From assembly GCF_014851805.1 (NCBI RefSeq), contig NZ_JACVAK010000002.1, positions 558,001-622,000 of the forward strand: 64,000 nt of DNA, read 5' to 3'. Below the pieces are notes generated by a model, which was not told the DNA's origin, did not search any database, and saw only the letters and a list, made by a program, of their open reading frames with translations. This document shows positions 1 through 64,000 of this stretch, piece by piece; position 1 is the first letter of the stretch; each line of letters opens with the position of its first letter. This DNA comes from Pseudoxanthomonas sp. PXM02. GTDB lineage: Bacteria; Pseudomonadota; Gammaproteobacteria; Xanthomonadales; Xanthomonadaceae. A program made the translations under genes and the position numbers.

Positions 1-80
1 AGTGCACGCGGCGCTTCGGACTGGCAGGCGGCCAGCGCGAGCAGCAGCACGGGCAGGGACAGGGAACGGATCGGGCGCAT
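1..80 (-). CDS. Lipoprotein, N-terminus only (cut by window edge)
   Basis: Read leftward from an ATG at 80, the first codons give MRPIRSLSLPVLLLALAAC followed by QSEAPRA. That is a short basic start, a leucine-rich hydrophobic stretch and a lipobox (LAAC, cysteine at residue 19), so the product is probably a lipid-anchored envelope protein. The rest lies outside the window, so its function cannot be judged. It is divergent from the SET-domain gene, with about 150 bp between the two starts that must hold both promoters. Confidence 0.6.
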   Translation of the reverse strand, partial: MRPIRSLSLPVLLLALAACQSEAPRA

Positions 81-229
81 GGCGAAGGCTCTGCAGGGGC
101 AATGCGGCTTCGAACGCGCCGTTCCACGCGAACCGGCCACCGCTCGACGGACGGCGATTCAGGTCATGGATTTGGGAATCCCGCGGGCATGGGCGAGAAT
201 CCCGCCTCCACCTTCCCCCTGGACGCCGC

Positions 230-703
230 ATGCCCCGCAAGATCGAAGCCCGCCAATCCGACATCCACGGCAACGGCGTGTTCGCCATCGCCCCGATCGA
301 GAAGGGCGAGCGCGTGGTGGAGTACAAGGGCAAGCGTCGCAGCCACGACGAAGTGGACGAAGACGACACCGGCGACGTGGAATCCGGCCACACCTTCCTG
401 TTCACGCTCAATGACGAATACGTCATCGACGCGAACCACAAGGGCAACAAGGCGCGCTGGATCAACCACAGCTGCGATCCGAACTGCGAAGCGGTCATCG
501 AGGAGCACGACGGCAAGAACCGCAAGAAGGACAAGGTGTTCATCGAAGCGATCCGCGCGATCAAGCCGGGCGAGGAACTGACCTACAACTACGGCATCGT
601 GCTGGCCGAGCCGCACACCGCCCGCCTCAAGAAGGTCTGGGCCTGCCGTTGCGGCAGCAAGAAGTGCACGGGTACGATGCTGCAACCCAAGAAGGGCCGC
701 TGA
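230..703 (+). CDS. SET-domain protein-lysine methyltransferase
   Basis: A 157-residue protein that is essentially one SET domain plus a post-SET tail. Such enzymes transfer methyl groups from S-adenosylmethionine to lysine side chains. Visible motifs are GNGVFA near residues 14-19, the NHSCDPNC pseudoknot motif (79-86), EELTYNYG (115-122), and a post-SET CRCGSKKC cluster (C139, C141, C146), which with C82 could bind zinc. The start at 230 is chosen because homology begins right there with a typical MPRKIEAR opening; the frame is open further upstream but that part is low-complexity arginine-rich. Bacterial SET proteins of this compact type are known, but their substrates are mostly unknown. 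A lysine-rich HU protein is encoded 7 kb away. Confidence 0.85.
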   Translation: MPRKIEARQSDIHGNGVFAIAPIEKGERVVEYKGKRRSHDEVDEDDTGDVESGHTFLFTLNDEYVIDANHKGNKARWINHSCDPNCEAVIEEHDGKNRKKDKVFIEAIRAIKPGEELTYNYGIVLAEPHTARLKKVWACRCGSKKCTGTMLQPKKGR

Positions 704-827
704 CCCCGGCACGCTCCTTCGCAGGCACGGATGCCGCAGAACACCCGAAGGTTGAAATGACCGAAGGCAGGTGTGGTCCGTCCTTCCCGTCGCTACCTTG
801 CGCGCACCGGACCACCACCCGACTTCC

Positions 828-3038
828 ATGAACCTCTTCCGTTCTGCCTGCGCGCTCGCGTTGGCCCTGCCCTGCAGCCTTGTCCACGCCGTCGAAATCG
901 ACGGCCGCATCGATCCCGCCGAATGGCAGGGCGCCCGGCACATCGCCGACTTCCGCAAGACCCAGCCGCTGACCGGTGAACCCGGCTCGCTGCCCACCGA
1001 AGCCTGGGTGCTGGCCACGCCCGACGGCCTGGCCATCGCCTTCCGCGCCACGCACCCGGCCAGCGTGCCGCGCACGCGGCAGAAGGTGCAGCGCGACTTC
1101 GACGCGCAGGTCGATCGCGTCAACGCCTTCATCGATTTCGATGGTGACGGCCGCACCGGCTACGCCTTCACCGTCAGCTCCACCGGCGGCATCGCCGACG
1201 AGATCATCACCAACGAAAACCAGTTCAGCGACGACTGGGACGGCCAGTGGCGGCATGCCGTCAGCGAGGACGAACAGGGTTGGTCGGTCGAACTGCTGAT
1301 CCCCTGGCATACCGCGCCGATGCGCGATGGCACCGACGGCCAGCGCACGCTCAAGATCTTCCTGGCGCGCGTCATCGGCGCCACCGGCGAGCGCATGGCG
1401 TGGCCGTCGGCCAGCTTCGAACGGCCGCGCTTCCTGTCCGACTTCGCGCCGATCACCGTGCCCCAGTACGACCAGTCGCTGCTGGCCATCACGCCCTACG
1501 TGTCCGGCCTGTACGACAACGTCGGCGGTGGCAGCGACTTCAACGCCGGCGCCGACCTGTTCTGGAAGCCGAACGGCCGCTTCCAGCTGACCGCGACGTT
1601 GAAGCCGGACTTCGGCCAGGTGGAAGCGGACGACCTGGTCGTCAATTTCAGCGCCACCGAGACCTTCATCAGCGACAAGCGCCCGTTCTTCACCGAGAAC
1701 CAGGGCATCTTCGAACTGACCACGCCGTCGGACGACAGCCAGCAGCTGTACACGCGGCGCGTGGGCAGCACCGGCGACATCACCGCGGCGGTGAAATTGA
1801 ACGGCAGCCTGGGCAAGGTCAACTACGGCCTGTTCACCGCCGACGAGGACGGCACGACCGGACGCAGCTACCACGCGCTGCGGCTGGTGCGCGATTTCGA
1901 GACGCAGAACCTGGGCGCGATGCTGACCCGTGTCGACGACCCTTGGCGCGACCGCGAGGCCACCGTGCTGGGCGTGGACCACAACTGGCGGCCGACCGCG
2001 CGCTGGAACATCCGCACCCGCCTGCTGGGCAGCCGCATCGACCAGGCCACCACCGGAACCGACGACGTCGGCGCCACGGTGTGGGCCGACTACGAGATGG
2101 ACCACGGCTGGCGCCAGCAGTGGATCGCCATGCACTTCGGCAACGACCTGCAACTCAACGACTTCGGCTACCTGTCGCGCAACAGCACCAACTACCTGCA
2201 CTGGGAACTGCGCAAGCGCTTCACCGGCCTGCCGGAGGCGTCGCGCTATTCGTCGAAGGACTGGCGCTGGCGCGTCAGCAGCAGCCACAACAACCATGGC
2301 GACAAGCTCAACGACCAGTTCCGCGTCAGCCGCGAGGGCCAGTTGCGCAACGGCAGTTACGAGTACGGCCAGATCAACGTCAACAGCGCCGGCCTCAACG
2401 ACACGCTGCTGCGTGGCAACGGCGTGGTGCGCATGCCCGCCAACTTCAACACTTATTTCGAGTACGAGCGGCCGCGCAAGGGCGACTGGGCGCATGAGAC
2501 CGAAATCGAAGCGTTCACCGGCGGACTGGCCGGCAACCGCAAGCTGGGTGCGGGCCTGGGCTACACCGCCACGTACTTCGTCAACGACGCCTTCAGCGTG
2601 TACGCCGGCGGCTACGCGATCTACACGCCGGACTGGCTGGTGTGGCAGGGCGAAGACCTGGTGGGCGGCTTCACGCGCCGCCAGTTCGACCTCAGCGCCG
2701 GCCTGGACTGGGTGATCGATCCGCGCCACGAACTGCGGGTGAAGATGCAGGCCATCGCACTGGATGCGCGCGTGAACGATGCGTGGCGCTTCGACCCGCG
2801 CGGTCATGCGGTGGCGGTGAACGACACCGTCGACGACTTCAGCGTGCGCAACCTGGGCTTCCAGATCCGCTACCGCTACGAGCTGGCGCCGCTGTCCTAT
2901 CTGTACGTGGTGTACGCGCGCGGTGGTTATGAGCAGCGCACCGGTACCGAAGGCGTCGACGACCTGCTGCAGGACAGCCTGCGTCTGCGCGATGACGAGC
3001 AGCTGGTCGTCAAGCTGAGCTACCGCTTCGAGATCTGA
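828..3038 (+). CDS. CBM9-like / DUF5916 outer-membrane-type protein
   Basis: A 736-residue secreted protein. The start at 828 gives a clear signal peptide (MNLFRSACALALALPCSLVHA, cleavage near 21). Residues about 22-200 resemble a family 9 carbohydrate-binding fold (VEIDGRIDPAEW opening). The rest matches DUF5916, with alternating aromatic and polar residues typical of a beta-barrel and a terminal aromatic strand ending in SYRFEI, as in outer-membrane proteins. Family members are common in Xanthomonadaceae and Bacteroidetes; their substrate is unknown. It stands alone: the SET gene ends 124 bp upstream and a repeat array follows. Family call is firm, carbohydrate binding is inferred. Confidence 0.8.
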   Translation: MNLFRSACALALALPCSLVHAVEIDGRIDPAEWQGARHIADFRKTQPLTGEPGSLPTEAWVLATPDGLAIAFRATHPASVPRTRQKVQRDFDAQVDRVNAFIDFDGDGRTGYAFTVSSTGGIADEIITNENQFSDDWDGQWRHAVSEDEQGWSVELLIPWHTAPMRDGTDGQRTLKIFLARVIGATGERMAWPSASFERPRFLSDFAPITVPQYDQSLLAITPYVSGLYDNVGGGSDFNAGADLFWKPNGRFQLTATLKPDFGQVEADDLVVNFSATETFISDKRPFFTENQGIFELTTPSDDSQQLYTRRVGSTGDITAAVKLNGSLGKVNYGLFTADEDGTTGRSYHALRLVRDFETQNLGAMLTRVDDPWRDREATVLGVDHNWRPTARWNIRTRLLGSRIDQATTGTDDVGATVWADYEMDHGWRQQWIAMHFGNDLQLNDFGYLSRNSTNYLHWELRKRFTGLPEASRYSSKDWRWRVSSSHNNHGDKLNDQFRVSREGQLRNGSYEYGQINVNSAGLNDTLLRGNGVVRMPANFNTYFEYERPRKGDWAHETEIEAFTGGLAGNRKLGAGLGYTATYFVNDAFSVYAGGYAIYTPDWLVWQGEDLVGGFTRRQFDLSAGLDWVIDPRHELRVKMQAIALDARVNDAWRFDPRGHAVAVNDTVDDFSVRNLGFQIRYRYELAPLSYLYVVYARGGYEQRTGTEGVDDLLQDSLRLRDDEQLVVKLSYRFEI

Positions 3039-3060
3039 CGGCGGCGCCGTCGCAACACGG

Positions 3061-3408
3061 CGCGCAAGCCTCCGAAACCCGACCGCCGGTATCGAGCACC
3101 TTGCGCGCGAGTCCTGGCGATTCGCACGCAAGCGTCACGGAGTCGCGCCCGACCCTCGGGCGCCTTGCGCGCAAGCCCTGGCGTCTTGCGGCCGAGTCTC
3201 CACGGCTTGCACGCAAGCAGAAAAGACGTGCGCGTCGAGCGGTGGGGGCTCGTGCGCAAGGCTGCGGAACTCGCGTGCGGGATGCGGCCGTCTTGCGCGC
3301 AAGACGTCAGAACTCGCGCGCAAGCCGCCCGGACCCAAATGTCGGTTTCCACGCCTTGCGCGCAAGCCTCCGAGGCTTGCGCGCGACATGGAGGCGGTTG
3401 CGCGCAAG
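3061..3408. repeat. Array of degenerate 12-bp CTTGCGCGCAAG palindromes
   Basis: Perfect CTTGCGCGCAAG occurs at 3164-3175, 3292-3303 and 3355-3366. Near copies lie at 3100-3111 (CTTGCGCGCGAG), 3121-3132 (TTCGCACGCAAG), 3185-3196 (CTTGCGGCCGAG), 3206-3217 (CTTGCACGCAAG), 3249-3260 (CTCGTGCGCAAG), 3270-3281 (CTCGCGTGCGGG), 3313-3324 (CTCGCGCGCAAG), 3376-3387 (CTTGCGCGCGAC) and 3397-3408 (GTTGCGCGCAAG), with a half site at 3061-3068. Spacing between starts is about 20 to 43 bp. The spacers are unrelated, so this is not a tandem repeat of a longer unit. The array sits between convergent genes. Function unknown; protein binding sites or a decaying repeat family are both possible. Confidence 0.85.
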
Positions 3409-3464
3409 GCGCAGGATCCCGGCGCTACCGTGCTGGCGCGGGATCTTCCTCTGTAATGTGAGAC

Positions 3465-3484
3465 GAACCGCCGCCGGGCGGTTC
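3465..3484 (-). terminator. Hairpin after the DUF1439 pair
   Basis: GAACCGCC (3465-3472) pairs with GGCGGTTC (3477-3484) around a GCCG loop. It lies 9 bp past the stop of the minus-strand DUF1439 gene. No T-run follows on the minus strand, so it is a weak intrinsic terminator at best. Confidence 0.35.
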
Positions 3485-3492
3485 CCGCGCAA

Positions 3493-4065
3493 TCAGGGCG
3501 TAGCGCCGGTCGCGAGTTGCAGTTCCACGTGGCCATCGCGGATGCGCAGCGACTCCGCCGACAGCGTGCCGGGCACCTGCGCCAGGTCTTCGTCGGTCAG
3601 GCGGTACAGCGGCCGGGTCTGCGCGTACTCGCGGATCAGGTCCTGCAGCACTTCGCGCGAACCGCCCGGCAGGCCGCGACCGCCGGCGCCGGTGCCGAGA
3701 TGTTCCAGCTGCGGGTCCACCAGGTGCAGGCCACGCGTGCCGGGGTCGTAGCGCAGGCCGCTGCTGACCACCACGTTGCCGTTCTCCAGCCGCTCGCCGC
3801 TGACCAGCGCGATGTCGTAGTTCATCCGCAACTGCAGGCGCTCGCCCGGCGTGGGAATGCGCACGTCGGGATCGCTCAGCGTGAGCGAGGCAAAGCCCTG
3901 CAGCAGGTCCTGTTCCATCGGGAAGCCGGCGCGTGCGGCGGACTGCAACTGCGCCGCGGTGAAGCGCAGCGTGTTGTCGGTCGCCGCCTGCGTGAGCAGG
4001 GGCAGGGTGGCCAGGGCGACCAGCGCCACACGGGCGAAGAAGGTCTTCATCATCGTCGTCCTCAC
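3493..4065 (-). CDS. Secreted DUF1439-family protein
   Basis: A 190-residue exported protein. The start at 4065 overlaps the stop of the upstream paralogue by four bases (ATGA), so the two are probably translationally coupled; internal methionines at residues 5 and 6 are alternatives. The N-terminus (MKTFFARVALVALATLPLLTQA) is a cleavable signal peptide. The body follows DUF1439 proteins: an amphipathic N-terminal part (RFTAAQLQSAA), then a beta-rich region with YDPGTRGLHLVDP that closely parallels YDPATQGLHLDNP in the neighbour. Members are periplasmic proteins of unknown role, possibly lipid-binding. Confidence 0.75.
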   Translation of the reverse strand: MRTTMMKTFFARVALVALATLPLLTQAATDNTLRFTAAQLQSAARAGFPMEQDLLQGFASLTLSDPDVRIPTPGERLQLRMNYDIALVSGERLENGNVVVSSGLRYDPGTRGLHLVDPQLEHLGTGAGGRGLPGGSREVLQDLIREYAQTRPLYRLTDEDLAQVPGTLSAESLRIRDGHVELQLATGATP

Positions 4066-4631
4066 TGCAGGTGGATGACCACGCGGCCGTTGTCGATCTG
4101 CGTGCTGCCGATGCGCTTGCTGGCGGGCAGCCGCTTCAGCACGTCGCTGTCGATGCGGTAGACCGGTTCGCTGCGCGCGTATTCGGCCAGCACGGTGTTC
4201 ACCATCTGGCGCGTGCCGCCGGACATCAGCGAACCGGCGCCGGGCACGTCGACCGACAGGATTTCGGGGTTGTCCAGGTGCAGGCCCTGGGTGGCGGGGT
4301 CGTAGCGCAGCCGGCTGGCGACCGCGAAGTGGCCGCGGCTGACATCGCGCGCGCCGAGGGCGCTGACGCCGATGTCGAAATCCAGCCGCAGGCGGTCGTC
4401 GCCCGACGGGATGCTCAGGCGCGGATTGGTCAGCGTGGCCGATACCAGGCCGCCCAGCTTGTCGAATTCGCGCGGAAAACTCTGGTTGAGATAGCGCTGC
4501 AGTTGCGGCTGGGTGAAGTTGATCTCGTTGCCGAACAGGCCGGTGACGGCGTTGAGCGTGCTGCAGCCGGCCACGACCAGGGTGGCGCCGGCGGCGAGCG
4601 TGGCAAGCAGGAAACGGCGGCGTGTGCGCAT
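4062..4631 (-). CDS. DUF1439-family lipoprotein
   Basis: A 189-residue lipoprotein: MRTRRRFLLATLAAGATLVVAGC gives a basic start, a hydrophobic core and a lipobox with cysteine at residue 23. The start at 4631 is preferred over one nine codons upstream because the signal begins there and GGAG precedes it at a good distance. The mature part (INFTQPQLQRYLNQSFP, later YDPATQGLHLDNP) matches DUF1439, the family of the E. coli lipoprotein YceB. It is the first gene of a two-gene unit with its soluble paralogue. Confidence 0.8.
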   Translation of the reverse strand: MRTRRRFLLATLAAGATLVVAGCSTLNAVTGLFGNEINFTQPQLQRYLNQSFPREFDKLGGLVSATLTNPRLSIPSGDDRLRLDFDIGVSALGARDVSRGHFAVASRLRYDPATQGLHLDNPEILSVDVPGAGSLMSGGTRQMVNTVLAEYARSEPVYRIDSDVLKRLPASKRIGSTQIDNGRVVIHLQ

Positions 4632-4719
4632 GGACGGCTCCGGAAGGAATGGCCGCACCTTAGCCGGCGCCGCCTGTCCGGCAACTAACCGTGCGCCCGG
4701 TGTGCGCGCGGCCGGTTTA

Positions 4720-5355
4720 CTAGGTGCGCGACTGTGTCGCCAGCCGCAGGCCCAGCGCGATGAAGACGCTGCCGGTGATCCTGCGCATCCAGCGTGCCCC
4801 GCGCGCGCTGCCGGCGAAGCGGCGCCCCATGCGGCCCACCAACCAGGACAGCAGGAGGCTGTGGCACAGGCCGATGGCGGACAGGATCAGCCCCAGCAGC
4901 AGGAACTGCAGCGGCACCGCGCCGCGCGCCGGATCGACGAACTGCGGCAGGAACGCCAGGAAGAACAGCGCCACCTTCGGGTTGAGGACGCCGGTGAGCA
5001 CGGAGCGCAGGAATACCTGCCGCGCGGGCACGGCCACCACGGGAGCGGCGGAAGGGTCCGCCGCGGGATCGCGCTCGCGCCACGCCTGGATGCCGAGCCA
5101 CACCAGATACGCGGCGCCGGCGTACTTGACGATTTCGAACGCCAGCGCGGATGTCGCCAATACCGCAGACAGGCCCAGGCCCGCGGCCACCGCGTGGATC
5201 AGCGTGGCGGTTTCCAGTCCCAGTGCCGCCTGCGCGCCGCGGCGCACGCCGCCGGAAGCGCTCTGCGCGACGATCCACGCCGTGCCGGGGCCCGGAATCA
5301 GCACCAGCACGGCCGCGGCGGCGGTGTAGGCCAGCAGGGTAGTGGTGTCGAACAT
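4720..5355 (-). CDS. LysE/RhtB-family amino-acid exporter
   Basis: A 211-residue inner-membrane protein with five or six hydrophobic segments. Near the N-terminus it has LIPGPGTAW (residues 19-27), the PGP signature of LysE/RhtB translocators, which export amino acids or homoserine lactone-type compounds using the proton gradient. Length is normal for the family. The substrate cannot be read from sequence. It stands as a single gene between the DUF1439 pair and a DUF3861 gene, all on the same strand but with gaps that allow its own promoter. Confidence 0.85.
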   Translation of the reverse strand: MFDTTTLLAYTAAAAVLVLIPGPGTAWIVAQSASGGVRRGAQAALGLETATLIHAVAAGLGLSAVLATSALAFEIVKYAGAAYLVWLGIQAWRERDPAADPSAAPVVAVPARQVFLRSVLTGVLNPKVALFFLAFLPQFVDPARGAVPLQFLLLGLILSAIGLCHSLLLSWLVGRMGRRFAGSARGARWMRRITGSVFIALGLRLATQSRT

Positions 5356-5386
5356 GGCCTGCTGCTCCGGGGAGGGCGCGAAGGAA

Positions 5387-5698
5387 TCAGCCGGCGTCGC
5401 GGCTGCGCTGTTTCAACGTCTGGATGAATTCCATCATGGGCGGACGCAGTCCGGCAAACAGGTCGTCGCTGTCCTTGCGATGGTCCAGCATCAGGCCGCT
5501 GAGCAGCTTGGTGCCGACGACCAGCGCGGCGCGCTCGTCGCCGCTGAAGCCGCGCTGGCGCTGGACGTTCTCGAGGATGCGCATCCAGTCGTCGTGGCAG
5601 CCGTGTTCGAATTCGATGGTGCAACGGCCGTTGCACTGCAGACCGTCGTCCTCGATGGGCGTGACGGTGATGCGGTAACGGTGGGGTGTGGTGGACAT
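5387..5698 (-). CDS. DUF3861-family small protein
   Basis: A 103-residue soluble protein starting MSTTPHRYRITVTP at 5698. The start is preferred to one 20 codons upstream because that extension is low-complexity. The conserved block includes CNGRCTIEFEHGCHDDW (residues 22-38), rich in Cys and His, followed by a helix-forming region. It matches DUF3861, a small family of unknown function in gammaproteobacteria. The Cys/His content suggests metal binding, which is inference only. Its stop is 31 bp upstream of the exporter start on the same strand, so the two may share a transcript. Confidence 0.65.
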   Translation of the reverse strand: MSTTPHRYRITVTPIEDDGLQCNGRCTIEFEHGCHDDWMRILENVQRQRGFSGDERAALVVGTKLLSGLMLDHRKDSDDLFAGLRPPMMEFIQTLKQRSRDAG

Positions 5699-5805
5699 GA
5701 TGGTGTGCGCGGGGGCGCGGTGGGGGAGTAAGGCCAAGATAGGCCCCCACCGGCGCACGAACGAGGGGCCGGGCCGCGATGGACTGTTCCGCGCGCCGCG
5801 GTGGT

Positions 5806-6375
5806 TCAGTCAGCGGCCGTCGGGCGGCCGTGGGCCCTGAACAGCGGCAGCGGATCGTACGCGCCGTCGGCGCCGTAGATGCCGTAATGCAGGTGCGGCG
5901 GCGTGCCCTGCGCGTTGCCGGTGGTGCCGACGAAGCCGAGCGTGTCGCCCGGTTGCACGACCTGTCCGGTCGACAACGCCGGCGCCCAGTCGTCCAGGTG
6001 CGCGTAGTAATGGCGCTCGCGACCGGGGCCGATCACCCAGACCTGTTTGCCGCCGAGACCGCCGTCACGCACCGAGGCCACCACGCCGCGCGTCGCGCTG
6101 AGCACGGGCGTGCCGCGCGTGGCGAAGATGTCCACGCCCTGGTGCGTACGGTCGCGGCCGCGCGGTGCACCGAACGTATCCGCGATCTGCCGCACGCGCA
6201 CGTCCTGCACGGGCACGGGCAAGCTCGTCGGCGGCGGCGCGCGGGAGATGTCCCACATCATCCGTGCCGACGCCATGAACGGCTGGCCCCACGCCCAGGC
6301 CAGCAGTGCGCCGAGCGCCGCCAGCCACAGCAGCGTCCAGGCCAGCCGGCGCAAACGACGTGCGGCCGGACGCAT
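5806..6375 (-). CDS. M23-family zinc metallopeptidase, membrane anchored
   Basis: A 189-residue protein with one N-terminal membrane helix (about 12-30) and a periplasmic LytM/M23 domain. Zinc ligands are all present: H78 and D82 in HQGVDIF, and H161 and H163 in HLHYGIY. Intact ligands suggest a real peptidoglycan endopeptidase rather than a catalytically dead activator of the EnvC type. It begins 3 bp after the stop of the DUF533 gene, so the two are surely one transcript. The gene ends without a clear terminator. Confidence 0.9.
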   Translation of the reverse strand: MRPAARRLRRLAWTLLWLAALGALLAWAWGQPFMASARMMWDISRAPPPTSLPVPVQDVRVRQIADTFGAPRGRDRTHQGVDIFATRGTPVLSATRGVVASVRDGGLGGKQVWVIGPGRERHYYAHLDDWAPALSTGQVVQPGDTLGFVGTTGNAQGTPPHLHYGIYGADGAYDPLPLFRAHGRPTAAD

Positions 6376-6378
6376 CGG

Positions 6379-7026
6379 TCAGGGCAGCGGCGGCGGTTGC
6401 GGCTGCGACTGCGACAGCTGGCGCTCGAGCTGCGCCTTCAGCGAAGGATCCAGCTTCAGCTGTTTCGCCAGCTCGTCTAGGTAGGCGCGTTCCATGAAGT
6501 TCTGTTCGTCGGCCACCATCAGGCTGGCCAGGTACATCTCGGACGCGATCTCCGGCGTGCTGCCGGCGCGCGCGACCTCGGCCGGGTCCAGCGGCTTTTC
6601 CAGTTCGGCGTGCAGCCACTGCTGCAGTTCGCCGTCGGTGCCGACGCGCGAGAACTCGCCTTCGATCACTTCGCGCTCGCGCGCATCGATGTGGCCGTCC
6701 GCTTTTGCGGCCGCCACCAGCGCCTTGAGGATGGCCTGGCTGTGCAACTCGGCCTGCGGCGGCGGCAGACGATCGACCGTCTGCGGCGTGGCGCCGGCGG
6801 CGAAGCCCCCCTGTTGCTGCTTGTAGTCACCGTAGGCGCGGTAGGCCATCACGCCGATCGCGGCCAGGCCGCCGTAGGTGGCCAGGTTGCGCGTGGTCTT
6901 GTTCTTGCCGAGCAGCAGGCCCAGCGCACCGCCGGAAATCGCGCCCTTGCCGAAATCGGCATTGAGCACGCTGCCGGTGCCACTGGAGGATTTCAGCAGG
7001 TGGTCGAGGAAACCCTGGATCTTCAT
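6379..7026 (-). CDS. DUF533 / TerB-like membrane protein (YebE-like)
   Basis: A 215-residue protein. The start at 7026 (MKIQGFLDHLLKSS) is where similarity to YebE-type proteins begins. A glycine-rich segment (about 28-40) and a hydrophobic stretch (about 47-60) form the membrane part. A C-terminal helical TerB-like domain (about 90-205) contains the acidic KADGHIDARE motif often seen in this fold. In E. coli yebE is envelope-stress responsive; whether that holds here is not visible. Its coupling to an M23 peptidase suggests a cell-envelope job. Confidence 0.75.
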   Translation of the reverse strand: MKIQGFLDHLLKSSSGTGSVLNADFGKGAISGGALGLLLGKNKTTRNLATYGGLAAIGVMAYRAYGDYKQQQGGFAAGATPQTVDRLPPPQAELHSQAILKALVAAAKADGHIDAREREVIEGEFSRVGTDGELQQWLHAELEKPLDPAEVARAGSTPEIASEMYLASLMVADEQNFMERAYLDELAKQLKLDPSLKAQLERQLSQSQPQPPPLP

Positions 7027-7108
7027 GCGGTCACTACCTTGCGTGGTGGGGATCACAGACTACCTGCGGGCGGTGACCGTCTTTCGCAACCGTGACTTCT
7101 GGCGGCGC

Positions 7109-7139
7109 AAAAAAATCGGGACGGCATGGCCGTCCCGAT
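7109..7139 (-). terminator. Strong intrinsic terminator of the HU gene
   Basis: ATCGGGACGGC (7115-7125) and GCCGTCCCGAT (7129-7139) form a perfect 11-bp stem with a 3-nt loop. On the minus strand it is followed by a run of seven T (7109-7115). It lies 28 bp past the HU stop. Confidence 0.92.
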
Positions 7140-7167
7140 CTCGTGTCGCGTCAGGGTGTCGCAGCGA

Positions 7168-7566
7168 TCAGGCTGCGGCGTCCTTCAGCTTCTTCAGCGG
7201 GCGCACCTTGACCTTCACCGAGGCGGGCTTGGCGGCGAACCACTGCTCTTCCTTGGTGAACGGGTTGATGCCCTTGCGCTTCGGCTTGGCCGGCACGTTG
7301 ACGGCGCTGATCTTCAGCAGGCCCGGCAGGGTGAAGGAGCCAGCGCCCTTCTTGTTGACGGAGGCGTGCACGGCGCTTTCCAGCGAGGCCAGCACGGCGC
7401 GGACGTCCTTCGCGGCAACGGCGGTGGCTTCGGCGATGTGGGCGACGAGGCCCGACTTGCTCAGCGCTTCCTTGATCGGCTTCGGCGCGGCCGGCTTGGC
7501 GGCGGCCTTCGGTGCAGCTTTCTTGGCGGCCTTTTTCGGCGCGGCCTTCTTGGTGCTCTTTGCCAT
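7168..7566 (-). CDS. HU-family DNA-binding protein with lysine/alanine-rich tail
   Basis: A 132-residue histone-like protein. Residues 1-31 are a flexible KAAPKKAAKK-type tail resembling eukaryotic H1 and the AlgP/Hc tails. Residues 32-129 hold the HU/IHF fold (helices KEALSKSGLVAHIAEAT, then GSFTLPGLLKISAVNVPAKPKRKGINPFTKE, where KGINPFT matches the RxGRNPQT arm tip of HU). It should coat or bend DNA in the nucleoid. Start at 7566 follows a purine-rich site; an upstream in-frame ATG is rejected because it lies within the promoter. It has its own promoter and terminator, so it is monocistronic. Confidence 0.88.
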   Translation of the reverse strand: MAKSTKKAAPKKAAKKAAPKAAAKPAAPKPIKEALSKSGLVAHIAEATAVAAKDVRAVLASLESAVHASVNKKGAGSFTLPGLLKISAVNVPAKPKRKGINPFTKEEQWFAAKPASVKVKVRPLKKLKDAAA

Positions 7567-7624
7567 GTGTCCTGTCTCTGATGTCGAGTGGTTGGGTAAT
7601 CGGGCCGATCGCATCGGCAAGCGA

Positions 7625-7653
7625 AATGTAGGGCAAAGCATTCGCTGCGCCAA
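7625..7653 (-). promoter_or_regulatory. Sigma70-type promoter of the HU gene
   Basis: On the minus strand TTGGCG (7653-7648) is followed after exactly 17 bp by TACATT (7630-7625), about 60 bp upstream of the HU start codon. Spacing is ideal and both boxes match consensus at four or more positions. Confidence 0.6.
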
Positions 7654-7676
7654 GAGCAGAAAGCACCTGAAACGGC

Positions 7677-7701
7677 TTTTTTTTCGGTTTTTTTCTGTTT
7701 T
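7677..7701 (-). promoter_or_regulatory. Phased A-tracts upstream of the HU promoter
   Basis: Three T-runs on the plus strand (T8 at 7677-7684, T7 at 7688-7694, T4 at 7698-7701), with centres about 9-11 bp apart, stand out in this GC-rich genome. Read on the HU strand they are phased A-tracts at roughly -60 to -84. They should curve the DNA and could aid transcription or bind a nucleoid protein, possibly HU itself. Confidence 0.55.
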
Positions 7702-7816
7702 CGTGTCGCCGCGCGTCGGAAATTGCCCGCAGGCATGACGAAATCACCTCGCGCACATGCACCGGAAGCGGCGTCCGGCGCGCATCGCGCGACCGGATGC
7801 CGCACCCCCGTGACGC

Positions 7817-9862
7817 TCAATCGTCGTCGTGTTTCGGCTTGTAGTTGTCCACCAGTTTCTGCTGCACGGCGGCGGGCACGGGCTCGTAGTGGCTGAAATC
7901 CAGGCTGTAGCGGCCCTGGCCGGCGGTCATGGACTTAAGCTCGGCGGCATACCCCTCCAGTTCGGCGAGCGGTACCTGCGCCTTCACCACGATCTCGCCG
8001 CGCGCCGCATCGGTGCCGTTGATGCGCGCCCGCTTGCCGGCGAGGTTGCCGGTGATGTCGCCGACCTGCGCCTCGGGCACGGCCACTTCCAGATCGACGA
8101 CCGGCTCCAGTACCTGGGGTCGCGCCTTGGCGATGGCGTCGAGGAAGGCCTTCTTGCCCGCCGCCACGAAGGCCACTTCCTTGCTGTCCACCGCGTGGTG
8201 CTTGCCGTCGTGGACGACCACCCGGATGTCCTGCAGCGGATAGCCGGCCACCGCACCGCTGCCCAGCACCTGGCGCACGCCTTTCTCCACCGCCGGCAGG
8301 AATTGGCCGGGAATGGTGCCGCCTTTCACTTCATCGACGAATTCGAAACCGCCGCCGCGCGGCAGCGGCTCGATGCGCAGGGCCACTTCGCCGAACTGGC
8401 CGGCGCCGCCGGTCTGTTTCTTGTGCCGATGATGTCCCTCGGCCTTCGCGCCGATCGTCTCGCGGTAGGCGATGCGCGGCGGCCGCGTCTTCACTTCCAC
8501 GGCATGACGATCTTTCAGCCGGTCCAACATCACGCGCAGGTGCAGGTCGGAGAGGCCGCGGATGACGGTCTCGTTCAACTCCGGCTGGTGCTCGACGACG
8601 AAGGCCGGATCCTCTTCGGCCAGCTTCTGCAGCGCGATCGACAGCTTCTGTTCCTGGCCCTTGCTGGCGGCTTCGATCGCCAGGCCGAACATCGGCTTGG
8701 GGAACGCCACCGGCGCCAGATGGATGTGGTCCTCGTCGTGGCTGTCGTGCAGCACCGCATCGAAATGCAGGTCGTCGACCTTGGCCACGGCCGCGATGTC
8801 GCCCGGAATCGCCTGGTCGACTTCCACGTGGTCCTTGCCCTTGAGCTTGAACAGGTGGCCGACCTTGAACGGCTTCTTGCCGTCGTCGACGAACAGCTGC
8901 GTGTCCTTCTTCAGCGTGCCCTGGTAGACGCGGAAGATCCCCAGCTTGCCGACGAAGGGATCGTTGACGATCTTGAAGACGTCGGCGATGACGTGCGCGC
9001 GCGGATCCGGTACCGCTTCGATCGGTTGCGGACCGCTGCCATTGAGCTTCACGAACGGCGGCGGATTGGCTTCGGCCGGGTTGGGGAACAGGCGCTCCGC
9101 CACGTCCAGCAGTTCCTTCACGCCCGTCCCGGTGCGCGCGGACGCGAAGCACACCGGCACCAGATGGCCCTCGCGCAGGCATTGCTCGAAGGCATCGTGC
9201 AGTTCCTCGCCGGACAGGCCGCCTTCGCCCAGGTCCAGGTAGTGCTCCATCACCGTCTCGTTGATCTCGACGACCTGGTCGATGATCTTCTGGTGCCAGT
9301 CGGCCACCTCGCCGAGGTCGGATGCGCCCGTCGATTGCCAGAAGCAGTCCACGACCGCCTTGCCGCCGTCGGCCGGCAGGTTGAGCGGCAGCACTTCCGG
9401 CCCGAACTCCTCGCGCAGCGCGGCCAGCACGCCGGCGCAGTCGGCGCCTTCGTGGTCGATCTTGTTGATGACGATGGCGCGGCACAGGTTGCGTTCGCGG
9501 GCGCGCTCCATCAGCCGGCGCGTGCCGTGCGCGACACCGGCATCGGCGTCGACGACGATCAGCGCGGTATCCACGGCGGAGAACGCCGACAGCGCCGGTC
9601 CGCGGAATTCCGGATAGCCGGGCGTATCGATCAGGTTGACGTGCATGCCGCCGTGGTCGGTGCTGGCGATGGCGGTGTCGATGGAATGGCCGCGGGTCTT
9701 TTCGATCGGATCGTGGTCCGACACGGTGGTGCCGCGTTCGATGGTGCCTGCCACCTGGAGGGCGCCGCCGGCATGCAGCAGGGCTTCGAACAAGGTTGTT
9801 TTGCCGGCGCCGGGGTGGCCCGCCAGGGCCACGTTGCGGATCTGTTGCGTGCTGTACGACAT
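7817..9862 (-). CDS. EF-G-like translation GTPase paralogue
   Basis: A 681-residue GTPase with the EF-G domain order. The G1 loop is GHPGAGKT (15-22), G3 is DTPGY (about 79-83) and G4 is NKID. Domain II, III, IV (IAYRETIG onward) and a domain V follow. The switch I area reads EKTRGHSI where true EF-G has ERGITI, and the C-terminus ends in an acidic DDD. It therefore looks like the second, divergent EF-G class present beside canonical fusA in many bacteria, rather than the elongation factor itself, which normally sits with rpsL-rpsG-tuf. The start at 9862 has a GGAGG 9 bp upstream. Its exact cellular role is uncertain. Confidence 0.85.
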   Translation of the reverse strand: MSYSTQQIRNVALAGHPGAGKTTLFEALLHAGGALQVAGTIERGTTVSDHDPIEKTRGHSIDTAIASTDHGGMHVNLIDTPGYPEFRGPALSAFSAVDTALIVVDADAGVAHGTRRLMERARERNLCRAIVINKIDHEGADCAGVLAALREEFGPEVLPLNLPADGGKAVVDCFWQSTGASDLGEVADWHQKIIDQVVEINETVMEHYLDLGEGGLSGEELHDAFEQCLREGHLVPVCFASARTGTGVKELLDVAERLFPNPAEANPPPFVKLNGSGPQPIEAVPDPRAHVIADVFKIVNDPFVGKLGIFRVYQGTLKKDTQLFVDDGKKPFKVGHLFKLKGKDHVEVDQAIPGDIAAVAKVDDLHFDAVLHDSHDEDHIHLAPVAFPKPMFGLAIEAASKGQEQKLSIALQKLAEEDPAFVVEHQPELNETVIRGLSDLHLRVMLDRLKDRHAVEVKTRPPRIAYRETIGAKAEGHHRHKKQTGGAGQFGEVALRIEPLPRGGGFEFVDEVKGGTIPGQFLPAVEKGVRQVLGSGAVAGYPLQDIRVVVHDGKHHAVDSKEVAFVAAGKKAFLDAIAKARPQVLEPVVDLEVAVPEAQVGDITGNLAGKRARINGTDAARGEIVVKAQVPLAELEGYAAELKSMTAGQGRYSLDFSHYEPVPAAVQQKLVDNYKPKHDDD

Positions 9863-10068
9863 GAGGCCGTTCCTCCCGAAGGTTGGGGTCGAAGGGCCGT
9901 CATGGCTGTCCGGGCAGAGCGCATCCCGTGAGCGTGGCGCTCGGCGGGCGGTCATGGCGGACGGCCAGCATCGGCATGTGCCCGGGCGGGGTCAAGCCGC
10001 ACTGCGGTACATGCCGTGAACATCCAGAGGTGTACCCTGCGTTCCCCTGACCCTGATGGAGCACGACC

Positions 10069-10503
10069 ATGGCTTTGAAGCGTTACGCGGATGCGGTGTG
10101 GACCGGTGACCTGCAGTCCGGCAAGGGCACGCTGAGCACGCCGCAGAGCGGCCTGTTCGAAGGACAGAACTACTCCTTCAAGACCCGCTTCGGCGACGAG
10201 AAAGGTACCAACCCGGAAGAACTGCTGGCGGCGGCGCATGCCGGCTGCTTCACCATGGCGCTGTCGGCGGTGCTGGGCAAGGCCGGCTTCACCGCGGACA
10301 AGCTGCAGACGCGCGCCGAAGCGACGATGGAGCCGGGCATGGATCCAGGCCCGACCGTCACCGGCATCAAGCTGACCGTGTCGGGCAGCGTGCCGGGCAT
10401 CAGCGCGGCGCAGTTCGAAGAGATCGCCCAGCAGGCCAAGGCCGGTTGCGTGATTTCGCGCGCGCTGTCGGTGCCGGTGTCGCTGGAGGCGACGCTGCTT
10501 TGA
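10069..10503 (+). CDS. osmC: OsmC-family peroxiredoxin
   Basis: A 144-residue OsmC/Ohr-fold protein. The two redox cysteines are present: C60 in AAHAGCF and C127 in KAGCVISR. It starts MALKRYADAVWTGDLQSGKG, typical of the OsmC branch (with its GKGTLSTPQSG stretch) rather than Ohr. These enzymes reduce organic hydroperoxides, drawing electrons from a lipoylated or dithiol donor. The stop overlaps a TTG start of the next gene, so the two are coupled. Confidence 0.88.
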   Translation: MALKRYADAVWTGDLQSGKGTLSTPQSGLFEGQNYSFKTRFGDEKGTNPEELLAAAHAGCFTMALSAVLGKAGFTADKLQTRAEATMEPGMDPGPTVTGIKLTVSGSVPGISAAQFEEIAQQAKAGCVISRALSVPVSLEATLL

Positions 10504-11195
10504 CAGCGGTACGGGCCGCGCTGCTGGTGCATGGCGCCGGTGGCGGCGGCTGGGAGTGGAACGTGTGGCGCGGCGTGCTCGAAGCGAACGGGATCGCCGT
10601 CGTCGCGCCCGATCTGCAACCGGTGGCCGCGGGACTCGCGGCCACCGGTTTCGATGATTACCTGCAGCAGGCGCGCGATGCGCTGGAGTCGCTGCCGCGC
10701 CCACGCGTCCTCGTCGGCGCCAGCCTGGGTGGCCTGCTCGCGCTGGGCATCGCCGATGCGGCCGATGCGCTGGTCCTGGTGAATCCGCTGCCGCCTGCCC
10801 CGTGGCATGCATCGCTTCCGTCGCGGGTGTGGCCGGATGTCGTGCCGTGGCGTCGCGATGCGCGGCTTGATGGGACGCGTCGTGCGCTGCCGGGCGCCGA
10901 TGAAGCGACGGCGCTGTTCGCGTTCCGCCACTGGCGCAACGAGTCCGGGAAGGTGTTGCGCACGGCGTGCGATGGCCTGCCACTGGCGCGGCCCGCCTGT
11001 CCGACGCTGGTCATCGCATCCCTCGAAGACGAGGATGTGCCGCCAGCGATCACGCAGGCGATGGCCACCGCGTGGAAGCTGGACATCCTGCAAACGCTTT
11101 CACGCTCGCACGTCGGTCCGTTGCTGGGCCGCGAAGCGGCAGGCATCGCCGCGCAAACTGTCGAATGGGTAAACCGCGCTGTTCATGTCGGCTGA
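10500..11195 (+). CDS. Alpha/beta hydrolase, TTG start
   Basis: A 231-residue alpha/beta hydrolase. The likely start is TTG at 10500, overlapping the osmC stop (TTGA) with GGAGG 10 bp upstream; no ATG fits. The oxyanion-hole HGAGGGG (11-17) and nucleophile elbow GASLGG (S75) are clear. A late SRSHVGPL supplies a histidine near residue 205. It resembles small AB_hydrolase_6 esterases. The substrate is unknown. Coupling to an organic-peroxide enzyme suggests clean-up of oxidised lipids or esters, but that is speculation. Confidence 0.7.
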   Translation: MTAVRAALLVHGAGGGGWEWNVWRGVLEANGIAVVAPDLQPVAAGLAATGFDDYLQQARDALESLPRPRVLVGASLGGLLALGIADAADALVLVNPLPPAPWHASLPSRVWPDVVPWRRDARLDGTRRALPGADEATALFAFRHWRNESGKVLRTACDGLPLARPACPTLVIASLEDEDVPPAITQAMATAWKLDILQTLSRSHVGPLLGREAAGIAAQTVEWVNRAVHVG

Positions 11196-11265
11196 GTTCA
11201 GCCCGATTTCACCCGTTGGAGCCGAGCATGCGCTCACGCCAATCCGGCGTGGGGGAGTACCCGAC

Positions 11266-11979
11266 ATGAAGCGTCTTTCCGCCACCGTGCTGGCCCTCGG
11301 CCTGCTCGCCACCGGTGTGGCCTCCGCGCAGTCCACGCGGCACTACGGCACCTCCGACCGGTACGGCGATGAACCCTATTACGACTATGCGCGTGTCGTG
11401 CGGGTGGATCCCATCATCGAAGGCGGCTATCGCGACACGCGTGGCACGACTTCCCAGCAGTGCTACTACCGCGACGCGGACGATGTATATGCGCGTGACG
11501 TTTACCGCGACGATGCGTATTCCAACCGCGGCTACGGCGATGTGTACGACAACGGGGACTACCGCGACGTGTACGGACAAGACGGCTATGGCCAGCGCCG
11601 CACCTCCACCGGCGGTACCGAAGCCGGCCGTACCGTGGCTACCGTGATCGGCGGCATCGCCGGTGCGGTGCTGGGCAGCAAGGTCGGCGATGGCAGTGGC
11701 CGTTACGTCGGCACGGCGGTCGGTTCGATGGTCGGCGGTATGGCCGGTCGCTCCATCTACGACAACAACCAGCGCAACCGCCAGGTGCAACGCGGCCAGG
11801 TGCGCGTCTGCGATCCGGTGCCGGTGAACGATGGCCGCTATGGCGACGACTACTACGGCGATGGCCGGGTCTCCGGTTACGACGTGACCTACGAGTACGG
11901 CGGCCGCACCTACCGCACGCGCACCGGTTACCACCCGGGCGAGCGCATGCGCGTACGCGTGGACGTACGTCCCGAATGA
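11266..11979 (+). CDS. Secreted tyrosine-rich protein with glycine-zipper domain
   Basis: A 237-residue exported protein. The start at 11266 follows GGGGGAG and begins a signal peptide (MKRLSATVLALGLLATGVASA). Residues about 27-112 are Tyr/Asp/Gly-rich low-complexity sequence (for example GYGDVYDNGDYRDVYGQDGYG). Residues 123-162 form a glycine-zipper pair (GGIAGAVLGSKVGDG, then GTAVGSMVGGMAG) of the Rick_17kDa/2TM type, and a small basic domain closes the protein. Glycine-zipper proteins insert in or attach to the outer membrane; role here unknown. A strong terminator follows. Confidence 0.8.
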   Translation: MKRLSATVLALGLLATGVASAQSTRHYGTSDRYGDEPYYDYARVVRVDPIIEGGYRDTRGTTSQQCYYRDADDVYARDVYRDDAYSNRGYGDVYDNGDYRDVYGQDGYGQRRTSTGGTEAGRTVATVIGGIAGAVLGSKVGDGSGRYVGTAVGSMVGGMAGRSIYDNNQRNRQVQRGQVRVCDPVPVNDGRYGDDYYGDGRVSGYDVTYEYGGRTYRTRTGYHPGERMRVRVDVRPE

Positions 11980-12028
11980 CTCCTGCGTTACGCGGGAGCC
12001 CGGGGCGGTAGGCAGGGGATTGCCGCGA

Positions 12029-12052
12029 AAGGGGCCGCAAGGCCCCTTTTTT
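12029..12052 (+). terminator. Intrinsic terminator of the glycine-zipper gene
   Basis: AAGGGGCC (12029-12036) pairs with GGCCCCTT (12041-12048) around a GCAA tetraloop and runs into six T. It separates the gene from the amidohydrolase downstream. Confidence 0.92.
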
Positions 12053-12117
12053 GCGCCCGTTGCCGTCGCGCGCGCCACCGCGCATAGTCCCGCGCTGGAT
12101 CAGGACAGGAGTGCGGC

Positions 12118-13782
12118 ATGCGGCGTCTGGCATGGGGAATGGGCGGGTTATTGGCCTGTGCGGGTATTGCGCAGGCACAGGTACAGGTGGTGACGGCCGC
12201 ACGCGTGCATACGTCCGATCCCTCGCGACCGGTTGCCGAAGCGATGGCGTGGGACGCCCAGGGGCGCATCCTGGCCGTGGGCGACACGCGCGAGCTGCTT
12301 GCGCGCTATCCCGATGCGACACGCATCGACGCTGCCGGCAAGACGGTGATCCCCGGTCTGATCGACGCACATGGCCATGTCATGGGCCTGGGTTACGCCC
12401 TGATGCGCGCCGACCTGGTGGATGCGCAGGACAAGAACGAGGTGATCGCGCGATTGCGCGCGTTCGAAAAACAGCTCCCGCCGAATGCCTGGTTGTTGGG
12501 CGGCGGCTGGGACCAGAACGATTGGCCGGAAAAGGCCTTCCCTGGCGCCGCGGATCTCGATGCCGCGTTCCCTGACCGTCCGGTCTGGCTTGAGCGCGTG
12601 GACGGCCATGCCGGCTGGGCCAACAGTGCGGCGCTGCGTGCGGTGGCGGCGAAGGCCACGCGTTCGCTCGACGGTGACTGGCAGCCCGAGGGTGGGCGCA
12701 TCGAACGCGTCGGCGGCAAGCCGAGCGGGGTGTTCATCGATGCCGCGATGGCGCTGGTCAATGCCGTGGTGCCGGCGCCCGATGCCGCATATCGGCGCCA
12801 GGCATTGGAGAAAGCCACGCAGGCCGCCGTGCGCAACGGCCTGACCGGTGTGCACGACATGGGCGTGTCGCGCGAGGATCTGGCGCTGATGAAGCAGTTC
12901 GCCGACGAGGGTCGCCTGCCGCTGCGCATCGATGCCTACGCCGACGGCGATGGCGCCGCGCTGGCGGACCTCTGCGAACACGGGACGTATCGCCACGCGG
13001 GTGGCCGCCTGCAGATGACAGGCGTGAAGCTGTACGCCGATGGCGCCTTGGGCAGTCGCGGCGCGGCGTTGCTGGAGGACTACAGCGACGATCCCGGCAA
13101 CCGCGGCCTGCTGGTGACCGAGCCGGCGGCGCTGGAATCGGCGATGCGCAAGGCGCGTGGCTGCGGCGTGCAGGTGGCGACGCATGCCATTGGCGATCGT
13201 GGCAACCGCCTGGTGCTGGACGCTTACCAGCGCGTGCTGGGCGATGCGGCGAAAACCGACCATCGCTGGCGTATCGAGCATGCGCAGGTGGTGGCACCGG
13301 AGGAGTTTCCGCGCTTCGCTGCGCTCGGCGTGATCGCGTCGATGCAGCCGACGCATGCGACGTCCGACATGCCGTGGGCGCAGGATCGGCTGGGGCCCGT
13401 ACGCATCACCGGCGCCTACGCCTGGCAGCGTCTGCAGGGCAGTGGCGTGAAGCTGGCGCTGGGTTCGGACTTCCCCGTGGAGTCGGTCGATCCGCGGCGC
13501 GGCCTGCATGCAGCGGTGACGCGGCAGGATGGCAAGGATCATCCCGACGGCGGCTGGATGCCGGACCAGCGTCTGAGTGCTGCGGAGGCGCTGCGCGGAT
13601 TCACCGCGGACGCCGCATGGGCGGGTCACGACGAAGCGAAAGTTGGTCGGCTAGCACCGGGCTTGCGCGCGGACTTCGTGATCCTCGACGAGGATCCGCT
13701 GGCGATCCCGGGCGAACAGCTCGACGACTTGCACGTCCGTTCCACGTGGGTGGATGGCAAGGCGGTCTACGAAGTCGAGTAG
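12118..13782 (+). CDS. Secreted metal-dependent amidohydrolase (YtcJ-like)
   Basis: A 554-residue amidohydrolase of the TIM-barrel superfamily with an N-terminal signal peptide (MRRLAWGMGGLLACAGIAQA). Metal-site motifs are DAHGH (83-87), KLYADGALGSRGA, ATHAIGDRGN, RIEHAQV and the catalytic aspartate in GSDFPVE. An ADFVILDEDP strand closes the beta-sandwich. This is the YtcJ/Amidohydro_3 group, whose members hydrolyse amides or formamides; substrates are seldom known. It begins 139 bp after the preceding gene with its own promoter space. Export is unusual for primary metabolism and suggests periplasmic scavenging. Confidence 0.85.
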   Translation: MRRLAWGMGGLLACAGIAQAQVQVVTAARVHTSDPSRPVAEAMAWDAQGRILAVGDTRELLARYPDATRIDAAGKTVIPGLIDAHGHVMGLGYALMRADLVDAQDKNEVIARLRAFEKQLPPNAWLLGGGWDQNDWPEKAFPGAADLDAAFPDRPVWLERVDGHAGWANSAALRAVAAKATRSLDGDWQPEGGRIERVGGKPSGVFIDAAMALVNAVVPAPDAAYRRQALEKATQAAVRNGLTGVHDMGVSREDLALMKQFADEGRLPLRIDAYADGDGAALADLCEHGTYRHAGGRLQMTGVKLYADGALGSRGAALLEDYSDDPGNRGLLVTEPAALESAMRKARGCGVQVATHAIGDRGNRLVLDAYQRVLGDAAKTDHRWRIEHAQVVAPEEFPRFAALGVIASMQPTHATSDMPWAQDRLGPVRITGAYAWQRLQGSGVKLALGSDFPVESVDPRRGLHAAVTRQDGKDHPDGGWMPDQRLSAAEALRGFTADAAWAGHDEAKVGRLAPGLRADFVILDEDPLAIPGEQLDDLHVRSTWVDGKAVYEVE

Positions 13783-13795
13783 CGGCTGCTTCCTC

Positions 13796-13918
13796 TAGGA
13801 GCGACGTCAGTCGCGACCGCGTGCCTCGATGGCCCTTGAACCATGAAGTGTGCAGTGACTGCACACATCAGGCCGTAAGTGAGCGGAAATCTTCCGGTCG
13901 CGACTTACGTCGCTCCTA
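13796..13918. repeat. Inverted REP pair, copy 1
   Basis: TAGGAGCGACGTCAGTCGCG... (13796-13819) and its near-perfect reverse complement (13895-13918) flank 75 bp. Inside lies a second palindrome, GTGTGCAGTGACTGCACAC (13848-13866, nine-base arms around one base). The same 24-bp arm recurs at 36741 and 40363. This is a REP doublet (REPIN-like) of a family frequent in Xanthomonadaceae. It lies between convergent genes. Confidence 0.85.
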
Positions 13919-13933
13919 CAGTGGGAGCGGATA

Positions 13934-14812
13934 TCACCAGTCGATCTGACCGGTGACGATGGTGCGCACATGACCGCCGGACCAGACTTCGCCGGCGTCG
14001 TCGACGCGCAGTTGCAGGCGCGCGTCATAACCGACTTCGCGCCCCTGGCTGACGATGTAGCGCCCATCGCGGCCGGGCAGCGCATCGCGTGACGCCAGCC
14101 AGGCCGCCAGCGTCGCGTTGGCGGCGCCGGAGGCTGCATCTTCGAACGCGGCAGGCGCACCGACGAAGGCACGCACGGCGAGGTCATACGGTTGGCCTGG
14201 GGTGCGGGCATAGGCGCAGACGCCCATGCTTTCGGTGGCACGGGCGAGGGCGCCGATGGCGTCCCAATCCGGCATGGCGCCACGCAGCGTGGCTTCGTCG
14301 CTCACCTCGGCAAGCCACCAGCGGCGACCGCCATCGACGAGGGCAGGCGGCAGATCGCCGGCCGGGAGGTTCGCGAGCGCCGCGCGCAGGGCTTCATTAT
14401 TCGAAGGATCACCCACCTTCACCACCTGCGCGCGTGGCGTGCGCACGGCGATGGTGCGGCCGGCACCGTCGCCGTCCACGCGCAACGGCAGCACCCCGAC
14501 CGCGCCTTCCTGCATCAGCAGGCCGTCGACCGGTGTCGCCAGTCCCGCGTCGAGCACGACGTGCGCGGTGCCAACGCTGGGATGGCCGGCGAACGGGACT
14601 TCGCGGCGCGGACTGAACATGCGGACGGCATAACTCGCGCCGGGTTGCGTGGGCGCGAACACAAACGTGGTTTCCGGCAGGCGCGTCCAGCGGGCGATGG
14701 CCTGCATGGCGGCGTCATCCAGGCCGGCGGCGTCGAGGACGACGGCCAGCGGGTTGCCGGCACCGGGACGGTCGGCGAATACGTCCAGCTGGACGTAGCG
14801 GCGGAGGGTCAT
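13934..14812 (-). CDS. PhzF-family isomerase, paralogue A
   Basis: A 292-residue PhzF-fold protein. Hallmarks are VQLDVFADRPGAGNPLAVV (7-25), the catalytic-type glutamate E47 in LPETTF, FAGHPSVGTAHV in the first lobe and a matching second lobe ending in a beta-strand. PhzF-like proteins isomerise or epimerise small cyclic acids, but most are uncharacterised and not linked to phenazines. No phenazine genes are nearby. It lies 31 bp downstream of a paralogue of identical length, pointing to a tandem duplication. In this copy the usual EDPVTGS loop has drifted to EDAASGA. Confidence 0.85.
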   Translation of the reverse strand: MTLRRYVQLDVFADRPGAGNPLAVVLDAAGLDDAAMQAIARWTRLPETTFVFAPTQPGASYAVRMFSPRREVPFAGHPSVGTAHVVLDAGLATPVDGLLMQEGAVGVLPLRVDGDGAGRTIAVRTPRAQVVKVGDPSNNEALRAALANLPAGDLPPALVDGGRRWWLAEVSDEATLRGAMPDWDAIGALARATESMGVCAYARTPGQPYDLAVRAFVGAPAAFEDAASGAANATLAAWLASRDALPGRDGRYIVSQGREVGYDARLQLRVDDAGEVWSGGHVRTIVTGQIDW

Positions 14813-14843
14813 GGGGGATGTTGTCGCGTGGGGGCCGCGCAGC

Positions 14844-15722
14844 TTACCAAGTCATCCGGCCGTCGATGACCAACTGCGCCTGACCGCCGATCCAGACCTC
14901 GCCCTCCTCATCGACGCGCAAGGCCACGCGACCATCGCGACCCAGTTCGCGCCCCTGGCTGGCGATGTAGCTTCCGTCGTCGCCGGGCAGCGTGCCCGCG
15001 GCCTGCAGGGCGGCGGCGATGCAGGCATTGACGCTCCCGGTGACCGGGTCTTCGGGAATGTTGTCGGCGGGGCAGAAGGCGCGCACCGCGAGCTGGTGAC
15101 CCGTGCCCGAGGGTGCGCGGCCGAACACCGCGAGCCCCACGGCGTCGGTCGCCTGGGTCAGTGTGGCGATCGCGGCCAGATCGGGTGCGAGCTGGCGCAC
15201 GGCGTCCTCGCTTTCCAGTTCCACCAGCCACCACGAGGGGCCGTTGTTCCATAGCGCCGCCGGCAGGCCAGCGGTGGGCAGCGTGGCGAGGACGGCCTGC
15301 AAGGCGTTGTCTGGCGGTGCGAGGTCGACACGACCCGCACGTGGTGCACGCAGCCTGATTGTGCGCTGCGGGCTCTGGTCGTCGGCCTGGACCGGCAGCA
15401 AGCCAGCGGCGCATTCCTGGATCAGGGCAGCGGTGTCGGTGACCAGGCCCGTCTCCAGCGCCACCCAGGCTGCACCGACGCTGGGATGGCCGGCGAACGG
15501 CAGTTCCTGGCGCGGCGTAAAGATGCGGATGCGGTAACTGGCATCGGCCGTGGTCGGTGGCAGGAAGAAGATGGTCTCGGACAGGTTGGTCCAGGCCGCG
15601 AACGCCTGCATGCGCTCGCTGTCCCAGTCGGCGGCGTCCAGCACCACGCCCAGCGGGTTGCCGGCGCCGGGGCGGTCGGCGAATACGTCGACCTGCAGAT
15701 AGCGATGGGAGGTTCGTTGCAT
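14844..15722 (-). CDS. PhzF-family isomerase, paralogue B
   Basis: A 292-residue PhzF-fold protein, the upstream member of the tandem pair. It shares VDVFADRPGAGNPLGVV, the glutamate E49 in LSETIF, and FAGHPSVGAAWV, and keeps the canonical EDPVTGSVNA loop near residue 225 that the other copy has lost. It may therefore retain the ancestral activity. Substrate unknown. Its start is divergent from lysAC, with 87 bp between the two genes. Confidence 0.87.
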   Translation of the reverse strand: MQRTSHRYLQVDVFADRPGAGNPLGVVLDAADWDSERMQAFAAWTNLSETIFFLPPTTADASYRIRIFTPRQELPFAGHPSVGAAWVALETGLVTDTAALIQECAAGLLPVQADDQSPQRTIRLRAPRAGRVDLAPPDNALQAVLATLPTAGLPAALWNNGPSWWLVELESEDAVRQLAPDLAAIATLTQATDAVGLAVFGRAPSGTGHQLAVRAFCPADNIPEDPVTGSVNACIAAALQAAGTLPGDDGSYIASQGRELGRDGRVALRVDEEGEVWIGGQAQLVIDGRMTW

Positions 15723-15756
15723 GCGGTACGGTCCGGTCGCGCCGGGAGGCTTCGGC

Positions 15757-15790
15757 TAGAATCGACGGTTCACGCCCGAACGGTTCGGGC
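15757..15790 (+). promoter_or_regulatory. lysAC leader: -10 box and short hairpin
   Basis: TAGAAT (15757-15762) fits a -10 hexamer five of six; no good -35 is seen 16-18 bp upstream. Just downstream GCCCGAA (15774-15780) pairs with TTCGGGC (15784-15790). The hairpin would lie in the 5' leader of lysAC, whose ATG at 15810 lacks a clear Shine-Dalgarno. Confidence 0.35.
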
Positions 15791-15809
15791 ATCCCTCCCC
15801 ATTCTATCC

Positions 15810-18437
15810 ATGCCCTCTGCCACCCCCGCGTCTGATCGTTGGATCGTCCTCAAGTTCGGCGGCACCTCGGTGTCGCGTCGCCACCGCTGGAACACGATCG
15901 GAAAACTGGCGAAACAGCGGGCGGACGAACAGGGAGCGCGCGTGCTGGTGGTGGTGTCGGCGCTGTCGGGCGTCACCAACGAGCTGACCGCCATCGCCGA
16001 CGGCGCCGCGGACAGCGCGGAACGCGTGGCGAAGCTCGAACAGCGCCATCGCGAATTCCTCGCCGAACTGGAACTGGACGCCGACGCGGTACTCGGCGAG
16101 CGCCTTGCGGCGTTGCGCAACCTGCTGACCGATTCCCGCGCCGCCAGCCGTGCGCTGGACTGGCAGGCCGAAGTGCTGGGGCAGGGCGAACTGCTGTCAT
16201 CCACGCTGGGCGCGGCCTACCTGCGCGCGCAGGGACTGGATTTCGGCTGGGTCGATGCGCGCCACTGGCTGCAGGCCAACTTCCTGCCGAACCAGAGCGC
16301 GTGGGCGCAACGTCTGTCGGTGTCGTGCAACACCGCGCCGGACCAGGATTGGCGCCGTGCCTTCGCCGGCCAGCCGGCGCAGATGCTGCTGACGCAGGGC
16401 TTCATTTCGCGCCATGCCGACGGCGGCACGGCCATCCTCGGTCGCGGAGGCTCGGACACGTCGGCGGCGTACTTCGGTGCATTGCTGGGTGCGCAGCGTG
16501 TGGAAATCTGGACGGACGTGCCCGGCATGTTCAGCGCCAACCCGCGCGAAGTGCCCGATGCGCGCCTGCTGACGCGACTGGACTACTACGAAGCGCAGGA
16601 AATCGCGACCACCGGCGCGAAGGTGCTGCATCCGCGCTCCATCAAGCCCTGCCGCGACGCCGGCGTGGCGATGGCGATCCTGGACACCGAGCGTCCGGAA
16701 CTGCCGGGCACGACGATCGACGGCAACGCGCTGACGGTGCCGGGCGTGAAGGCGGTGAGTCGCCGCAACGGCATCGTGCTGGTGTCGATGGAAGGCATCG
16801 GCATGTGGCAGCAGGTCGGCTTCCTGGCCGACGTGTTTGCCCGCTTCAAGAAGCACGGTCTGTCGGTGGACCTGATCGGTTCGTCCGAGACCAACGTCAC
16901 CGTGTCGCTGGATCCCAGCGAGAACCTGGTCAACACCGACGTGCTGGCCGCGCTGTCGGCCGATCTGGCCGAGATCTGCCGGGTGAAGGTGATCGCGCCG
17001 TGCACGGCCATCACCCTGGTCGGTCGCGGCATGCGCTCGCTGCTGCACAAGCTGTCGGATGTGTGGGCGATGTTCGGTCGCGAGCGCGTGCACCTGATCT
17101 CGCAGTCGTCGAACGACCTCAACCTGACCTTCGTCATCGACGAGGCCGACGCCGACGGCATGCTGCCGCTGCTGCATGAGGCGCTGATCGACAGCGGTGC
17201 GATGCCGGCCGACGAGGCCAGCGTGTTCGGTCCCAGCTGGCGCGAGATCAACGGCGCGGTGCGCCAGCGTGACGTGCGCTGGTGGAGCCTGCCGACTGCG
17301 CGTGAAAAGCTGCTGTCGCTGGCGCAGGGCGATACCCCGCGCTACGTCTACAACCTGGACGTCGTACGTGCCCGCGCCCGTGCGCTGGCGGGCATTGCGG
17401 CGGTGGATCACCGCTTCTTCGCGATCAAGGCCAACTCCCACCCCGCCATCCTGCGCGCGCTGGTGGAAGAGGGCTTCGGCCTGGAGTGCGTGTCCCGCGG
17501 CGAGCTGGAACGCGTGTTCGACGTCGCACCGTCGCTGCCGATGGAGCGCGTGCTGTTCACCCCGAGCTTCGCCCCGCGCGCCGAGTACGCCTTCGCACTG
17601 GAGCGCGGCATCAACGTCACGCTCGACAACGTGGAGGCGCTGCAGCAGTGGCCCGAGGTGTTCCGTGGGCGTCGACTGTGGCTGCGCGTGGACCTGGGGC
17701 GCGGTGATGGCCACCACGACAAGGTCAAGACGGGCGGAAAGAGCTCGAAGTTCGGACTGCCGCTGGCCAAGCTGGACGAATTCCTCGTCGCCGCCCGCGC
17801 GCTGGATGTGCGCATCACCGGCCTGCATGCGCATCTCGGCAGCGGCGTGGACAGTCCGCAGCACTGGAACCAGATCGCCGACGAACTCGGCGGGCTGGCC
17901 GACCAGATCGGTACGATCGAGACCATCGACATCGGCGGCGGCCTGCCGATTCCCTATGCCGAGGGCGACGAACCGTTCGACCTGGCCGCATGGGGCGAAG
18001 GCCTCGCTGCGATCAAGGCGGCCTATCCCGCCTACCAGCTGGTGATCGAACCGGGCCGTTACCTGGTGGCGGAGTCGGGCGTGCTGCTCGCCCACGTCAC
18101 GCAGGTCGTCGAGAAGCTGGGCATCCGCCGCGTCGGCAGCGATGCAGGCATGCACACGCTCGTGCGCCCCGCGCTGTACGACGCCTGGCACGACGTGGCC
18201 AACCTGTCGCGGCTGGACGACACGGCGCAGGAACCGTTCGACGTGGTCGGTCCGATCTGCGAATCGAGCGACATCTTCGGCAAGCGTCGTCGCTTGCCGT
18301 CCGCGACCAACGAAGGCGACGTGCTGCTGTTCTCCGATGCCGGCGCCTACGGTTACGTGATGGCCAGCCACTACAACCTGCGCGGCTTGCCGGGCGAAGA
18401 TGTCATCGAAGGTATCGCCGTCGATGCGTCAGCCTGA
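15810..18437 (+). CDS. lysAC: Bifunctional aspartate kinase / diaminopimelate decarboxylase
   Basis: An 875-residue fusion that carries the first and last steps of lysine synthesis. Residues about 1-470 are aspartokinase: KFGGTSV (15-21), a GRGGSDTSAAY loop, DVPGMFSANPR, then tandem ACT domains (ETNVTVSLDP, SSNDLNLTFVID). Residues about 490-875 are a PLP-dependent group IV decarboxylase: K540 in FAIKANSHP, HLGSGVDS, ETIDIGGGLPIPY, EPGRYLV and CESSD near the end. Such fusions are known in Xanthomonas and Xylella. Aspartokinase feedback by lysine or threonine is expected from the ACT domains. The start follows a leader without a clear ribosome site. Confidence 0.95.
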   Translation: MPSATPASDRWIVLKFGGTSVSRRHRWNTIGKLAKQRADEQGARVLVVVSALSGVTNELTAIADGAADSAERVAKLEQRHREFLAELELDADAVLGERLAALRNLLTDSRAASRALDWQAEVLGQGELLSSTLGAAYLRAQGLDFGWVDARHWLQANFLPNQSAWAQRLSVSCNTAPDQDWRRAFAGQPAQMLLTQGFISRHADGGTAILGRGGSDTSAAYFGALLGAQRVEIWTDVPGMFSANPREVPDARLLTRLDYYEAQEIATTGAKVLHPRSIKPCRDAGVAMAILDTERPELPGTTIDGNALTVPGVKAVSRRNGIVLVSMEGIGMWQQVGFLADVFARFKKHGLSVDLIGSSETNVTVSLDPSENLVNTDVLAALSADLAEICRVKVIAPCTAITLVGRGMRSLLHKLSDVWAMFGRERVHLISQSSNDLNLTFVIDEADADGMLPLLHEALIDSGAMPADEASVFGPSWREINGAVRQRDVRWWSLPTAREKLLSLAQGDTPRYVYNLDVVRARARALAGIAAVDHRFFAIKANSHPAILRALVEEGFGLECVSRGELERVFDVAPSLPMERVLFTPSFAPRAEYAFALERGINVTLDNVEALQQWPEVFRGRRLWLRVDLGRGDGHHDKVKTGGKSSKFGLPLAKLDEFLVAARALDVRITGLHAHLGSGVDSPQHWNQIADELGGLADQIGTIETIDIGGGLPIPYAEGDEPFDLAAWGEGLAAIKAAYPAYQLVIEPGRYLVAESGVLLAHVTQVVEKLGIRRVGSDAGMHTLVRPALYDAWHDVANLSRLDDTAQEPFDVVGPICESSDIFGKRRRLPSATNEGDVLLFSDAGAYGYVMASHYNLRGLPGEDVIEGIAVDASA

Positions 18438-18465
18438 CGTGCCCGCTGTTCTTCTTCATTGTTTT

Positions 18466-18485
18466 GCCTGCCATGAAGGGCAGGC
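18466..18485 (+). terminator. Stem-loop between lysAC and murL
   Basis: GCCTGCC (18466-18472) pairs with GGCAGGC (18479-18485) around six bases. Only a broken T-run follows, so read-through into murL is likely; it may act as an attenuating or mRNA-processing hairpin. Confidence 0.3.
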
Positions 18486-18506
18486 GGCTTCTTCCATGGA
18501 TCACGC

Positions 18507-19862
18507 ATGACGACGTTCGACAAATCCAGCATCCGCATCTTCCGTTTCGTCCGTTGCGACTTCGACGCGGACAGCGGCGTGGCGAGGCTGGTCTACGCCT
18601 TCGACGACGGCCCGGAGCTGACCGAGACGGTGACCATCCCGGGCGCGCCGTTCACGCTGGATGCAACGCGCGCGCAGGCTGTCGAGCAGGCGGTGCGGCT
18701 GCTGCACCTGATCACCGGCGTCAGCTATTACAAGGCTGCGGTGCCGAACGAGATCCGCATCGACGGGTATGCCATCGATGCCGCGACCGCCGTGCTGATG
18801 GAGCAGGTCTACGTGCACGGCCTGGGCGAGTTCGCCTATCGCAATGGCCTGAGCCTGCATGGCCGTGTCCGCTTCCCGGTCGGTGCGCCGGCGCAACCGG
18901 CCGCACCCACCGCGGGGCTGGGCGAACATGCGCTGGTCGCCATCGGCGGCGGCAAGGATTCGCTGGTCAGCATCGAGGCGCTGCGTGGCGCTGGCGTCGA
19001 CCAGACCGTGACCTGGATCGGCGGTTCGCAACTGATCGCGGCCTGCGCCGCGCGTACCGGCCTGCCGACGCTCAACATCGGCCGCGCGCTGGCGCCGGAG
19101 CTGTTCGAGTACAACCGCCAGGGCGCGTGGAACGGTCATATCCCGGTGACCGCGATCAACTCGGCGATCATGGTGCTGGCTGCGCTGCTGCACGGCGTGG
19201 ACCAGGTGGTGTTCTCCAACGAACGCTCGGCCAGCTACGGCAGCATGATCCCCGGCACAGGCGAGGTGAACCACCAGTGGTCGAAGGGCTGGGCGTTCGA
19301 GCTGGCGTTCGGTGAGTTCGTGCAGTCGCATGTCGCTGCCGATCTGCACTACTACTCGCTGCTGCGTCCGCTGTCGGAACTGGCGGTGGCGCGACAGTTC
19401 GCGCGGACCGACCACTACGACGCGCACTTCTCCAGCTGCAACCGCAACTTCCACCTGCTGGGCGAGCGTCCGACCAACCGCTGGTGCGGCGTGTGCCCGA
19501 AGTGCCATTTCGTGTTCCTGGCGCTGGCACCGTTCATGCCGAAGCCGCGGCTGGTCGGCATCTTTGGCCGCAACCTGCTGGATGACGCGAACCAGACCGC
19601 CGGCTTCGACGCGCTGCTGGAGTACCAGGACCACAAGCCGTTCGAATGCGTCGGTGAAGGCCAGGAATCGCGCGCGGCGATGGCGACGCTGGGCGACCGC
19701 CCCGAATGGCGCGAAGACACGATCGTAGCGCGCTTCAATCACGAGATCCGTCCGCAACTCGATGCCGTCGAACTGACCGTGGCGCCGCTGCTGGAGATCG
19801 GCGGCGAGCACCGCGTCCCCGCCGCGCTGTGGGAGCGCCTGCGTGCGAATTTCGCAGCTTGA
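18507..19862 (+). CDS. murL: UDP-MurNAc-L-Ala-L-Glu epimerase MurL
   Basis: A 451-residue enzyme. MurL, described from Xanthomonas oryzae, epimerises the terminal L-glutamate of UDP-MurNAc-L-Ala-L-Glu to D-glutamate, replacing the glutamate racemase route. Visible features are a PP-loop-like GGGKDS (147-152), consistent with ATP use, a [10 protein letters not shown] segment (238-246), and a cysteine set C311, C327, C330, C333 (CGVCPKC) that looks like a zinc site. The call rests strongly on context: murD2 begins 20 bp before murL ends. Older annotations label this gene hypothetical or endonuclease-like. Confidence 0.9.
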
Positions 19863-21246
19863 GGGAAAACGCGTCGCGCTGTGGGGATGGGGCCGTGAAG
19901 GTCGCGCCGCCCATCATGCGATCCGTGAGCGGCTGCCGGCGCTGCCGCTGACGCTGTTCTGCAACGACGCCGAGGCGGCGGACGCGGCCTCGCTGGGCGA
20001 TGCGCTGCTGGCGGTGGAGACGCAAGCGACTGCCGAGCGCCTGTCGTCGTTCGACATCGTCATCAAGTCGCCGGGCATCAGCCCCAACAGTCCGGTGGCG
20101 CTCACGGCCGCGGCCATGGGGACGTGCTTCATTGGTGGCACCGGCCTGTGGTTCGCCGAGCATGCGGGCGACGACGGTGTGGTCGCGAACACGTTCTGCG
20201 TCACCGGCACCAAGGGCAAGAGCACGACGACCTCGCTGCTGGCTCATCTGCTGCGCGCATCGGGTCGTCGCACCGCGCTGGTCGGCAACATCGGCCTGCC
20301 ATTGTTGGAGGTGCTGGATCCGCAGGCGGCACCCGACGCATGGGCCATCGAGCTGTCGAGTTACCAGACCGGCGATGTCGCGGCGAGCGGCGCGCATCCT
20401 GACGTCGCGGTCGTGCTGAACCTGTTTCCGGAACATCTGGACTGGCATGGCAGCGAAGCGCGCTATGTCGAGGACAAGCTGAAGCTGGTCACCGACGCGC
20501 ATCCGCGCATCGCGGTGCTCAACGCCGCCGATCCGCGCCTCGCCGCGCTGGCACTTCCGCACAGCGATGTGCGCTGGTTCAACCGTGCCGACGGCTGGCA
20601 CCTGCGCGAGGATGATCTGTATCGCGGCGACGTGTTCGTCATGGACACGCTGCCACTGCCGCTGCCGGGGCGGCACAACCGCAGCAACCTGTGCGCGGTG
20701 CTGACGGCGCTGGAAGCGGCGGGCATCGATGCGCTGCCGCTGGCCGCGCATGCGCACTCCTTCCGTCCGTTGCCGAACCGTCTGCAGACAATGGGGACGC
20801 ACGACGGCATCACCTGGGTCAACGACTCCATCAGCACCACGCCACATGCGACGCTGGCGGCGCTGGAGTGCTTCGCCGGCCGCCGCATCGCGCTGCTGGT
20901 CGGCGGTCACGACCGCGGCGTGGACTGGGCGGATTTCGCGGCGCATATGCGCGACCAGGCACCGCACGCCATCATCACGATGGGCGCCAATGGTCCCCGC
21001 ATCCATGAGCTCTTGGCGCCGGTGACAGGCGGGGGTGGCTTCATCCTGCAGGGCGTGGAGACGCTGCCTGAGGCTGTCGCTGCCGCCCATGCGTCACTGG
21101 ATGGCGAGGGTGTCGTGTTGCTGTCGCCTGGCGCGCCGAGCTTTGGCCAGTACCGCGACTACGTGGCGCGCGGCCGGCATTTCGCCGAACTGGCCGGCTT
21201 CAATCCTGATGACATCACTGCGATTCCCGGACTCGGGATCGCCTGA
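19843..21246 (+). CDS. murD2: UDP-MurNAc-L-alanine--L-glutamate ligase MurD2
   Basis: A 467-residue Mur ligase. Start is GTG at 19843, inside the end of murL, with GGGAG 8 bp upstream. Residues 1-105 are the UDP-binding domain ([14 protein letters not shown]). The ATP loop TGTKGKSTT (121-129) begins the central domain; ELSSYQ and the [11 protein letters not shown] region follow, then the C-terminal domain with [15 protein letters not shown]. MurD2 adds L-glutamate, not D-glutamate, to UDP-MurNAc-L-Ala, and MurL then inverts it. Sequence alone would suggest MurD; overlap with murL fixes the assignment. Confidence 0.92.
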
Positions 21247-21317
21247 GGACACGAGCCGTCACGGCCGTTGTAAGCATTCGGTCTTACACTCGGCAGGTCC
21301 CCCACGAGGAACCTGCC

Positions 21318-22100
21318 ATGCGCCGTCGCCTGTTGCTGTCCTGCCTGTTGTCGCTGCTGTGGTCGCCCGCGCTGTTCGCGGCGCCGGTCGCCAAGCCGGT
21401 CGAATGGAAGATCGGCGCCGACACGTTCTCCGGCTATCTCGTCTACGACGACAGCGTGACGACGCCGCGCCCGGGCCTGGTGATGGTGCCCAACTGGAAG
21501 GGCGTGAACGATTCCGCCATCGAGAAGGCGCACCTCGTCGCGGGCGACGACTACGTGGTGCTGGTCGCCGATGTCTATGGCAAGGGCATCCGCCCGAAGA
21601 CCGACGCTGAGGCCGGCCCGATTGCGACCGCGATGCGTGCCGATCGCCCGAAGCTGCGTGCCCGCGTGCAGAAGGCGGTCGACGTGCTGAAGCAGCAGCC
21701 GGCCACACTGGTGGATCACGCGCGCATCGGCGCGTTCGGCTATTGCTTCGGCGGCAGCACGGTGCTGGAACTCGTGCGAGCAGGCGACTCGCTCGCCGGC
21801 GTGGTCAGCCTGCATGGTGGCTTGGCGACCGATCTGCCGGCGGCGGGTGCAGCGAAGTCACCGGTGCTCGTGCTCAATGGTGCCGACGACACCTATGTGT
21901 CGGCCGCGGAAATCACCGCGTTCCAGGACGAAATGCGCAAGGCCGGTGCCGACTGGCAGTTCGTGAACTTCAGCGGCGCGGTGCACTGCTTCGCCGAGTC
22001 GGATGCGCAGAACCCGCCGGGCTGTGTCTATCACGAGCGCTCGGCCAAGCGCGCCTATCGGATGATGGCGGACTTCTTCAGCGAGGTTTTCGCGAAATGA
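21318..22100 (+). CDS. Secreted dienelactone-hydrolase family protein
   Basis: A 260-residue alpha/beta hydrolase with a signal peptide (MRRRLLLSCLLSLLWSPALFAA). The nucleophile is a cysteine, C143 in GYCFGGS, as in dienelactone hydrolases; D191 (NGADDT) and H223 (GAVHCF) complete the triad. The family opens enol-lactones in aromatic degradation, but exported members have other, mostly unknown roles, and no aromatic pathway genes are near. It lies 71 bp after murD2 and converges on ispB with only 13 bp between stops. Confidence 0.85.
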   Translation: MRRRLLLSCLLSLLWSPALFAAPVAKPVEWKIGADTFSGYLVYDDSVTTPRPGLVMVPNWKGVNDSAIEKAHLVAGDDYVVLVADVYGKGIRPKTDAEAGPIATAMRADRPKLRARVQKAVDVLKQQPATLVDHARIGAFGYCFGGSTVLELVRAGDSLAGVVSLHGGLATDLPAAGAAKSPVLVLNGADDTYVSAAEITAFQDEMRKAGADWQFVNFSGAVHCFAESDAQNPPGCVYHERSAKRAYRMMADFFSEVFAK

Positions 22101-22113
22101 CGTGCGGCGCGGG

Positions 22114-23112
22114 TCAGTGCCCGCGCTCCACCGCATAGCGTGCCAGGCCGCGCAGGGCGGCCAGCGCATCGGATTCCGGCAGGCCTTCGAGGGCCTGCTC
22201 GGCCAGGGTGGCGTAGTGATGCGCGCGCTCGCGGCTGTACTCCAGTCCTCCGGTCCCACGGATGGCGGCGAGCACCTCGGGCATCGCCGCGGCATCGCCT
22301 TCCTGCACGATGGTGCGCAAACGGTCCGCAACGGTCGCGTCGGAATGGCGGATCGCGTGGATCAACGGCAGCGTGGCCTTGCCCTCGGCCAGGTCATCGC
22401 CCAGGTTCTTGCCCAGCGCCTCGGCGTCCGCCGTGTAATCCAACACGTCATCGGCAATCTGGAAGGCATAGCCCAGTGCCATGCCATAGTCGTAGAGCTT
22501 GCGCTGGATGTCGGCGTCCGCGCCCGAGGCCATGGCACCCAGCTGTGTGCCGGCCGCGAACAGCACGGCGGTCTTGCGCTCGATCACGCGCAGGTAGGCG
22601 GCCTCGTCGGTGTCCGGATTGTGGACGTGCAGCAGCTGCAGCACTTCGCCTTCGGCGATGCGGTTGGTCGTGTCGGCCAGCAGGCGCATCACGTCCATGC
22701 GGTCCAGTTCCACCATCAGCTGGAAGCTGCGCGAATAGAGGAAGTCGCCGACCAGCACGCTCGGCGCGTTGCCCCACAGCGCATTGGCCGTGCTGCGACC
22801 GCGGCGCAGGTCGGACTCGTCCACCACGTCGTCGTGCAGCAGGGTGGAGGTGTGGATGAACTCGATGATCGCCGCCAGCTGGTGGTGGTCCGGCGTGGTC
22901 GGGCTGCAGGCCTGTCCGGCCAGCACCACCAGCATGGGCCTCAGGCGCTTGCCGCCGGCAGAGATGATGTGGTCTGCGATCTGGTTGATCAGCACCACGT
23001 CCGAGGCCAGTCGGGCCCGGATGAGGGCGTCGACGGCGACCATGTCGGCCTGGGCCAGCGATTGGATGGCAGGCAGGGCCAGGGCGGTGCGGGAAGATTC
23101 GACGACGGACAT
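22114..23112 (-). CDS. ispB: Octaprenyl diphosphate synthase
   Basis: A 332-residue trans-prenyltransferase. GGKRLRP (53-59), the first aspartate motif DDVVD (94-98) and the second DDVLD (221-225) are intact. Small or moderate residues upstream of the first motif (IHTSTLLHDD) mark a long-chain enzyme. It makes the C40-type tail of ubiquinone, which serves the cytochrome bc1 complex encoded at 54 kb. The gene is divergent from ssb. Confidence 0.92.
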   Translation of the reverse strand: MSVVESSRTALALPAIQSLAQADMVAVDALIRARLASDVVLINQIADHIISAGGKRLRPMLVVLAGQACSPTTPDHHQLAAIIEFIHTSTLLHDDVVDESDLRRGRSTANALWGNAPSVLVGDFLYSRSFQLMVELDRMDVMRLLADTTNRIAEGEVLQLLHVHNPDTDEAAYLRVIERKTAVLFAAGTQLGAMASGADADIQRKLYDYGMALGYAFQIADDVLDYTADAEALGKNLGDDLAEGKATLPLIHAIRHSDATVADRLRTIVQEGDAAAMPEVLAAIRGTGGLEYSRERAHHYATLAEQALEGLPESDALAALRGLARYAVERGH

Positions 23113-23138
23113 AGGACGATGGGCCGGGAAGTCGCTGA

Positions 23139-23144
23139 ATTATA
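23139..23144 (-). promoter_or_regulatory. -10 box of ispB
   Basis: A perfect TATAAT on the minus strand, 27 bp upstream of the ispB start. No convincing -35 hexamer is seen at 16-18 bp. Confidence 0.45.
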
Positions 23145-23210
23145 GGCGCCCGTGTGCGGCAATGCCCTACATGCGGGCGGGTCGGGGGCCGATGGGAGGG
23201 GTCTGGCGGT

Positions 23211-23216
23211 TATACT
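23211..23216 (+). promoter_or_regulatory. -10 box of ssb
   Basis: TATACT (five of six to consensus) on the plus strand, 50 bp upstream of the ssb start. The -35 region is GC-rich and weak. Confidence 0.4.
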
Positions 23217-23265
23217 TCACTGGTCTTTGCCCGCGCTCGGCGGGCATCCCTGAACGGATATCGAT

Positions 23266-23763
23266 ATGGCCCGCGGCATCAACAAAGTCATCCTGGTCGG
23301 CAATCTCGGCAACGACCCCGAAACCCGCTACACCCAGGGTGGCATGGCGATCACCCGGATCAGCCTGGCCACGACCAGCGTGCGCAAGGACAAGGATGGC
23401 AACCAGCAGGAGCGTACCGAATGGCACCGTGTGGTGTTCTTCGGCAAGCTCGGCGAGATCGCTGGCGAATACCTGCGCAAGGGCAGCTCGGTGTACGTGG
23501 AAGGCTCGATCCGCTACGACAAGTACACCGGCCAGGACGGGCAGGAGAAGTACTCCACCGACATCATCGCCGACGAGATGCAGATGCTCGGTGGCCGCGA
23601 AGGCGGTGGCGGTGGTGCGGGTGGTGGTGGCGATCGCCCGGCGCGTGCGCCGCGGCAGGACTACGGCAACCAGGGCGGTGGCGGCCAGCGCCGTTCCGCG
23701 CCCGCACCGGCCTCGCAGCCGGCACCGATGGACGACTTCGCGGACGACGACATCCCGTTCTGA
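23266..23763 (+). CDS. ssb: Single-stranded DNA-binding protein
   Basis: A 165-residue SSB. Residues 1-110 are the OB fold ([40 protein letters not shown]). A glycine- and proline-rich linker (about 111-155) leads to the acidic tip [10 protein letters not shown], which recruits repair and replication partners. Length and layout are those of the replicative gammaproteobacterial SSB. It is followed 49 bp later by rmlB, and there is no clear terminator between them. Confidence 0.95.
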
Positions 23764-23812
23764 CCCGCACGCGCGTGTCAGCAACACGCTGCCGGCATCC
23801 TGACGAGGAGCA

Positions 23813-24874
23813 GTGAAGGTGTCGACATGGCTGGTGACCGGCGGGGCCGGGTTCATCGGAGGAAACTTCGTCCTGCGCGCCATCGCGCAGGGCGTGAAGG
23901 TGGTCAATCTCGATGCCCTGACCTATGCGGGCAATCCGGACACGCTGGCGTCCGTGCAGGACAATTCCCTGCACGTGTTCGTGCATGGCGACATCGGCGA
24001 TCGTGCGCTGGTGTCGCGACTGCTGCAGGAGCACCAGCCTGACGCCGTGGTCAATTTCGCGGCGGAAAGCCACGTGGACCGCTCCATCGACGGGCCGGCC
24101 GCCTTCATCCAGACCAACGTGGTGGGCACGCTTGGATTGCTGGAAGCGACGCGGGACTACTGGAAAGCACTGGATCGCGAGCGAAGCGACCGGTTCCGTT
24201 TCCTGCATGTGTCCACCGACGAGGTTTACGGCTCGCTGGGTGACACCGGTGCGTTCACCGAGACGACGCCTTACGCGCCCAACTCGCCGTATTCGGCATC
24301 GAAGGCGTCTTCGGACCACCTGGTCCGCGCGTTCCACCACACGTACGGCCTGCCGGTGCTGACGACCCATTGTTCGAACAACTACGGTCCGTACCAGTTT
24401 CCGGAGAAACTCATCCCGTTGATCATCGCGCGCGCACTGGCCGATGAACCGCTGCCCGTCTACGGTGACGGCGGCAACATCCGTGACTGGCTGTTCGTCG
24501 ATGACCACTGCAACGCGATCAGCCGCGTGATCGAGCAGGGGCGGGTGGGCGAGACCTACAACATCGGCGGGAATGCCGAGAAGCAGAATATCGAGGTCGT
24601 CCGCACGATCTGCGCGCTGCTCGACACCCGCGCGCCGCGCAGCGACGGCCAGCCGCACAGCAGCCGGATCGTCCTTGTCGAGGATCGGCCGGGGCATGAT
24701 CGGCGTTATGCGATCGACGCCTCCAGGCTGAGGGACGAACTGGGCTGGGCACCGCACTACACGTTCGAACAGGGCATTGCCGAAACGGTGGACTGGTACC
24801 TGTCCAACCAGGCCTGGGTGGAGCGTGTCCTGGATGGCAGTTACCGCCTGCAGCGCATTGGCGCGGCGGTTTGA
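23813..24874 (+). CDS. rmlB: dTDP-glucose 4,6-dehydratase
   Basis: A 353-residue extended SDR and the second enzyme of dTDP-L-rhamnose synthesis. It has the NAD loop TGGAGFIGG (9-17), STDEVYG (134-140) with the catalytic Asp-Glu pair, and YSASK (160-164). Start is GTG at 23813 with GAGGAG upstream; the next GTG two codons on is possible. First gene of rmlBACD, with 13 bp to rmlA. The product feeds LPS or exopolysaccharide. Confidence 0.95.
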
Positions 24875-24887
24875 GAAGGCAGACGAG

Positions 24888-25772
24888 ATGACGACACGAA
24901 AGGGCATCATCCTCGCCGGTGGATCCGGCACCCGCCTGTATCCACTGACGCACGCGGTCAGCAAACAACTGCTGCCGGTCTACGACAAGCCGATGATCTA
25001 CTACCCGCTGAGCGCGCTCATGCTGGCGGGCATCCGCGATGTCCTGATCATCAACACGCCGCACGAACAGCCCCTGTTCAAGACGCTGTTGGGCGACGGC
25101 TCGCAATGGGGCATGACCTTCCGCTACGCCGTGCAGGAAAGTCCGGGCGGGTTGGCGCAGGCCTACCTGATCGGGCGGGAGTTCGTGGCCGGCGGCCCCA
25201 GTTGCCTGGTGCTCGGCGACAACATCTTCCACGGACATGGCCTGACCGAGATGCTGAAACGCGCCGACGCGAAGCCGAGTGGCGCGACGGTGTTCGGCTA
25301 CTGGGTCAACGATCCGCAGCGTTACGGCGTGGCCGAGTTCGACGCCACCGGCAAGGTCGTGGGCATCGAAGAGAAACCGGCGCATCCGCGGTCCCACTAC
25401 GCGATCACGGGGCTCTATTTCTACGACGGGCGTGCCAGCGAGTATGCCGCTTCGTTGAAGCCCTCCGCGCGTGGCGAGCTGGAGATCACCGATCTCAACC
25501 GCTGCTATCTCGACGCGGGCGACCTGCACCTGGACATGCTGGGACGCGGCCATGCCTGGCTGGATACGGGCACGCCGCAGTCGCTCCTCGAGGCATCCAA
25601 TTTCATCGGCACCATCGAAGCGCGACAGGGGCTGCGCGTGTGCTGCCCGGAGGAGATCGCGTTCGGCAACGGCTGGATCGATGCGGCCCGGCTGGAAGCG
25701 CTTGCGGCCCGCCATGGGGCAAGTGGTTACGGAGACTATCTCCGCGCCCTCGTGACGCGCGGGACGACCTGA
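24888..25772 (+). CDS. rmlA: Glucose-1-phosphate thymidylyltransferase
   Basis: A 294-residue nucleotidyltransferase. It has the [13 protein letters not shown] signature (9-21), KPMIYYPLS and [10 protein letters not shown] metal-site region, and IEEKP. It joins dTTP to glucose-1-phosphate, the first step to dTDP-L-rhamnose, and is normally inhibited by the end product. ATG at 24888 begins the signature. The stop overlaps the rmlC start by one base (TGATG). Confidence 0.95.
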
Positions 25773-26329
25773 TGCGGATCATCGAAACCTCGCTGCCCGG
25801 TTGCCGCGTGATCGAACCCGCCGTGTTCGAGGATGATCGCGGGTTCTTCTTCGAAAGCTGGAATGCGCAAACCGCCGCGCAGCATGGATTGCCGGAGACC
25901 TTCGTCCAGAGCAACGTGGCGGGTTCTGCGCGTGGCGTCCTGCGTGGCCTGCACTACCAGTGGCCCAACCCGCAGGGAAAGCTGGTGAGTGTGCTGGAAG
26001 GCGAGGTCTACGATGTGGCGGTCGACGTGCGCCAGGGATCGCCGACGTTCGGTCGCTGGACAGCCGTCGTACTGAGTGCGGCGAACCGGCGCCAGATGTG
26101 GATCCCCGAAGGCTTCGCGCACGGGTACGTGGTGCTCTCGGAGCGTGCGGTCTTCCACTATCTCTGTACCGCACCCTACGACAGGACGGCGGATGCTGCG
26201 ATCCGCTGGGATGATCCTGCCATCGCCATCGGCTGGCCGGTGACGGAACCCATTCTGTCGCCGAAAGATACGCATGCGCCGTTGTTGGCCGATGTCGCGT
26301 CGGAGCGACTGCCGACCTGCGATCCATGA
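25772..26329 (+). CDS. rmlC: dTDP-4-dehydrorhamnose 3,5-epimerase
   Basis: A 185-residue cupin-fold epimerase. It has FEDDRGFFFESW (19-30), RGLHYQ with catalytic-type H61, and WIPEGFAHGYVVLS. It inverts C3 and C5 of the 4-keto sugar. Length is standard. It shares one base with rmlA and four with rmlD, so all are coupled. Confidence 0.95.
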   Translation: MRIIETSLPGCRVIEPAVFEDDRGFFFESWNAQTAAQHGLPETFVQSNVAGSARGVLRGLHYQWPNPQGKLVSVLEGEVYDVAVDVRQGSPTFGRWTAVVLSAANRRQMWIPEGFAHGYVVLSERAVFHYLCTAPYDRTADAAIRWDDPAIAIGWPVTEPILSPKDTHAPLLADVASERLPTCDP

Positions 26330-27222
26330 AGATCCTGCTGCTCGGCGCGAATGGTCAGGTAGGCCACGAGCTGAGGCGCAGCCTGGCACCGCTGGGCGAC
26401 GCGGTCGCGGCGACGCGATCTGGCGTGCTGTCCGATGGCGGGACAGTCGAAGTCGCCGATTTGGATCGTCCTCGCGAGCTCGCCGGACTGGTCGAGCGCA
26501 TAGCGCCCGATGTGGTGATCAACGCTGCCGCTTACACCGCGGTCGACAAGGCTGAAGACGACGTCGACGCCGCCTTCCGGGTGAATGCGGAGGCGCCTGG
26601 CTTGCTGGCGCTTGCATGCGCCGCGCGCGGGATTCCGTTCGTCCACTACTCCACGGACTACGTGTTCGATGGTGAGGCTTCCCGGCCGTATCGCGAAGAC
26701 GACGCGACAGCGCCCCTCGGCGTATACGGCGCGAGCAAACTGGCGGGCGAGGAGGCAGTGCGCGCAGCAGGCGGGCCGCACCTGATCCTGCGTACGGCGT
26801 GGGTGTACGGTGTGCGCGGACATAACTTCCTGCGGACGATGCTGAGGCTGGCAGTCGAGCGCGACGAACTTCGCGTTGTTGCCGACCAAGTCGGCACGCC
26901 AACGCCCGCCTATCTGATTGCGGACACCACCGCACGCCTGCTCGCCTCACATCGGGCCGCACAAGGCACTCTGCACGTCACTGCCGCGGGTAGTACCAGC
27001 TGGCATGGTTTCGCGGAGGCCATCGTGGCCGGTGCGACCGAACGGGGATTGCTGCCGCGGGCGCCACGCGTAGTGCCCGTCGGAACAACCGACTTCCCGA
27101 CGCGCGCCAAGCGGCCCGCGTACTCCCGAATGGCGGTGGGGAGGCTGGAGTCGTTGCTGGGGCCGATGCCCGGCTGGGAAGAGGGCGTGGGTCACGTGCT
27201 GGATCAGATAGCGTACGGCTAG
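26326..27222 (+). CDS. rmlD: dTDP-4-dehydrorhamnose reductase
   Basis: A 298-residue reductase that finishes dTDP-L-rhamnose. It has a Rossmann motif GANGQVG (7-13), AAAYTAVDKAE, STDYVFDG and YGASK with the catalytic Tyr and Lys. It starts at an ATGA overlap with rmlC. The operon ends here: 73 bp follow before the next gene. The mannose/xanthan genes that adjoin rml in Xanthomonas are not present on this side. Confidence 0.95.
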   Translation: MKILLLGANGQVGHELRRSLAPLGDAVAATRSGVLSDGGTVEVADLDRPRELAGLVERIAPDVVINAAAYTAVDKAEDDVDAAFRVNAEAPGLLALACAARGIPFVHYSTDYVFDGEASRPYREDDATAPLGVYGASKLAGEEAVRAAGGPHLILRTAWVYGVRGHNFLRTMLRLAVERDELRVVADQVGTPTPAYLIADTTARLLASHRAAQGTLHVTAAGSTSWHGFAEAIVAGATERGLLPRAPRVVPVGTTDFPTRAKRPAYSRMAVGRLESLLGPMPGWEEGVGHVLDQIAYG

Positions 27223-27295
27223 CGGGTGATTGCGCCTTGTTGTGATGGCCGGCTATCGTCGCTACCCATCAGGGATAGGTTCAAGGGGAAGGGAG

Positions 27296-29281
27296 ATGAT
27301 CAGGGGAATCCTGGCTGCCATCGTGGCCGGTATTGCGCTCGCGTCGTTCAACGCGTCCGCGCAAGTCGATGTGGAGGCCTTCGTCCGCAAGGACAAGTTT
27401 GCCGACATCAAGCTATCGCCGAGCGGTGAGTTCTACGCTGCCACCGTCCGGCTCGAGGACCGGACGGGGCTGGCGATCATGCTGCGGAGCGGCAACAAGC
27501 TGACCGCGCATTTCGTGCTCGGCAAGAACACGCATGTCTCCGGTTTCTGGTGGGTCAATCCGGAGCGCGTGCTGATCGCGATCTCGGAGAAGTACGGTGC
27601 GCTCGACGAGCCGCAACCGACCGGTGAGCTGTATGGCATCAATGCTGATGGCACCCAATTGGAAATGCTGGTGGGGTATCGGGTCGAGAGCCGTGGTGCA
27701 GGAACCCGCATCCAGCCGAAGAAGGTCGAGGATGTCGCCGCGTTCCTGGTCGACACCCTGCCGGACGACGACAAGAACGTCATTATCTCGGTATGGCCCT
27801 TCAGCGAAGATCCTTATACGCGCGCGGAACGCATGGACGTTTACAGCGGACGGCGCACCCAGGTCGCGCGTGCACCTGTCCGACGCGCAAGCTTCGTGAC
27901 CGATAATGCCGGCGTCGTGAGATTCACTAGTGGTGCCGGGGCAGACAATGTCCGCAAACTCTATTACCGCCCCGGTGATGCCTCCGAGTGGACGTTGATC
28001 AACGATGAGTCGGTTTCGGGCATCGGCGAGTACGCGATCGGCTTCTCCTCCGACAATCGCACGGCTTACCTGTTGACCGAGCAACGCAACGCTCCCACCT
28101 TGATCGTTGCGTATGACTTAGAAACAGGACAGCGAACGACCGTGCTGCAGGATGCGGTGGTCGATCCCCACAGCATCATATTCAGCGATGGCGTGACGGG
28201 TCTTGGCGCCGGCAGTAGGGGTGGACGCGTGCCGGTGGGCGCGCTCTACATGGATGGTCGCCCGCGTACCGCCTTCTTCGACAAGAATTCCAAGGAAGCC
28301 TTGCTGCAGCGGGAACTCGAGCACGCGTTCGCCGGGCATCTCGTCAGCATCACGTCCATCACTTCGGACGGCCGTGTCGCGCTGGTCCAAGTGTCCAGCG
28401 ATCGGAATCCCGGCGACTTCTACCTGTTCCGAACCAACGAGAGGAAAGCGGACTATCTGCTGAGTCGTCGTGACTGGTTCGATCCTGACGCGATGGCTGA
28501 GTCTAAGCCAGTGCAGTGGATCGCCCGCGATGGCTTGGTACTGCACGGTTATCTGACGGTGCCGAAAGGGACTGAGCCACGCAATCTGCCATTGATCGTG
28601 CTGCCGCACGGAGGGCCTTTCGGCATCCGTGATACGTGGCACTTCAACGATGAAGCGCAGATGCTTGCGGGCGCGGGCTACGCCGTACTGCAACCAAATT
28701 TCCGTGGCTCAGGCGGTTATGGACGCGCCTTCCTGGAGGCAGGCGCGCGCCAGTGGGGGCTGGCCATGCAGGATGACGTCACCGATGCCACCCGATGGGC
28801 GATCCGGCAAGGCATAGCCGATCCACGTCGCATCTGCATCTACGGTGCGAGCTATGGTGCGTACGCGGCGCTGAGCGGCGTAGTCAAGGAGCCTGATCTC
28901 TATCGTTGCGCAGCCGGCTACGTCGGTGTCTATGACCTTCCGATGATGCAACGGGAGGATGCGCGGCAGAGTTTGCGCTTGGGACGGTGGTCGAAAGACT
29001 GGGTTGGTGAGGCAGCGGGACTCGCCGCGGTGTCTCCGGTCAACATGGCGCAGCGCGTCAAGGTGCCTGTGTTCATGGCGGCCGGCGGCGAGGATGAAGT
29101 TGCACCAATCAAGCACACCGAACTCATGGAGCGTCGGCTGAAAGCGGCTGGCGTCCCGGTAGAGACGCTCTATTACAAGACCGAGGGGCATGGCTTCTAC
29201 GTGGAAGCCAACCAGCGGGAGTACTACACCAAACTGCTGGCCTTCTTTAATCGCCACTTGGGCGGCGCGAAGGCCAAGTAA
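27296..29281 (+). CDS. Secreted S9-family prolyl oligopeptidase-like peptidase
   Basis: A 661-residue exported peptidase. The start at 27296 follows GGGAG and begins a signal peptide (MIRGILAAIVAGIALASFNASA). An irregular beta-propeller fills residues about 25-390 and a C-terminal alpha/beta hydrolase domain carries the triad S519 (GASYGAY), D600 (GGEDEV) and H632 (TEGHGFY). It should cut peptides in the periplasm. Codon use is visibly looser and less GC-biased than in neighbours, which could mean later acquisition. Flanked downstream by a hairpin and a convergent peptide transporter. Confidence 0.87.
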   Translation: MIRGILAAIVAGIALASFNASAQVDVEAFVRKDKFADIKLSPSGEFYAATVRLEDRTGLAIMLRSGNKLTAHFVLGKNTHVSGFWWVNPERVLIAISEKYGALDEPQPTGELYGINADGTQLEMLVGYRVESRGAGTRIQPKKVEDVAAFLVDTLPDDDKNVIISVWPFSEDPYTRAERMDVYSGRRTQVARAPVRRASFVTDNAGVVRFTSGAGADNVRKLYYRPGDASEWTLINDESVSGIGEYAIGFSSDNRTAYLLTEQRNAPTLIVAYDLETGQRTTVLQDAVVDPHSIIFSDGVTGLGAGSRGGRVPVGALYMDGRPRTAFFDKNSKEALLQRELEHAFAGHLVSITSITSDGRVALVQVSSDRNPGDFYLFRTNERKADYLLSRRDWFDPDAMAESKPVQWIARDGLVLHGYLTVPKGTEPRNLPLIVLPHGGPFGIRDTWHFNDEAQMLAGAGYAVLQPNFRGSGGYGRAFLEAGARQWGLAMQDDVTDATRWAIRQGIADPRRICIYGASYGAYAALSGVVKEPDLYRCAAGYVGVYDLPMMQREDARQSLRLGRWSKDWVGEAAGLAAVSPVNMAQRVKVPVFMAAGGEDEVAPIKHTELMERRLKAAGVPVETLYYKTEGHGFYVEANQREYYTKLLAFFNRHLGGAKAK

Positions 29282-29302
29282 GCCGCAGTGGTAGGTAGAA
29301 AG

Positions 29303-29326
29303 CGACGGCGCCGGAAAGCGCCGTCG
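29303..29326. terminator. Hairpin between convergent peptidase and transporter genes
   Basis: CGACGGCGC (29303-29311) pairs with GCGCCGTCG (29318-29326), loop CGGAAA. T-runs are poor on both sides, so termination strength is uncertain, though the position between convergent stops fits. Confidence 0.45.
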
Positions 29327-29331
29327 TGATT

Positions 29332-31140
29332 TCAGGCGCGGCGCATCATCCGCTTCAGCAGGGGCGAGGCCACCAGCGCCAGCGCGCCGCAGGCCAGGCC
29401 GATCCACATCATCAGCCAGAACAGGTCGGCATAGCTGGCGGCGGCGTGTGCCAGGTCCCAGGCCTCGCCTTCCGGCACGTCAAGCGCGGCCAGCTTGCCG
29501 AACTGCGCGGCCAGCGTCTCCGAGAACGCGGTGCCGAGCAGCCACATGCCCATCATCAGACCGACGACGCGCGGCACCGACAGTTCGGTGACCGCCGCCA
29601 GGCTGACCGGTGCCAGGCACATCTCGCCGATCTCCAGCAGCAGGTAGGCCAGCACCAGCCACCACACGCTGGCCATCACGCCGGTGTCGCCGACCTGCTG
29701 CGCGGCAAGCGCCAGCGGCACGAACGACAGTCCGCCGAACACCAGGCCCAGCGCGCCCTTGAAGGGCTTGGACGGGTCGCGTCCGCGTCGGCCAAGTGCC
29801 GCCCACAGCCACGCGAAGACCGGCGCCAGCACCACCAGGAACAGCGCGCCCAGATAGGTCAGCGAGCCGGCCGTCTGCGGCAGGACGACGGAATCGCGCA
29901 ACACCAGCAGCACCATCAGAGCCGCGGTCGCCAGGAAGATCGCGCGCGGCAACAGGCTGCCCGCACGGCGTTCGCTCGCGCGCACGGCGATGACGAAGGC
30001 CACCGGCATCGCCACCAGGCCCCAGGTCGACCACGGCGCGGTCCCGATGAACAGGCCGAGATTCGATGTCGGATTGTCCGACCACACCAGCACGCCCGGT
30101 GCGTGGACCAGCGACGGGAACAGATCCTTGGTCAGGAGCCGGTCGGTGAACATCACCCACGAGCCGTAGGTCTGCTCGTACAGGGTGAAGAACACCAGGC
30201 ACATGGCGATCATCGCCATCAGCGCGATCATCTGTCGCCGCTGCACCGGCGTGCATTGCGTCGTGACGAACCAGACGAACCAGCCCAGCACCAGCATCAA
30301 CACCACGAGCATCAGCACCAGCGCCAGCGAGAGTTCGCCCGCGAGCGCGAACGCGCCGTTGGCCGCCGCCCACATCAGCCACGCCAACGGCAGCACGCCC
30401 AGCAGCGCACCCAGGTAGATCGCCACCTCGCGCGGAAGCCCGAATAGGCTGACGCGCAACGCAGCAGGCGAAGGCGGTTCCGCGTGGCCCTGCAGATAGC
30501 GCTGGCCCCACAGGAACATCGCCAGGCCCAGCAGCATGCCGATGCCCGCCGCACCGAAGCCGTACTTCCAGCCCAGTGTTTCGCCCAAATAGCCGCACAC
30601 CAGCGAAGAGAGCAGTGCACCGAGGTTGATGCCGGCGTAGAACAGGCTGAAGCCGCCATCGCGGCGCGGATCGCCGACCGGATACAGGCGCCCGACGATG
30701 CCAGTGACGTTCGGCTTCAGGAAGCCGACGCCCATGACAATCAGTGCCAGTGACAGGTACATCGTGCGCAGCGCGCCTTCGTCGCGCGTCACCACGCCGC
30801 CATTCGACACCGCCGCCGCACCTTCCAGCGCCATGCCGGCATGACCCGCGACCAGCAGCAGGCCGCCGAACACGACGGCCTTGCGCATGCCCAGCCAGCG
30901 GTCGGCGAGCAGGCCGCCGATCACCGGGATGCAGTAGACGAGTCCGCCGTAGGCACCGATCAGGTCGTAGCCCGCGCCGTCGGCGAACAGGTGGTACTTG
31001 GTCAGGTAGAGCAGCAGCAGCGCCTTCATCCCGTAGAACGAGAAGCGCTCCCACATCTCGGTGAAGAAGCAGACGTAGACGCCCTTGGGATGGCCCAGGA
31101 AGTCGTCGCGGCCGGCTACCGCGGGGGCAGGGTGGCTCAA
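29332..31140 (-). CDS. POT/PTR-family proton-dependent peptide transporter
   Basis: A 602-residue MFS protein with about 12-14 membrane helices. It has the POT signature ExxERFSFYG (E28 to G37: EMWERFSFYG) on helix 1, needed for proton coupling, and FYAGINLGA (PTR2 signature). A long C-terminal membrane portion is typical of the bacterial DtpA-like or larger forms. It imports di- and tripeptides. Divergent from the OPT transporter, with which it probably shares a peptide-uptake function. Confidence 0.9.
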   Translation of the reverse strand: MSHPAPAVAGRDDFLGHPKGVYVCFFTEMWERFSFYGMKALLLLYLTKYHLFADGAGYDLIGAYGGLVYCIPVIGGLLADRWLGMRKAVVFGGLLLVAGHAGMALEGAAAVSNGGVVTRDEGALRTMYLSLALIVMGVGFLKPNVTGIVGRLYPVGDPRRDGGFSLFYAGINLGALLSSLVCGYLGETLGWKYGFGAAGIGMLLGLAMFLWGQRYLQGHAEPPSPAALRVSLFGLPREVAIYLGALLGVLPLAWLMWAAANGAFALAGELSLALVLMLVVLMLVLGWFVWFVTTQCTPVQRRQMIALMAMIAMCLVFFTLYEQTYGSWVMFTDRLLTKDLFPSLVHAPGVLVWSDNPTSNLGLFIGTAPWSTWGLVAMPVAFVIAVRASERRAGSLLPRAIFLATAALMVLLVLRDSVVLPQTAGSLTYLGALFLVVLAPVFAWLWAALGRRGRDPSKPFKGALGLVFGGLSFVPLALAAQQVGDTGVMASVWWLVLAYLLLEIGEMCLAPVSLAAVTELSVPRVVGLMMGMWLLGTAFSETLAAQFGKLAALDVPEGEAWDLAHAAASYADLFWLMMWIGLACGALALVASPLLKRMMRRA

Positions 31141-31169
31141 GGGCCGCTCCGGTATCGGAAAACCCGGCG

Positions 31170-31175
31170 AGTATA
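31170..31175 (-). promoter_or_regulatory. -10 box of the POT transporter gene
   Basis: TATACT on the minus strand 30 bp upstream of the start; five of six to consensus. No clear -35. Confidence 0.35.
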
Positions 31176-31256
31176 GGCGCTACGCCCGTGCACGCGGCTG
31201 GACTTGCCGGGCAGCGGACGCTAGGTTGTCCGCTTTCTGCCATTCGGGAACGCGCC

Positions 31257-33245
31257 ATGAGCTCGCCGGGGACCCCGCAACTTACCTTCCGCGCCGTCGT
31301 GCTGGCCATCGTGCTGGCCGTGGTGCTCTCCGCCGCCAACGCCTATCTGGGCCTGTTCGCCGGCCTGACCGTGGCCACCGCCATTCCCGCGGCGGTCGTG
31401 TCGATGGGCGTGCTGCGCCTGCTCGGCGGCGGCACGATCCTGGAGAACAACATCGTGCAGACCGGCGCGTCGGCCGGTTCGTCGATCGCGGCGGGCGTGA
31501 TCTTCACGATCCCCGCGCTGATCATCCTGGGCTACTGGCAGGACTTCCAGTATTCGTGGGTGCTGGCCATCGCCGGCCTCGGCGGTCTGCTGGGCGTGCT
31601 GTTCTCGGTGCCGCTGCGCCGTTCGATGATCGTCGAAGAGCCGCTGCCGTTCCCCGAGGGCAAGGCCGCGGCCGAAGTGCTGAAGGCCGGCGAGAATCCC
31701 GGTCCCGGCCTGAAGATCCTCGCGTTCTCCGCCGCCATCGGCGCGGTGCTGAAGGTCGCCGCGCACAGCGGCATGCGCCTGATCCCCGACACCGCGGCCG
31801 GCGCGGGCTTCTTCGGCAAGTACCTCGGTTATCTGGGCACCAACCTGTCGCCGGCGCTGCTCGGCGTCGGCTACATCGTCGGCCTCAACATCGGCATCGT
31901 GGTGCTGTCCGGCAGCATCCTGTCGTGGCACATCGCCATTCCGCTCTACCACATGTTCTTCATGGGGACCGATCCCGCGCTGGCGCAGAGCATCGCGGGC
32001 GCAGGTGCGGAAGACGTGGCCGGTGCCATCTGGTCGGCCAAGATCCGTTACCTCGGCGTCGGCGCGATGCTGATCGGTGGCGTGTGGACGCTGTTCTCGC
32101 TGCGCAAGTCGCTGCTGTCCGGCGTGAAGAGCGGCATCGCCGCCGCGCGTGCGGGCTCGGGCGGCGCCGATGTCGCCGAAACCGACCGCGACCTGCCGAT
32201 GAAGTGGATGCTGGTGGCGCTGGTGGTCTTCGTGTTGCCGCTGCTGCTGTTGTACCAGGCCATCGTCGGCATGTGGCACGTCAGCATTCCGATGGCGATC
32301 ATCATGATCGTCGCCGGCTTCCTGTTCGTCTCGGTGTCCGCGTATCTCGCCGGTCTGGTGGGCTCGTCGAACAACCCGGTGTCGGGCATCACCATCGCGA
32401 CCATCCTGTTCGCTTCGGTCGTGCTGTTGTTGCTGCTCGGCGAAAGCGGACGCATGGCGATCGGCGCGGGCGGCGCGCCGTTGGGTGCGGTGGCCGCGAT
32501 CATGATCGGCGCGGTGGTGTGCTGCGCCGCGGCCGTGGGTGGCGACAACCTGCAGGATCTCAAGGCCGGTTACATCGTTGGTGCCACGCCGTGGAAGCAG
32601 CAGCTGATGCTGGGCATCGGTGCGTTCTCCTGCGCGCTGATCATGGCGCCGGTGCTGAACATCCTGTCCGAGGCCTACGGCATCGGCGCGCCGACGGCCG
32701 AGCACCCGAATCCGCTGTCTGCGCCGCAGGCCACGCTGATGGCGTCGGTCGCCAAGGGCCTGTTCGGCGGCGAACTGCCGTGGGGCATCATCGGCATTGG
32801 CGCGGTGATCGGCGCGATCATCATCGCGATCGACGAGGCGCTGAAGGCCAAGGGCAGCAGCTTCCGCGTTCCCGTGCTGGCCGCGGCCATCGGCATCTAC
32901 CTGCCGCTGGAACTGATGGTGCCGATCTTCCTCGGTGGCCTGCTGGCCTACCTGGTCGAGAAGCGCCACGGCATGGTCGGCACAAAGGATGAGGAGGCAC
33001 GCGATCGCCTGCATCGCCCGGGCACGCTGTTCGCCGCCGGTCTGATCACGGGCGAAGCGTTGATGGGCATCGCCGTCGGCGTGGCGATCTACGCCACCAA
33101 GGACCGCGACGTGCTGGTGCTGCCGGAGGCCTTCCAGCAGGGCGAGATCGTCGGCCTGGTGATCCTGGCGATCGTCGGCTGGTTGCTCTACCGCACCGGC
33201 GCCAAGTCGAAGGCGCTGGGCGAGGTCGAGCCGGGCCCCAAGTGA
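31257..33245 (+). CDS. OPT-family oligopeptide transporter
   Basis: A 662-residue membrane protein with about 15 hydrophobic segments. The start MSSPGTPQLTFRAVVLAIVL is followed by SAANAYLGLFAGLTVATAIPAAVVSM, typical of bacterial OPT members, and by NNIVQTGASAGSSIAAG. These move oligopeptides, or in some plants and fungi metal chelates. The adjacent POT transporter and two secreted peptidases favour peptides here. ATG at 31257 is chosen because conserved sequence starts there. Confidence 0.9.
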   Translation: MSSPGTPQLTFRAVVLAIVLAVVLSAANAYLGLFAGLTVATAIPAAVVSMGVLRLLGGGTILENNIVQTGASAGSSIAAGVIFTIPALIILGYWQDFQYSWVLAIAGLGGLLGVLFSVPLRRSMIVEEPLPFPEGKAAAEVLKAGENPGPGLKILAFSAAIGAVLKVAAHSGMRLIPDTAAGAGFFGKYLGYLGTNLSPALLGVGYIVGLNIGIVVLSGSILSWHIAIPLYHMFFMGTDPALAQSIAGAGAEDVAGAIWSAKIRYLGVGAMLIGGVWTLFSLRKSLLSGVKSGIAAARAGSGGADVAETDRDLPMKWMLVALVVFVLPLLLLYQAIVGMWHVSIPMAIIMIVAGFLFVSVSAYLAGLVGSSNNPVSGITIATILFASVVLLLLLGESGRMAIGAGGAPLGAVAAIMIGAVVCCAAAVGGDNLQDLKAGYIVGATPWKQQLMLGIGAFSCALIMAPVLNILSEAYGIGAPTAEHPNPLSAPQATLMASVAKGLFGGELPWGIIGIGAVIGAIIIAIDEALKAKGSSFRVPVLAAAIGIYLPLELMVPIFLGGLLAYLVEKRHGMVGTKDEEARDRLHRPGTLFAAGLITGEALMGIAVGVAIYATKDRDVLVLPEAFQQGEIVGLVILAIVGWLLYRTGAKSKALGEVEPGPK

Positions 33246-33255
33246 ACTGACACAC

Positions 33256-33287
33256 GGCGCAAAGGCGTGACCTGACGCCTTTGCGCC
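33256..33287 (+). terminator. 13-bp perfect hairpin after the OPT gene
   Basis: GGCGCAAAGGCGT (33256-33268) pairs fully with ACGCCTTTGCGCC (33275-33287), loop GACCTG. There is no U-tract, so it may stabilise the 3' end rather than terminate. Confidence 0.45.
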
Positions 33288-33338
33288 CCGGCGCGCTTAG
33301 CGCCTACCATCGGGGTTTCCCTGTTGCCGGAGCCCCGG

Positions 33339-35405
33339 ATGAAGCTGAAATCCGCCCTGTTGCCCCTCTGCCTGCTGGCCGCGCTGCCGTCGCTGGCAGC
33401 CGCCCGCGGCCTTGATGCCCGCGACCTGCAGAAGCTGGACCGCGTGTCCTCGCCTGTCCTGTCGCCGGACGGCGCCCAGGTCGTCTTCGCCAAGCGCGTG
33501 GTCGATGCGGACGTGGTCAAGGCCAGCAGCAGCCTGTGGATCCGCCATCTGCTGACGCGCGACATGGCGCCGCCGAAGCGGCTGACCCCGGAGGGCTGGA
33601 GCGTCAACTCGCCATCGTTCTCGCCGGACGGCAAGACGGTCTACTTCCTCAGCGCCAAGTCCGGCACGCAGCAGCTGTATGCGCTGCCCGTCGCCGGTGG
33701 GACGCCGCGCCAGCTGACCGACTTCGCGCTGGATGTCGCCAGCTACAAACTCTCCCCGGACGGCAGCCGCGTACTGTTCAGCACCGACACCTTCGCCGAC
33801 TGCAAGGCCGACTTCGCCTGCACGAAGAAGAAGCTTGACGACACCGCCGCGCGCAAGACGTCCGGCGTGGTCTACGACGGCCTGTTCGTCCGCCACTGGG
33901 ATACCTGGGCCGATGGCCGCCGCAGCCGCCTGTTCGTGGCCGCGCTGCCGGAAGGCAAGGCCAAGCCGGTTGCCACCGCGACGTCGCTGACCGACCGCCT
34001 GGATGGCGATGCGCCGTCCAAGCCGTTCGGCGGTGCCGACGAATACACCTGGTCGCCCGATGGCGCCTCCGTCGTGGCCGCGGTGCGCGTGGCGGGCAAG
34101 GGTGAGGCATGGTCGACCAACTTCGACCTGTACCAGATCGCCGCAGACGGCAGCGCCGCACCGGTCAACCTGACCGCATCGAATCCGGCCTGGGACACCG
34201 GCCCGGTGTTCAGCGCCGATGGCAAGACGCTGTTCTACCGCGCGATGAAGCGACCCGGTTTCGAAGCCGACCGCTTCGGCCTGATGGCGATGGACCTGGC
34301 GACCAAGCAGGTGCGCGAGATCGCGCCGTCGTGGGACCGCTCCGCCGACGGCATCGTGCTGTCGAAGGACGGCACCACGATCTACACCAGTGCGCAGGAC
34401 GTCGGCCAGCATCCGCTGTTCGCCGTCGAGGTCGCCAGCGGCGCGGTGAAGCAGGTCGTGGGCGAGGGCAGCGTGTCGGCGTTCGACATCGCCGGCGACA
34501 CACTCGCCTTCACCCGCAACACGCTGAAGAGCGGCGACCAGCTGTACACCACCTCGCTGGCGGGCGCGCCGCTGCGCGCTATCACGCCGAGCGCGGGGGA
34601 ATCGCTGAAGGACGTGTCGTTCGGTGACTTCGAGCAGTTCACCTTCAAGGGCTGGAACAACCAGACCGTGCACGGCTACGTGGTCAAGCCGCACGACTAT
34701 GTCGAAGGCCAGAAGTATCCGGTCGCCTTCCTGATCCACGGTGGCCCGCAGGGCAGCTTCGGCAATGGCTGGAGCTATCGCTGGAATCCGCAGACTTACG
34801 CGGGTCAGGGCTATGCGGTGGTGATGATCGATTTCCACGGCTCCACCGGTTACGGCCAGGCCTTCACCGACGCGATCAGCGAGCACTGGGGCGATCGTCC
34901 GCTGGAAGACCTGCAGAAGGGATGGGCCGCGGCGCAGCAGAAATACACGTTCCTCGATGGCGACAACGCCTGCGCGCTGGGCGCGAGCTATGGCGGTTAC
35001 ATGATCAACTGGATCGCGGGCAACTGGAACGAGCCGTGGAAGTGCCTGGTCAACCACGACGGCGTGTTCGACATCCGCTCGATGGGCTACGTGACGGAAG
35101 AACTGTGGTTCACCGAGTGGGAGAACGGCGGCACGCCGTACGACGTGCCGAAGAACGTCGAGAAGTTCAACCCGGTCAACCATATCGCCAAGTGGCGCGT
35201 GCCGATGCTGGTGGTGCAGGGCGAGAAGGACTACCGCGTGCCGGTGGACCAGGGCCTGTCCACGTTCACCGCGCTGCAGCGCAAGGGCATCGACTCGAAG
35301 CTGCTGTACTTCCCCGATGAGAACCACTGGGTGCTGAAGCCGCAGAACAGCATCCTGTGGCACGACACCGTCAACGCCTGGCTGAAGCAGCACATCGGCC
35401 GCTGA
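33339..35405 (+). CDS. Secreted S9-family dipeptidyl/acylaminoacyl peptidase
   Basis: A 688-residue exported serine peptidase with signal peptide MKLKSALLPLCLLAALPSLAAA. WD40-like propeller repeats (LSPDGAQVVFA, FSPDGKTVYFL, LSPDGSRVLFS) precede a peptidase domain with S550 (GASYGGYM), D631 (GEKDYRVP) and H663 (DENHWVL). This is the S9C-like group, which removes dipeptides or acyl-amino acids from peptide ends. Not closely similar to the other S9 gene at 27.3 kb. It ends in a strong terminator. Confidence 0.9.
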   Translation: MKLKSALLPLCLLAALPSLAAARGLDARDLQKLDRVSSPVLSPDGAQVVFAKRVVDADVVKASSSLWIRHLLTRDMAPPKRLTPEGWSVNSPSFSPDGKTVYFLSAKSGTQQLYALPVAGGTPRQLTDFALDVASYKLSPDGSRVLFSTDTFADCKADFACTKKKLDDTAARKTSGVVYDGLFVRHWDTWADGRRSRLFVAALPEGKAKPVATATSLTDRLDGDAPSKPFGGADEYTWSPDGASVVAAVRVAGKGEAWSTNFDLYQIAADGSAAPVNLTASNPAWDTGPVFSADGKTLFYRAMKRPGFEADRFGLMAMDLATKQVREIAPSWDRSADGIVLSKDGTTIYTSAQDVGQHPLFAVEVASGAVKQVVGEGSVSAFDIAGDTLAFTRNTLKSGDQLYTTSLAGAPLRAITPSAGESLKDVSFGDFEQFTFKGWNNQTVHGYVVKPHDYVEGQKYPVAFLIHGGPQGSFGNGWSYRWNPQTYAGQGYAVVMIDFHGSTGYGQAFTDAISEHWGDRPLEDLQKGWAAAQQKYTFLDGDNACALGASYGGYMINWIAGNWNEPWKCLVNHDGVFDIRSMGYVTEELWFTEWENGGTPYDVPKNVEKFNPVNHIAKWRVPMLVVQGEKDYRVPVDQGLSTFTALQRKGIDSKLLYFPDENHWVLKPQNSILWHDTVNAWLKQHIGR

Positions 35406-35416
35406 GGCCTGCATCG

Positions 35417-35446
35417 AAGGGCCGGTCACCCCGGCCCTTTTTCTTT
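35417..35446 (+). terminator. Intrinsic terminator of the S9 peptidase gene
   Basis: AAGGGCCGG (35417-35425) pairs with CCGGCCCTT (35431-35439), loop TCACC, running into TTTTTCTTT. Confidence 0.88.
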
Positions 35447-35467
35447 GACTGAAGGAGTACGCCGCCG

Positions 35468-36730
35468 ATGGCGATCGAAGCCACCGAACCCTCCACCGCG
35501 CTGATCCAGAACGACATCGTCCTGTTCGGCCTCATCGCCGCCACGCTCGGCATCGTCTTCTGGACGTCCTCGCGCGAAACGGGCTTCTTCAAGAAGTTCT
35601 ACACCTATGTGCCGGCGTTGCTGCTGTGCTACTTCATTCCCGGCATCTACAACAGCGTCGGGCTGATCGATGGCAACGCCAGCAGCCTCTACAACCCGGT
35701 CGCCAGCCGCGTGTTGCTGCCGGCGGCCCTGGTGTTGCTGACGCTGACGATCGACCTGAAAGGCGTGCTCAGGCTGGGGCCCAAGCTGTTGGCCATGTAC
35801 GCCGGAGCGTCGATCAGCGTGATGCTGGGTGCGTGGGTGGCGTTCTGGCTGATGGGACTGATACATCCGGAAACCATCGCAGGCGACACCTGGGGTGGCA
35901 TGGCGGCGCTGGCGGGCAGTTGGATCGGCGGGGGCGCCAATATGCTGGCGATGAAGGAAGTCTTCGCGGTCGACGAGACCACGTTCGGCCAGTTTGTCGT
36001 CGTCGACGTCAGCGTGGGCTACGTCTGGATGGGGGTGCTGATCTTCCTGGCCAACCGTGCGCAGGCGATCGACGCGCGCACCGGTGCGGACACGCGCGCG
36101 ATCGAGGACCTCAAGGAGCGCCTGGCCAACTACCAGAAGCAGCACGAACGGGTGACGACGCTGCCTGACCTGATGGTCATCCTCGGTATCGCGTTCGGTG
36201 TCGTCGGTCTTTCCCATGCCATCGCCGGTCCCGCTTCGTCGTGGTTCGCACAGAACGTGTCGTGGGCGAAGCAGGTCAGCCTGCACGAGCCCTTCGTCTG
36301 GGTCGTGGTGCTGTCGACGTTCGTCGGCCTGGGCCTGAGCCTGACCCGAGCCCGCACGCTCGATGGCGCGGGTGCATCCAAGATCGGCGCGTTGTTCCTG
36401 TACATCCTGATCGCCTGCATCGGCATGCAGATGGATATCGGCTCGCTGGCCGACAAGCCGTGGCTGATCGCACTGGGTCTGATCTGGATCCTCGTCCACA
36501 TCGTGCTGCTGGCGCTGCTCGCCAAGCTGCTGCGGGTGCCGTTCTTCTATTTCGCGATGGGATCGCAGAGCAACATCGGTGGCCCGGCCTCGGCACCGGT
36601 GGTGGCGACCGTCTTCCACCCCTCGCTGGCGCCGGTGGGCGCGTTGCTCGGCGCGTTGGGTTACGCGACCGGTACTGTCGCCGCCTACGTGGTCGGTGTC
36701 GTACTGCGGGGGATGGCGGGTCAGGGCTGA
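35468..36730 (+). CDS. DUF819-family membrane protein
   Basis: A 420-residue protein with about ten membrane helices. It has AGSWIGGGANMLAMKE and MGSQSNIGGPASAPVVA, two glycine-rich re-entrant-like motifs characteristic of DUF819 (YjcL-like), related in fold to sodium-coupled carboxylate or amino-acid carriers. Between helices there is a soluble charged loop (about 195-235). Family members often lie beside peptidases or dipeptide epimerases, in line with the context here, but no substrate is established. Confidence 0.8.
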   Translation: MAIEATEPSTALIQNDIVLFGLIAATLGIVFWTSSRETGFFKKFYTYVPALLLCYFIPGIYNSVGLIDGNASSLYNPVASRVLLPAALVLLTLTIDLKGVLRLGPKLLAMYAGASISVMLGAWVAFWLMGLIHPETIAGDTWGGMAALAGSWIGGGANMLAMKEVFAVDETTFGQFVVVDVSVGYVWMGVLIFLANRAQAIDARTGADTRAIEDLKERLANYQKQHERVTTLPDLMVILGIAFGVVGLSHAIAGPASSWFAQNVSWAKQVSLHEPFVWVVVLSTFVGLGLSLTRARTLDGAGASKIGALFLYILIACIGMQMDIGSLADKPWLIALGLIWILVHIVLLALLAKLLRVPFFYFAMGSQSNIGGPASAPVVATVFHPSLAPVGALLGALGYATGTVAAYVVGVVLRGMAGQG

Positions 36731-36740
36731 CGAAGGAATC

Positions 36741-36805
36741 CCTGTAGGAGCGACGTAAGTCGCGACGTTGATGTTTCCGGTCGCGACTCACGTCGCTCCT
36801 ACAGG
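36741..36805. repeat. Inverted REP pair, copy 2
   Basis: A 26-bp arm beginning CCTGTAGGAGCGACGTAAGT (36741-36766) and its reverse complement with one mismatch (36780-36805), separated by only 13 bp. Same family as 13796 and 40363. It lies between the convergent DUF819 and ybdD genes and could fold into a long hairpin. Confidence 0.9.
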
Positions 36806-36816
36806 AAAGCCGGAAT

Positions 36817-36843
36817 GAAAAAGGCGAAGCCATCGGCTTCGCC
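36817..36843 (-). terminator. Intrinsic terminator of the cstA-ybdD operon
   Basis: GGCGAAGCC (36823-36831) pairs with GGCTTCGCC (36835-36843), loop ATC; on the minus strand it is followed by TTTTTC (36822-36817). Confidence 0.85.
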
Positions 36844-36871
36844 CTTCTTGTTTCTCCCGGATCCCGCTGAC

Positions 36872-37096
36872 TCAGCAGCAGCGGAACCCGCTCTTGCCGC
36901 CGAACCTGGCCTCCTGCCGCTCGCGGAAGAAGGTCTTGTAGTCCATCGGCTCGCGGTCGGGGTGTTTCTCCAGGATGTGCCGGACGTAGTTGTCGTAGTC
37001 CGGCACACCGCAGCAGAGCCGCGCGGTCTGCACCAGCCTCCGCCACACACGCTTGTGTGCGGCGAAGTGCGAGAGCGGGACGAGTGCGGTGCCCAT
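36872..37096 (-). CDS. ybdD: YbdD/YjiX-family small protein
   Basis: A 74-residue soluble protein (DUF466). The conserved pattern RLMxGxPDYxxYVxHMxxxHPxxxPMxxxxFF is recognisable as CGVPDYDNYVRHILEKHPDREPMDYKTFF. It ends in CC. The partner gene cstA stops 4 bp upstream of its start, the standard cstA-ybdD or btsT-yjiX pairing. It is thought to assist the transporter, by an unknown mechanism. Confidence 0.88.
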   Translation of the reverse strand: MGTALVPLSHFAAHKRVWRRLVQTARLCCGVPDYDNYVRHILEKHPDREPMDYKTFFRERQEARFGGKSGFRCC

Positions 37097-37100
37097 GGCC

Positions 37101-39188
37101 TTACAGCCAGACCTTCTGCTGCTCTTCGGTCAACGCCACGTACGGCGTCTCGCGATCGGTGCGTTCGCTGCTGGCACGCGCCTTCAGGATCGCCTTGATC
37201 GCGTAGAACAGCACGCTGAACACCACGAACAGGAACAGCACGGTCAGGCCGGTGTTGACGTAACTGTTGATCACCACCTGGTGCATCTGGCTCATGCTCT
37301 TCGCAGCGCCGAGCAGCTGGCCATCGGCGATGGAGGCCTGGTACTTCTTGGCCTGGGCGACGAAGCCGACCGCCGGGTTGCTGTCGAAGATCTTGATCAG
37401 GCCAGCATAGGTCGTGCAGATCAGCAGCCATACGGCCGGCACGATGGTGACCCACGCGTAGCGGTCGCGCTTCATCTTGAACAGCACCACCGTGCACAGC
37501 ATCAGCGCGATGCCGGCGAGCATCTGGTTGGCGATGCCGAACAGCGGCCACAGGGTGTTGATGCCACCCAGCGGATCCACCACGCCCTGGTACAGGAAGT
37601 AGCCCCACAGCGCGACGCAGCCGGCGGTGCCGATGACGTTCGCGCCCCAGGAATCCGTCTTGCGCAGCGGCGGGATGAAGTTGCCCAGCAGGTCCTGCAG
37701 CATGAAGCGGCCGGCACGCGTGCCCGCGTCCACCGCGGTCAGGATGAACAGCGCTTCGAACAGGATCGCGAAGTGGTACCAGAACGCCATCATCGCGTCG
37801 CCACCGGGCAACGCGTCATGCAGGATCACCGCGATGCCGACGGCCAGCGTCGGTGCGCCACCGGCGCGCGAGATGATCGTGCCCTCGCCGATGTTGTGTG
37901 CCGTCTGCTCCAGCATTTCCGGCGTCACCACGAAGCCCCAGCTGCTGACCTTGGCGGCCACGTCGACGGCGGTGGTGCCGATGGCGGCGGCGGGGCTGTT
38001 CATGGCGAAGTACACGCCCGGCTCGATGATCGAAGCCGCGACCAGCGCCATGATGGCGACGAACGACTCCATCAGCATGCCGCCATAGCCGATGTAGCGG
38101 GTGTGGGTTTCATTGGCCAGCAGCTTGGGCGAGGTGCCCGAGCTGATCAGCGCGTGGAAGCCGGACACCGCGCCGCAGGCGATGGTGATGAAGAGGAACG
38201 GGAACAGGCCGCCCTTCCACACCGGACCGTCACCGGTGCTGGCGAACTGGGTGAACGCCGGCATCTTCAGCGAGGTCACTTCCGGGCTGGCGATGACGAT
38301 GCCGATGGCCAGCGCGACGATCACGCCGATCTTGAGGAAGGTCGACAGGTAATCGCGCGGTGCCAGCAGCAGCCACACGGGCAGTACGGCGGCGACGAAG
38401 CCGTAGCCGATCAGCATCCAGGTGATCTGGGTGCCGGTGAAGGTGAACGCCGGGCCCCAGGTGGGGTGCGCGCCGACCTTGCCGCCGAACCAGATAGCCA
38501 GCAGCAGCAGGATGATGCCGACCACCGAGATCTCGCCGATCTTGCCGGGACGGATGTAGCGCATGTAGATGCCCATGAAGATCGCGATAGGCATCGTGGC
38601 GATCACCGTGAACATGCCCCACGGGCTTTCCGCCAACGCCTTCACCACGATCATCGCCAGCACCGCCAGGATGATGATCATGATCAGGAAGGCGCCGAAC
38701 AGCGCGATGGTGCCGGCCACCTGGCCCATTTCCTCGCGGACGAGGTCACCGAGCGAGCGGCCGTTGCGGCGGCTGGAGATGAACAGGACCATGAAGTCCT
38801 GCACCGCACCGGCCAGCACGACACCGGCGATCAGCCAGAGCATGCCGGGCAGGTAGCCCATCTGCGCGGCCAGCACGGGACCGACCAGCGGGCCGGCGCC
38901 GGCGATGGCAGCGAAGTGGTGGCCGAACAGCACGTGCTTGTTGGTGGGCACGTAGTCCAGGCCATCGTTGTTGATGTGCGCAGGCGTGGCCCGGGTCGGG
39001 TCCAGCTGCATCACGTTCTTGGCGATGTACAGGCTGTAGTAGCGGTAGGCGACCAGGTAGATGGAGACCGCCGCCACGACGATCCACAACGCACTGATCT
39101 GTTCGCCCTGGCGCAGCGCCACCACGCCCAGACACACCGCGCCGAGCAGCGCGAGCGCCGCCCAGCCGATCTTGGAAAAACCATTCAT
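37101..39188 (-). CDS. cstA: CstA-family pyruvate/peptide transporter
   Basis: A 695-residue inner-membrane protein with about 16-18 helices. It has the conserved segment DGLDYVPTNKHVLFGHHFAAIAGAGPLVGP (written here as positions 76-105; key residues HH and GAGPLVGP). CstA was named for carbon-starvation peptide uptake in E. coli; its homologue BtsT carries pyruvate. The actual substrate here is open. Operonic with ybdD. Ends with a normal cytoplasmic tail. Confidence 0.9.
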   Translation of the reverse strand: MNGFSKIGWAALALLGAVCLGVVALRQGEQISALWIVVAAVSIYLVAYRYYSLYIAKNVMQLDPTRATPAHINNDGLDYVPTNKHVLFGHHFAAIAGAGPLVGPVLAAQMGYLPGMLWLIAGVVLAGAVQDFMVLFISSRRNGRSLGDLVREEMGQVAGTIALFGAFLIMIIILAVLAMIVVKALAESPWGMFTVIATMPIAIFMGIYMRYIRPGKIGEISVVGIILLLLAIWFGGKVGAHPTWGPAFTFTGTQITWMLIGYGFVAAVLPVWLLLAPRDYLSTFLKIGVIVALAIGIVIASPEVTSLKMPAFTQFASTGDGPVWKGGLFPFLFITIACGAVSGFHALISSGTSPKLLANETHTRYIGYGGMLMESFVAIMALVAASIIEPGVYFAMNSPAAAIGTTAVDVAAKVSSWGFVVTPEMLEQTAHNIGEGTIISRAGGAPTLAVGIAVILHDALPGGDAMMAFWYHFAILFEALFILTAVDAGTRAGRFMLQDLLGNFIPPLRKTDSWGANVIGTAGCVALWGYFLYQGVVDPLGGINTLWPLFGIANQMLAGIALMLCTVVLFKMKRDRYAWVTIVPAVWLLICTTYAGLIKIFDSNPAVGFVAQAKKYQASIADGQLLGAAKSMSQMHQVVINSYVNTGLTVLFLFVVFSVLFYAIKAILKARASSERTDRETPYVALTEEQQKVWL

Positions 39189-39300
39189 TCGGAAACCCTC
39201 CAGCAGGTCCGCACAAGGGTCACCCCATGCGCGAAACCGGTCAATCCGTAATGCTGGATTCAGCCTTCGACTTTGGTCGCAGTCCGCCGGCGTAGGGCGG

Positions 39301-40314
39301 TCAGAGCCAGCGCACGCGCTTGAACAGGCGGTACAGGCCGAAGCAGGCCAACGCGACGGCAGCGATCAGGATCGGGTAGGAGAAGCGGGTATGCAGTTCC
39401 GGCATGAACTCGAAGTTCATGCCGTACCAGCTGGTGATCAGCGTGGGCGCGGCGAGCAGGGCGGCCCAGGCGCCCAGCCGCTTGACCGTCTCGCCCTGCG
39501 CCAGCGTCACCAGCGACAGGTTGACGCTCAGCGCGGTGGTCAGCATCTCGCGCAGGGTGTCGGTGTATTCGTTGACGCGCAGCACGTGGTCCTGCACGTC
39601 GCGGAAGTACAGCCGGACTTCTTCCGGAATCAGCGTGCTCTGCGAGCGCGTCAGCTGCGCCAGCACGTCCTGCAGCGGTGCGACGGCCAACCGCATCTGG
39701 GTCAGCTCGCGCTTCAGTTCGTAGAGTTTCACCACGGTCACCCGCCGATAGGTGTCGGCGAAGATGTCCTTTTCCAGCGCATCCAGCGTCTGCTTGAACT
39801 GGTCGATGATCGGCCGGTAGTTGTCGACGATGTAGTCGAGCACCGCATACAGCCCGTACGACGGTCCGAGCGCGAGCAGTTCGGGTTCGCGCTGCACGCG
39901 CTCACGCACCGGCGCGTATGACAGCGAGGCGCCATGGCGCACCGTCACCAGATAGCGCGGACCGAGGAAGGCATGGGTCTCGCCGAAGCGGATGCGGTCG
40001 TCGACCACCTGTGCGGTATGCACGGCGACGAACAGCGAGTTGCCGTAGGCCTCCAGCTTGGGACGCTGGTGCGCGTTCTGCGCGTCCTCGACCGCCAGGT
40101 CGTGCAGGCAGAATTCCTCCTGCAGCTTCTCGAGGATCGCATCAGCGGGTTCGTACAGCCCCACCCAGATGAAACTGCCGTCGTCGACGGCCAGCACGTC
40201 GCTGATCTCGTCCAGGCTGATGTCGCGCCGCTTGCCGCCCTTGTCGTAGACCACGCAGTTGATGACGCACTGGGGCAGGACGGGTCTGGTTTCGGCGATC
40301 GCGACGTCATTCAT
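39301..40314 (-). CDS. corA: CorA-family magnesium/cobalt transporter
   Basis: A 337-residue protein. A large cytoplasmic N-terminal domain precedes two C-terminal membrane helices, and the selectivity motif YGMNF has its GMN at residues 298-300. It forms a pentameric channel for magnesium, sometimes cobalt or nickel. The start at 40314 (MNDVAIAETRPVLPQC) is taken; the frame stays open further upstream but only through a REP element. Separate from corC at 43.7 kb. Confidence 0.92.
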   Translation of the reverse strand: MNDVAIAETRPVLPQCVINCVVYDKGGKRRDISLDEISDVLAVDDGSFIWVGLYEPADAILEKLQEEFCLHDLAVEDAQNAHQRPKLEAYGNSLFVAVHTAQVVDDRIRFGETHAFLGPRYLVTVRHGASLSYAPVRERVQREPELLALGPSYGLYAVLDYIVDNYRPIIDQFKQTLDALEKDIFADTYRRVTVVKLYELKRELTQMRLAVAPLQDVLAQLTRSQSTLIPEEVRLYFRDVQDHVLRVNEYTDTLREMLTTALSVNLSLVTLAQGETVKRLGAWAALLAAPTLITSWYGMNFEFMPELHTRFSYPILIAAVALACFGLYRLFKRVRWL

Positions 40315-40362
40315 GGCGTGAATCGTGCGCCAGAAGACCGTATCCGACAAGTCGAGGGTTGG

Positions 40363-40439
40363 TGTGGGAGCGACGTAAGTCGCGATGACGGTCCCAGGGA
40401 AACCGCCAGCTACAGCTCGCGACTCACGTCGCTCCCACA
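40363..40439. repeat. Inverted REP pair, copy 3
   Basis: TGTGGGAGCGACGTAAGTCGCGA-type arm (40363-40385) and its inverse (40417-40439) around 31 bp. The variant begins TGTGGGAG instead of TGTAGGAG. It sits between the upstream end of corA and the stop of the GH97 gene, so it lies between codirectional minus-strand genes. Confidence 0.88.
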
Positions 40440-40451
40440 ACCAGGTTCACG

Positions 40452-42488
40452 TCACTGCGCCACGAACCGGATCGCTTGGCCGCCACCTGGCGCGAGCTTC
40501 AGCGTCAGCGTGTCACCGCGCGTCACGCTGCGCTCTTCGATCACGATGTCCTGCGGCGCGGTCTTCCAGTTCGCCTTGTCGCCGTCGCGGTAGATCTGCG
40601 CGGTGTAACGGCGGCCTTCGTCGAGGAACGCCAGCGGCACGCTCAGCGTGCGGCCATCCTCGTCGGTCAGCGAGCCCAGGTACCAGTTGTCGCCGCCACG
40701 CTCCTTGCGCGCGATGGTGACGTAGTCGCCCACTTCGCCGTTCAGCACGCGGGTGTCGTCCCAGTCCACCGGCACGTCCTTGATGAACTGGAACGGCGCC
40801 GGGTTCTTCTCGTAGTTCTCCAGCAGGTCGGCCGCCATCTGCAGCGGGCTGTAGATGACCACGTACAGCGAGAGTTGCTTGGCCCAGGTGGTCGCGATGC
40901 CGTCGGTGGACCGCGTCTTCATGCCGAAGATGCCGGGCGTGTAGTCCATCGGGCCGGCGAGCAGGCGGGTGAAGGCGAGGTTGGCTTCGTGTTCCGGCGG
41001 ATTGCCGGGCTGGCCCCACGCACTGAACTCCATGCCGCGCGCGCCCTCGCGGGTGATCCAGTTCGGATAGGTGCGGCGGAGACCGCTGTCCTTGATCGGC
41101 TCGTGCGGATTGACGGAGATGTGTCGCTTGGCGGCTTCCGTCACGACCTTCAGGTGGTGGCGGGCCATGTCCTGGCCTTCGTGCCACGCGTAGTGGCGCT
41201 TGCCGTCGGTGCCGGTGACCTTGGCCTGGCTGGCATCGGCCACGTAGCCGGTCTTCACCGCCGGCACGCCGACACGCTGGTACAGGTCGAACGCGTCGCC
41301 CAGTTGCGACTCGTAGTGCGCGGCGTTGCCCGAGGTCTCGTGGTGGCCGATCAGCACCACCCCCTTCGAGCGGGCGTAAGCACTCAGGGCTTCGAGATCG
41401 AAATCCGGATACGGCTTCGTGAAGCTGAAGTCTTCGCCGTTGCCGAACCAGTCGCCGTCCCAGCCCACGTTCCAGCCTTCCACCAGCACGCCGCCGAAAC
41501 CGTGCTTGGCGGCGAAGTCGATGTGCTTGCGGACGTTCTCGTTGGTGGCGCCGTGCTTGGGTCCGGAGGCCCAGCTCTTCAGCTCCAGGTGCATTTCCCA
41601 CCACACACCGACGTATTTCATCGGCTTCACCCACGACACGTCGCCGAGTGCGTTGGGTTCGTTGAGGTTGAGCGTCAGGCTCGACATGGCGAGCCCGGCC
41701 GCATCGTCGCTGAGCAGCAGCGTGCGCCATGGCGTGTCGAAGGGCGCTGCACGGACCACCTTGCCTTCGCCGATGCCGGGCGTCAGGTCCGCCTTCAGGC
41801 GCCGGTCTTCGACGCGGGTCAGGTTCATGCCGCTGTAGTCGACCAATGCGGCTTCATGGATCGACAGATGGGTGCCGTCATCGAACTTGAAGGTGATCGG
41901 CGTCTGCGCATCGCCGACCTGTTGCACCGGCGTGCGGTGGTACAGGTATTCCTCGCGGTTCCATTCGCCCGCCGGAATCCACCACGCCGTGGCATCGCGG
42001 GCCAGCGAGAACTCGGTCAGTTCCTCGCTGATCTTCACCTGCTCCAGGCCGGCCTGCTTCGGGAAGCGGTAGCGGAAGCCAACGCCGTCGTCGAACACGC
42101 GGAACACCACGTCGTAGCTGCGGAAGGGCTTGGCCTTCTCCTTCAGCGTGACGGTCAACTCGTTGTAGTGGTTGCGGATGAAGCGGCGTTCACCCCACGG
42201 CTGCTCCCAGGTCTCGTCGAACGTGCGCGTGCGCGGCTGCACGATCTCGATGTTGCGCTCGAACTTCGGCGCGTCGAGCAGCAGGAAGCCGAGGCGGGAC
42301 GGCGTGATGACCGGTTGACCCTTGCGCGAGACCGCATAGGCGGGACGGCCGTCGTTGTCGGTTGAAAGGTCCACCACGATGGAGCCGTCGGGAGACGCGA
42401 TCCGCGGGCCGGGTCCGGCATGCGCGGACGCGGCGACGGCGAACATGACCGTCAGTGGCGCGACGAACGTGGAGAGAAAACGGAGCAT
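40452..42488 (-). CDS. Secreted glycoside hydrolase family 97
   Basis: A 678-residue exported enzyme. The start at 42488 has GAGGG 5-9 bp upstream and begins a signal peptide (MLRFLSTFVAPLTVMFAVAASAHA). The N-terminal beta-sandwich is followed by a TIM barrel with VLVEGWNVGWDGDW, KTGYVADAS and the diagnostic block HEPIKDSGLRRTYPNWITRE, GMEFSAWG. GH97 covers retaining alpha-galactosidases and inverting alpha-glucosidases; the aspartate in KTGYVAD leans to the retaining type. It is the last gene after corC and DUF4105. Confidence 0.9.
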   Translation of the reverse strand: MLRFLSTFVAPLTVMFAVAASAHAGPGPRIASPDGSIVVDLSTDNDGRPAYAVSRKGQPVITPSRLGFLLLDAPKFERNIEIVQPRTRTFDETWEQPWGERRFIRNHYNELTVTLKEKAKPFRSYDVVFRVFDDGVGFRYRFPKQAGLEQVKISEELTEFSLARDATAWWIPAGEWNREEYLYHRTPVQQVGDAQTPITFKFDDGTHLSIHEAALVDYSGMNLTRVEDRRLKADLTPGIGEGKVVRAAPFDTPWRTLLLSDDAAGLAMSSLTLNLNEPNALGDVSWVKPMKYVGVWWEMHLELKSWASGPKHGATNENVRKHIDFAAKHGFGGVLVEGWNVGWDGDWFGNGEDFSFTKPYPDFDLEALSAYARSKGVVLIGHHETSGNAAHYESQLGDAFDLYQRVGVPAVKTGYVADASQAKVTGTDGKRHYAWHEGQDMARHHLKVVTEAAKRHISVNPHEPIKDSGLRRTYPNWITREGARGMEFSAWGQPGNPPEHEANLAFTRLLAGPMDYTPGIFGMKTRSTDGIATTWAKQLSLYVVIYSPLQMAADLLENYEKNPAPFQFIKDVPVDWDDTRVLNGEVGDYVTIARKERGGDNWYLGSLTDEDGRTLSVPLAFLDEGRRYTAQIYRDGDKANWKTAPQDIVIEERSVTRGDTLTLKLAPGGGQAIRFVAQ

Positions 42489-42533
42489 GCGACCCTCGCG
42501 ATAGGCAGAGGGCCGCATCCTGCGTGGCAGGGC

Positions 42534-43712
42534 TCAGTGCGACAAGCGTCGCGGCATGAATACGTATGCAAGCGCCAGATGGATCGGCAGCAGCAATGCG
42601 ATCCATGTCTGGTTGTACTGCAGCCGCAACGGCAGCCAATGCAGGAACCACGCGGCTGAAGCACCGATCGCGATCGCCACCGTCAGCCAGCGGAACCACG
42701 TCGCCGGTGTGCGGCGGCGCAACACGGAAAATGCGCCGGGGATCAGCAGCACGCAGAGCGGATTCAGCAGCAGGAGGTTGCGGTTGCCCCACGCGGCCCA
42801 GTGCTCGGTGAAGCCCCACAGATAGACCAGCACGGCGCCGGCGACGAAGCACAGCAGCCAGAACGGCAGGGCGACCGCTGCCACGGCGCGTGGCCAGCGA
42901 CGACCCGCGACGGCGAGCGCGATCGCAATGACCAGACCCGCGCCCAGCCACGGCAGCCAGCGGCGCGGCGTTTCCGCCGGTTCCGCCGCGATGCGGTGCG
43001 GCAGCAACTGCATTTCCGACTGCACCAGCGGACGGCCCGCGGCATTCTTTGCCTCGCGCAGGCTGTCGGCCAGGCGCATCGGTACGAAGGCTTCTTCCCA
43101 GCGCGACATCGGTCTGTCGGCATTCGGACCCAGGCCCAGGTCGAAACCCAGCCACATCCAGGTGGCCGGCGACGCCAGGCGCACCGCTTCGCTGCGGAAG
43201 GTATTGCCGCGGGAGCGACCGGCCAGTTGCGACTTCAGTGTGCCGCCGAGCGCGGCATCCAGCGCGTCGCGCACCTGCGTCGAACAGTTGGAGGTGAAGT
43301 AGTCGTAGCGGTAGCGCGCGTTCTCCGGCCGCGCGTGCTCAGCCAGCGCGTCCGCGAGCGCCTGCGCCTGCGCGGGCGCCAGGTCCAGCCATTGCAGCGA
43401 GACGCCACGCCCGCTGTCGCGGTACTGAAGCAGGTCCTGCTCGAAGGGCAGCGCGACCAGGTAATACATCATGTGGCCGCGCGCGAAGTTGCCGACGAAG
43501 TCGGATTCGCCCGGATCGAAGAAACCGAAGTTGTACGAGATCGCGTCGCCGCTGGCGGGGTCGACGACGACGATGGCGTTGTGGCCGAAGCGTTCGAAGA
43601 ACACTTCGCCCGGTTCCATTGTCGCCACGCCGATCCGCGGCGCGGCCCAGGCGGCCGACGCCAGCAGCCACAGCACGCCCAGCAACGCCAGGCGCGCGGC
43701 AGCGCTACGCAT
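42534..43712 (-). CDS. DUF4105 membrane-anchored protein
   Basis: A 392-residue protein. The signal (MRSAAARLALLGVLWLLASAAWA) is followed by a DUF4105 domain with FERFGHNAIVV, FNFGFFDPGESDFVGNFARG-type signature (aromatic-rich, about 55-75) and YFTSNCSTQVRD. The C-terminal 150 residues hold four to five membrane helices. Cys and His arrangement suggests an NlpC/P60-like hydrolase or acyltransferase fold facing the periplasm; this is inference. Starts 8 bp inside corC, so it is co-translated with it. Confidence 0.8.
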   Translation of the reverse strand: MRSAAARLALLGVLWLLASAAWAAPRIGVATMEPGEVFFERFGHNAIVVVDPASGDAISYNFGFFDPGESDFVGNFARGHMMYYLVALPFEQDLLQYRDSGRGVSLQWLDLAPAQAQALADALAEHARPENARYRYDYFTSNCSTQVRDALDAALGGTLKSQLAGRSRGNTFRSEAVRLASPATWMWLGFDLGLGPNADRPMSRWEEAFVPMRLADSLREAKNAAGRPLVQSEMQLLPHRIAAEPAETPRRWLPWLGAGLVIAIALAVAGRRWPRAVAAVALPFWLLCFVAGAVLVYLWGFTEHWAAWGNRNLLLLNPLCVLLIPGAFSVLRRRTPATWFRWLTVAIAIGASAAWFLHWLPLRLQYNQTWIALLLPIHLALAYVFMPRRLSH

Positions 43713-44580
43713 CGGACAGCACCCCGACATGGAAGGCATGCACGCGGCGCGCATCGGCACGTGCGACGCGGAACATGAAGCGGCCCAGCGTCAGCTCCTC
43801 GCCGGTTTCCGGCAGGTGGCCGATGGCCGCGGTGATCAGGCCGCCCACGGTGTCGTATTCGTCGTCGAGGAAGTCGGCGCCGAAGCGCTCGTTGAAGTCG
43901 GCGATCGGCGTCAGCGCATCCACCACGAACTGGCCGTCGGCCTGCGCCGCGATCAGCGCGGCACCGTCCTCGGCTTCGTCGTGCTCGTCGTCGATCTCGC
44001 CGACGATCTGTTCCAGTACGTCCTCGATGGTCACCAGGCCGGCGACGCCACCGTATTCGTCCACGACGATCGCCATGTGGTTGCGCGACAGCCGGAATTC
44101 CTTCAGCAGCAGGTTGAGCTTCTTCGACTCCGGGATCAGCACCGCCGGACGCAGCAGTTCGCGCACGCTGCCGGGACCGTTGTCGGCCACGACGCCGCGC
44201 AGCAGGTCCTTGGCCAGCAGGATGCCGAGGATCTCGTCCTTGTTTTCGCCGTGTACCGGGAAGCGGGAGTGGCCGGATTCCACCACGTCCTTCATCAGGT
44301 CGAGGAAGCGGGCTTCCACCGGCAGCGAGACCATCTGTGCGCGCGGCACCATGACGTCGCCCACGGTCAGGTCGGCGACCGCAATGGCGCCTTCCATCAT
44401 CTTGAGGGTGTCGCTGGCAATCAGGCCGTCGGACTGCGCATCGCGCAGGATGGCCACCAGGTCGTCGCGTGTGCTGGGTTCGCCGGAGAACGCCGAACTG
44501 AGGCGGTCCAGCCAAGTGCGCCGTTTCTCCGACGGTTTGTCGGAGCCTTCCGGCGCGAGGGTACTGTCGTCTTCTGACAT
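43705..44580 (-). CDS. corC: CorC/HlyC-family CBS-domain protein (YbeX)
   Basis: A 291-residue cytoplasmic protein. Two CBS motifs (about 70-195: VGDVMVPRAQMVSLPVE, VVDEYGGVAGLVTIEDVLEQIVGEI) are followed by the CorC/HlyC FAD-linked-like domain (about 205-285). It is tied to magnesium/cobalt efflux and, in E. coli ybeZYX, to ribosome and heat physiology. Belongs to the phoH-ybeY-corC operon seen here, with one secreted protein gene inserted. Confidence 0.92.
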   Translation of the reverse strand: MSEDDSTLAPEGSDKPSEKRRTWLDRLSSAFSGEPSTRDDLVAILRDAQSDGLIASDTLKMMEGAIAVADLTVGDVMVPRAQMVSLPVEARFLDLMKDVVESGHSRFPVHGENKDEILGILLAKDLLRGVVADNGPGSVRELLRPAVLIPESKKLNLLLKEFRLSRNHMAIVVDEYGGVAGLVTIEDVLEQIVGEIDDEHDEAEDGAALIAAQADGQFVVDALTPIADFNERFGADFLDDEYDTVGGLITAAIGHLPETGEELTLGRFMFRVARADARRVHAFHVGVLSDA

Positions 44581-44620
44581 CTCGGGGGAGTGGTCGCCCG
44601 CGGGGGGCGTGGCGGCCAGT

Positions 44621-45193
44621 CTAACCCGGTTGGACGGCCTGCGCAGGCGCCTCGGCCTCGTCTTCGACGTCCTCCTCGGGCAGATCCTGGCTGTAGCTGC
44701 AGCCGGCCAGCGTCTTGTCGGGGTGCGAGGACACGTTGCTGACGTTGAGTACGGCCGAGTCGATCAGCACCTTGCCGGTGGCGGCGTCGCGGACCTCTTC
44801 GCTGCGTACTTCCTTGCCGAACATGGCCTTGGCGGGCGTATCGATCGCGGTTTCGAGCTCCAGCTGCTTCGCCAGCGGCCTCGGGTCGGGCAGGTCGAGC
44901 AGGGCGACGACGCCGCCGCCGGAGAACGCGATGTGCTGCGTGTCGTGCCCGAACACCCGGATCGGCGCGAGCAGGCGGTACTCGCTCATGAACATGTTCG
45001 CCTGCGGCAGCGGCTCCCAGCCGAGTGCGACCGCCTTCAGCGGGTCTTCCAGCACGGGCGCCAGCGCGGCGAGCTGCCCGAGGTCACCACGGCACTCGAT
45101 GAGTGCGGCGAGGTCCGGTCGTGGATCCTGTGCGGTCGCCGTCAGCGGAAGCCACAGCGCCAGCAGCGGCGCAAAGGACAAGGCACGCAGCAT
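44621..45193 (-). CDS. Secreted protein of unknown function between ybeY and corC
   Basis: A 190-residue protein I do not recognise. It starts with a signal peptide (MLRALSFAPLLALWLPLTATA), has two cysteines far apart (ECRGDL near 35, AGCSYS near 165) that could form a disulphide, and ends in an acidic Ala/Glu/Pro-rich tail. The sequence HIAFSGGGVVALLDLPD suggests a small beta-rich domain. It lies 4 bp after ybeY and 40 bp before corC, so it is an embedded operon member. Location periplasmic; function unknown. Confidence 0.7.
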   Translation of the reverse strand: MLRALSFAPLLALWLPLTATAQDPRPDLAALIECRGDLGQLAALAPVLEDPLKAVALGWEPLPQANMFMSEYRLLAPIRVFGHDTQHIAFSGGGVVALLDLPDPRPLAKQLELETAIDTPAKAMFGKEVRSEEVRDAATGKVLIDSAVLNVSNVSSHPDKTLAGCSYSQDLPEEDVEDEAEAPAQAVQPG

Positions 45194-45197
45194 GCGG

Positions 45198-45686
45198 TCA
45201 GTCTTCCGCGTAAGGATCGGCGATGCCGAGTTCGGCGAGGATCTCGCGCTCCAGCTGCTCCATGCACTCGGCTTCCTTGTCGTCCTCATGATCCCAACCC
45301 AGCAGATGCAGCGTGCCGTGCACGGTCATGTGCGCGTAGTGTGCCGCCAGCGGCTTCTTCTGCTCCTTCGCTTCGCGCGCCACCACCGGTGCGCAGATCA
45401 CCAGGTCGCCGAGCAGCGGCATCTTCACGCCTTTCGGCAGCTTGACGCCTTCGGCCATTTCCGCCGGGAAGCTGAGGACATTGGTCGCATAGTCGCGACC
45501 ACGGTAATGCCGGTTGAGCGCTCGTCCTTCCTTGCTGTCGACGATGCGGATGGCGAGGTCGGCCTCGCGGATGCGACCCTTCAGCGCCGCGGCCACCCAC
45601 TTGCGGAAGCTCACCGCGGACGGAATGCCCGTGCGCGGCAACGCGTAGTTGACGGAAACTTCGAGACGGACGGGACCTTGGGTCAT
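45198..45686 (-). CDS. ybeY: Endoribonuclease YbeY
   Basis: A 162-residue zinc-dependent RNase that matures 16S rRNA 3' ends and polices ribosomes. The metal motif [11 protein letters not shown] (H123, H127, H133) is intact. Start at 45686 ([12 protein letters not shown]) is preferred; upstream in-frame ATGs at 45743 and 45752 would overlap phoH and give an unusual proline-rich extension. Second of the phoH-ybeY-corC series. Confidence 0.92.
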
Positions 45687-45711
45687 GGCGTGCGTGGCCG
45701 GCGGTGGAGGA

Positions 45712-46695
45712 TCAGGCAGGTCCCGTTTCGGAATCCTTGCCATCACGTGCATCGTAAGCCCGCACGATCTTCGCTACCAGCGGATGACGCACGACGTCGC
45801 GACTGGTGAAGAAGTTGAACGAAATGCCGTCGACGCCGCGAAGCACCTCCAGCGCGTCCTTCAGGCCGGACTTCTGGTGCTTGGGCAGGTCGACCTGGGT
45901 CAGGTCGCCGGTGACCACCGCCGTGCTGCCGTAACCGATGCGCGTCAGGAACATCTTCATCTGCTCGATGGTGGTGTTCTGCGCCTCATCGAGGATCACG
46001 AACGCATCGTTGAGCGTGCGGCCGCGCATGTAGGCCAGCGGCGCGATCTCGATGACGTTCTTTTCCAGCAGCTTGACCACCTTTTCCACGCCGAGCATCT
46101 CGTACAGCGCGTCGTACAGCGGGCGCAGGTAGGGGTCGACCTTCTGCGACAGGTCGCCGGGCAGGAAGCCGAGCTTCTCGCCGGCTTCCACCGCCGGCCG
46201 CACCAGGATCAGGCGCTGCACGCGCGATTCGTTCAGCGCTTCCACCGCGCTGGCGACGGCCAGGAAGGTCTTGCCGGTACCGGCCGGGCCGATGCCGAAG
46301 TTGATGTCGTGCGTTGCGATGGCATGCAGGTACTTGGCCTGGTTGGCACCGCGACCGCGCACGGTGCCGCGCTTGACCTTGATGGCGACGTCCTGCGGCG
46401 CGTAACCGTCGTCGGCGACGTGCGCCACGTTGGAGGCATTGAGGCGCAGGTGGATGGCTTCGCTGTCGAAGGTCTCGCTGACGGTCTCGTCGTACAGCGC
46501 ATGCAGCAGCTTCTCGGTGGCCAGCACGGTTTTTTCGGGGCCGGTGACGCGGAAGATGGCGCCGCGGTTGGCGATCTCCACGCCCAGCCGCAGTTCGATC
46601 TGGCGCAGGTGTGCGTCGAAGGGGCCGGCGAGGTTCGCCAGGCGCTCGGTGTTTTCGGGTTCGAGGGTGAATTCGCGCTTGCTGGGGTCGGTCAT
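45712..46695 (-). CDS. ybeZ: PhoH-family ATPase (YbeZ)
   Basis: A 327-residue P-loop protein. Walker A is GPAGTGKT (136-143), Walker B is VILDEAQN, and a KH-like RNA-binding region fills the N-terminal 110 residues ([13 protein letters not shown]). It partners YbeY in RNA metabolism. The start at 46695 is chosen as the first ATG of the conserved [13 protein letters not shown]; the frame is open upstream only as antisense sequence of a small gene. Confidence 0.93.
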
Positions 46696-46720
46696 GGGGC
46701 AGGGGTCGTAAACGGGGGAG

Positions 46721-47020
46721 TCAGTGGCGTGTCTGGTCGTCGGCGTCGTCCACCGGCCACTGATGGAAGACATAGGCCTCGTTGTCCAGCTGCGCCACAT
46801 CGAAGGGCTCGGTGTCGGGGGCGTCCTCGCGCCCGATCTGTTCGGGCTCGTCTTCGACCGCGATGACCTCCCAGCCCTGTTCACGGATGAACTCGCTGGC
46901 ACGGCGCATCGGGTCGTCGGCGAAGCCGGGCTTCTGGTAGCAGGTGACGAAGGCGCCGCCGGCCTCGGTGAAATCGGGGCTGTCGGGCAGGGGGCGGGCT
47001 TCCAGCGTGAACACCCACAA
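46721..47020 (-). CDS. Conserved-looking small protein upstream of phoH, non-ATG start
   Basis: At least 99 residues, WVFTLEARPLPDSPDFTEAGGAF onward (as positions 2-24), ending in an acidic DDADDQTRH. It has no signal peptide. No ATG is available. The TTG at 47020 lacks a ribosome site. An ATT at 47041, seven codons upstream (ISTDSSPL), has AGGA nine bases before it and may be the true start. The protein is acidic with one cysteine. It precedes phoH by 25 bp and is likely the first gene of that operon. Function not recognised. Confidence 0.6.
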   Translation of the reverse strand: MWVFTLEARPLPDSPDFTEAGGAFVTCYQKPGFADDPMRRASEFIREQGWEVIAVEDEPEQIGREDAPDTEPFDVAQLDNEAYVFHQWPVDDADDQTRH

Positions 47021-47135
47021 CGGGGAGCTGTCGGTGGAAATGGCGGCGTTCCTGGCGAATGCAAGGCGGGCGCGCAGCGTAGCGCGCCGCCTTGGCAGCG
47101 GCCAGCCGCCCGCCGTTCGTCGGGTTGGGGTTGAA

Positions 47136-47159
47136 ATTTAATTAATCGGAAAATTAAAT
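47136..47159. promoter_or_regulatory. AT-rich palindromic operator candidate of the TetR operon
   Basis: ATTTAATT (47136-47143) and AATTAAAT (47152-47159) form a perfect inverted repeat with an 8-bp centre, ending 6 bp before the tetR start. It stands out in GC-rich DNA. A TetR-type repressor dimer binding its own promoter is the natural reading. It lies between divergent genes and may also control the small protein-phoH operon. Confidence 0.65.
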
Positions 47160-47165
47160 ATAACC

Positions 47166-47885
47166 ATGACCTCTCCCAAGCCCCCCAGAGACACCGCCGG
47201 CAGTCCGGCAAAGACCGCACCAAAAAAAAGTGCGCCTCCCCGCAAGCGCAGTCCCGGCCGTCGTCCGACGGCCGAGTCGGCGGACCTGCGCGCCACCCTG
47301 CTCGATGCGGCGCTGGCCTGCTTCGTCAGGAAGGGCATCGCCGCGACGTCGCTGCGCGACATCGCCGCCGAAGCCCACGTCACGCCCGCACTGGTGCATT
47401 ACTACTTCGGCGACAAGGCACAGCTGCAGCAGGCGGTCGTGGCAGAGCGGCTGTTGCCGGTAATCGGCCAGATGCGCGCGCCGCTGATGCAGGCAGGCGA
47501 CGCCGACGTCGCCGCGCTGGTCGCCGGTTTCGTGCACGGCATCGCCGGCGTGGTCCAGCAGCATCCCTGGCTGCCTACGCTGTGGGTGCGCGAGATCCTC
47601 TGCGAGGGCGGCGCGCTGCGCGACATGATGATCAGCCAGGTCGGCCCGCTGCTGCCGAAGATGATGGCGGGCCGCTTCGCGGCCGCGCAGCAGGCGGGCC
47701 AACTCAACCCCGACCTCGATCCGCGCCTGCTGATGGTGTCGCTGATCGGGCTGACGATGTTCCCGATGGCGAGCGCGCCGATCTGGCGCCAGCTGTTCGG
47801 TGCCGACGATATCGACTTCAACGACCTGCGCCGGCACACGCTGGTGCTGCTGGACCGTGGACTGGAGCTGGACCATGCGAAATGA
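47166..47885 (+). CDS. TetR-family transcriptional regulator
   Basis: A 239-residue regulator. A basic, lysine/proline-rich N-terminal extension (1-40) precedes the helix-turn-helix (SLRDIAAEAHVTPALVHYYFGDK, key YYFGDK), then an all-helical ligand domain. It resembles CecR (YbiH), which controls the ybhGFSR efflux genes in E. coli. The hlyD gene starts 11 bp before its stop, so regulator and pump share one transcript. The ligand is unknown. Confidence 0.88.
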   Translation: MTSPKPPRDTAGSPAKTAPKKSAPPRKRSPGRRPTAESADLRATLLDAALACFVRKGIAATSLRDIAAEAHVTPALVHYYFGDKAQLQQAVVAERLLPVIGQMRAPLMQAGDADVAALVAGFVHGIAGVVQQHPWLPTLWVREILCEGGALRDMMISQVGPLLPKMMAGRFAAAQQAGQLNPDLDPRLLMVSLIGLTMFPMASAPIWRQLFGADDIDFNDLRRHTLVLLDRGLELDHAK

Positions 47886-48834
47886 ACTGCCGCGCGCGAC
47901 CCTGGCGGTCGCGCTGATCCTGCTTGCCGGCTGCAAGGCCGACGCGCCGCTCGCATTGGGCACGCTGGAATGGGACCGGGTGACGCTGCCGTCGCCGGTG
48001 GCCGAGAAGATCGTGCGCGTCGATGTGCGCGAGGGCCAGCAAGTGGCCGCCGGCGCACCGCTGCTGCAGTTGGAACTGACGCGTACGCAGTCGCAACTGG
48101 CGGCCGCGCAGGCGCAGGCCACGCAGAGCCGGGAAGCGTTGGCGGAACTGCGCGCAGGCCCGCGCAGCGAGGACATCGCGCAGGCGCGCGCCAGCCTGGC
48201 CGCCGCACAAGCGCAGGCTCGCGACGCCGACGCCTACTACGCGCGCCTGCAGCCGCTCGGTCGTCAGCAACTGGTCGCGGCGTCGGAGGTGGATCGTGCA
48301 CGTGCGTCGTCGCAGAGCGCGCAGGCGCAGGTGCGGCAGGCGCAGGCGGCATTGCTGGAACTGGAGCGGGGCACCCGCGTCGAGCAGGTGGCGCAGGGCG
48401 TCGCCGCCGTCGTGTCCGCCGAGGCGCAGGCCAGCGTGCAGGCGGTGACGCTGGACAAGCTCAATGTCGTGGCGCCGCGCGCGGGCCGCATCGACAGCCT
48501 GCCGTACAAGCTGGGTGACCAGGCGCCGGTCGGCTCACCGCTGGCGGTGATGCTGGTGGGCGAGGCGCCGTATGCACGGGTCTATCTGCCGCAGGCGCAG
48601 CGCAACGCGCTGAAGGTCGGCGACCGCGTGCAGGTGCGCCTGAATGGCCAAGACACGACGTACGCCGGTCGCGTGCGGATGATCCGCAGCGAGCCGAGCT
48701 TCACCCCGTACTTCGCATTGACCGGGCAGGACGCCGCACGGCTCAGCTATCTGGCCGAAATCACCCTGGGCAAGGAGGCGGCCGAGCTGCCGGTCGGCGC
48801 GCCACTGCAGGTGGTGTCCCATGGCGACGAATGA
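47875..48834 (+). CDS. HlyD-type periplasmic adaptor lipoprotein
   Basis: A 319-residue membrane-fusion protein with a lipobox LLAGC (cysteine 20). The biotinyl-lipoyl halves (KIVRVDVREGQQVAAGAPLLQ and VVAPRAGRIDSLPYKLGDQ) flank a long Ala/Gln/Glu-rich coiled-coil hairpin (about 70-190). It links the inner-membrane ABC exporter to an outer-membrane channel not encoded here. Similar in role to YbhG. It overlaps the ATPase gene by 14 bp. Confidence 0.88.
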   Translation: MRNELPRATLAVALILLAGCKADAPLALGTLEWDRVTLPSPVAEKIVRVDVREGQQVAAGAPLLQLELTRTQSQLAAAQAQATQSREALAELRAGPRSEDIAQARASLAAAQAQARDADAYYARLQPLGRQQLVAASEVDRARASSQSAQAQVRQAQAALLELERGTRVEQVAQGVAAVVSAEAQASVQAVTLDKLNVVAPRAGRIDSLPYKLGDQAPVGSPLAVMLVGEAPYARVYLPQAQRNALKVGDRVQVRLNGQDTTYAGRVRMIRSEPSFTPYFALTGQDAARLSYLAEITLGKEAAELPVGAPLQVVSHGDE

Positions 48835-49774
48835 CGGCGACATCGCCATCCGCGTCCGCGGGCTGACCAAGCGCTTCGGCGGGCTGGTTGCCGTCAACAA
48901 CGTCGACCTCAACGTGCCGCGACGCAACGTCTACGGCTTCCTCGGGCCGAACGGTTCCGGCAAGTCCACCACCATCCGCATGCTGTGCGGCCTGCTGACG
49001 CCGACGGCGGGCGAGATCGATGTGCTGGGCCTGCGCATCCCCGAACAGGCCGAGCAGCTGCGCACGCGCATCGGCTACATGACGCAGAAGTTCTCGCTGT
49101 TCGAGGACCTGACGGTGCGCGAGAACCTGGAATTCCTCGCCGCGGTGCAGGACATCCCACGCGCGCAGGCGCGGCGTCGCATCGACGAACTGGTGGAGCA
49201 GTACCACTTCCAGGACCGGCAGAAGCAGTTGGCCGGCACGATGAGCGGCGGCCAGAAGCAGCGGCTCGCACTGGCGGGGGCTGTCATCCACTCGCCGGAG
49301 CTGCTGTTCCTAGACGAACCGACCAGTGCGGTGGATCCGGAGTCGCGCCGCGACTTCTGGGAGAAGCTCTTCGAACTCGCCGATGCCGGCACCACGCTGC
49401 TCGTGTCCACGCACTACATGGACGAAGCCGAGCGCTGCCACCGCATCGCCATCCTTGATCGCGGCGTCCTGGTGGCCGACGGCACGCCGGATGCGCTGAC
49501 CGGCGAACTGGCCGGTCGCACGCTGGTGGTCACCGCGGCGCAGCCGCGGCAAGCGCAGAAAGTGCTGGTCGACTTCCCCGGCGTCCTCAGCGTGGCGCAG
49601 GTCGGCAATGTCCTGCGCGTGTTGCTGGCGGAGAGCGGCGATGCTGCCGACCGCATCGCCCAGGGCCTGCGCAAAGCCGGGATCGAGGCGGACGTGTCAG
49701 CGTCGCAGGCCAATCTGGAGGACGTCTTCGTATCGGCGACGCGCGGCCAGCCGGCGCGCGAGGCGGCCGCATGA
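48821..49774 (+). CDS. ABC-2 exporter ATP-binding protein
   Basis: A 317-residue ATPase. Walker A is GPNGSGKST (42-50), the Q-loop lies in YMTQKFSLFEDLT, the signature is MSGGQKQR (141-148) and Walker B is LLFLDEP (161-167). One nucleotide-binding domain only, unlike the tandem domains of YbhF, so it should dimerise. A C-terminal CcmA-like domain (about 225-305) follows. Its stop overlaps the permease start (ATGA). Confidence 0.92.
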   Translation: MATNDGDIAIRVRGLTKRFGGLVAVNNVDLNVPRRNVYGFLGPNGSGKSTTIRMLCGLLTPTAGEIDVLGLRIPEQAEQLRTRIGYMTQKFSLFEDLTVRENLEFLAAVQDIPRAQARRRIDELVEQYHFQDRQKQLAGTMSGGQKQRLALAGAVIHSPELLFLDEPTSAVDPESRRDFWEKLFELADAGTTLLVSTHYMDEAERCHRIAILDRGVLVADGTPDALTGELAGRTLVVTAAQPRQAQKVLVDFPGVLSVAQVGNVLRVLLAESGDAADRIAQGLRKAGIEADVSASQANLEDVFVSATRGQPAREAAA

Positions 49775-50856
49775 ACCTGCGCCGCCTGATGGCCGTGATG
49801 GTCAAGGAGATCCGCCAGATGCGTCGCGACCGCATCACGCTGGCGATGATCGTCGGTATCCCGGTGATGCAACTGCTGCTGTTCGGCTATGCGATCAACA
49901 CCAACCTGCGCGACCTGTCCGCCGGCATCGCCGACCAGGCGCGCACGTCCGCCTCGCGCGCGCTGGTGATGGATATCGTCGCCACCGGCGTGGTTACGCC
50001 GACACGGGAAGCGGCAACACCGCAGGAACTGGTCGAGGCGATGCGGCGTGGCGAGATCAGCATCGGCATCGTCATCCCGCCGGACTATGCACGCCGTCGC
50101 GCGGAGGGCCGCGAGGCGGTGCAGATCTTCGTCGACGGCAGCGACAACGCAGTGCAGAGCGCCGCGGCACAGCTGGCGCAGATGCCACTGGACGGTGGCA
50201 GCAGTCCGCTGGCGACGCGCCCGATCAGCGTGGTGGGTTTCTACAACCCGCAGCGGCGGTCGGCGGTGAACGTCGTGCCGGGCCTGATCGGCGTGATCCT
50301 GACCATGACCATGGTGCTGTTCACCGGCGTGGCCATCGTGCGTGAGCGCGAGCGCGGCAACATGGAGCTGCTGATCGCCACCCCGGTGAGCAGCGGGGAA
50401 CTTATGATCGGCAAAGTGCTGCCGTACGTGGCCATCGGGTTGGTGCAGACGACGGTGGTGCTGGCGCTGGGCATGTGGCTGTTCGAGGTGCCGCTGGGTG
50501 GCAGCCTGCTGCATGTCTATCTCGCCGCATGCCTGCTGATCGTGGCCAACCTGACGCTCGGACTGCTGATCTCGACGCGTGCGCAGTCGCAGTTCCAGGC
50601 CATGCAGATGACGTTCTTCGTGTTCCTGCCGTCGATCCTGCTGTCGGGCTTCATGTTCCCGTTCGCCGGCATGCCGAAGGTGGTGCAGTGGATCGCCGAG
50701 GTGTTGCCGCTGACCCACTTCCTGCGCCTGGTCCGCGGCGTGATGCTGCGCGGGGCCAGCCTGTGGGAACTGTGGCCCGATGTGCTCGCATTGCTGGCCT
50801 TCACCGCCGTGCTGATGACGGCCGCGATCCTGCGCTTCCGCAAGCGGCTGGACTGA
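49771..50856 (+). CDS. ABC-2 type permease
   Basis: A 361-residue permease with one N-terminal helix (about 20-45), a periplasmic domain (about 45-165) and five C-terminal helices. It has VREREKGTMEQL-like VRERERGNMELLIATPVSSGELMIGK, the marker of the YhiH/YbhS/YbhR group. One permease gene instead of two implies a homodimer. Exports drugs or lipids; substrate unknown. Confidence 0.9.
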   Translation: MNLRRLMAVMVKEIRQMRRDRITLAMIVGIPVMQLLLFGYAINTNLRDLSAGIADQARTSASRALVMDIVATGVVTPTREAATPQELVEAMRRGEISIGIVIPPDYARRRAEGREAVQIFVDGSDNAVQSAAAQLAQMPLDGGSSPLATRPISVVGFYNPQRRSAVNVVPGLIGVILTMTMVLFTGVAIVRERERGNMELLIATPVSSGELMIGKVLPYVAIGLVQTTVVLALGMWLFEVPLGGSLLHVYLAACLLIVANLTLGLLISTRAQSQFQAMQMTFFVFLPSILLSGFMFPFAGMPKVVQWIAEVLPLTHFLRLVRGVMLRGASLWELWPDVLALLAFTAVLMTAAILRFRKRLD

Positions 50857-50893
50857 TAGGCTGGCACTTCGTTCCCGAATGGGTGGGCAGGCG

Positions 50894-51325
50894 ATGGACG
50901 AAGCGGCGATCGGTGCGGTGGTGGACGCGATGTACGCGATGATCTCGGGCCCGGCGGGTCCGCGCGACTGGTCGACGCAGGATGCGGTCTTCCATCCCGA
51001 CTGCCGGCAGATCCGTACCGGCGTCGATGCGGAAGGCAAGCCGTGGCGCCTGTCGTTCTCGCTGGCGGAATACCGGGCGAATGCGGACGCGCTGCTGGCG
51101 AACGTGGACTTCTTCGAAGTCGAGACCGGCCGCGAGATCCGCGTGTTCGGCAACATCGCGCACGTCTGGAGCGCTTATGAGGCACGGCATGCGCCCGGCG
51201 ACGCCGTGCCGGAGCGGCGCGGCATCAACAGCATCCAGCTCTACAGGAGCGAGGAGGGCTGGAAGATCATCCACATGATCTGGGACAACGAGCGCGACGG
51301 CGTGCCTCTGCCCGCCGTCGGCTAG
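50894..51325 (+). CDS. SnoaL/NTF2-like protein
   Basis: A 143-residue protein of the NTF2-like fold: N-terminal helices (AAIGAVVDAMYAMIS), VFHPDCRQI, a strand-rich half and a closing GWKIIHMIWDNER. Enzymes, ligand binders and immunity proteins all use this fold, so no activity can be given. It follows the permease by 37 bp and may be the last gene of the efflux operon, or an independent one. It converges on miaB, 6 bp between stops. Confidence 0.7.
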   Translation: MDEAAIGAVVDAMYAMISGPAGPRDWSTQDAVFHPDCRQIRTGVDAEGKPWRLSFSLAEYRANADALLANVDFFEVETGREIRVFGNIAHVWSAYEARHAPGDAVPERRGINSIQLYRSEEGWKIIHMIWDNERDGVPLPAVG

Positions 51326-51326
51326 C

Positions 51327-51353
51327 CAGGATCAGTCGGCGCCGACGATCCTG
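51327..51353. terminator. Palindrome spanning convergent gene ends
   Basis: CAGGATCAGTCGGC (51327-51340) faces GCCGACGATCCTG (51341-51353) with one bulge and almost no loop. It covers the miaB stop and could form a stem at both transcript ends. No T-run, so weak. Confidence 0.3.
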
Positions 51354-52768
51354 CCGCGCAGCGAGTTGGTCAGCGCCTCGGTGATGACGACGTCGACGAA
51401 CTGGCCGACCAGGCGCGGATGGCCGGCGAAGTTCACCGAGCGCATGTTCTCGGTCTTGCCGGTCAGTTGGTTTGGGTCCTTCTTCGACGGGCCTTCCACC
51501 AGCACCGACTGCACGGTACCCACCATGCGTTGCGAGATGCCGGCGGCGTAGGCGTTGATGTGCTGCTGCAGGCGGTCCAGGCGCGCGTGCTTCACCGCGT
51601 CGGTGGTGTCGTCTTCCAGGTCCGCGGCCGGCGTGCCCGGGCGGCGCGAGTAGATGAAACTGAAGCTCTGGTCGAAGCCGACGTCCTCGATCAGTTTCAT
51701 GGTCTTTTCGAAATCGGCATCGGTTTCGCCGGGGAAGCCGACGATGAAGTCCGAACTGATCGAAATGTCCGGCCGCACCGCGCGCAGCTTGCGGATCTTC
51801 TGCTTGAACTCCAGCGCGGTGTAGCCGCGCTTCATCGCCGACAGCACGCGGTCGCTGCCCGCCTGCACCGGCAGGTGCAGGAAGTTGGCCAGCTGCGGTA
51901 CGTCGCGGTAGGCGTCGACCAGCGAGTCGCTGAATTCCAGCGGGTGCGAGGTGGTGAAGCGGATGCGGCCCACGCCGTCGATTTCGGCAATGGTACGGAT
52001 CAGCAGACCGAGGTCGGCGACTTCACCGTCACCGTACGGACCACGGTAGGCGTTGACGTTCTGGCCGAGCAGGTTGATCTCGCGCACGCCCTGGGCGGCC
52101 AGCTGCGCCACTTCCACCAGCACATCCTCGAACGGACGACTGACTTCGGTGCCGCGGGTGTAGGGCACCACGCAGAACGAGCAGTACTTCGAGCAGCCTT
52201 CCATGATCGACACGAATGCCGACGGACCCTCGGCGCGCGGCTCGGGCAGGCGATCGAACTTCTCGATCTCGGGGAAGCTGATGTCCACCTGCGGACGGTT
52301 CTGCTCGCGGCGTGCGCGGATCAGTTCCGGCAGGCGGTGCAGGGTCTGCGGGCCGAACACGAGGTCCACGTAGGGCGCGCGCTTGACGATGGCTTCGCCT
52401 TCCTGGGAGGCCACGCAACCGCCGACGCCGATGATGACGTCGCGTCCGCCGGCCTTCAGGGCCTTCCAGCGTCCCAACTGGCTGAACACCTTCTCCTGCG
52501 CTTTCTCGCGGATGGAGCAGGTGTTGACCAGCACCACGTCGGCTTCTTCGGGGTTGTCGGTCAGTTCCAGACCGTCCGAGGCGGCGAGCACGTCGGCCAT
52601 CTTGGCCGAGTCGTACTCGTTCATCTGGCACCCGTGGGTCTTGATGTAGAGCTTGCCCCTGACCTGGTCCGGCGCACGGGGGCGGCCGATGGGCAGGGGA
52701 ACGAGGGCAGGGTCGGTCACGGCGGGGCCGGCCGTGGTCGGCAGTTCGGGGGCTTGCGTCCCGGTCAT
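51332..52768 (-). CDS. miaB: tRNA-2-methylthio-N6-isopentenyladenosine synthase MiaB
   Basis: A 478-residue radical SAM methylthiotransferase. The UPF0004 domain supplies C47 ([10 protein letters not shown]), C84 (NTCSIREKA) and C118 (GVGGC) for one iron-sulphur cluster. The radical SAM cluster is C192, C196, C199 (CSKYCSFC). A TRAM domain closes the protein. It modifies A37 of tRNAs reading UNN codons. ATG at 52768 is chosen; the frame remains open upstream without similarity. Confidence 0.95.
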
Positions 52769-52986
52769 GGCGCTTAATCCAGTCGGGTGGGCGGGCAGGG
52801 CCGCGTAGTCTACGCGCCCGCCGGGGCGGCCGGTAACCGGAGTGGATGGCGTTGATAGGGGGTATCGGACCCGACAAGGGTCGCCGTGCGCCGATGTGTC
52901 GAACTCCGACCCGCCGCACAGATTGGAGGAAACCTTTGTTGGACAAGGACTTGGCAATCACCCGGGAATTCGGGACACTGCGCGGC

Positions 52987-53883
52987 ATGAGGGGGACTCT
53001 GACGCTTCTGGCCACGCTGGCCGCGTTGACCGCACTGCCGGCCAGCGCGGGCACGCTGTACAAGTGCACCGGCGCGGACGGTGTGCCGGCCTATGTCAGC
53101 AAGCGCGTCAGTGGGTCCAGCTGCGAGGTTGTCAGCCGCTACACGCCCGACCGCAGCCGTCCGGCCCAGGTCGCCTCCGTGTCCCGTCCCGCCGAGTCGA
53201 CGCCGGCCATTGGCGCGGCCACAGCACCCGCCCTGTCCGATTCCGCCAGCGCCATCGTGCCCGCCGCGGTGCCTGCACCCGCGCCGGCGGCGACCGGCCC
53301 GCGCCGCGTGGTCAGCGGGCAGGTCTATTCCTATATCAAGGATGGCGTGCGCCACTACACCAGCACGCGTCCGCAGGGCAGCACCCAGGTCGCCAGCCTG
53401 CGCACCATCAAGTACAGCTACATCGAAACCTGCTTCGCCTGCGGCAACCCGGGCGTCGACTTCGGCCGTCTGCGCCTGAACACTTCTGCCTATGCCGCCG
53501 AGATCGCCGCGGCCTCGCGCGAGTTCGGTGTCGAGGAGTCGATCCTGCGCGCGATCATGCACGCCGAGTCTTCCTACAACCCGATGGCGTTGTCGCATGC
53601 CGGCGCGCAGGGCCTGATGCAGCTGATGCCGGCCACGGCACGCCGGTTCGGCGTGACCGATTCCTACAACGCCGGGCAGAACATCCGGGGCGGTGCGCAA
53701 TACCTCGCCTGGCTGCTGAAGCGCTTCAACGGCAACCTGACCCTGGCCGCCGCCGGTTACAACGCCGGTGAAGGCGCGGTCGATCGCCACGGCGGCGTCC
53801 CGCCGTACAAGGAAACCCAGCGCTACGTGCAGCGCGTGGCCGTGCTGGCCGACCGCTACCGCCAGGCCGGCGTCGCGCGCTGA
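52987..53883 (+). CDS. Lytic transglycosylase with DUF4124-like N-terminus
   Basis: A 298-residue exported muramidase. After the signal (MRGTLTLLATLAALTALPASA) comes a short DUF4124-like unit (LYKCTGADGVPAYVSKR), a Pro/Ala linker, then an SLT domain with E194 (HAESSYNP), GLMQLMPATA, NIRGGAQYLAWLL and AAGYNAGEGAVDRHGG. It cleaves peptidoglycan glycans. A strong GGAGG at about 52924 is well placed for a TTG at 52936, which would add 17 residues before the signal; both starts are possible. Confidence 0.88.
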   Translation: MRGTLTLLATLAALTALPASAGTLYKCTGADGVPAYVSKRVSGSSCEVVSRYTPDRSRPAQVASVSRPAESTPAIGAATAPALSDSASAIVPAAVPAPAPAATGPRRVVSGQVYSYIKDGVRHYTSTRPQGSTQVASLRTIKYSYIETCFACGNPGVDFGRLRLNTSAYAAEIAAASREFGVEESILRAIMHAESSYNPMALSHAGAQGLMQLMPATARRFGVTDSYNAGQNIRGGAQYLAWLLKRFNGNLTLAAAGYNAGEGAVDRHGGVPPYKETQRYVQRVAVLADRYRQAGVAR

Positions 53884-53893
53884 GCCGCGGCGG

Positions 53894-53907
53894 GCGCCTT
53901 CGGGCGC
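53894..53907 (+). terminator. UUCG-tetraloop stem after the transglycosylase gene
   Basis: GCGCC (53894-53898), TTCG, GGCGC (53903-53907). Very stable small hairpin 10 bp past the stop, but followed by mixed sequence, so termination is uncertain. Confidence 0.35.
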
Positions 53908-53935
53908 ATGCAAGCCTTTGATTTCAAGGCAGCCG

Positions 53936-53965
53936 TTGTCGGCCCATTAAGGCTTCCGTTACACT
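53936..53965 (+). promoter_or_regulatory. Promoter candidate of petABC
   Basis: TTGTCG (53936-53941) and TACACT (53960-53965) with an 18-bp spacer, 86 bp upstream of petA. Both boxes match consensus at four of six. Confidence 0.45.
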
Positions 53966-54050
53966 TCGACGTCTTTTGCGGCCCGCCCCGGCGTCTTGGG
54001 GTGGAGCCTTGGCAGCCTTTTTAGCTACCTATTGTTTTGCGGAGTGCCGG

Positions 54051-54662
54051 ATGGCCATCGATGGGGTCAATGGGCCTGTGAATACGGGCCGACGCCGGTT
54101 CCTGACTGCAACCACCGCGGTGGTGGGTGCAGTGGGTGCCGGTATTGCAGCAGTGCCTTTTATCAAGTCGTGGAATCCGAGCGCCCGGGCCAAGCTGGCC
54201 GGTGCTCCGGTGACCGCCGACCTCACCGGTCTGCAGGAAGGCCAACGCCTGATCCTGGAATGGCGCGGCCAGCCGATCTGGATCGTCAAGCGTTCCAAGG
54301 CGATCCTGGACGCGCTGCCGACGCTGGACGCGAACCTGCGCGATCCGCAGTCCGCCAACAAGGACCAGCAGCCGTCCTACATCACCGGTGAGACGCGCTC
54401 GCTGAAGCCGGAAATCTCCGTGCTGGTCGGCCTGTGCACCCATCTGGGCTGCTCGCCGGAAATGGCCGCCGAGATCAAGCCCGAGCCGTACGATCCGGAC
54501 TGGAAGGGCGGCTACTTCTGCCCCTGCCACAAGTCGCGCTTCGACATGGCCGGCCGCGTGTTCCAGGGCGTGCCCGCACCGACCAACCTGGTGGTGCCGC
54601 CGCATTACTACGAGAACGACACGACCATCATCGTCGGCCTCGATCCGCAAGGGGGCGCGTAA
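54051..54662 (+). CDS. petA: Ubiquinol-cytochrome c reductase, Rieske iron-sulphur subunit
   Basis: A 203-residue Rieske protein. A twin-arginine-type N-terminus (NTGRRRFLTATTAVVG) precedes its single membrane anchor. The 2Fe-2S ligands are C129 and H131 (CTHLGC, with C134) and C157 and H160 (CPCHKS, with C159); the extra cysteines form the stabilising disulphide. It carries electrons from ubiquinol to cytochrome c1. Start at 54051 has GGAG 8 bp upstream. First of petABC. Confidence 0.95.
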   Translation: MAIDGVNGPVNTGRRRFLTATTAVVGAVGAGIAAVPFIKSWNPSARAKLAGAPVTADLTGLQEGQRLILEWRGQPIWIVKRSKAILDALPTLDANLRDPQSANKDQQPSYITGETRSLKPEISVLVGLCTHLGCSPEMAAEIKPEPYDPDWKGGYFCPCHKSRFDMAGRVFQGVPAPTNLVVPPHYYENDTTIIVGLDPQGGA

Positions 54663-54665
54663 GCC

Positions 54666-55925
54666 ATGGCGAACATCTTTACCCGTACCGCCGATGGCGT
54701 AGTGGACTGGTTCAATGCGCGCGCGCCGGGCTTCATGCCCGTGTACCGCAAGCACATGAGCGAGTACTACGCGCCCAAGAACTTCAACATCTGGTACATC
54801 TTCGGCGTGCTGTCGATCGTGGTGCTGGTCAACCAGATCCTGACCGGCATCTTCCTGACGATGCACTTCAAGCCGAGCGCGGCGGAAGCCTTCGCCTCGG
54901 TCGAGTACATCATGCGCGACGTGGAGTGGGGCTGGCTGATCCGCTACATGCACAGCACCGGCGCCTCGCTGTTCTTCATCGTCGTCTATATCCACATGTT
55001 CCGCGGCCTGATGTACGGCTCGTACCAGAAGCCGCGCGAGCTGGTGTGGATCCTCGGCATGCTGATCTACCTGGTGCTGATGGCCGAAGCCTTCCTGGGC
55101 TACGTGCTGCCGTGGGGCCAGATGTCGTTCTGGGGCGCCAAGGTCATCATCTCGCTGTTCGGCGCCATTCCGGTGATCGGCAACGGCCTGACCGAGTGGA
55201 TCATGGGCGACTACCTGCCCAGCGACGCCACGCTCAACCGCTTCTTCGCGCTGCACGTCATCGCGCTGCCGCTGGTGCTGTTGCTGCTGGTGGTGCTGCA
55301 CATCTTCGCGCTGCACGAAGTCGGTTCGAACAACCCCGACGGCGTAGAGATCAAGAAGGGTCCGAAGGGCAATCGCTGGTCGCCCACCGCGCCGGCGGAC
55401 GGCGTGCCGTTCCATCCGTACTACACGGTCAAGGACGGTTTCTACGTCGGCTGCTTCCTGATCTTTGCGGCGTTCATCGTGTTCTTCGCGCCCGCGATGG
55501 GCGGCTGGTTCCTGGAGCACGACAACTTCACCGAGGCGAACCGTCTGGTCACGCCGGAGCACATCAAGCCGGTCTGGTACTACACCCCGTACTACGCGAT
55601 GTTGCGCGTGGTGCCGCACAAGCTGTCCGGCGTGCTGGTGATGTTCGGCGCCATCGCGATCCTGTTCCTGGTGCCGTGGCTTGATCGCGCCAAGGTCAAG
55701 TCGTACCGCTACCGCGGCGTGCTGTCGAAGGTGCTGCTGGGCGTGTTCGCCATCTGCTTCGTCTGGCTGGGCAAGATCGGTGCCGGCCCGGGTACGGATC
55801 CGGTGGAGACGATCATCGGTCGCTTCCTGACCGCGTTCTACTTCCTGTTCTTCCTGACCATGCCGATCTGGACCAAGATCGACAAGACCAAGCCAGTGCC
55901 CGAGCGGGTGACGACGCATGACTAA
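54666..55925 (+). CDS. petB: Cytochrome b of the bc1 complex
   Basis: A 419-residue subunit with eight membrane helices. Haem ligands are H96, H110, H197 and H212. The quinol-site motif reads KPVWYYTPYYA, i.e. PVWY rather than textbook PEWY. The start is 3 bp after petA and the stop overlaps petC by 8 bp. It binds both haems b and both quinone sites. Confidence 0.95.
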   Translation: MANIFTRTADGVVDWFNARAPGFMPVYRKHMSEYYAPKNFNIWYIFGVLSIVVLVNQILTGIFLTMHFKPSAAEAFASVEYIMRDVEWGWLIRYMHSTGASLFFIVVYIHMFRGLMYGSYQKPRELVWILGMLIYLVLMAEAFLGYVLPWGQMSFWGAKVIISLFGAIPVIGNGLTEWIMGDYLPSDATLNRFFALHVIALPLVLLLLVVLHIFALHEVGSNNPDGVEIKKGPKGNRWSPTAPADGVPFHPYYTVKDGFYVGCFLIFAAFIVFFAPAMGGWFLEHDNFTEANRLVTPEHIKPVWYYTPYYAMLRVVPHKLSGVLVMFGAIAILFLVPWLDRAKVKSYRYRGVLSKVLLGVFAICFVWLGKIGAGPGTDPVETIIGRFLTAFYFLFFLTMPIWTKIDKTKPVPERVTTHD

Positions 55926-56664
55926 GACTTTCGCCTCTCGCCTAGCTGTCTTCGCCAGCGGGTTGCTGATTTCGTTCTCCGTGTTCGCCGCCGGTGGCGG
56001 CGAGAAGCTGCAGGCCGGTAACGACCTGGGCGACCGCGCCTCGCTGCAGCGCGGTGCGCAGCTGTACATGAACTACTGCGCCGGCTGCCATTCGCTGAAG
56101 TACATGCGCTACTCGCGCATGGCCGAGGACCTGGGCCTGACCGAAGACGAGGTGATGAAGAACCTCAACTTCACCGGCGCCAAGTTCGGCGAACAGATCC
56201 AGGTGTCGATGCCGCACGACCCCGCCGCCAAGTGGTTCGGCAAGATGCCGCCCGATCTGAGCGTCATCTCGCGCGTGCGTGGCAGCGACTGGGTCTATAC
56301 CTACCTCAAGTCGTTCTATCTGGACGAGTCGCGTCCGCTGGGCTGGAACAACAAGCTGTTTCCCAACGCCTCCATGCCCAACCCGCTGTGGGAGCTGCAG
56401 GGCCTGCAGCACGCCGAGTTCGGTGCGCCCGACCCGGCGACCGGCGAGCGGCATGTGGAAAGCCTGAAGGTCACGCAGGCTGGCCGTCAGGATGCGCGCG
56501 AGTTCGACCAGACCGCGCGCGACATCACCAACTTCCTGGAGTATGTCGGCGAGCCGGCGGCCCTGAAGCGCCAGAGCATCGGTGTGTGGGTGATCCTGTT
56601 CCTGTCGGCGCTGACGTTCCTGGCCTACCTGCTGAAGCAGGAGTACTGGAAAGACGTCCACTAA
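55918..56664 (+). CDS. petC: Cytochrome c1
   Basis: A 248-residue c-type cytochrome. A signal peptide (MTKTFASRLAVFASGLLISFSVFA) precedes the haem site CAGCH (54-58); a methionine ligand is expected in the MPPDLS/SMPN region. A C-terminal helix (WVILFLSALTFLAYLL) anchors it with the haem domain outside. Electrons pass from the Rieske centre to soluble cytochromes. Confidence 0.95.
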   Translation: MTKTFASRLAVFASGLLISFSVFAAGGGEKLQAGNDLGDRASLQRGAQLYMNYCAGCHSLKYMRYSRMAEDLGLTEDEVMKNLNFTGAKFGEQIQVSMPHDPAAKWFGKMPPDLSVISRVRGSDWVYTYLKSFYLDESRPLGWNNKLFPNASMPNPLWELQGLQHAEFGAPDPATGERHVESLKVTQAGRQDAREFDQTARDITNFLEYVGEPAALKRQSIGVWVILFLSALTFLAYLLKQEYWKDVH

Positions 56665-56690
56665 GGCGTCGCGCGTCCGACGCCACGGAC

Positions 56691-56708
56691 GCAGGCCGGA
56701 AGGCCTGC
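56691..56708 (+). terminator. Hairpin downstream of petABC
   Basis: GCAGGCC (56691-56697), GGAA tetraloop, GGCCTGC (56702-56708), 27 bp after petC. No T-run directly behind. Confidence 0.38.
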
Positions 56709-56844
56709 TCCGGCGAGGGAAAGCCGGGCAGGATTGCTTGGCTTTTTCCGGCGGGGATTGCACACTCAGGGACCGTGGCGACCGTCAGCAAGGGGCTGGC
56801 GGCGTCGGTGCGATCGGCGGATTCCGATCGTCGGAGAGCCGTGA

Positions 56845-57480
56845 ATGGCTGCGAGTCCACGTATGCGCAATACACTGACGTTGTTTTCCTCCACCGATGA
56901 TGTGCTCTGCCACCGCGTGCGGCTGGTACTCGCCGCGAAGGGCGTGAGCTACGACCTGGTGCCGGTGGATCCGCAGAATCCGCCCGAAGACCTCATCGAT
57001 CTGAATCCCTACCATTCCGTGCCCACCCTGGTGGAGCGCGACCTGGTGCTGTACGCCGCTTCGGTGGTCAGCGAATACCTCGACGAACGCTACCCGCATC
57101 CGCCGCTCATGCCGGTCGACCCGCTTTCGCGCGCGCGCCTTCGCCTGGCCATGCTGCGCATCGAGCACGACTGGGTACCGCAGGTGCAGGCCATCCAGCT
57201 GGGCAACAAGCAGCAGGCCGAAGCCGGCCGCAAGCGCCTGAAGGAACTGCTGACCGCCTCAGTGCCGCTGTTCAAGGCAAGCAAGTTCTTCCTCAATCCC
57301 GAGATGAGCCTGGCCGATTGCGCCATGGCCCCGATCATCTGGCGTCTGCCGTCGCTTGATGTACCGCTGCCGAAGGATGGCAAGGCGATCGAGGACTACG
57401 GCAACCGCATCTTCCGGCATCCCGGTTTCCTGCGCAGCCTCACGGACGCGGAGAAGAAGCTGCGCGAGATCCCGGTCTGA
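56845..57480 (+). CDS. sspA: Stringent starvation protein A
   Basis: A 211-residue GST-fold regulator that binds RNA polymerase and adjusts transcription in starvation and acid stress. It has the thioredoxin-like N-terminal domain (TLFSSTDDVLCHRVRLVLAAKG) and helical C-terminal domain with FFLNPEMSLADCAMAP. ATG 56845 has GGAGA 8 bp upstream; an ATG six codons later is possible. petABC-sspA-sspB order is widely conserved in proteobacteria. Confidence 0.92.
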   Translation: MAASPRMRNTLTLFSSTDDVLCHRVRLVLAAKGVSYDLVPVDPQNPPEDLIDLNPYHSVPTLVERDLVLYAASVVSEYLDERYPHPPLMPVDPLSRARLRLAMLRIEHDWVPQVQAIQLGNKQQAEAGRKRLKELLTASVPLFKASKFFLNPEMSLADCAMAPIIWRLPSLDVPLPKDGKAIEDYGNRIFRHPGFLRSLTDAEKKLREIPV

Positions 57481-57544
57481 CCGACCGCCGAGCAAGACCA
57501 GGCCCGCCGCGATTCCCTGTCGTGATGGGCCGCCGAGAAGTGAA

Positions 57545-58003
57545 ATGACCGACGCCTCTTCCCGCATGACCAGCCATCGCCCGTACCTGCTGCGGGCGTT
57601 GAACGAGTGGATCGCCGACAACGGGATGACGCCGCATCTGCTGGTCGACGCGACGATGGCGGGCGTGCAGGTGCCCGCGAGCGCGGTGAAGGAAGGCAAG
57701 GTGGTGTTGAACATCGCCGAGCGCGCGGTCGTGCGGCTGATGATCGACAACGACGCTGTCAGCTTCACCGCGCGCTTCGGTGGTGTCAGCCACGCCGTCC
57801 ATGTGCCGATCAGTGCGGTGCTGGCGATCTACTCGCGCGAGACCGGGCAGGGCATGGCGCTGCCGGACGATGTGCCGCACGACACGGAGGCCGCGGGTGA
57901 CGACGATGATGGCGCTCCGCTGCAGGACTCGCCGCCCGACGACGACACGCCGCCCCCCAGCGGCGGAGGCAAGCGTCCTCCGTTCCTGCGCGTGGTGAAG
58001 TAG
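57545..58003 (+). CDS. sspB: ClpXP adaptor SspB
   Basis: A 152-residue adaptor that delivers ssrA-tagged proteins to ClpXP. The N-terminal dimer domain (PYLLRALNEWIADNG, HLLVDA) is followed from about residue 105 by a flexible acidic linker and the ClpX-binding tail FLRVVK at the C-terminus. ATG at 57545; one seven codons on is also possible. It follows sspA by 64 bp. Confidence 0.94.
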   Translation: MTDASSRMTSHRPYLLRALNEWIADNGMTPHLLVDATMAGVQVPASAVKEGKVVLNIAERAVVRLMIDNDAVSFTARFGGVSHAVHVPISAVLAIYSRETGQGMALPDDVPHDTEAAGDDDDGAPLQDSPPDDDTPPPSGGGKRPPFLRVVK

Positions 58004-58016
58004 GACGGCTCCACGC

Positions 58017-58043
58017 GTCTCCCCGTCCAGGCGCCGGGGAGAC
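58017..58043. terminator. Hairpin between convergent sspB and DUF3301 genes
   Basis: GTCTCCCCG (58017-58025) pairs perfectly with CGGGGAGAC (58035-58043), loop of nine. Positioned to serve both strands; T-tracts are poor. Confidence 0.5.
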
Positions 58044-58048
58044 AGGCT

Positions 58049-58381
58049 TCAGTGGTCGATCGGTGTCACCGAAGGTGCGACCGGACCGACGAACGAAACC
58101 AGCTGGCCCTTCCTCAGCACCAGCCGTCCGACATGGCGATCAACGCCGTCGTACGAGTACTCGAAGCGGAAGCTGCGTTCGAACCCCAGCCAACCATCCT
58201 CGCCTCGACGCAGGCGCAGGCCGTTCGCATGCACGCTCTGGTCCAGCCAGATGACGCCGGCGGCCCGACAGGCATTCTGTCCCAGCACGCCGGCACGTTC
58301 GGCAGCGGCGCGCGCGGCATTCCAGTAGGCGAATGCGGCGCCGCCGAAGATCAGCCACAGCAGCGCACTCAATGGAGACAT
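58049..58381 (-). CDS. DUF3301-family small membrane protein
   Basis: A 110-residue protein with one N-terminal helix (SALLWLIFGGAAFAYWNA) and a charged domain containing LDQSVHANGLRLRR and RSFRFEYSYDG, the DUF3301 pattern. Function unknown. It begins 7 bp past the nadC stop, so it belongs to the Trm112-nadC transcript. Confidence 0.78.
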   Translation of the reverse strand: MSPLSALLWLIFGGAAFAYWNAARAAAERAGVLGQNACRAAGVIWLDQSVHANGLRLRRGEDGWLGFERSFRFEYSYDGVDRHVGRLVLRKGQLVSFVGPVAPSVTPIDH

Positions 58382-58388
58382 GGCAGCC

Positions 58389-59255
58389 TCATGGGGCAGG
58401 GCCGAGCTTCATCGACAGATCGATGGCGCGGACATGCTTGGTCAGGCCGCCGATCGACACGAAGTCCACGCCGTCCTCGGCGATACCGCGCAGCGTCGTC
58501 ATGTCGACACTGCCGGAGACTTCGAGCGGGATGCGCCCAAGATAGGGCGCGGCCTTCGCCCGACGCACGGCTTCGCGCCGCGTCCCCGCATCGAAGTCGT
58601 CGATCAGGATGCGGTCGCAGCCTGCTGCCAATGCCTCATCCAGTTGATCGAGCGTTTCCACTTCGACGATGAGGGGAAGGGACGGCTGCGCGGCACGCGC
58701 CAGGCGAATAGCTGCCACCAGCGAACCGGCGGCACGCACATGGTTTTCCTTGAGCATCACGGCGTCGTACAGACCGATGCGATGGTTCTGTCCGCCACCG
58801 CATCGCACGGCATATTTCTGCGCCAGCCGCAGGCCGGGCAGGGTCTTGCGTGTGTCCAGGATCGTACAGCCCGTGCCGCGGACCGCATCGACGTACGTCG
58901 CCGTGACGGTGGCGGTGCCGGACAGGGTCTGCAGGAAATTGAGCGACGAGCGCTCGGCCGTGACCAGCGCACGCGTACGGCCGGACAGCGTGGCCAGCAC
59001 GGTGCCGGCGGGGACGTGGTCGCCGTCCTGCACGCGCCACTCGATGCGTACATCGGGATCGACTGCGCGATGACAGGCATCGAACCAGGGGCGCCCGGCG
59101 ACGACGGCAGCCTCCTTGCACAGCAGGTAGGCGATGTCCGCACTGTCGGGCAGGAGCGCGGCGGTGACATCGCCGCTGCCGACGTCTTCGGCCAGCGCGC
59201 GTGCCACGTCCGACGCGATGACCTCCGTGGGCGGGGGCGTCGGACGCTCGCTCAT
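58389..59255 (-). CDS. nadC: Nicotinate-nucleotide pyrophosphorylase (carboxylating)
   Basis: A 288-residue quinolinate phosphoribosyltransferase of de novo NAD synthesis. It has ERSSLNFLQTLSG (101-113), DTRKTLPGLR (134-143), NHRIGL and VMLKENH, all substrate-binding blocks. Its ATG shares four bases with the stop of the Trm112-like gene, so the two are coupled. Confidence 0.95.
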   Translation of the reverse strand: MSERPTPPPTEVIASDVARALAEDVGSGDVTAALLPDSADIAYLLCKEAAVVAGRPWFDACHRAVDPDVRIEWRVQDGDHVPAGTVLATLSGRTRALVTAERSSLNFLQTLSGTATVTATYVDAVRGTGCTILDTRKTLPGLRLAQKYAVRCGGGQNHRIGLYDAVMLKENHVRAAGSLVAAIRLARAAQPSLPLIVEVETLDQLDEALAAGCDRILIDDFDAGTRREAVRRAKAAPYLGRIPLEVSGSVDMTTLRGIAEDGVDFVSIGGLTKHVRAIDLSMKLGPAP

Positions 59256-59521
59256 CGGGCGGGGAAGTCGCCGGCCTGCGCGGTGGCGATCGCTTCCTCG
59301 GCGAGCAGCACGGGGATGCCATCGTCCACGCGGTAGACGGTCTTGCGGTCGTGGGTGACCAGCGCTTCGCGCAGCGGGTCGGACTGCACGGTGTCGTCGG
59401 CGCGTTTGACCGCCCCTTCGCCGATCGCGCGATTGAGCGCTTCCAGGCCGCGCGCATCGAGCAAGGCCAAGGGCTGGCGGGTGGTGGGGCAGCAGAGGAG
59501 GTCGAGCAGTTTGCGGTCCAT
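59252..59521 (-). CDS. Trm112-family small protein (YcaR-like)
   Basis: An 89-residue protein. MDRKLLDLLCCPTTRQPL opens a Trm112 fold and YRVDDGIPVLL closes it. Only one adjacent cysteine pair (C10, C11) remains, so a full zinc site is unlikely. In eukaryotes and archaea Trm112 activates methyltransferases; bacterial roles are unclear. The start at 59521 is set by the conserved N-terminus. Confidence 0.85.
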   Translation of the reverse strand: MDRKLLDLLCCPTTRQPLALLDARGLEALNRAIGEGAVKRADDTVQSDPLREALVTHDRKTVYRVDDGIPVLLAEEAIATAQAGDFPAR

Positions 59522-59555
59522 GAGGGGGACTCGATCAGCGGTTCGGTCAGGAGGG

Positions 59556-59561
59556 TAGAAT
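59556..59561 (+). promoter_or_regulatory. -10 box of purEK
   Basis: TAGAAT (five of six) 25 bp before the purE start. No clear -35 hexamer. Confidence 0.35.
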
Positions 59562-59585
59562 ACGTCTTTGCGACCGAGGACGGCC

Positions 59586-60095
59586 ATGACCGCCAGCGTT
59601 TCCAGCCCCGTCGTGGGCATCGTGATGGGTTCCCGCTCCGACTGGGAGACCATGCAGCATGCCGCGCAGAAACTGGATGCGTTGGGCGTTCCCTACGAAG
59701 TGAAAGTCGTCTCCGCGCATCGCACGCCGGACGTGCTGTTCTCGTATGCGGAAGAGGCGGCTACACGCGGTCTGCGCGCGATCATCGCCGGCGCCGGTGG
59801 CGCGGCTCATCTGCCCGGCATGCTCGCCGCCAAGACAGCAGTGCCGGTGCTCGGTGTGCCGGTGCAGTCGAAAGCGCTCAACGGCATGGACTCGCTGCTG
59901 TCCATCGTGCAGATGCCGGCCGGCATCCCGGTGGCGACCTTCGCCATCGGCAATGCGGGTGCTGCAAACGCCGGCCTGTTCGCGGCGGCACTGCTCGCGC
60001 CGGAGCACCCGGCCATCGGCGCTGCGCTCGACGCCTTCCGTACGCGCCAGACCGATGACGTGATGGCGCACGACGATCCCCGCCAGCCGCTATGA
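59586..60095 (+). CDS. purE: N5-carboxyaminoimidazole ribonucleotide mutase
   Basis: A 169-residue class I PurE. It has [17 protein letters not shown] with the catalytic histidine, and [12 protein letters not shown]. It moves the carboxylate from N5 to C4 in purine synthesis. The stop overlaps purK by four bases (ATGA). Confidence 0.95.
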
Positions 60096-61234
60096 CCACG
60101 GTCGGCATCCTTGGCGGCGGGCAACTGGCCCGCATGCTCGCACTCTCGGGCGCGCCGCTCGGACTGCGCTTCCTGGTGATGGATACCGCGCCGGATGCCT
60201 GCGCTGGCCAGTTCGCGCCATTGCTGGTGGGCGACTATCGCGATGAAGCGGCACTCGCCGAGTTTGCGTCCCGCGTCGATGTGGCCACGTTCGATTTCGA
60301 GAACGTGCCGGCGGAGAGCGCGGAGTGGCTCGCCGGTCGCGTGCCGGTGTTTCCCAATCCGCGCGCGCTGGCCGTGGCGCAGGATCGCCTGGTCGAGAAG
60401 ACCCTGTTCCGCGAGCTCGGGATTCCGGTCGGTGCATTCGCCGACGTGGGCAGCCTCGACGCGCTGCGCGCCGAAGTCGAACGACTGGGGGGCGCCTGCA
60501 TCCTGAAGACGCGCCGCCTGGGTTACGACGGCAAAGGCCAGTTCCGCATCAAGTCGCCGGCCGATGTCGATGCCGCCTGGCAGGCGCTGGGTGCGCAGGC
60601 AACTACTGTCGGCCTGATCGTTGAAGCTTTCATTCCGTTCGAGCGTGAACTGTCGGTGGTCGCCGTGCGGGGTCGCGGTGGCGAGTTCCGCACCTGGCCA
60701 CTGACCGAGAACTGGCATGTCGACGGCGTGCTGTCGGCGAGCCTCGCGCCGGCGCGCGTCGATGCAGCGTTGGCCGAGGCGGCCTGCGCGCATGCGCGCA
60801 AGCTGGCCGATGCGCTCGACTATGTGGGCGTGTTCGCGCTGGAGTTGTTCTGCCGCGACGGCGGGCTGCTCGCCAACGAGATGGCCCCCCGCGTGCACAA
60901 CTCGGGCCACTGGACGATCGAAGGCGCGGAGACCTCGCAGTTCCAGAACCATCTGCGCGCCGTGCTTGGCCTTCCGCTGGGCGATACGGACGTACTGGGG
61001 CAGGCCTGCATGCTCAACTGGATCGGCGAGATGCCGGATGCCGGCGCGGTGCTGCAGGAAGCAGGTGGGCACTGGCATGACTACGGCAAGGAGCCCCGCA
61101 CCGGCCGCAAGGTGGGTCATGCCACGCTTCGTGCAGACAGTGCGTCGCAACTTGCGGAAGCACTGCAACGTGTCGGTCGCGCATTGGGTCGTGAAGCCCA
61201 GGTGGCGCCGGTCGTCGCACGCCTGTCAGGTTGA
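60092..61234 (+). CDS. purK: N5-carboxyaminoimidazole ribonucleotide synthase
   Basis: A 380-residue ATP-grasp enzyme, the ATP-dependent partner of PurE. It has [16 protein letters not shown] (N-terminal Rossmann-like loop), [19 protein letters not shown] and [13 protein letters not shown] strong bidirectional terminator follows. Confidence 0.95.
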
Positions 61235-61260
61235 TCGGTCAGTCCAGTCAGGCGATCAAA

Positions 61261-61292
61261 AAGAAAACGGCCGGGAATACCCGGCCGTTTTT
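61261..61292. terminator. Bidirectional terminator between purK and sodB
   Basis: AAACGGCCGGG (61265-61275) pairs with CCCGGCCGTTT (61280-61290), loop AATA, with T-runs on both strands. Confidence 0.92.
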
Positions 61293-61312
61293 CATGATGC
61301 GTGCTGCTTCGC

Positions 61313-61891
61313 TCAGCGCAGATTGCCGGCCACGAAGTCCCAGTTGACCAGCGCCCAGAAGGATTCCACGTACTTCGGACGCGCGTTGCGGTAGTCGATG
61401 TAGTAGGCGTGTTCCCACACGTCGATGGTCAGCAGCGGCTTGTCTTCGCCGGTCAGCGGCGTAGCGGCGTTGGAGGTGCTGGCCAGCGCCAACGAGCCGT
61501 CCGGACGCTGCACCAGCCAGCCCCAGCCGGAGCCGAAGGTGCCGATGGCCGTCTTCGTGAACTCTTCCTTGAACTTGGCGAAATCGCCGAAGGTCTTGTT
61601 GATCAGCTCGGCCAGCTTGCCGGTCGGCTCGCCGCCGCCGTTGGGTTTCAGGCCGTTCCAGTAGAACGTGTGGTTCCAGACCTGCGCGGCGTTGTTGAAC
61701 ATGCCGCCCTGCGACTTGCGCACGATCTCTTCCAGCGACGCTTCGGCGAACTCGGTGCCCTCGATCAGCTTGTTGAGGTTGTCGACGTAGGTCTTGTGGT
61801 GCTTGCTGTAGTGGAAGTCGATGGTCTCGCCGGAGATGTGCGGCTCCAGGGCGGTGCGGTCGTAGGGCAGGGGGGGCAGTTCGATGGCCAT
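61313..61891 (-). CDS. sodB: Iron superoxide dismutase
   Basis: A 192-residue SOD. Metal ligands lie in FHYSKHH (H27), QVWNHTF, and DVWEHAYY. The [11 protein letters not shown] context, with glutamine in the N-terminal half, marks the iron type rather than manganese. Cytosolic, no signal. Start at 61891 ([20 protein letters not shown]) is the canonical one. Divergent from the glutaredoxin gene. Confidence 0.95.
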
Positions 61892-62048
61892 GGCTTTATT
61901 CCTTACGCTAGGCGGGTCAGAGGGACGTGCCCGGCATCGGCGGGCGATGCAAAGGCTTACACTATGCAATCCGCGGGCGTGGCCTGCGGAACGGACCGAA
62001 AGTGTACCCGACGGCGGTTGCCAAACCGTCAAGGAAGGAGAAATCAGC

Positions 62049-62369
62049 ATGCCGGTGATGGAACGCATCCAGGCCGAAGTGGATGGCCACCCGATCGTCC
62101 TTTTCATGAAGGGCACGCCGCAGTTTCCGATGTGCGGCTTCTCGAGTCGTGCTGTGCAGGCGCTGCGCGAGGCGGGTGCCGAGCATCTCCACGTCATCAA
62201 CGTGCTGGAAGAGCCCGAGATCCGCGCCAACCTGCCGCGCTTCTCCAATTGGCCGACGTTCCCGCAGCTCTTCATCAATGGCGAACTGATCGGCGGCTGC
62301 GACATCACCCTGGAACTGCACGAGTCGGGCGAGCTGCAAAGGATCGTGACCGAGGCGTTCGCGCCGTGA
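62049..62369 (+). CDS. grxD: Monothiol glutaredoxin Grx4
   Basis: A 106-residue CGFS glutaredoxin (C29 in PMCGFSSRA) with KGTPQFP and GGCDI. It carries 2Fe-2S clusters for iron-sulphur assembly and iron sensing. ATG at 62049 has GGAG 12 bp upstream. First of a three-gene coupled operon, divergent from sodB. Confidence 0.94.
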
Positions 62370-63112
62370 GCCTGATCGGGCTGCCGACACGCGCACCACG
62401 CGCGCTGGACCAGCGCGTCGTGCTGGTCAGCGGTGCGCACGGTGGCCTTGGCAGTGCGGCTGCGGTTGCATGCGCGGCAGCGGGTGCGACCGTCGTGCTG
62501 CTGGGGCGCAAGGTGCCGAAGTTGAACCGCGTGTATGACGCGGTCGCGCAGGCGGGCGCGGAGCCGCTGCTGTATCCGCTCGATCTGGAGGGCGCGACGC
62601 CCGACGATTACGCCGAACTCGCCGACCGCCTGCATGCCGAACTGGGGCGACTCGACGGCTTGCTGCACTGTGCGGCCGAGTTCAAGGGCCTGACACCGCT
62701 TGAGCACACCGACCCCGCGGCTTTCGCACGCGTCGTGCACGTCAACCTCACTGCGCCATGGTGGCTGTCGCAGGCGTGCCTGCCGCTGCTCAAGCAGTCC
62801 GATGACGCGGCGCTGGTCTTCAGCGTCGACGACCTGGCCCGGGTCGGGCAGGCGTACTGGGGCGCCTATGGTATTGCCCAGCATGGACTGACTTCGCTGG
62901 TTGGCATGCTGCACGCCGAACTGGCCGCGAGTTCCGTGCGGGTATCCGCGCTGCAGCCCGGGCCGATGCGCACGGGGCTGCGCTCGCGGGCTTATGCCGA
63001 CGACACCGATGCGCAGGCGCGCGAGGCCGGCGATTACGCCTCGGCTTGTGTCACCCTGCTGTCATCTGAGGGCGCAACGCACAGGGGGCAGATATGGAAG
63101 GTGCGGGCATGA
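62366..63112 (+). CDS. YciK-like short-chain dehydrogenase, catalytic residues lost
   Basis: A 248-residue SDR-fold protein. GTG start at 62366 overlaps the grxD stop (GTGA). The cofactor loop SGAHGGLG (22-29) is intact, but the active site is not: the Tyr is kept (Y168, WGAYGIAQ), the Lys four positions on is Q172, and the segment that should hold the catalytic serine reads [10 protein letters not shown], where YciK-type proteins have FTSSSVGRQG. It is probably not a normal oxidoreductase and may bind nucleotide as a regulator. Otherwise well conserved in length, so not a decaying pseudogene. Confidence 0.82.
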
Positions 63113-63711
63113 CCGTGCTGTCGGCGGCCCTGCTGCTGTTCCTGATCCTGGATCCGCTGGGCAACATCCCGGTGTTCCTCAGCGTGCTCAAGCCGCTGCC
63201 GCCCCGCCGGCAGCGCATCGTGGTGGTGCGGGAGCTGCTGATCGCCCTGGCCGTCCTGATGGCGTTCCTGTGGTGCGGCAAGTACGCGCTGGAAATGATG
63301 CACCTCCGGCAGGAGTCGGTGGCCATCGCCGGCGGCATCGTGCTGTTCCTGATCGGCGTGCGGATGATCTTCCCGCGCCCGGAAGGGCTGATGGGCGAGG
63401 TGCCCGGGGGTGAGCCCTTCATCGTGCCGCTGGCCATCCCGCTGGTCGCGGGCCCCTCCGGCATGGCGGCCGTCATGCTGATGGGCAGCAACGACCCCTC
63501 CCGGCTTGGTGACTGGAGCTTGGCCCTGCTGCTGGCCTGGGGCGCGACGGCGGTAATCCTGTTCTCGGCGACCGTCCTGTACAAGTGGCTGGGGCGACGC
63601 GTGCTGACCGCCATCGAGCGGCTAATGGGCATGCTTCTGGTCGCCATTTCCGTCCAAATGGTTCTGGACGGCATCGGCACCTACCTCAAGCTGACCCCGC
63701 CCAACATCTGA
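63109..63711 (+). CDS. MarC-family membrane protein
   Basis: A 200-residue protein with six membrane helices. It has the family opening LFLILDPLGNIPVFL and IPLVAGPSGMAAVML in the second half. MarC/YchE proteins are of unknown function, despite the name. ATG 63109 overlaps the SDR stop (ATGA); an ATG 15 bp upstream is possible but less economical. Confidence 0.88.
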   Translation: MTVLSAALLLFLILDPLGNIPVFLSVLKPLPPRRQRIVVVRELLIALAVLMAFLWCGKYALEMMHLRQESVAIAGGIVLFLIGVRMIFPRPEGLMGEVPGGEPFIVPLAIPLVAGPSGMAAVMLMGSNDPSRLGDWSLALLLAWGATAVILFSATVLYKWLGRRVLTAIERLMGMLLVAISVQMVLDGIGTYLKLTPPNI

Positions 63712-63773
63712 GACACCCCCTCTTGGCAGCTCCTCTGCCTGAGGTCAACGACGTGTGGCCAGACGGCGTCCGG

Positions 63774-63851
63774 CTGTCATGTTGCACCGCGAAAAATTGT
63801 CATGCCGCGGTCACAAAATGGTCCTATCGTGTTAACCTGTTATTAACCTCC
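63774..63851 (+). promoter_or_regulatory. Phased 11-bp repeats, possible Pho box
   Basis: Repeats in 11-bp phase: TTGTCAT (63797), CGGTCAC (63808), TGGTCCT (63819), then TGTTAACCTGT (63830) and TATTAACCTCC (63841). A further CTGTCAT lies at 63774. The first three match the PhoB direct-repeat consensus CTGTCAT with 4-bp spacers. TATTAA (63841-63846) might serve as a -10. The region is AT-richer than its surroundings and lies 120-200 bp upstream of the last start codon. Confidence 0.5.
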
Positions 63852-63972
63852 GCGGACGCCGCGTGGGCCATGGGAACCCCTAGCACGCCCTTCGAAACGA
63901 CCGTCCAGGTCGCTTCCGCGCACGTCCTGTCAGCCAGCTTCGCCACATCACTCCCGTACTGAGGTTTATCCA

Positions 63973-64000
63973 ATGAACCAATCCCGTCGTCTTCGCCTGT
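63973..64000 (+). CDS. N-terminus of a gene running out of the window
   Basis: ATG at 63973 with GAGG nine bases upstream opens MNQSRRLRL, cut at the window edge. The basic start would suit a signal peptide. The possible Pho box upstream suggests a phosphate-starvation gene such as a phosphate-binding protein or porin, but the codons present cannot confirm this. Confidence 0.5.

Follow-up and report, generated by a model that had tools for sequence, protein, structure and literature searches.

Degenerate 21/22-bp palindrome arrays in Pseudoxanthomonas and a protein family of about 160 residues whose genes often adjoin them

Centromere arrays are built of tandem, regularly spaced sites for ParR, omega-type or ParB proteins and lie next to the gene of a small protein, and the iterons of plasmid origins have a 21-22-bp repeat spacing beside a protein gene. 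Closest in logic to the arrays described here is the REPIN-RAYT system, an IS200-like transposase with its cognate extragenic palindromes, as set out in two reports (PMC2817692; PMC3116915). We analyzed an array of short palindromes between two convergent genes of Pseudoxanthomonas sp. PXM02, within a stretch of 64,000 nucleotides (hereafter, the window). The features of the locus, in window coordinates, are:

771..3038, + strand: left flanking gene of 755 aa; many Lysobacterales have relatives of it, and it marks the orthologous site
3057..3417, no strand: class A array of 17 scored 21/22-bp units; every unit joins a 12-bp palindrome (consensus CTTGCGCGCAAG) to a 9-10-bp spacer
3164..3175, no strand: perfect CTTGCGCGCAAG copy
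3292..3303, no strand: perfect CTTGCGCGCAAG copy
3355..3366, no strand: perfect CTTGCGCGCAAG copy
3418..3492, no strand: lattice probably extended in degenerate form, as far as the stop of the next gene, from extrapolated phase (unit start 3397 + 63 = 3460); unscored by the segmentation
3455..3463, + strand: AATGTGAGA, a TCTCAC/GTGAGA element in lattice phase, near the stop of the next gene
3493..4065, - strand: right flanking gene, 190 aa, convergent

An earlier note on this DNA had described three perfect and at least nine near-perfect copies of the palindrome, irregularly spaced and separated by unrelated spacers. The copy numbers were borne out: positions 3057-3408 hold three perfect copies (starting at 3164, 3292 and 3355) and nine with 1-3 mismatches. 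Allowing up to two mismatches, 9 of the 20 matches in the window fall inside the cluster; shuffles of the whole window gave a mean of 9.49 matches, or 0.05 expected per 348 bp, so the cluster is about 180 times denser than the shuffle expectation (Poisson P about 5e-18). The impression of irregular spacing was not. A chain model fitted to nine arrays, in which the unit came out as a 12-bp palindrome with a 9-10-bp spacer, places the starts at multiples of a 21/22-bp step, equal to two helical turns, and resolves at least 17 consecutive degenerate units with a mean step of 21.25. The spacers proved to be related as well, with weak conservation around NCTCCGRGG. The array thus consists of head-to-tail copies of one period, as a simple tandem repeat does, and no second region of the window has a comparable 21/22-bp period (next best 4.7 vs 10.6). 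A coding origin was rejected, since 21- and 22-bp steps are mixed and no reading frame is kept. Across 272 units, with three loci left out of the test, the central pair of the palindrome covaries (z 4.6) and pair 3/8 does so weakly (z 2.9); the other four pairs show no covariation (z -0.2 to 1.6). Mutations had been said to mirror the palindrome, which therefore holds for the central pair, weakly for pair 3/8, and not for the remaining four. With four of the six pairs behaving in this way the half-sites are mostly independent, a pattern more in keeping with a two-fold DNA site than with an RNA stem.

A count over the source genome (4.34 Mb in 12 contigs), suggested earlier as a check, also came out in favour of clustering: there are 11 exact copies of the consensus, compared with 1 of the reversed control, and all 11 sit within five arrays, namely that of the window and those at C4:581.8 kb, C4:1454 kb, C4:1709 kb and C5:1046 kb. 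Once a single mismatch is allowed, matches outnumber the control only modestly (70 vs 46), so isolated near-copies elsewhere are mostly background. For wider searches we used a sequence-only covariance model of class A (R1), built from 30 stretches of nine arrays in five genomes; E-values within those five genomes are therefore circular. Weaker R1 matches in the source genome (e.g., C6:276240 and C4:1611158) were not tallied as arrays.

Clustering of the proteins encoded in array flanks revealed a family of about 160 aa beside six arrays in four genera, each gene reading away from its array. We refer to it as MSQN, our own label, taken from the first residues of the protein. In the source genome one MSQN gene (C4:581192-581671) lies about 130 bp from the C4:581.8-kb array. 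The family had no significant match in Pfam, NCBIfam, PHROGs, PADLOC or PDB sequences, profile searches recognised no DNA-binding domain in it, and 11 of 12 members checked are acidic (pI 4.9-5.6). The N-terminal signature of ribbon-helix-helix proteins prompted a reading of the MSQN N-terminus in these terms; it was rejected, as Pfam and PDB sequence-profile searches gave no such match, and a strand-like stretch at residues 5-12 is the sole hint of it. A search of the source genome for PF01402 found none. Residues 5, 7 and 9 were also tried as a specificity code and discarded (partial correlation 0.23, no better than 0.21 for residues 6, 8 and 10). Within the genus, MSQN is present in 20 of 38 genomes; for the family the count is 94 of 297, for the order 28 of 299 (three families), and a sample of the phylum gave 2 of 398, both in the same family. 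There are often several paralogues per genome, with 12 matches in G135. A phage or plasmid origin was rejected: neither the window array nor one MSQN protein searched had a match among 50,697 phage records and 72,556 plasmid records, and none of 121 candidate stretches in viral contigs was confirmed. Among open-licence PMC papers, none turned up whose title or abstract describes this array or MSQN.

We then compared 52 MSQN loci, which are best matches returned as loci and not all copies. A 21/22-bp-period array lies within 450 bp on one side in 45 of the 52, the periodic stretch being upstream in 36 of 50 and downstream in 9 of 52. The adjacency statistic was corrected for codon periodicity, and a locus passed if it exceeded the 99th percentile of 1651 null windows; 42 of the 52 loci exceed even the maximum of these, and none of 101 distal control windows pass. 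Seven MSQN loci had defined the family through their arrays, and six of them pass; among those independent of the family definition, 39 of 45 do. The seven failing loci comprise two that lie at contig ends and have little sequence upstream (L189 and L225), a gene fragment (L200), and L193, L214, L221 and L223; L214 (the same locus as L176) has its class A array about 430 bp away. The upstream arrays stop short of the MSQN start codon by a median of 114 bp (23-261 bp over 37 loci), and a hairpin followed by a T-run, identified by eye, precedes five of seven downstream arrays (L197, L199, L228, L230 and L232; not L196 and L226). Since the former end before the start codon and the latter mostly follow a likely terminator, the arrays probably lie outside the MSQN mRNA.

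The arrays fall into several motif classes: class A (CTTGCGCGCAAG), class B (CCATCGAT-GC plus TTCCGAG), class C (a 22-bp unit around GGTATGTCGCG-GATACC), and others beyond these three, and the fitted motifs differ between MSQN paralogues. Class C arrays step by about 22.0 bp, so no single exact helical phase applies to all arrays. The source genome has at least 11 arrays: five of class A, four of class B (L261-L264), one of class C (L279), and one beside its second MSQN gene. It encodes two MSQN genes only, one adjoining a class A array and the other a further array type with GGTCAACGTTGACC-type palindromes; nine arrays, that of the window included, are orphans with no MSQN gene alongside. The idea that orphans are relics of lost MSQN genes was rejected, as the only significant match among 23 sources searched was the MSQN-linked L157, those at L006 and L143 being at chance level (E 0.5 and 4.8). 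Motif similarity follows MSQN identity (Mantel r 0.44, p 0.001, 44 loci; r 0.34 among pairs under 75% protein identity), a correlation that joint inheritance of neighbours can also produce. G027 has kept class A arrays though its two MSQN genes adjoin other array classes.

A further element, TCTCAC/CTCACA, recurs in Pseudoxanthomonas arrays of several classes (L181-L210), its copies mostly spaced by multiples of about 21 bp. With its reverse complement included, 46 gene-side arrays contain 60 copies in MSQN sense and 20 in antisense, compared with 4 and 5 in the opposite flanks of these genes; of 18 arrays from outside the genus, 1 has it. In 12 loci a reversed TCTCAC/GTGAGA copy stands 82-109 bp before the MSQN start codon.

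Among 38 genomes of the genus, R1 found class A arrays (E<=1e-5) in nine, of which four (G004, G007, G027 and G037) were outside model building. All nine are among the 20 MSQN-bearing genomes, and none is among the 18 MSQN-free ones. For class B, searched with the array DNA of L188, 13 of 20 genomes with MSQN and 0 of 18 without it match at E<=1e-8. Loosening the cut to E<=1e-3 gives 18 of 20 and 7 of 18, the additional matches being weak, and those listed in MSQN-free genomes (G005, G010 and G024) correspond to a border repeat. This repeat, a 25-bp REP-like GGGTGGGCC..GGCCCACCC element, edges the L188 array (query 353-379) and stands alone in MSQN-free genomes. Taking class A (E<=1e-5) or class B (E<=1e-8) together, 17 of 20 genomes with MSQN and 0 of 18 without have arrays (Fisher 4e-8), the class split and the class B cut having been chosen after seeing the data. 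Class C DNA matched only G013, G028 and, weakly, the source genome. MSQN-free genomes could carry other array classes, outside our queries. At the family level, with stricter filters (E<=1e-6), class A arrays occur in 22 of 297 genomes and 7 of 54 genera, and MSQN is present in 21 of these 22 compared with 73 of the 275 others (1e-10). Two of the 21 (G049 and G308) have MSQN by weak or partial matches near E 8e-18, and the exception (G250) has a single weak array match.

The lattice persists while the sequence of its units diverges. Steps in 20 of 25 Pseudoxanthomonas loci, five being under the score cut and three of those counted being orthologues of the window array, were 21 bp (211), 22 bp (70), 23 bp (11) and 20 bp (4); 20- and 22-bp steps were penalised equally, and the latter are far commoner (P 1e-16). 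Genus arrays reach chain scores of 52-141, while 56 loci elsewhere in the order and its neighbours reach 14.5 at best. In the family, all 20 fetched loci carry arrays, of 10-44 units and mean steps of 21.0-21.3 (21 bp, 349; 22 bp, 31; 23 bp, 20; 20 bp, 15; 19 bp, 1), the excess of 22 over 20 being weak outside the genus (31 v 15, P 0.026). Array phase is held over 15-20 units despite units far from consensus. The longest array found (L161:1646-2573, in G295) has 44 units with A-tract spacers (gcaaaaagc), and in it a 14-bp palindrome, CTTGCGATCGCAAG, shifts the step. G204, G296 and G305, of about 6 Mb each, have two class A arrays some 67-72 kb apart, one of them adjoining MSQN.

Array positions are partly conserved between species. 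Absence of the array from close relatives with the same flanking genes had been named as a refuting outcome, and the result is divided: three other species (G017, G019 and G027) have the window array at this gene junction, and it is missing there in all five of the loci L010-L014, although the genome of L014 (apparently G018) has MSQN. Of the nine orphan arrays of the source genome, eight have a counterpart at the orthologous site in at least one relative by flanking-DNA alignment; for L007 none was found among the loci compared. One orthologous intergenic site carries a class A array in G019 (L143) and G017 (L146) and a class B array in the source genome (L262) and G018 (L269), with class scores of A 78 v 8, A 44 v 6, B 148 v 12 and B 178 v 9, respectively. 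Flanks of L143 and L262 are 87-88% identical over 1.5-1.8 kb on both sides. Here the position is kept while the motif differs, though two independent insertions at one spot may also account for it.

Between the source genome and G019, the window array differs at 0.32 of aligned core positions and 0.60 of spacer positions; in the left gene, third codon positions differ at 0.26. Some of the identity in the core reflects no more than the shared consensus. In the close pair G019-G027 core and spacer are nearly alike (0.10 v 0.13). Two large gaps in the alignment, of 64 and 149 bp, equal 3 and 7 units, so arrays change by whole units, both gained and lost. Within the array L153:2838-3158 of G004, two units (43 bp) have expanded in tandem. 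The proposal of a locally expanding repeat was therefore right in part. Location between convergent genes, seen at the window, is no general rule: with heuristic gene calls for 40 arrays, 8 lie in convergent, 5 in divergent, 17 in '--', 7 in '++' and 3 in open settings.

On balance, we somewhat favour the reading that the window array belongs, as an orphan, to a two-part chromosomal system of Lysobacterales, comprising MSQN genes with adjoining arrays and scattered gene-less arrays, all of them DNA platforms on which MSQN dimers would assemble. The earlier note had suggested a multi-site platform for a dimeric protein; this remains the best fit, as half-sites are largely independent, the lattice has a two-turn step and the arrays seemingly lie outside the partner transcript, and MSQN is now a candidate for the protein, with binding itself a supposition. 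A dimer of MSQN would occupy each palindrome, and adjacent dimers, lying on one DNA face at a distance of two turns, could touch and form a cooperative nucleoprotein filament. The gene-side array may autoregulate MSQN, and orphan arrays may serve as anchor or bridging points on the nucleoid, marking dispersed sites. The lattice, the adjacency, the co-occurrence, the motif following protein lineage and the conserved positions are all observed and speak for platforms, as does the better conservation of core than spacer between the source genome and G019. Points on the other side are the 22.0-bp steps of class C, the weak excess of 22- over 20-bp steps outside the genus, the near-equal core and spacer differences of G019-G027 and the weak class B matches in MSQN-free genomes. 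Against platforms also stand the acidity of MSQN, its lack of a recognised DNA-binding domain, and arrays with no matching MSQN gene (classes B and C in the source genome, class A in G027), which could reflect relaxed specificity, lost paralogues or a different binder.

These last difficulties count for a rival reading, that the arrays are bound by another general chromosomal protein (a nucleoid protein or regulator) and MSQN is merely a gene often controlled by an array, and the sharing of the TCTCAC element by several array classes in the genus points the same way. We regard this as unlikely, though worth keeping in view: class A, and class B at E<=1e-8, are missing from all 18 MSQN-free genomes of the genus, the motif follows the MSQN lineage, and promoter control is unlikely for the 9 of 52 MSQN genes with a downstream array.

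An improbable alternative is a selfish system in the manner of REPIN-RAYT, in which arrays spread or persist as non-autonomous DNA and MSQN aids their copying or maintenance, with little benefit to the cell. A gene adjoining its repeat, dispersed copies, a repeat that tracks the protein lineage and presence or absence among relatives would all fit, and the logic is that of REP/RAYT (PMC2817692). MSQN, however, has no transposase-like match, array positions are kept between species, and the class B query has an identity of only 66-79% over at least 100 bp elsewhere in the genus, compared with 79-100% beside MSQN.

Repeats beside a gene of about 160 aa recall type III toxin-antitoxin loci, and both strands of the window array are predicted to fold strongly (z -5.8 and -6.1), so the arrays might act as RNA, transcribed into hairpin repeats with an antitoxin-, guide- or sponge-like role. 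Folding is alike on both strands, however, as in any palindrome array, and the z-scores do not discriminate between readings. Covariation is seen at the central pair and not at the outer pairs of the stem; T-G and C-A departures, whose meaning depends on the strand transcribed, occur in similar numbers (43 v 47, 46 v 33 and 26 v 23 at three pairs). Arrays on the gene side stop ahead of the leader or come after a likely terminator, and Rfam gave no match at gathering score in window positions 1-20000. We consider a role as RNA very unlikely. Least probable of all is a neutral minisatellite arisen by chance tandem duplication and then decaying: units are indeed gained and lost, as in the 43-bp expansion of L153, but phase is kept over 15-20 units far from consensus, 22-bp steps outnumber 20-bp steps in the genus (weakly outside it), and the arrays are linked to one protein family, whereas a minisatellite should have neither signs of selection on its phase nor a linked partner.

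Returning to the platform reading, arrays that sit beside the genes of a protein family missing from every library searched point to a hitherto unknown way of marking or organising bacterial chromosomes. A visible repeat is here tied to a protein family absent from those libraries, often with several paralogues beside arrays of different motif. If MSQN does bind the arrays, it would represent a new kind of chromosome-organising protein with sequence specificity, this specificity could be read from dozens of natural protein-motif pairs, and bacteria would offer a case of repeated-site turnover at fixed positions. More tentatively, and with the doubt on the larger side, the arrays may be a bacterial counterpart of satellite-type chromosome sites, with fixed positions, a motif that turns over and a diversifying array-linked protein, and may nucleate filaments that organise or mark the chromosome.

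Compared with known systems, the arrays agree with the earlier judgement that they are neither CRISPR nor REP. CRISPR arrays have near-identical repeats of 23-50 nt and unique long spacers; here a degenerate 12-bp core alternates with weakly conserved spacers of 9-10 bp. Like type III toxin-antitoxin loci, the gene-side arrays stand beside a gene of about 160 aa, but they are apparently outside the transcript and symmetric as DNA, and MSQN has no toxin family match. Iteron arrays share the 21-22-bp spacing beside a protein gene; the units described here are palindromic, degenerate and chromosomal, and MSQN matches no known family. ParR, omega and ParB centromeres resemble them in having regular tandem sites beside a small-protein gene, in the manner of a cooperative platform. 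In contrast to these centromeres, MSQN arrays are many and dispersed per genome, the window array and the one MSQN protein searched had no match in plasmid records, and the protein has no ribbon-helix-helix or ParB-type match in Pfam or PDB. With REPIN-RAYT they have in common a gene flanked by its own palindrome class, dispersed copies, repeat-protein coevolution and hybrid arrays (PMC2817692; PMC3116915). Coevolution of repeat class and protein is seen in the Mantel correlation given above, subject to joint inheritance. The differences lie in the recurrent neighbour, which has no transposase match in Pfam, NCBIfam or PHROGs; in the lack of a GTAG-type head; in copy number, tens to hundreds of exact, dispersed copies of one 20-40-bp palindrome in REPIN-RAYT against 11 known array loci in the source genome, with 11 exact 12-mers all in five arrays; and in architecture, where single or paired palindromes are replaced by 21-22-bp lattices of 10-44 units.
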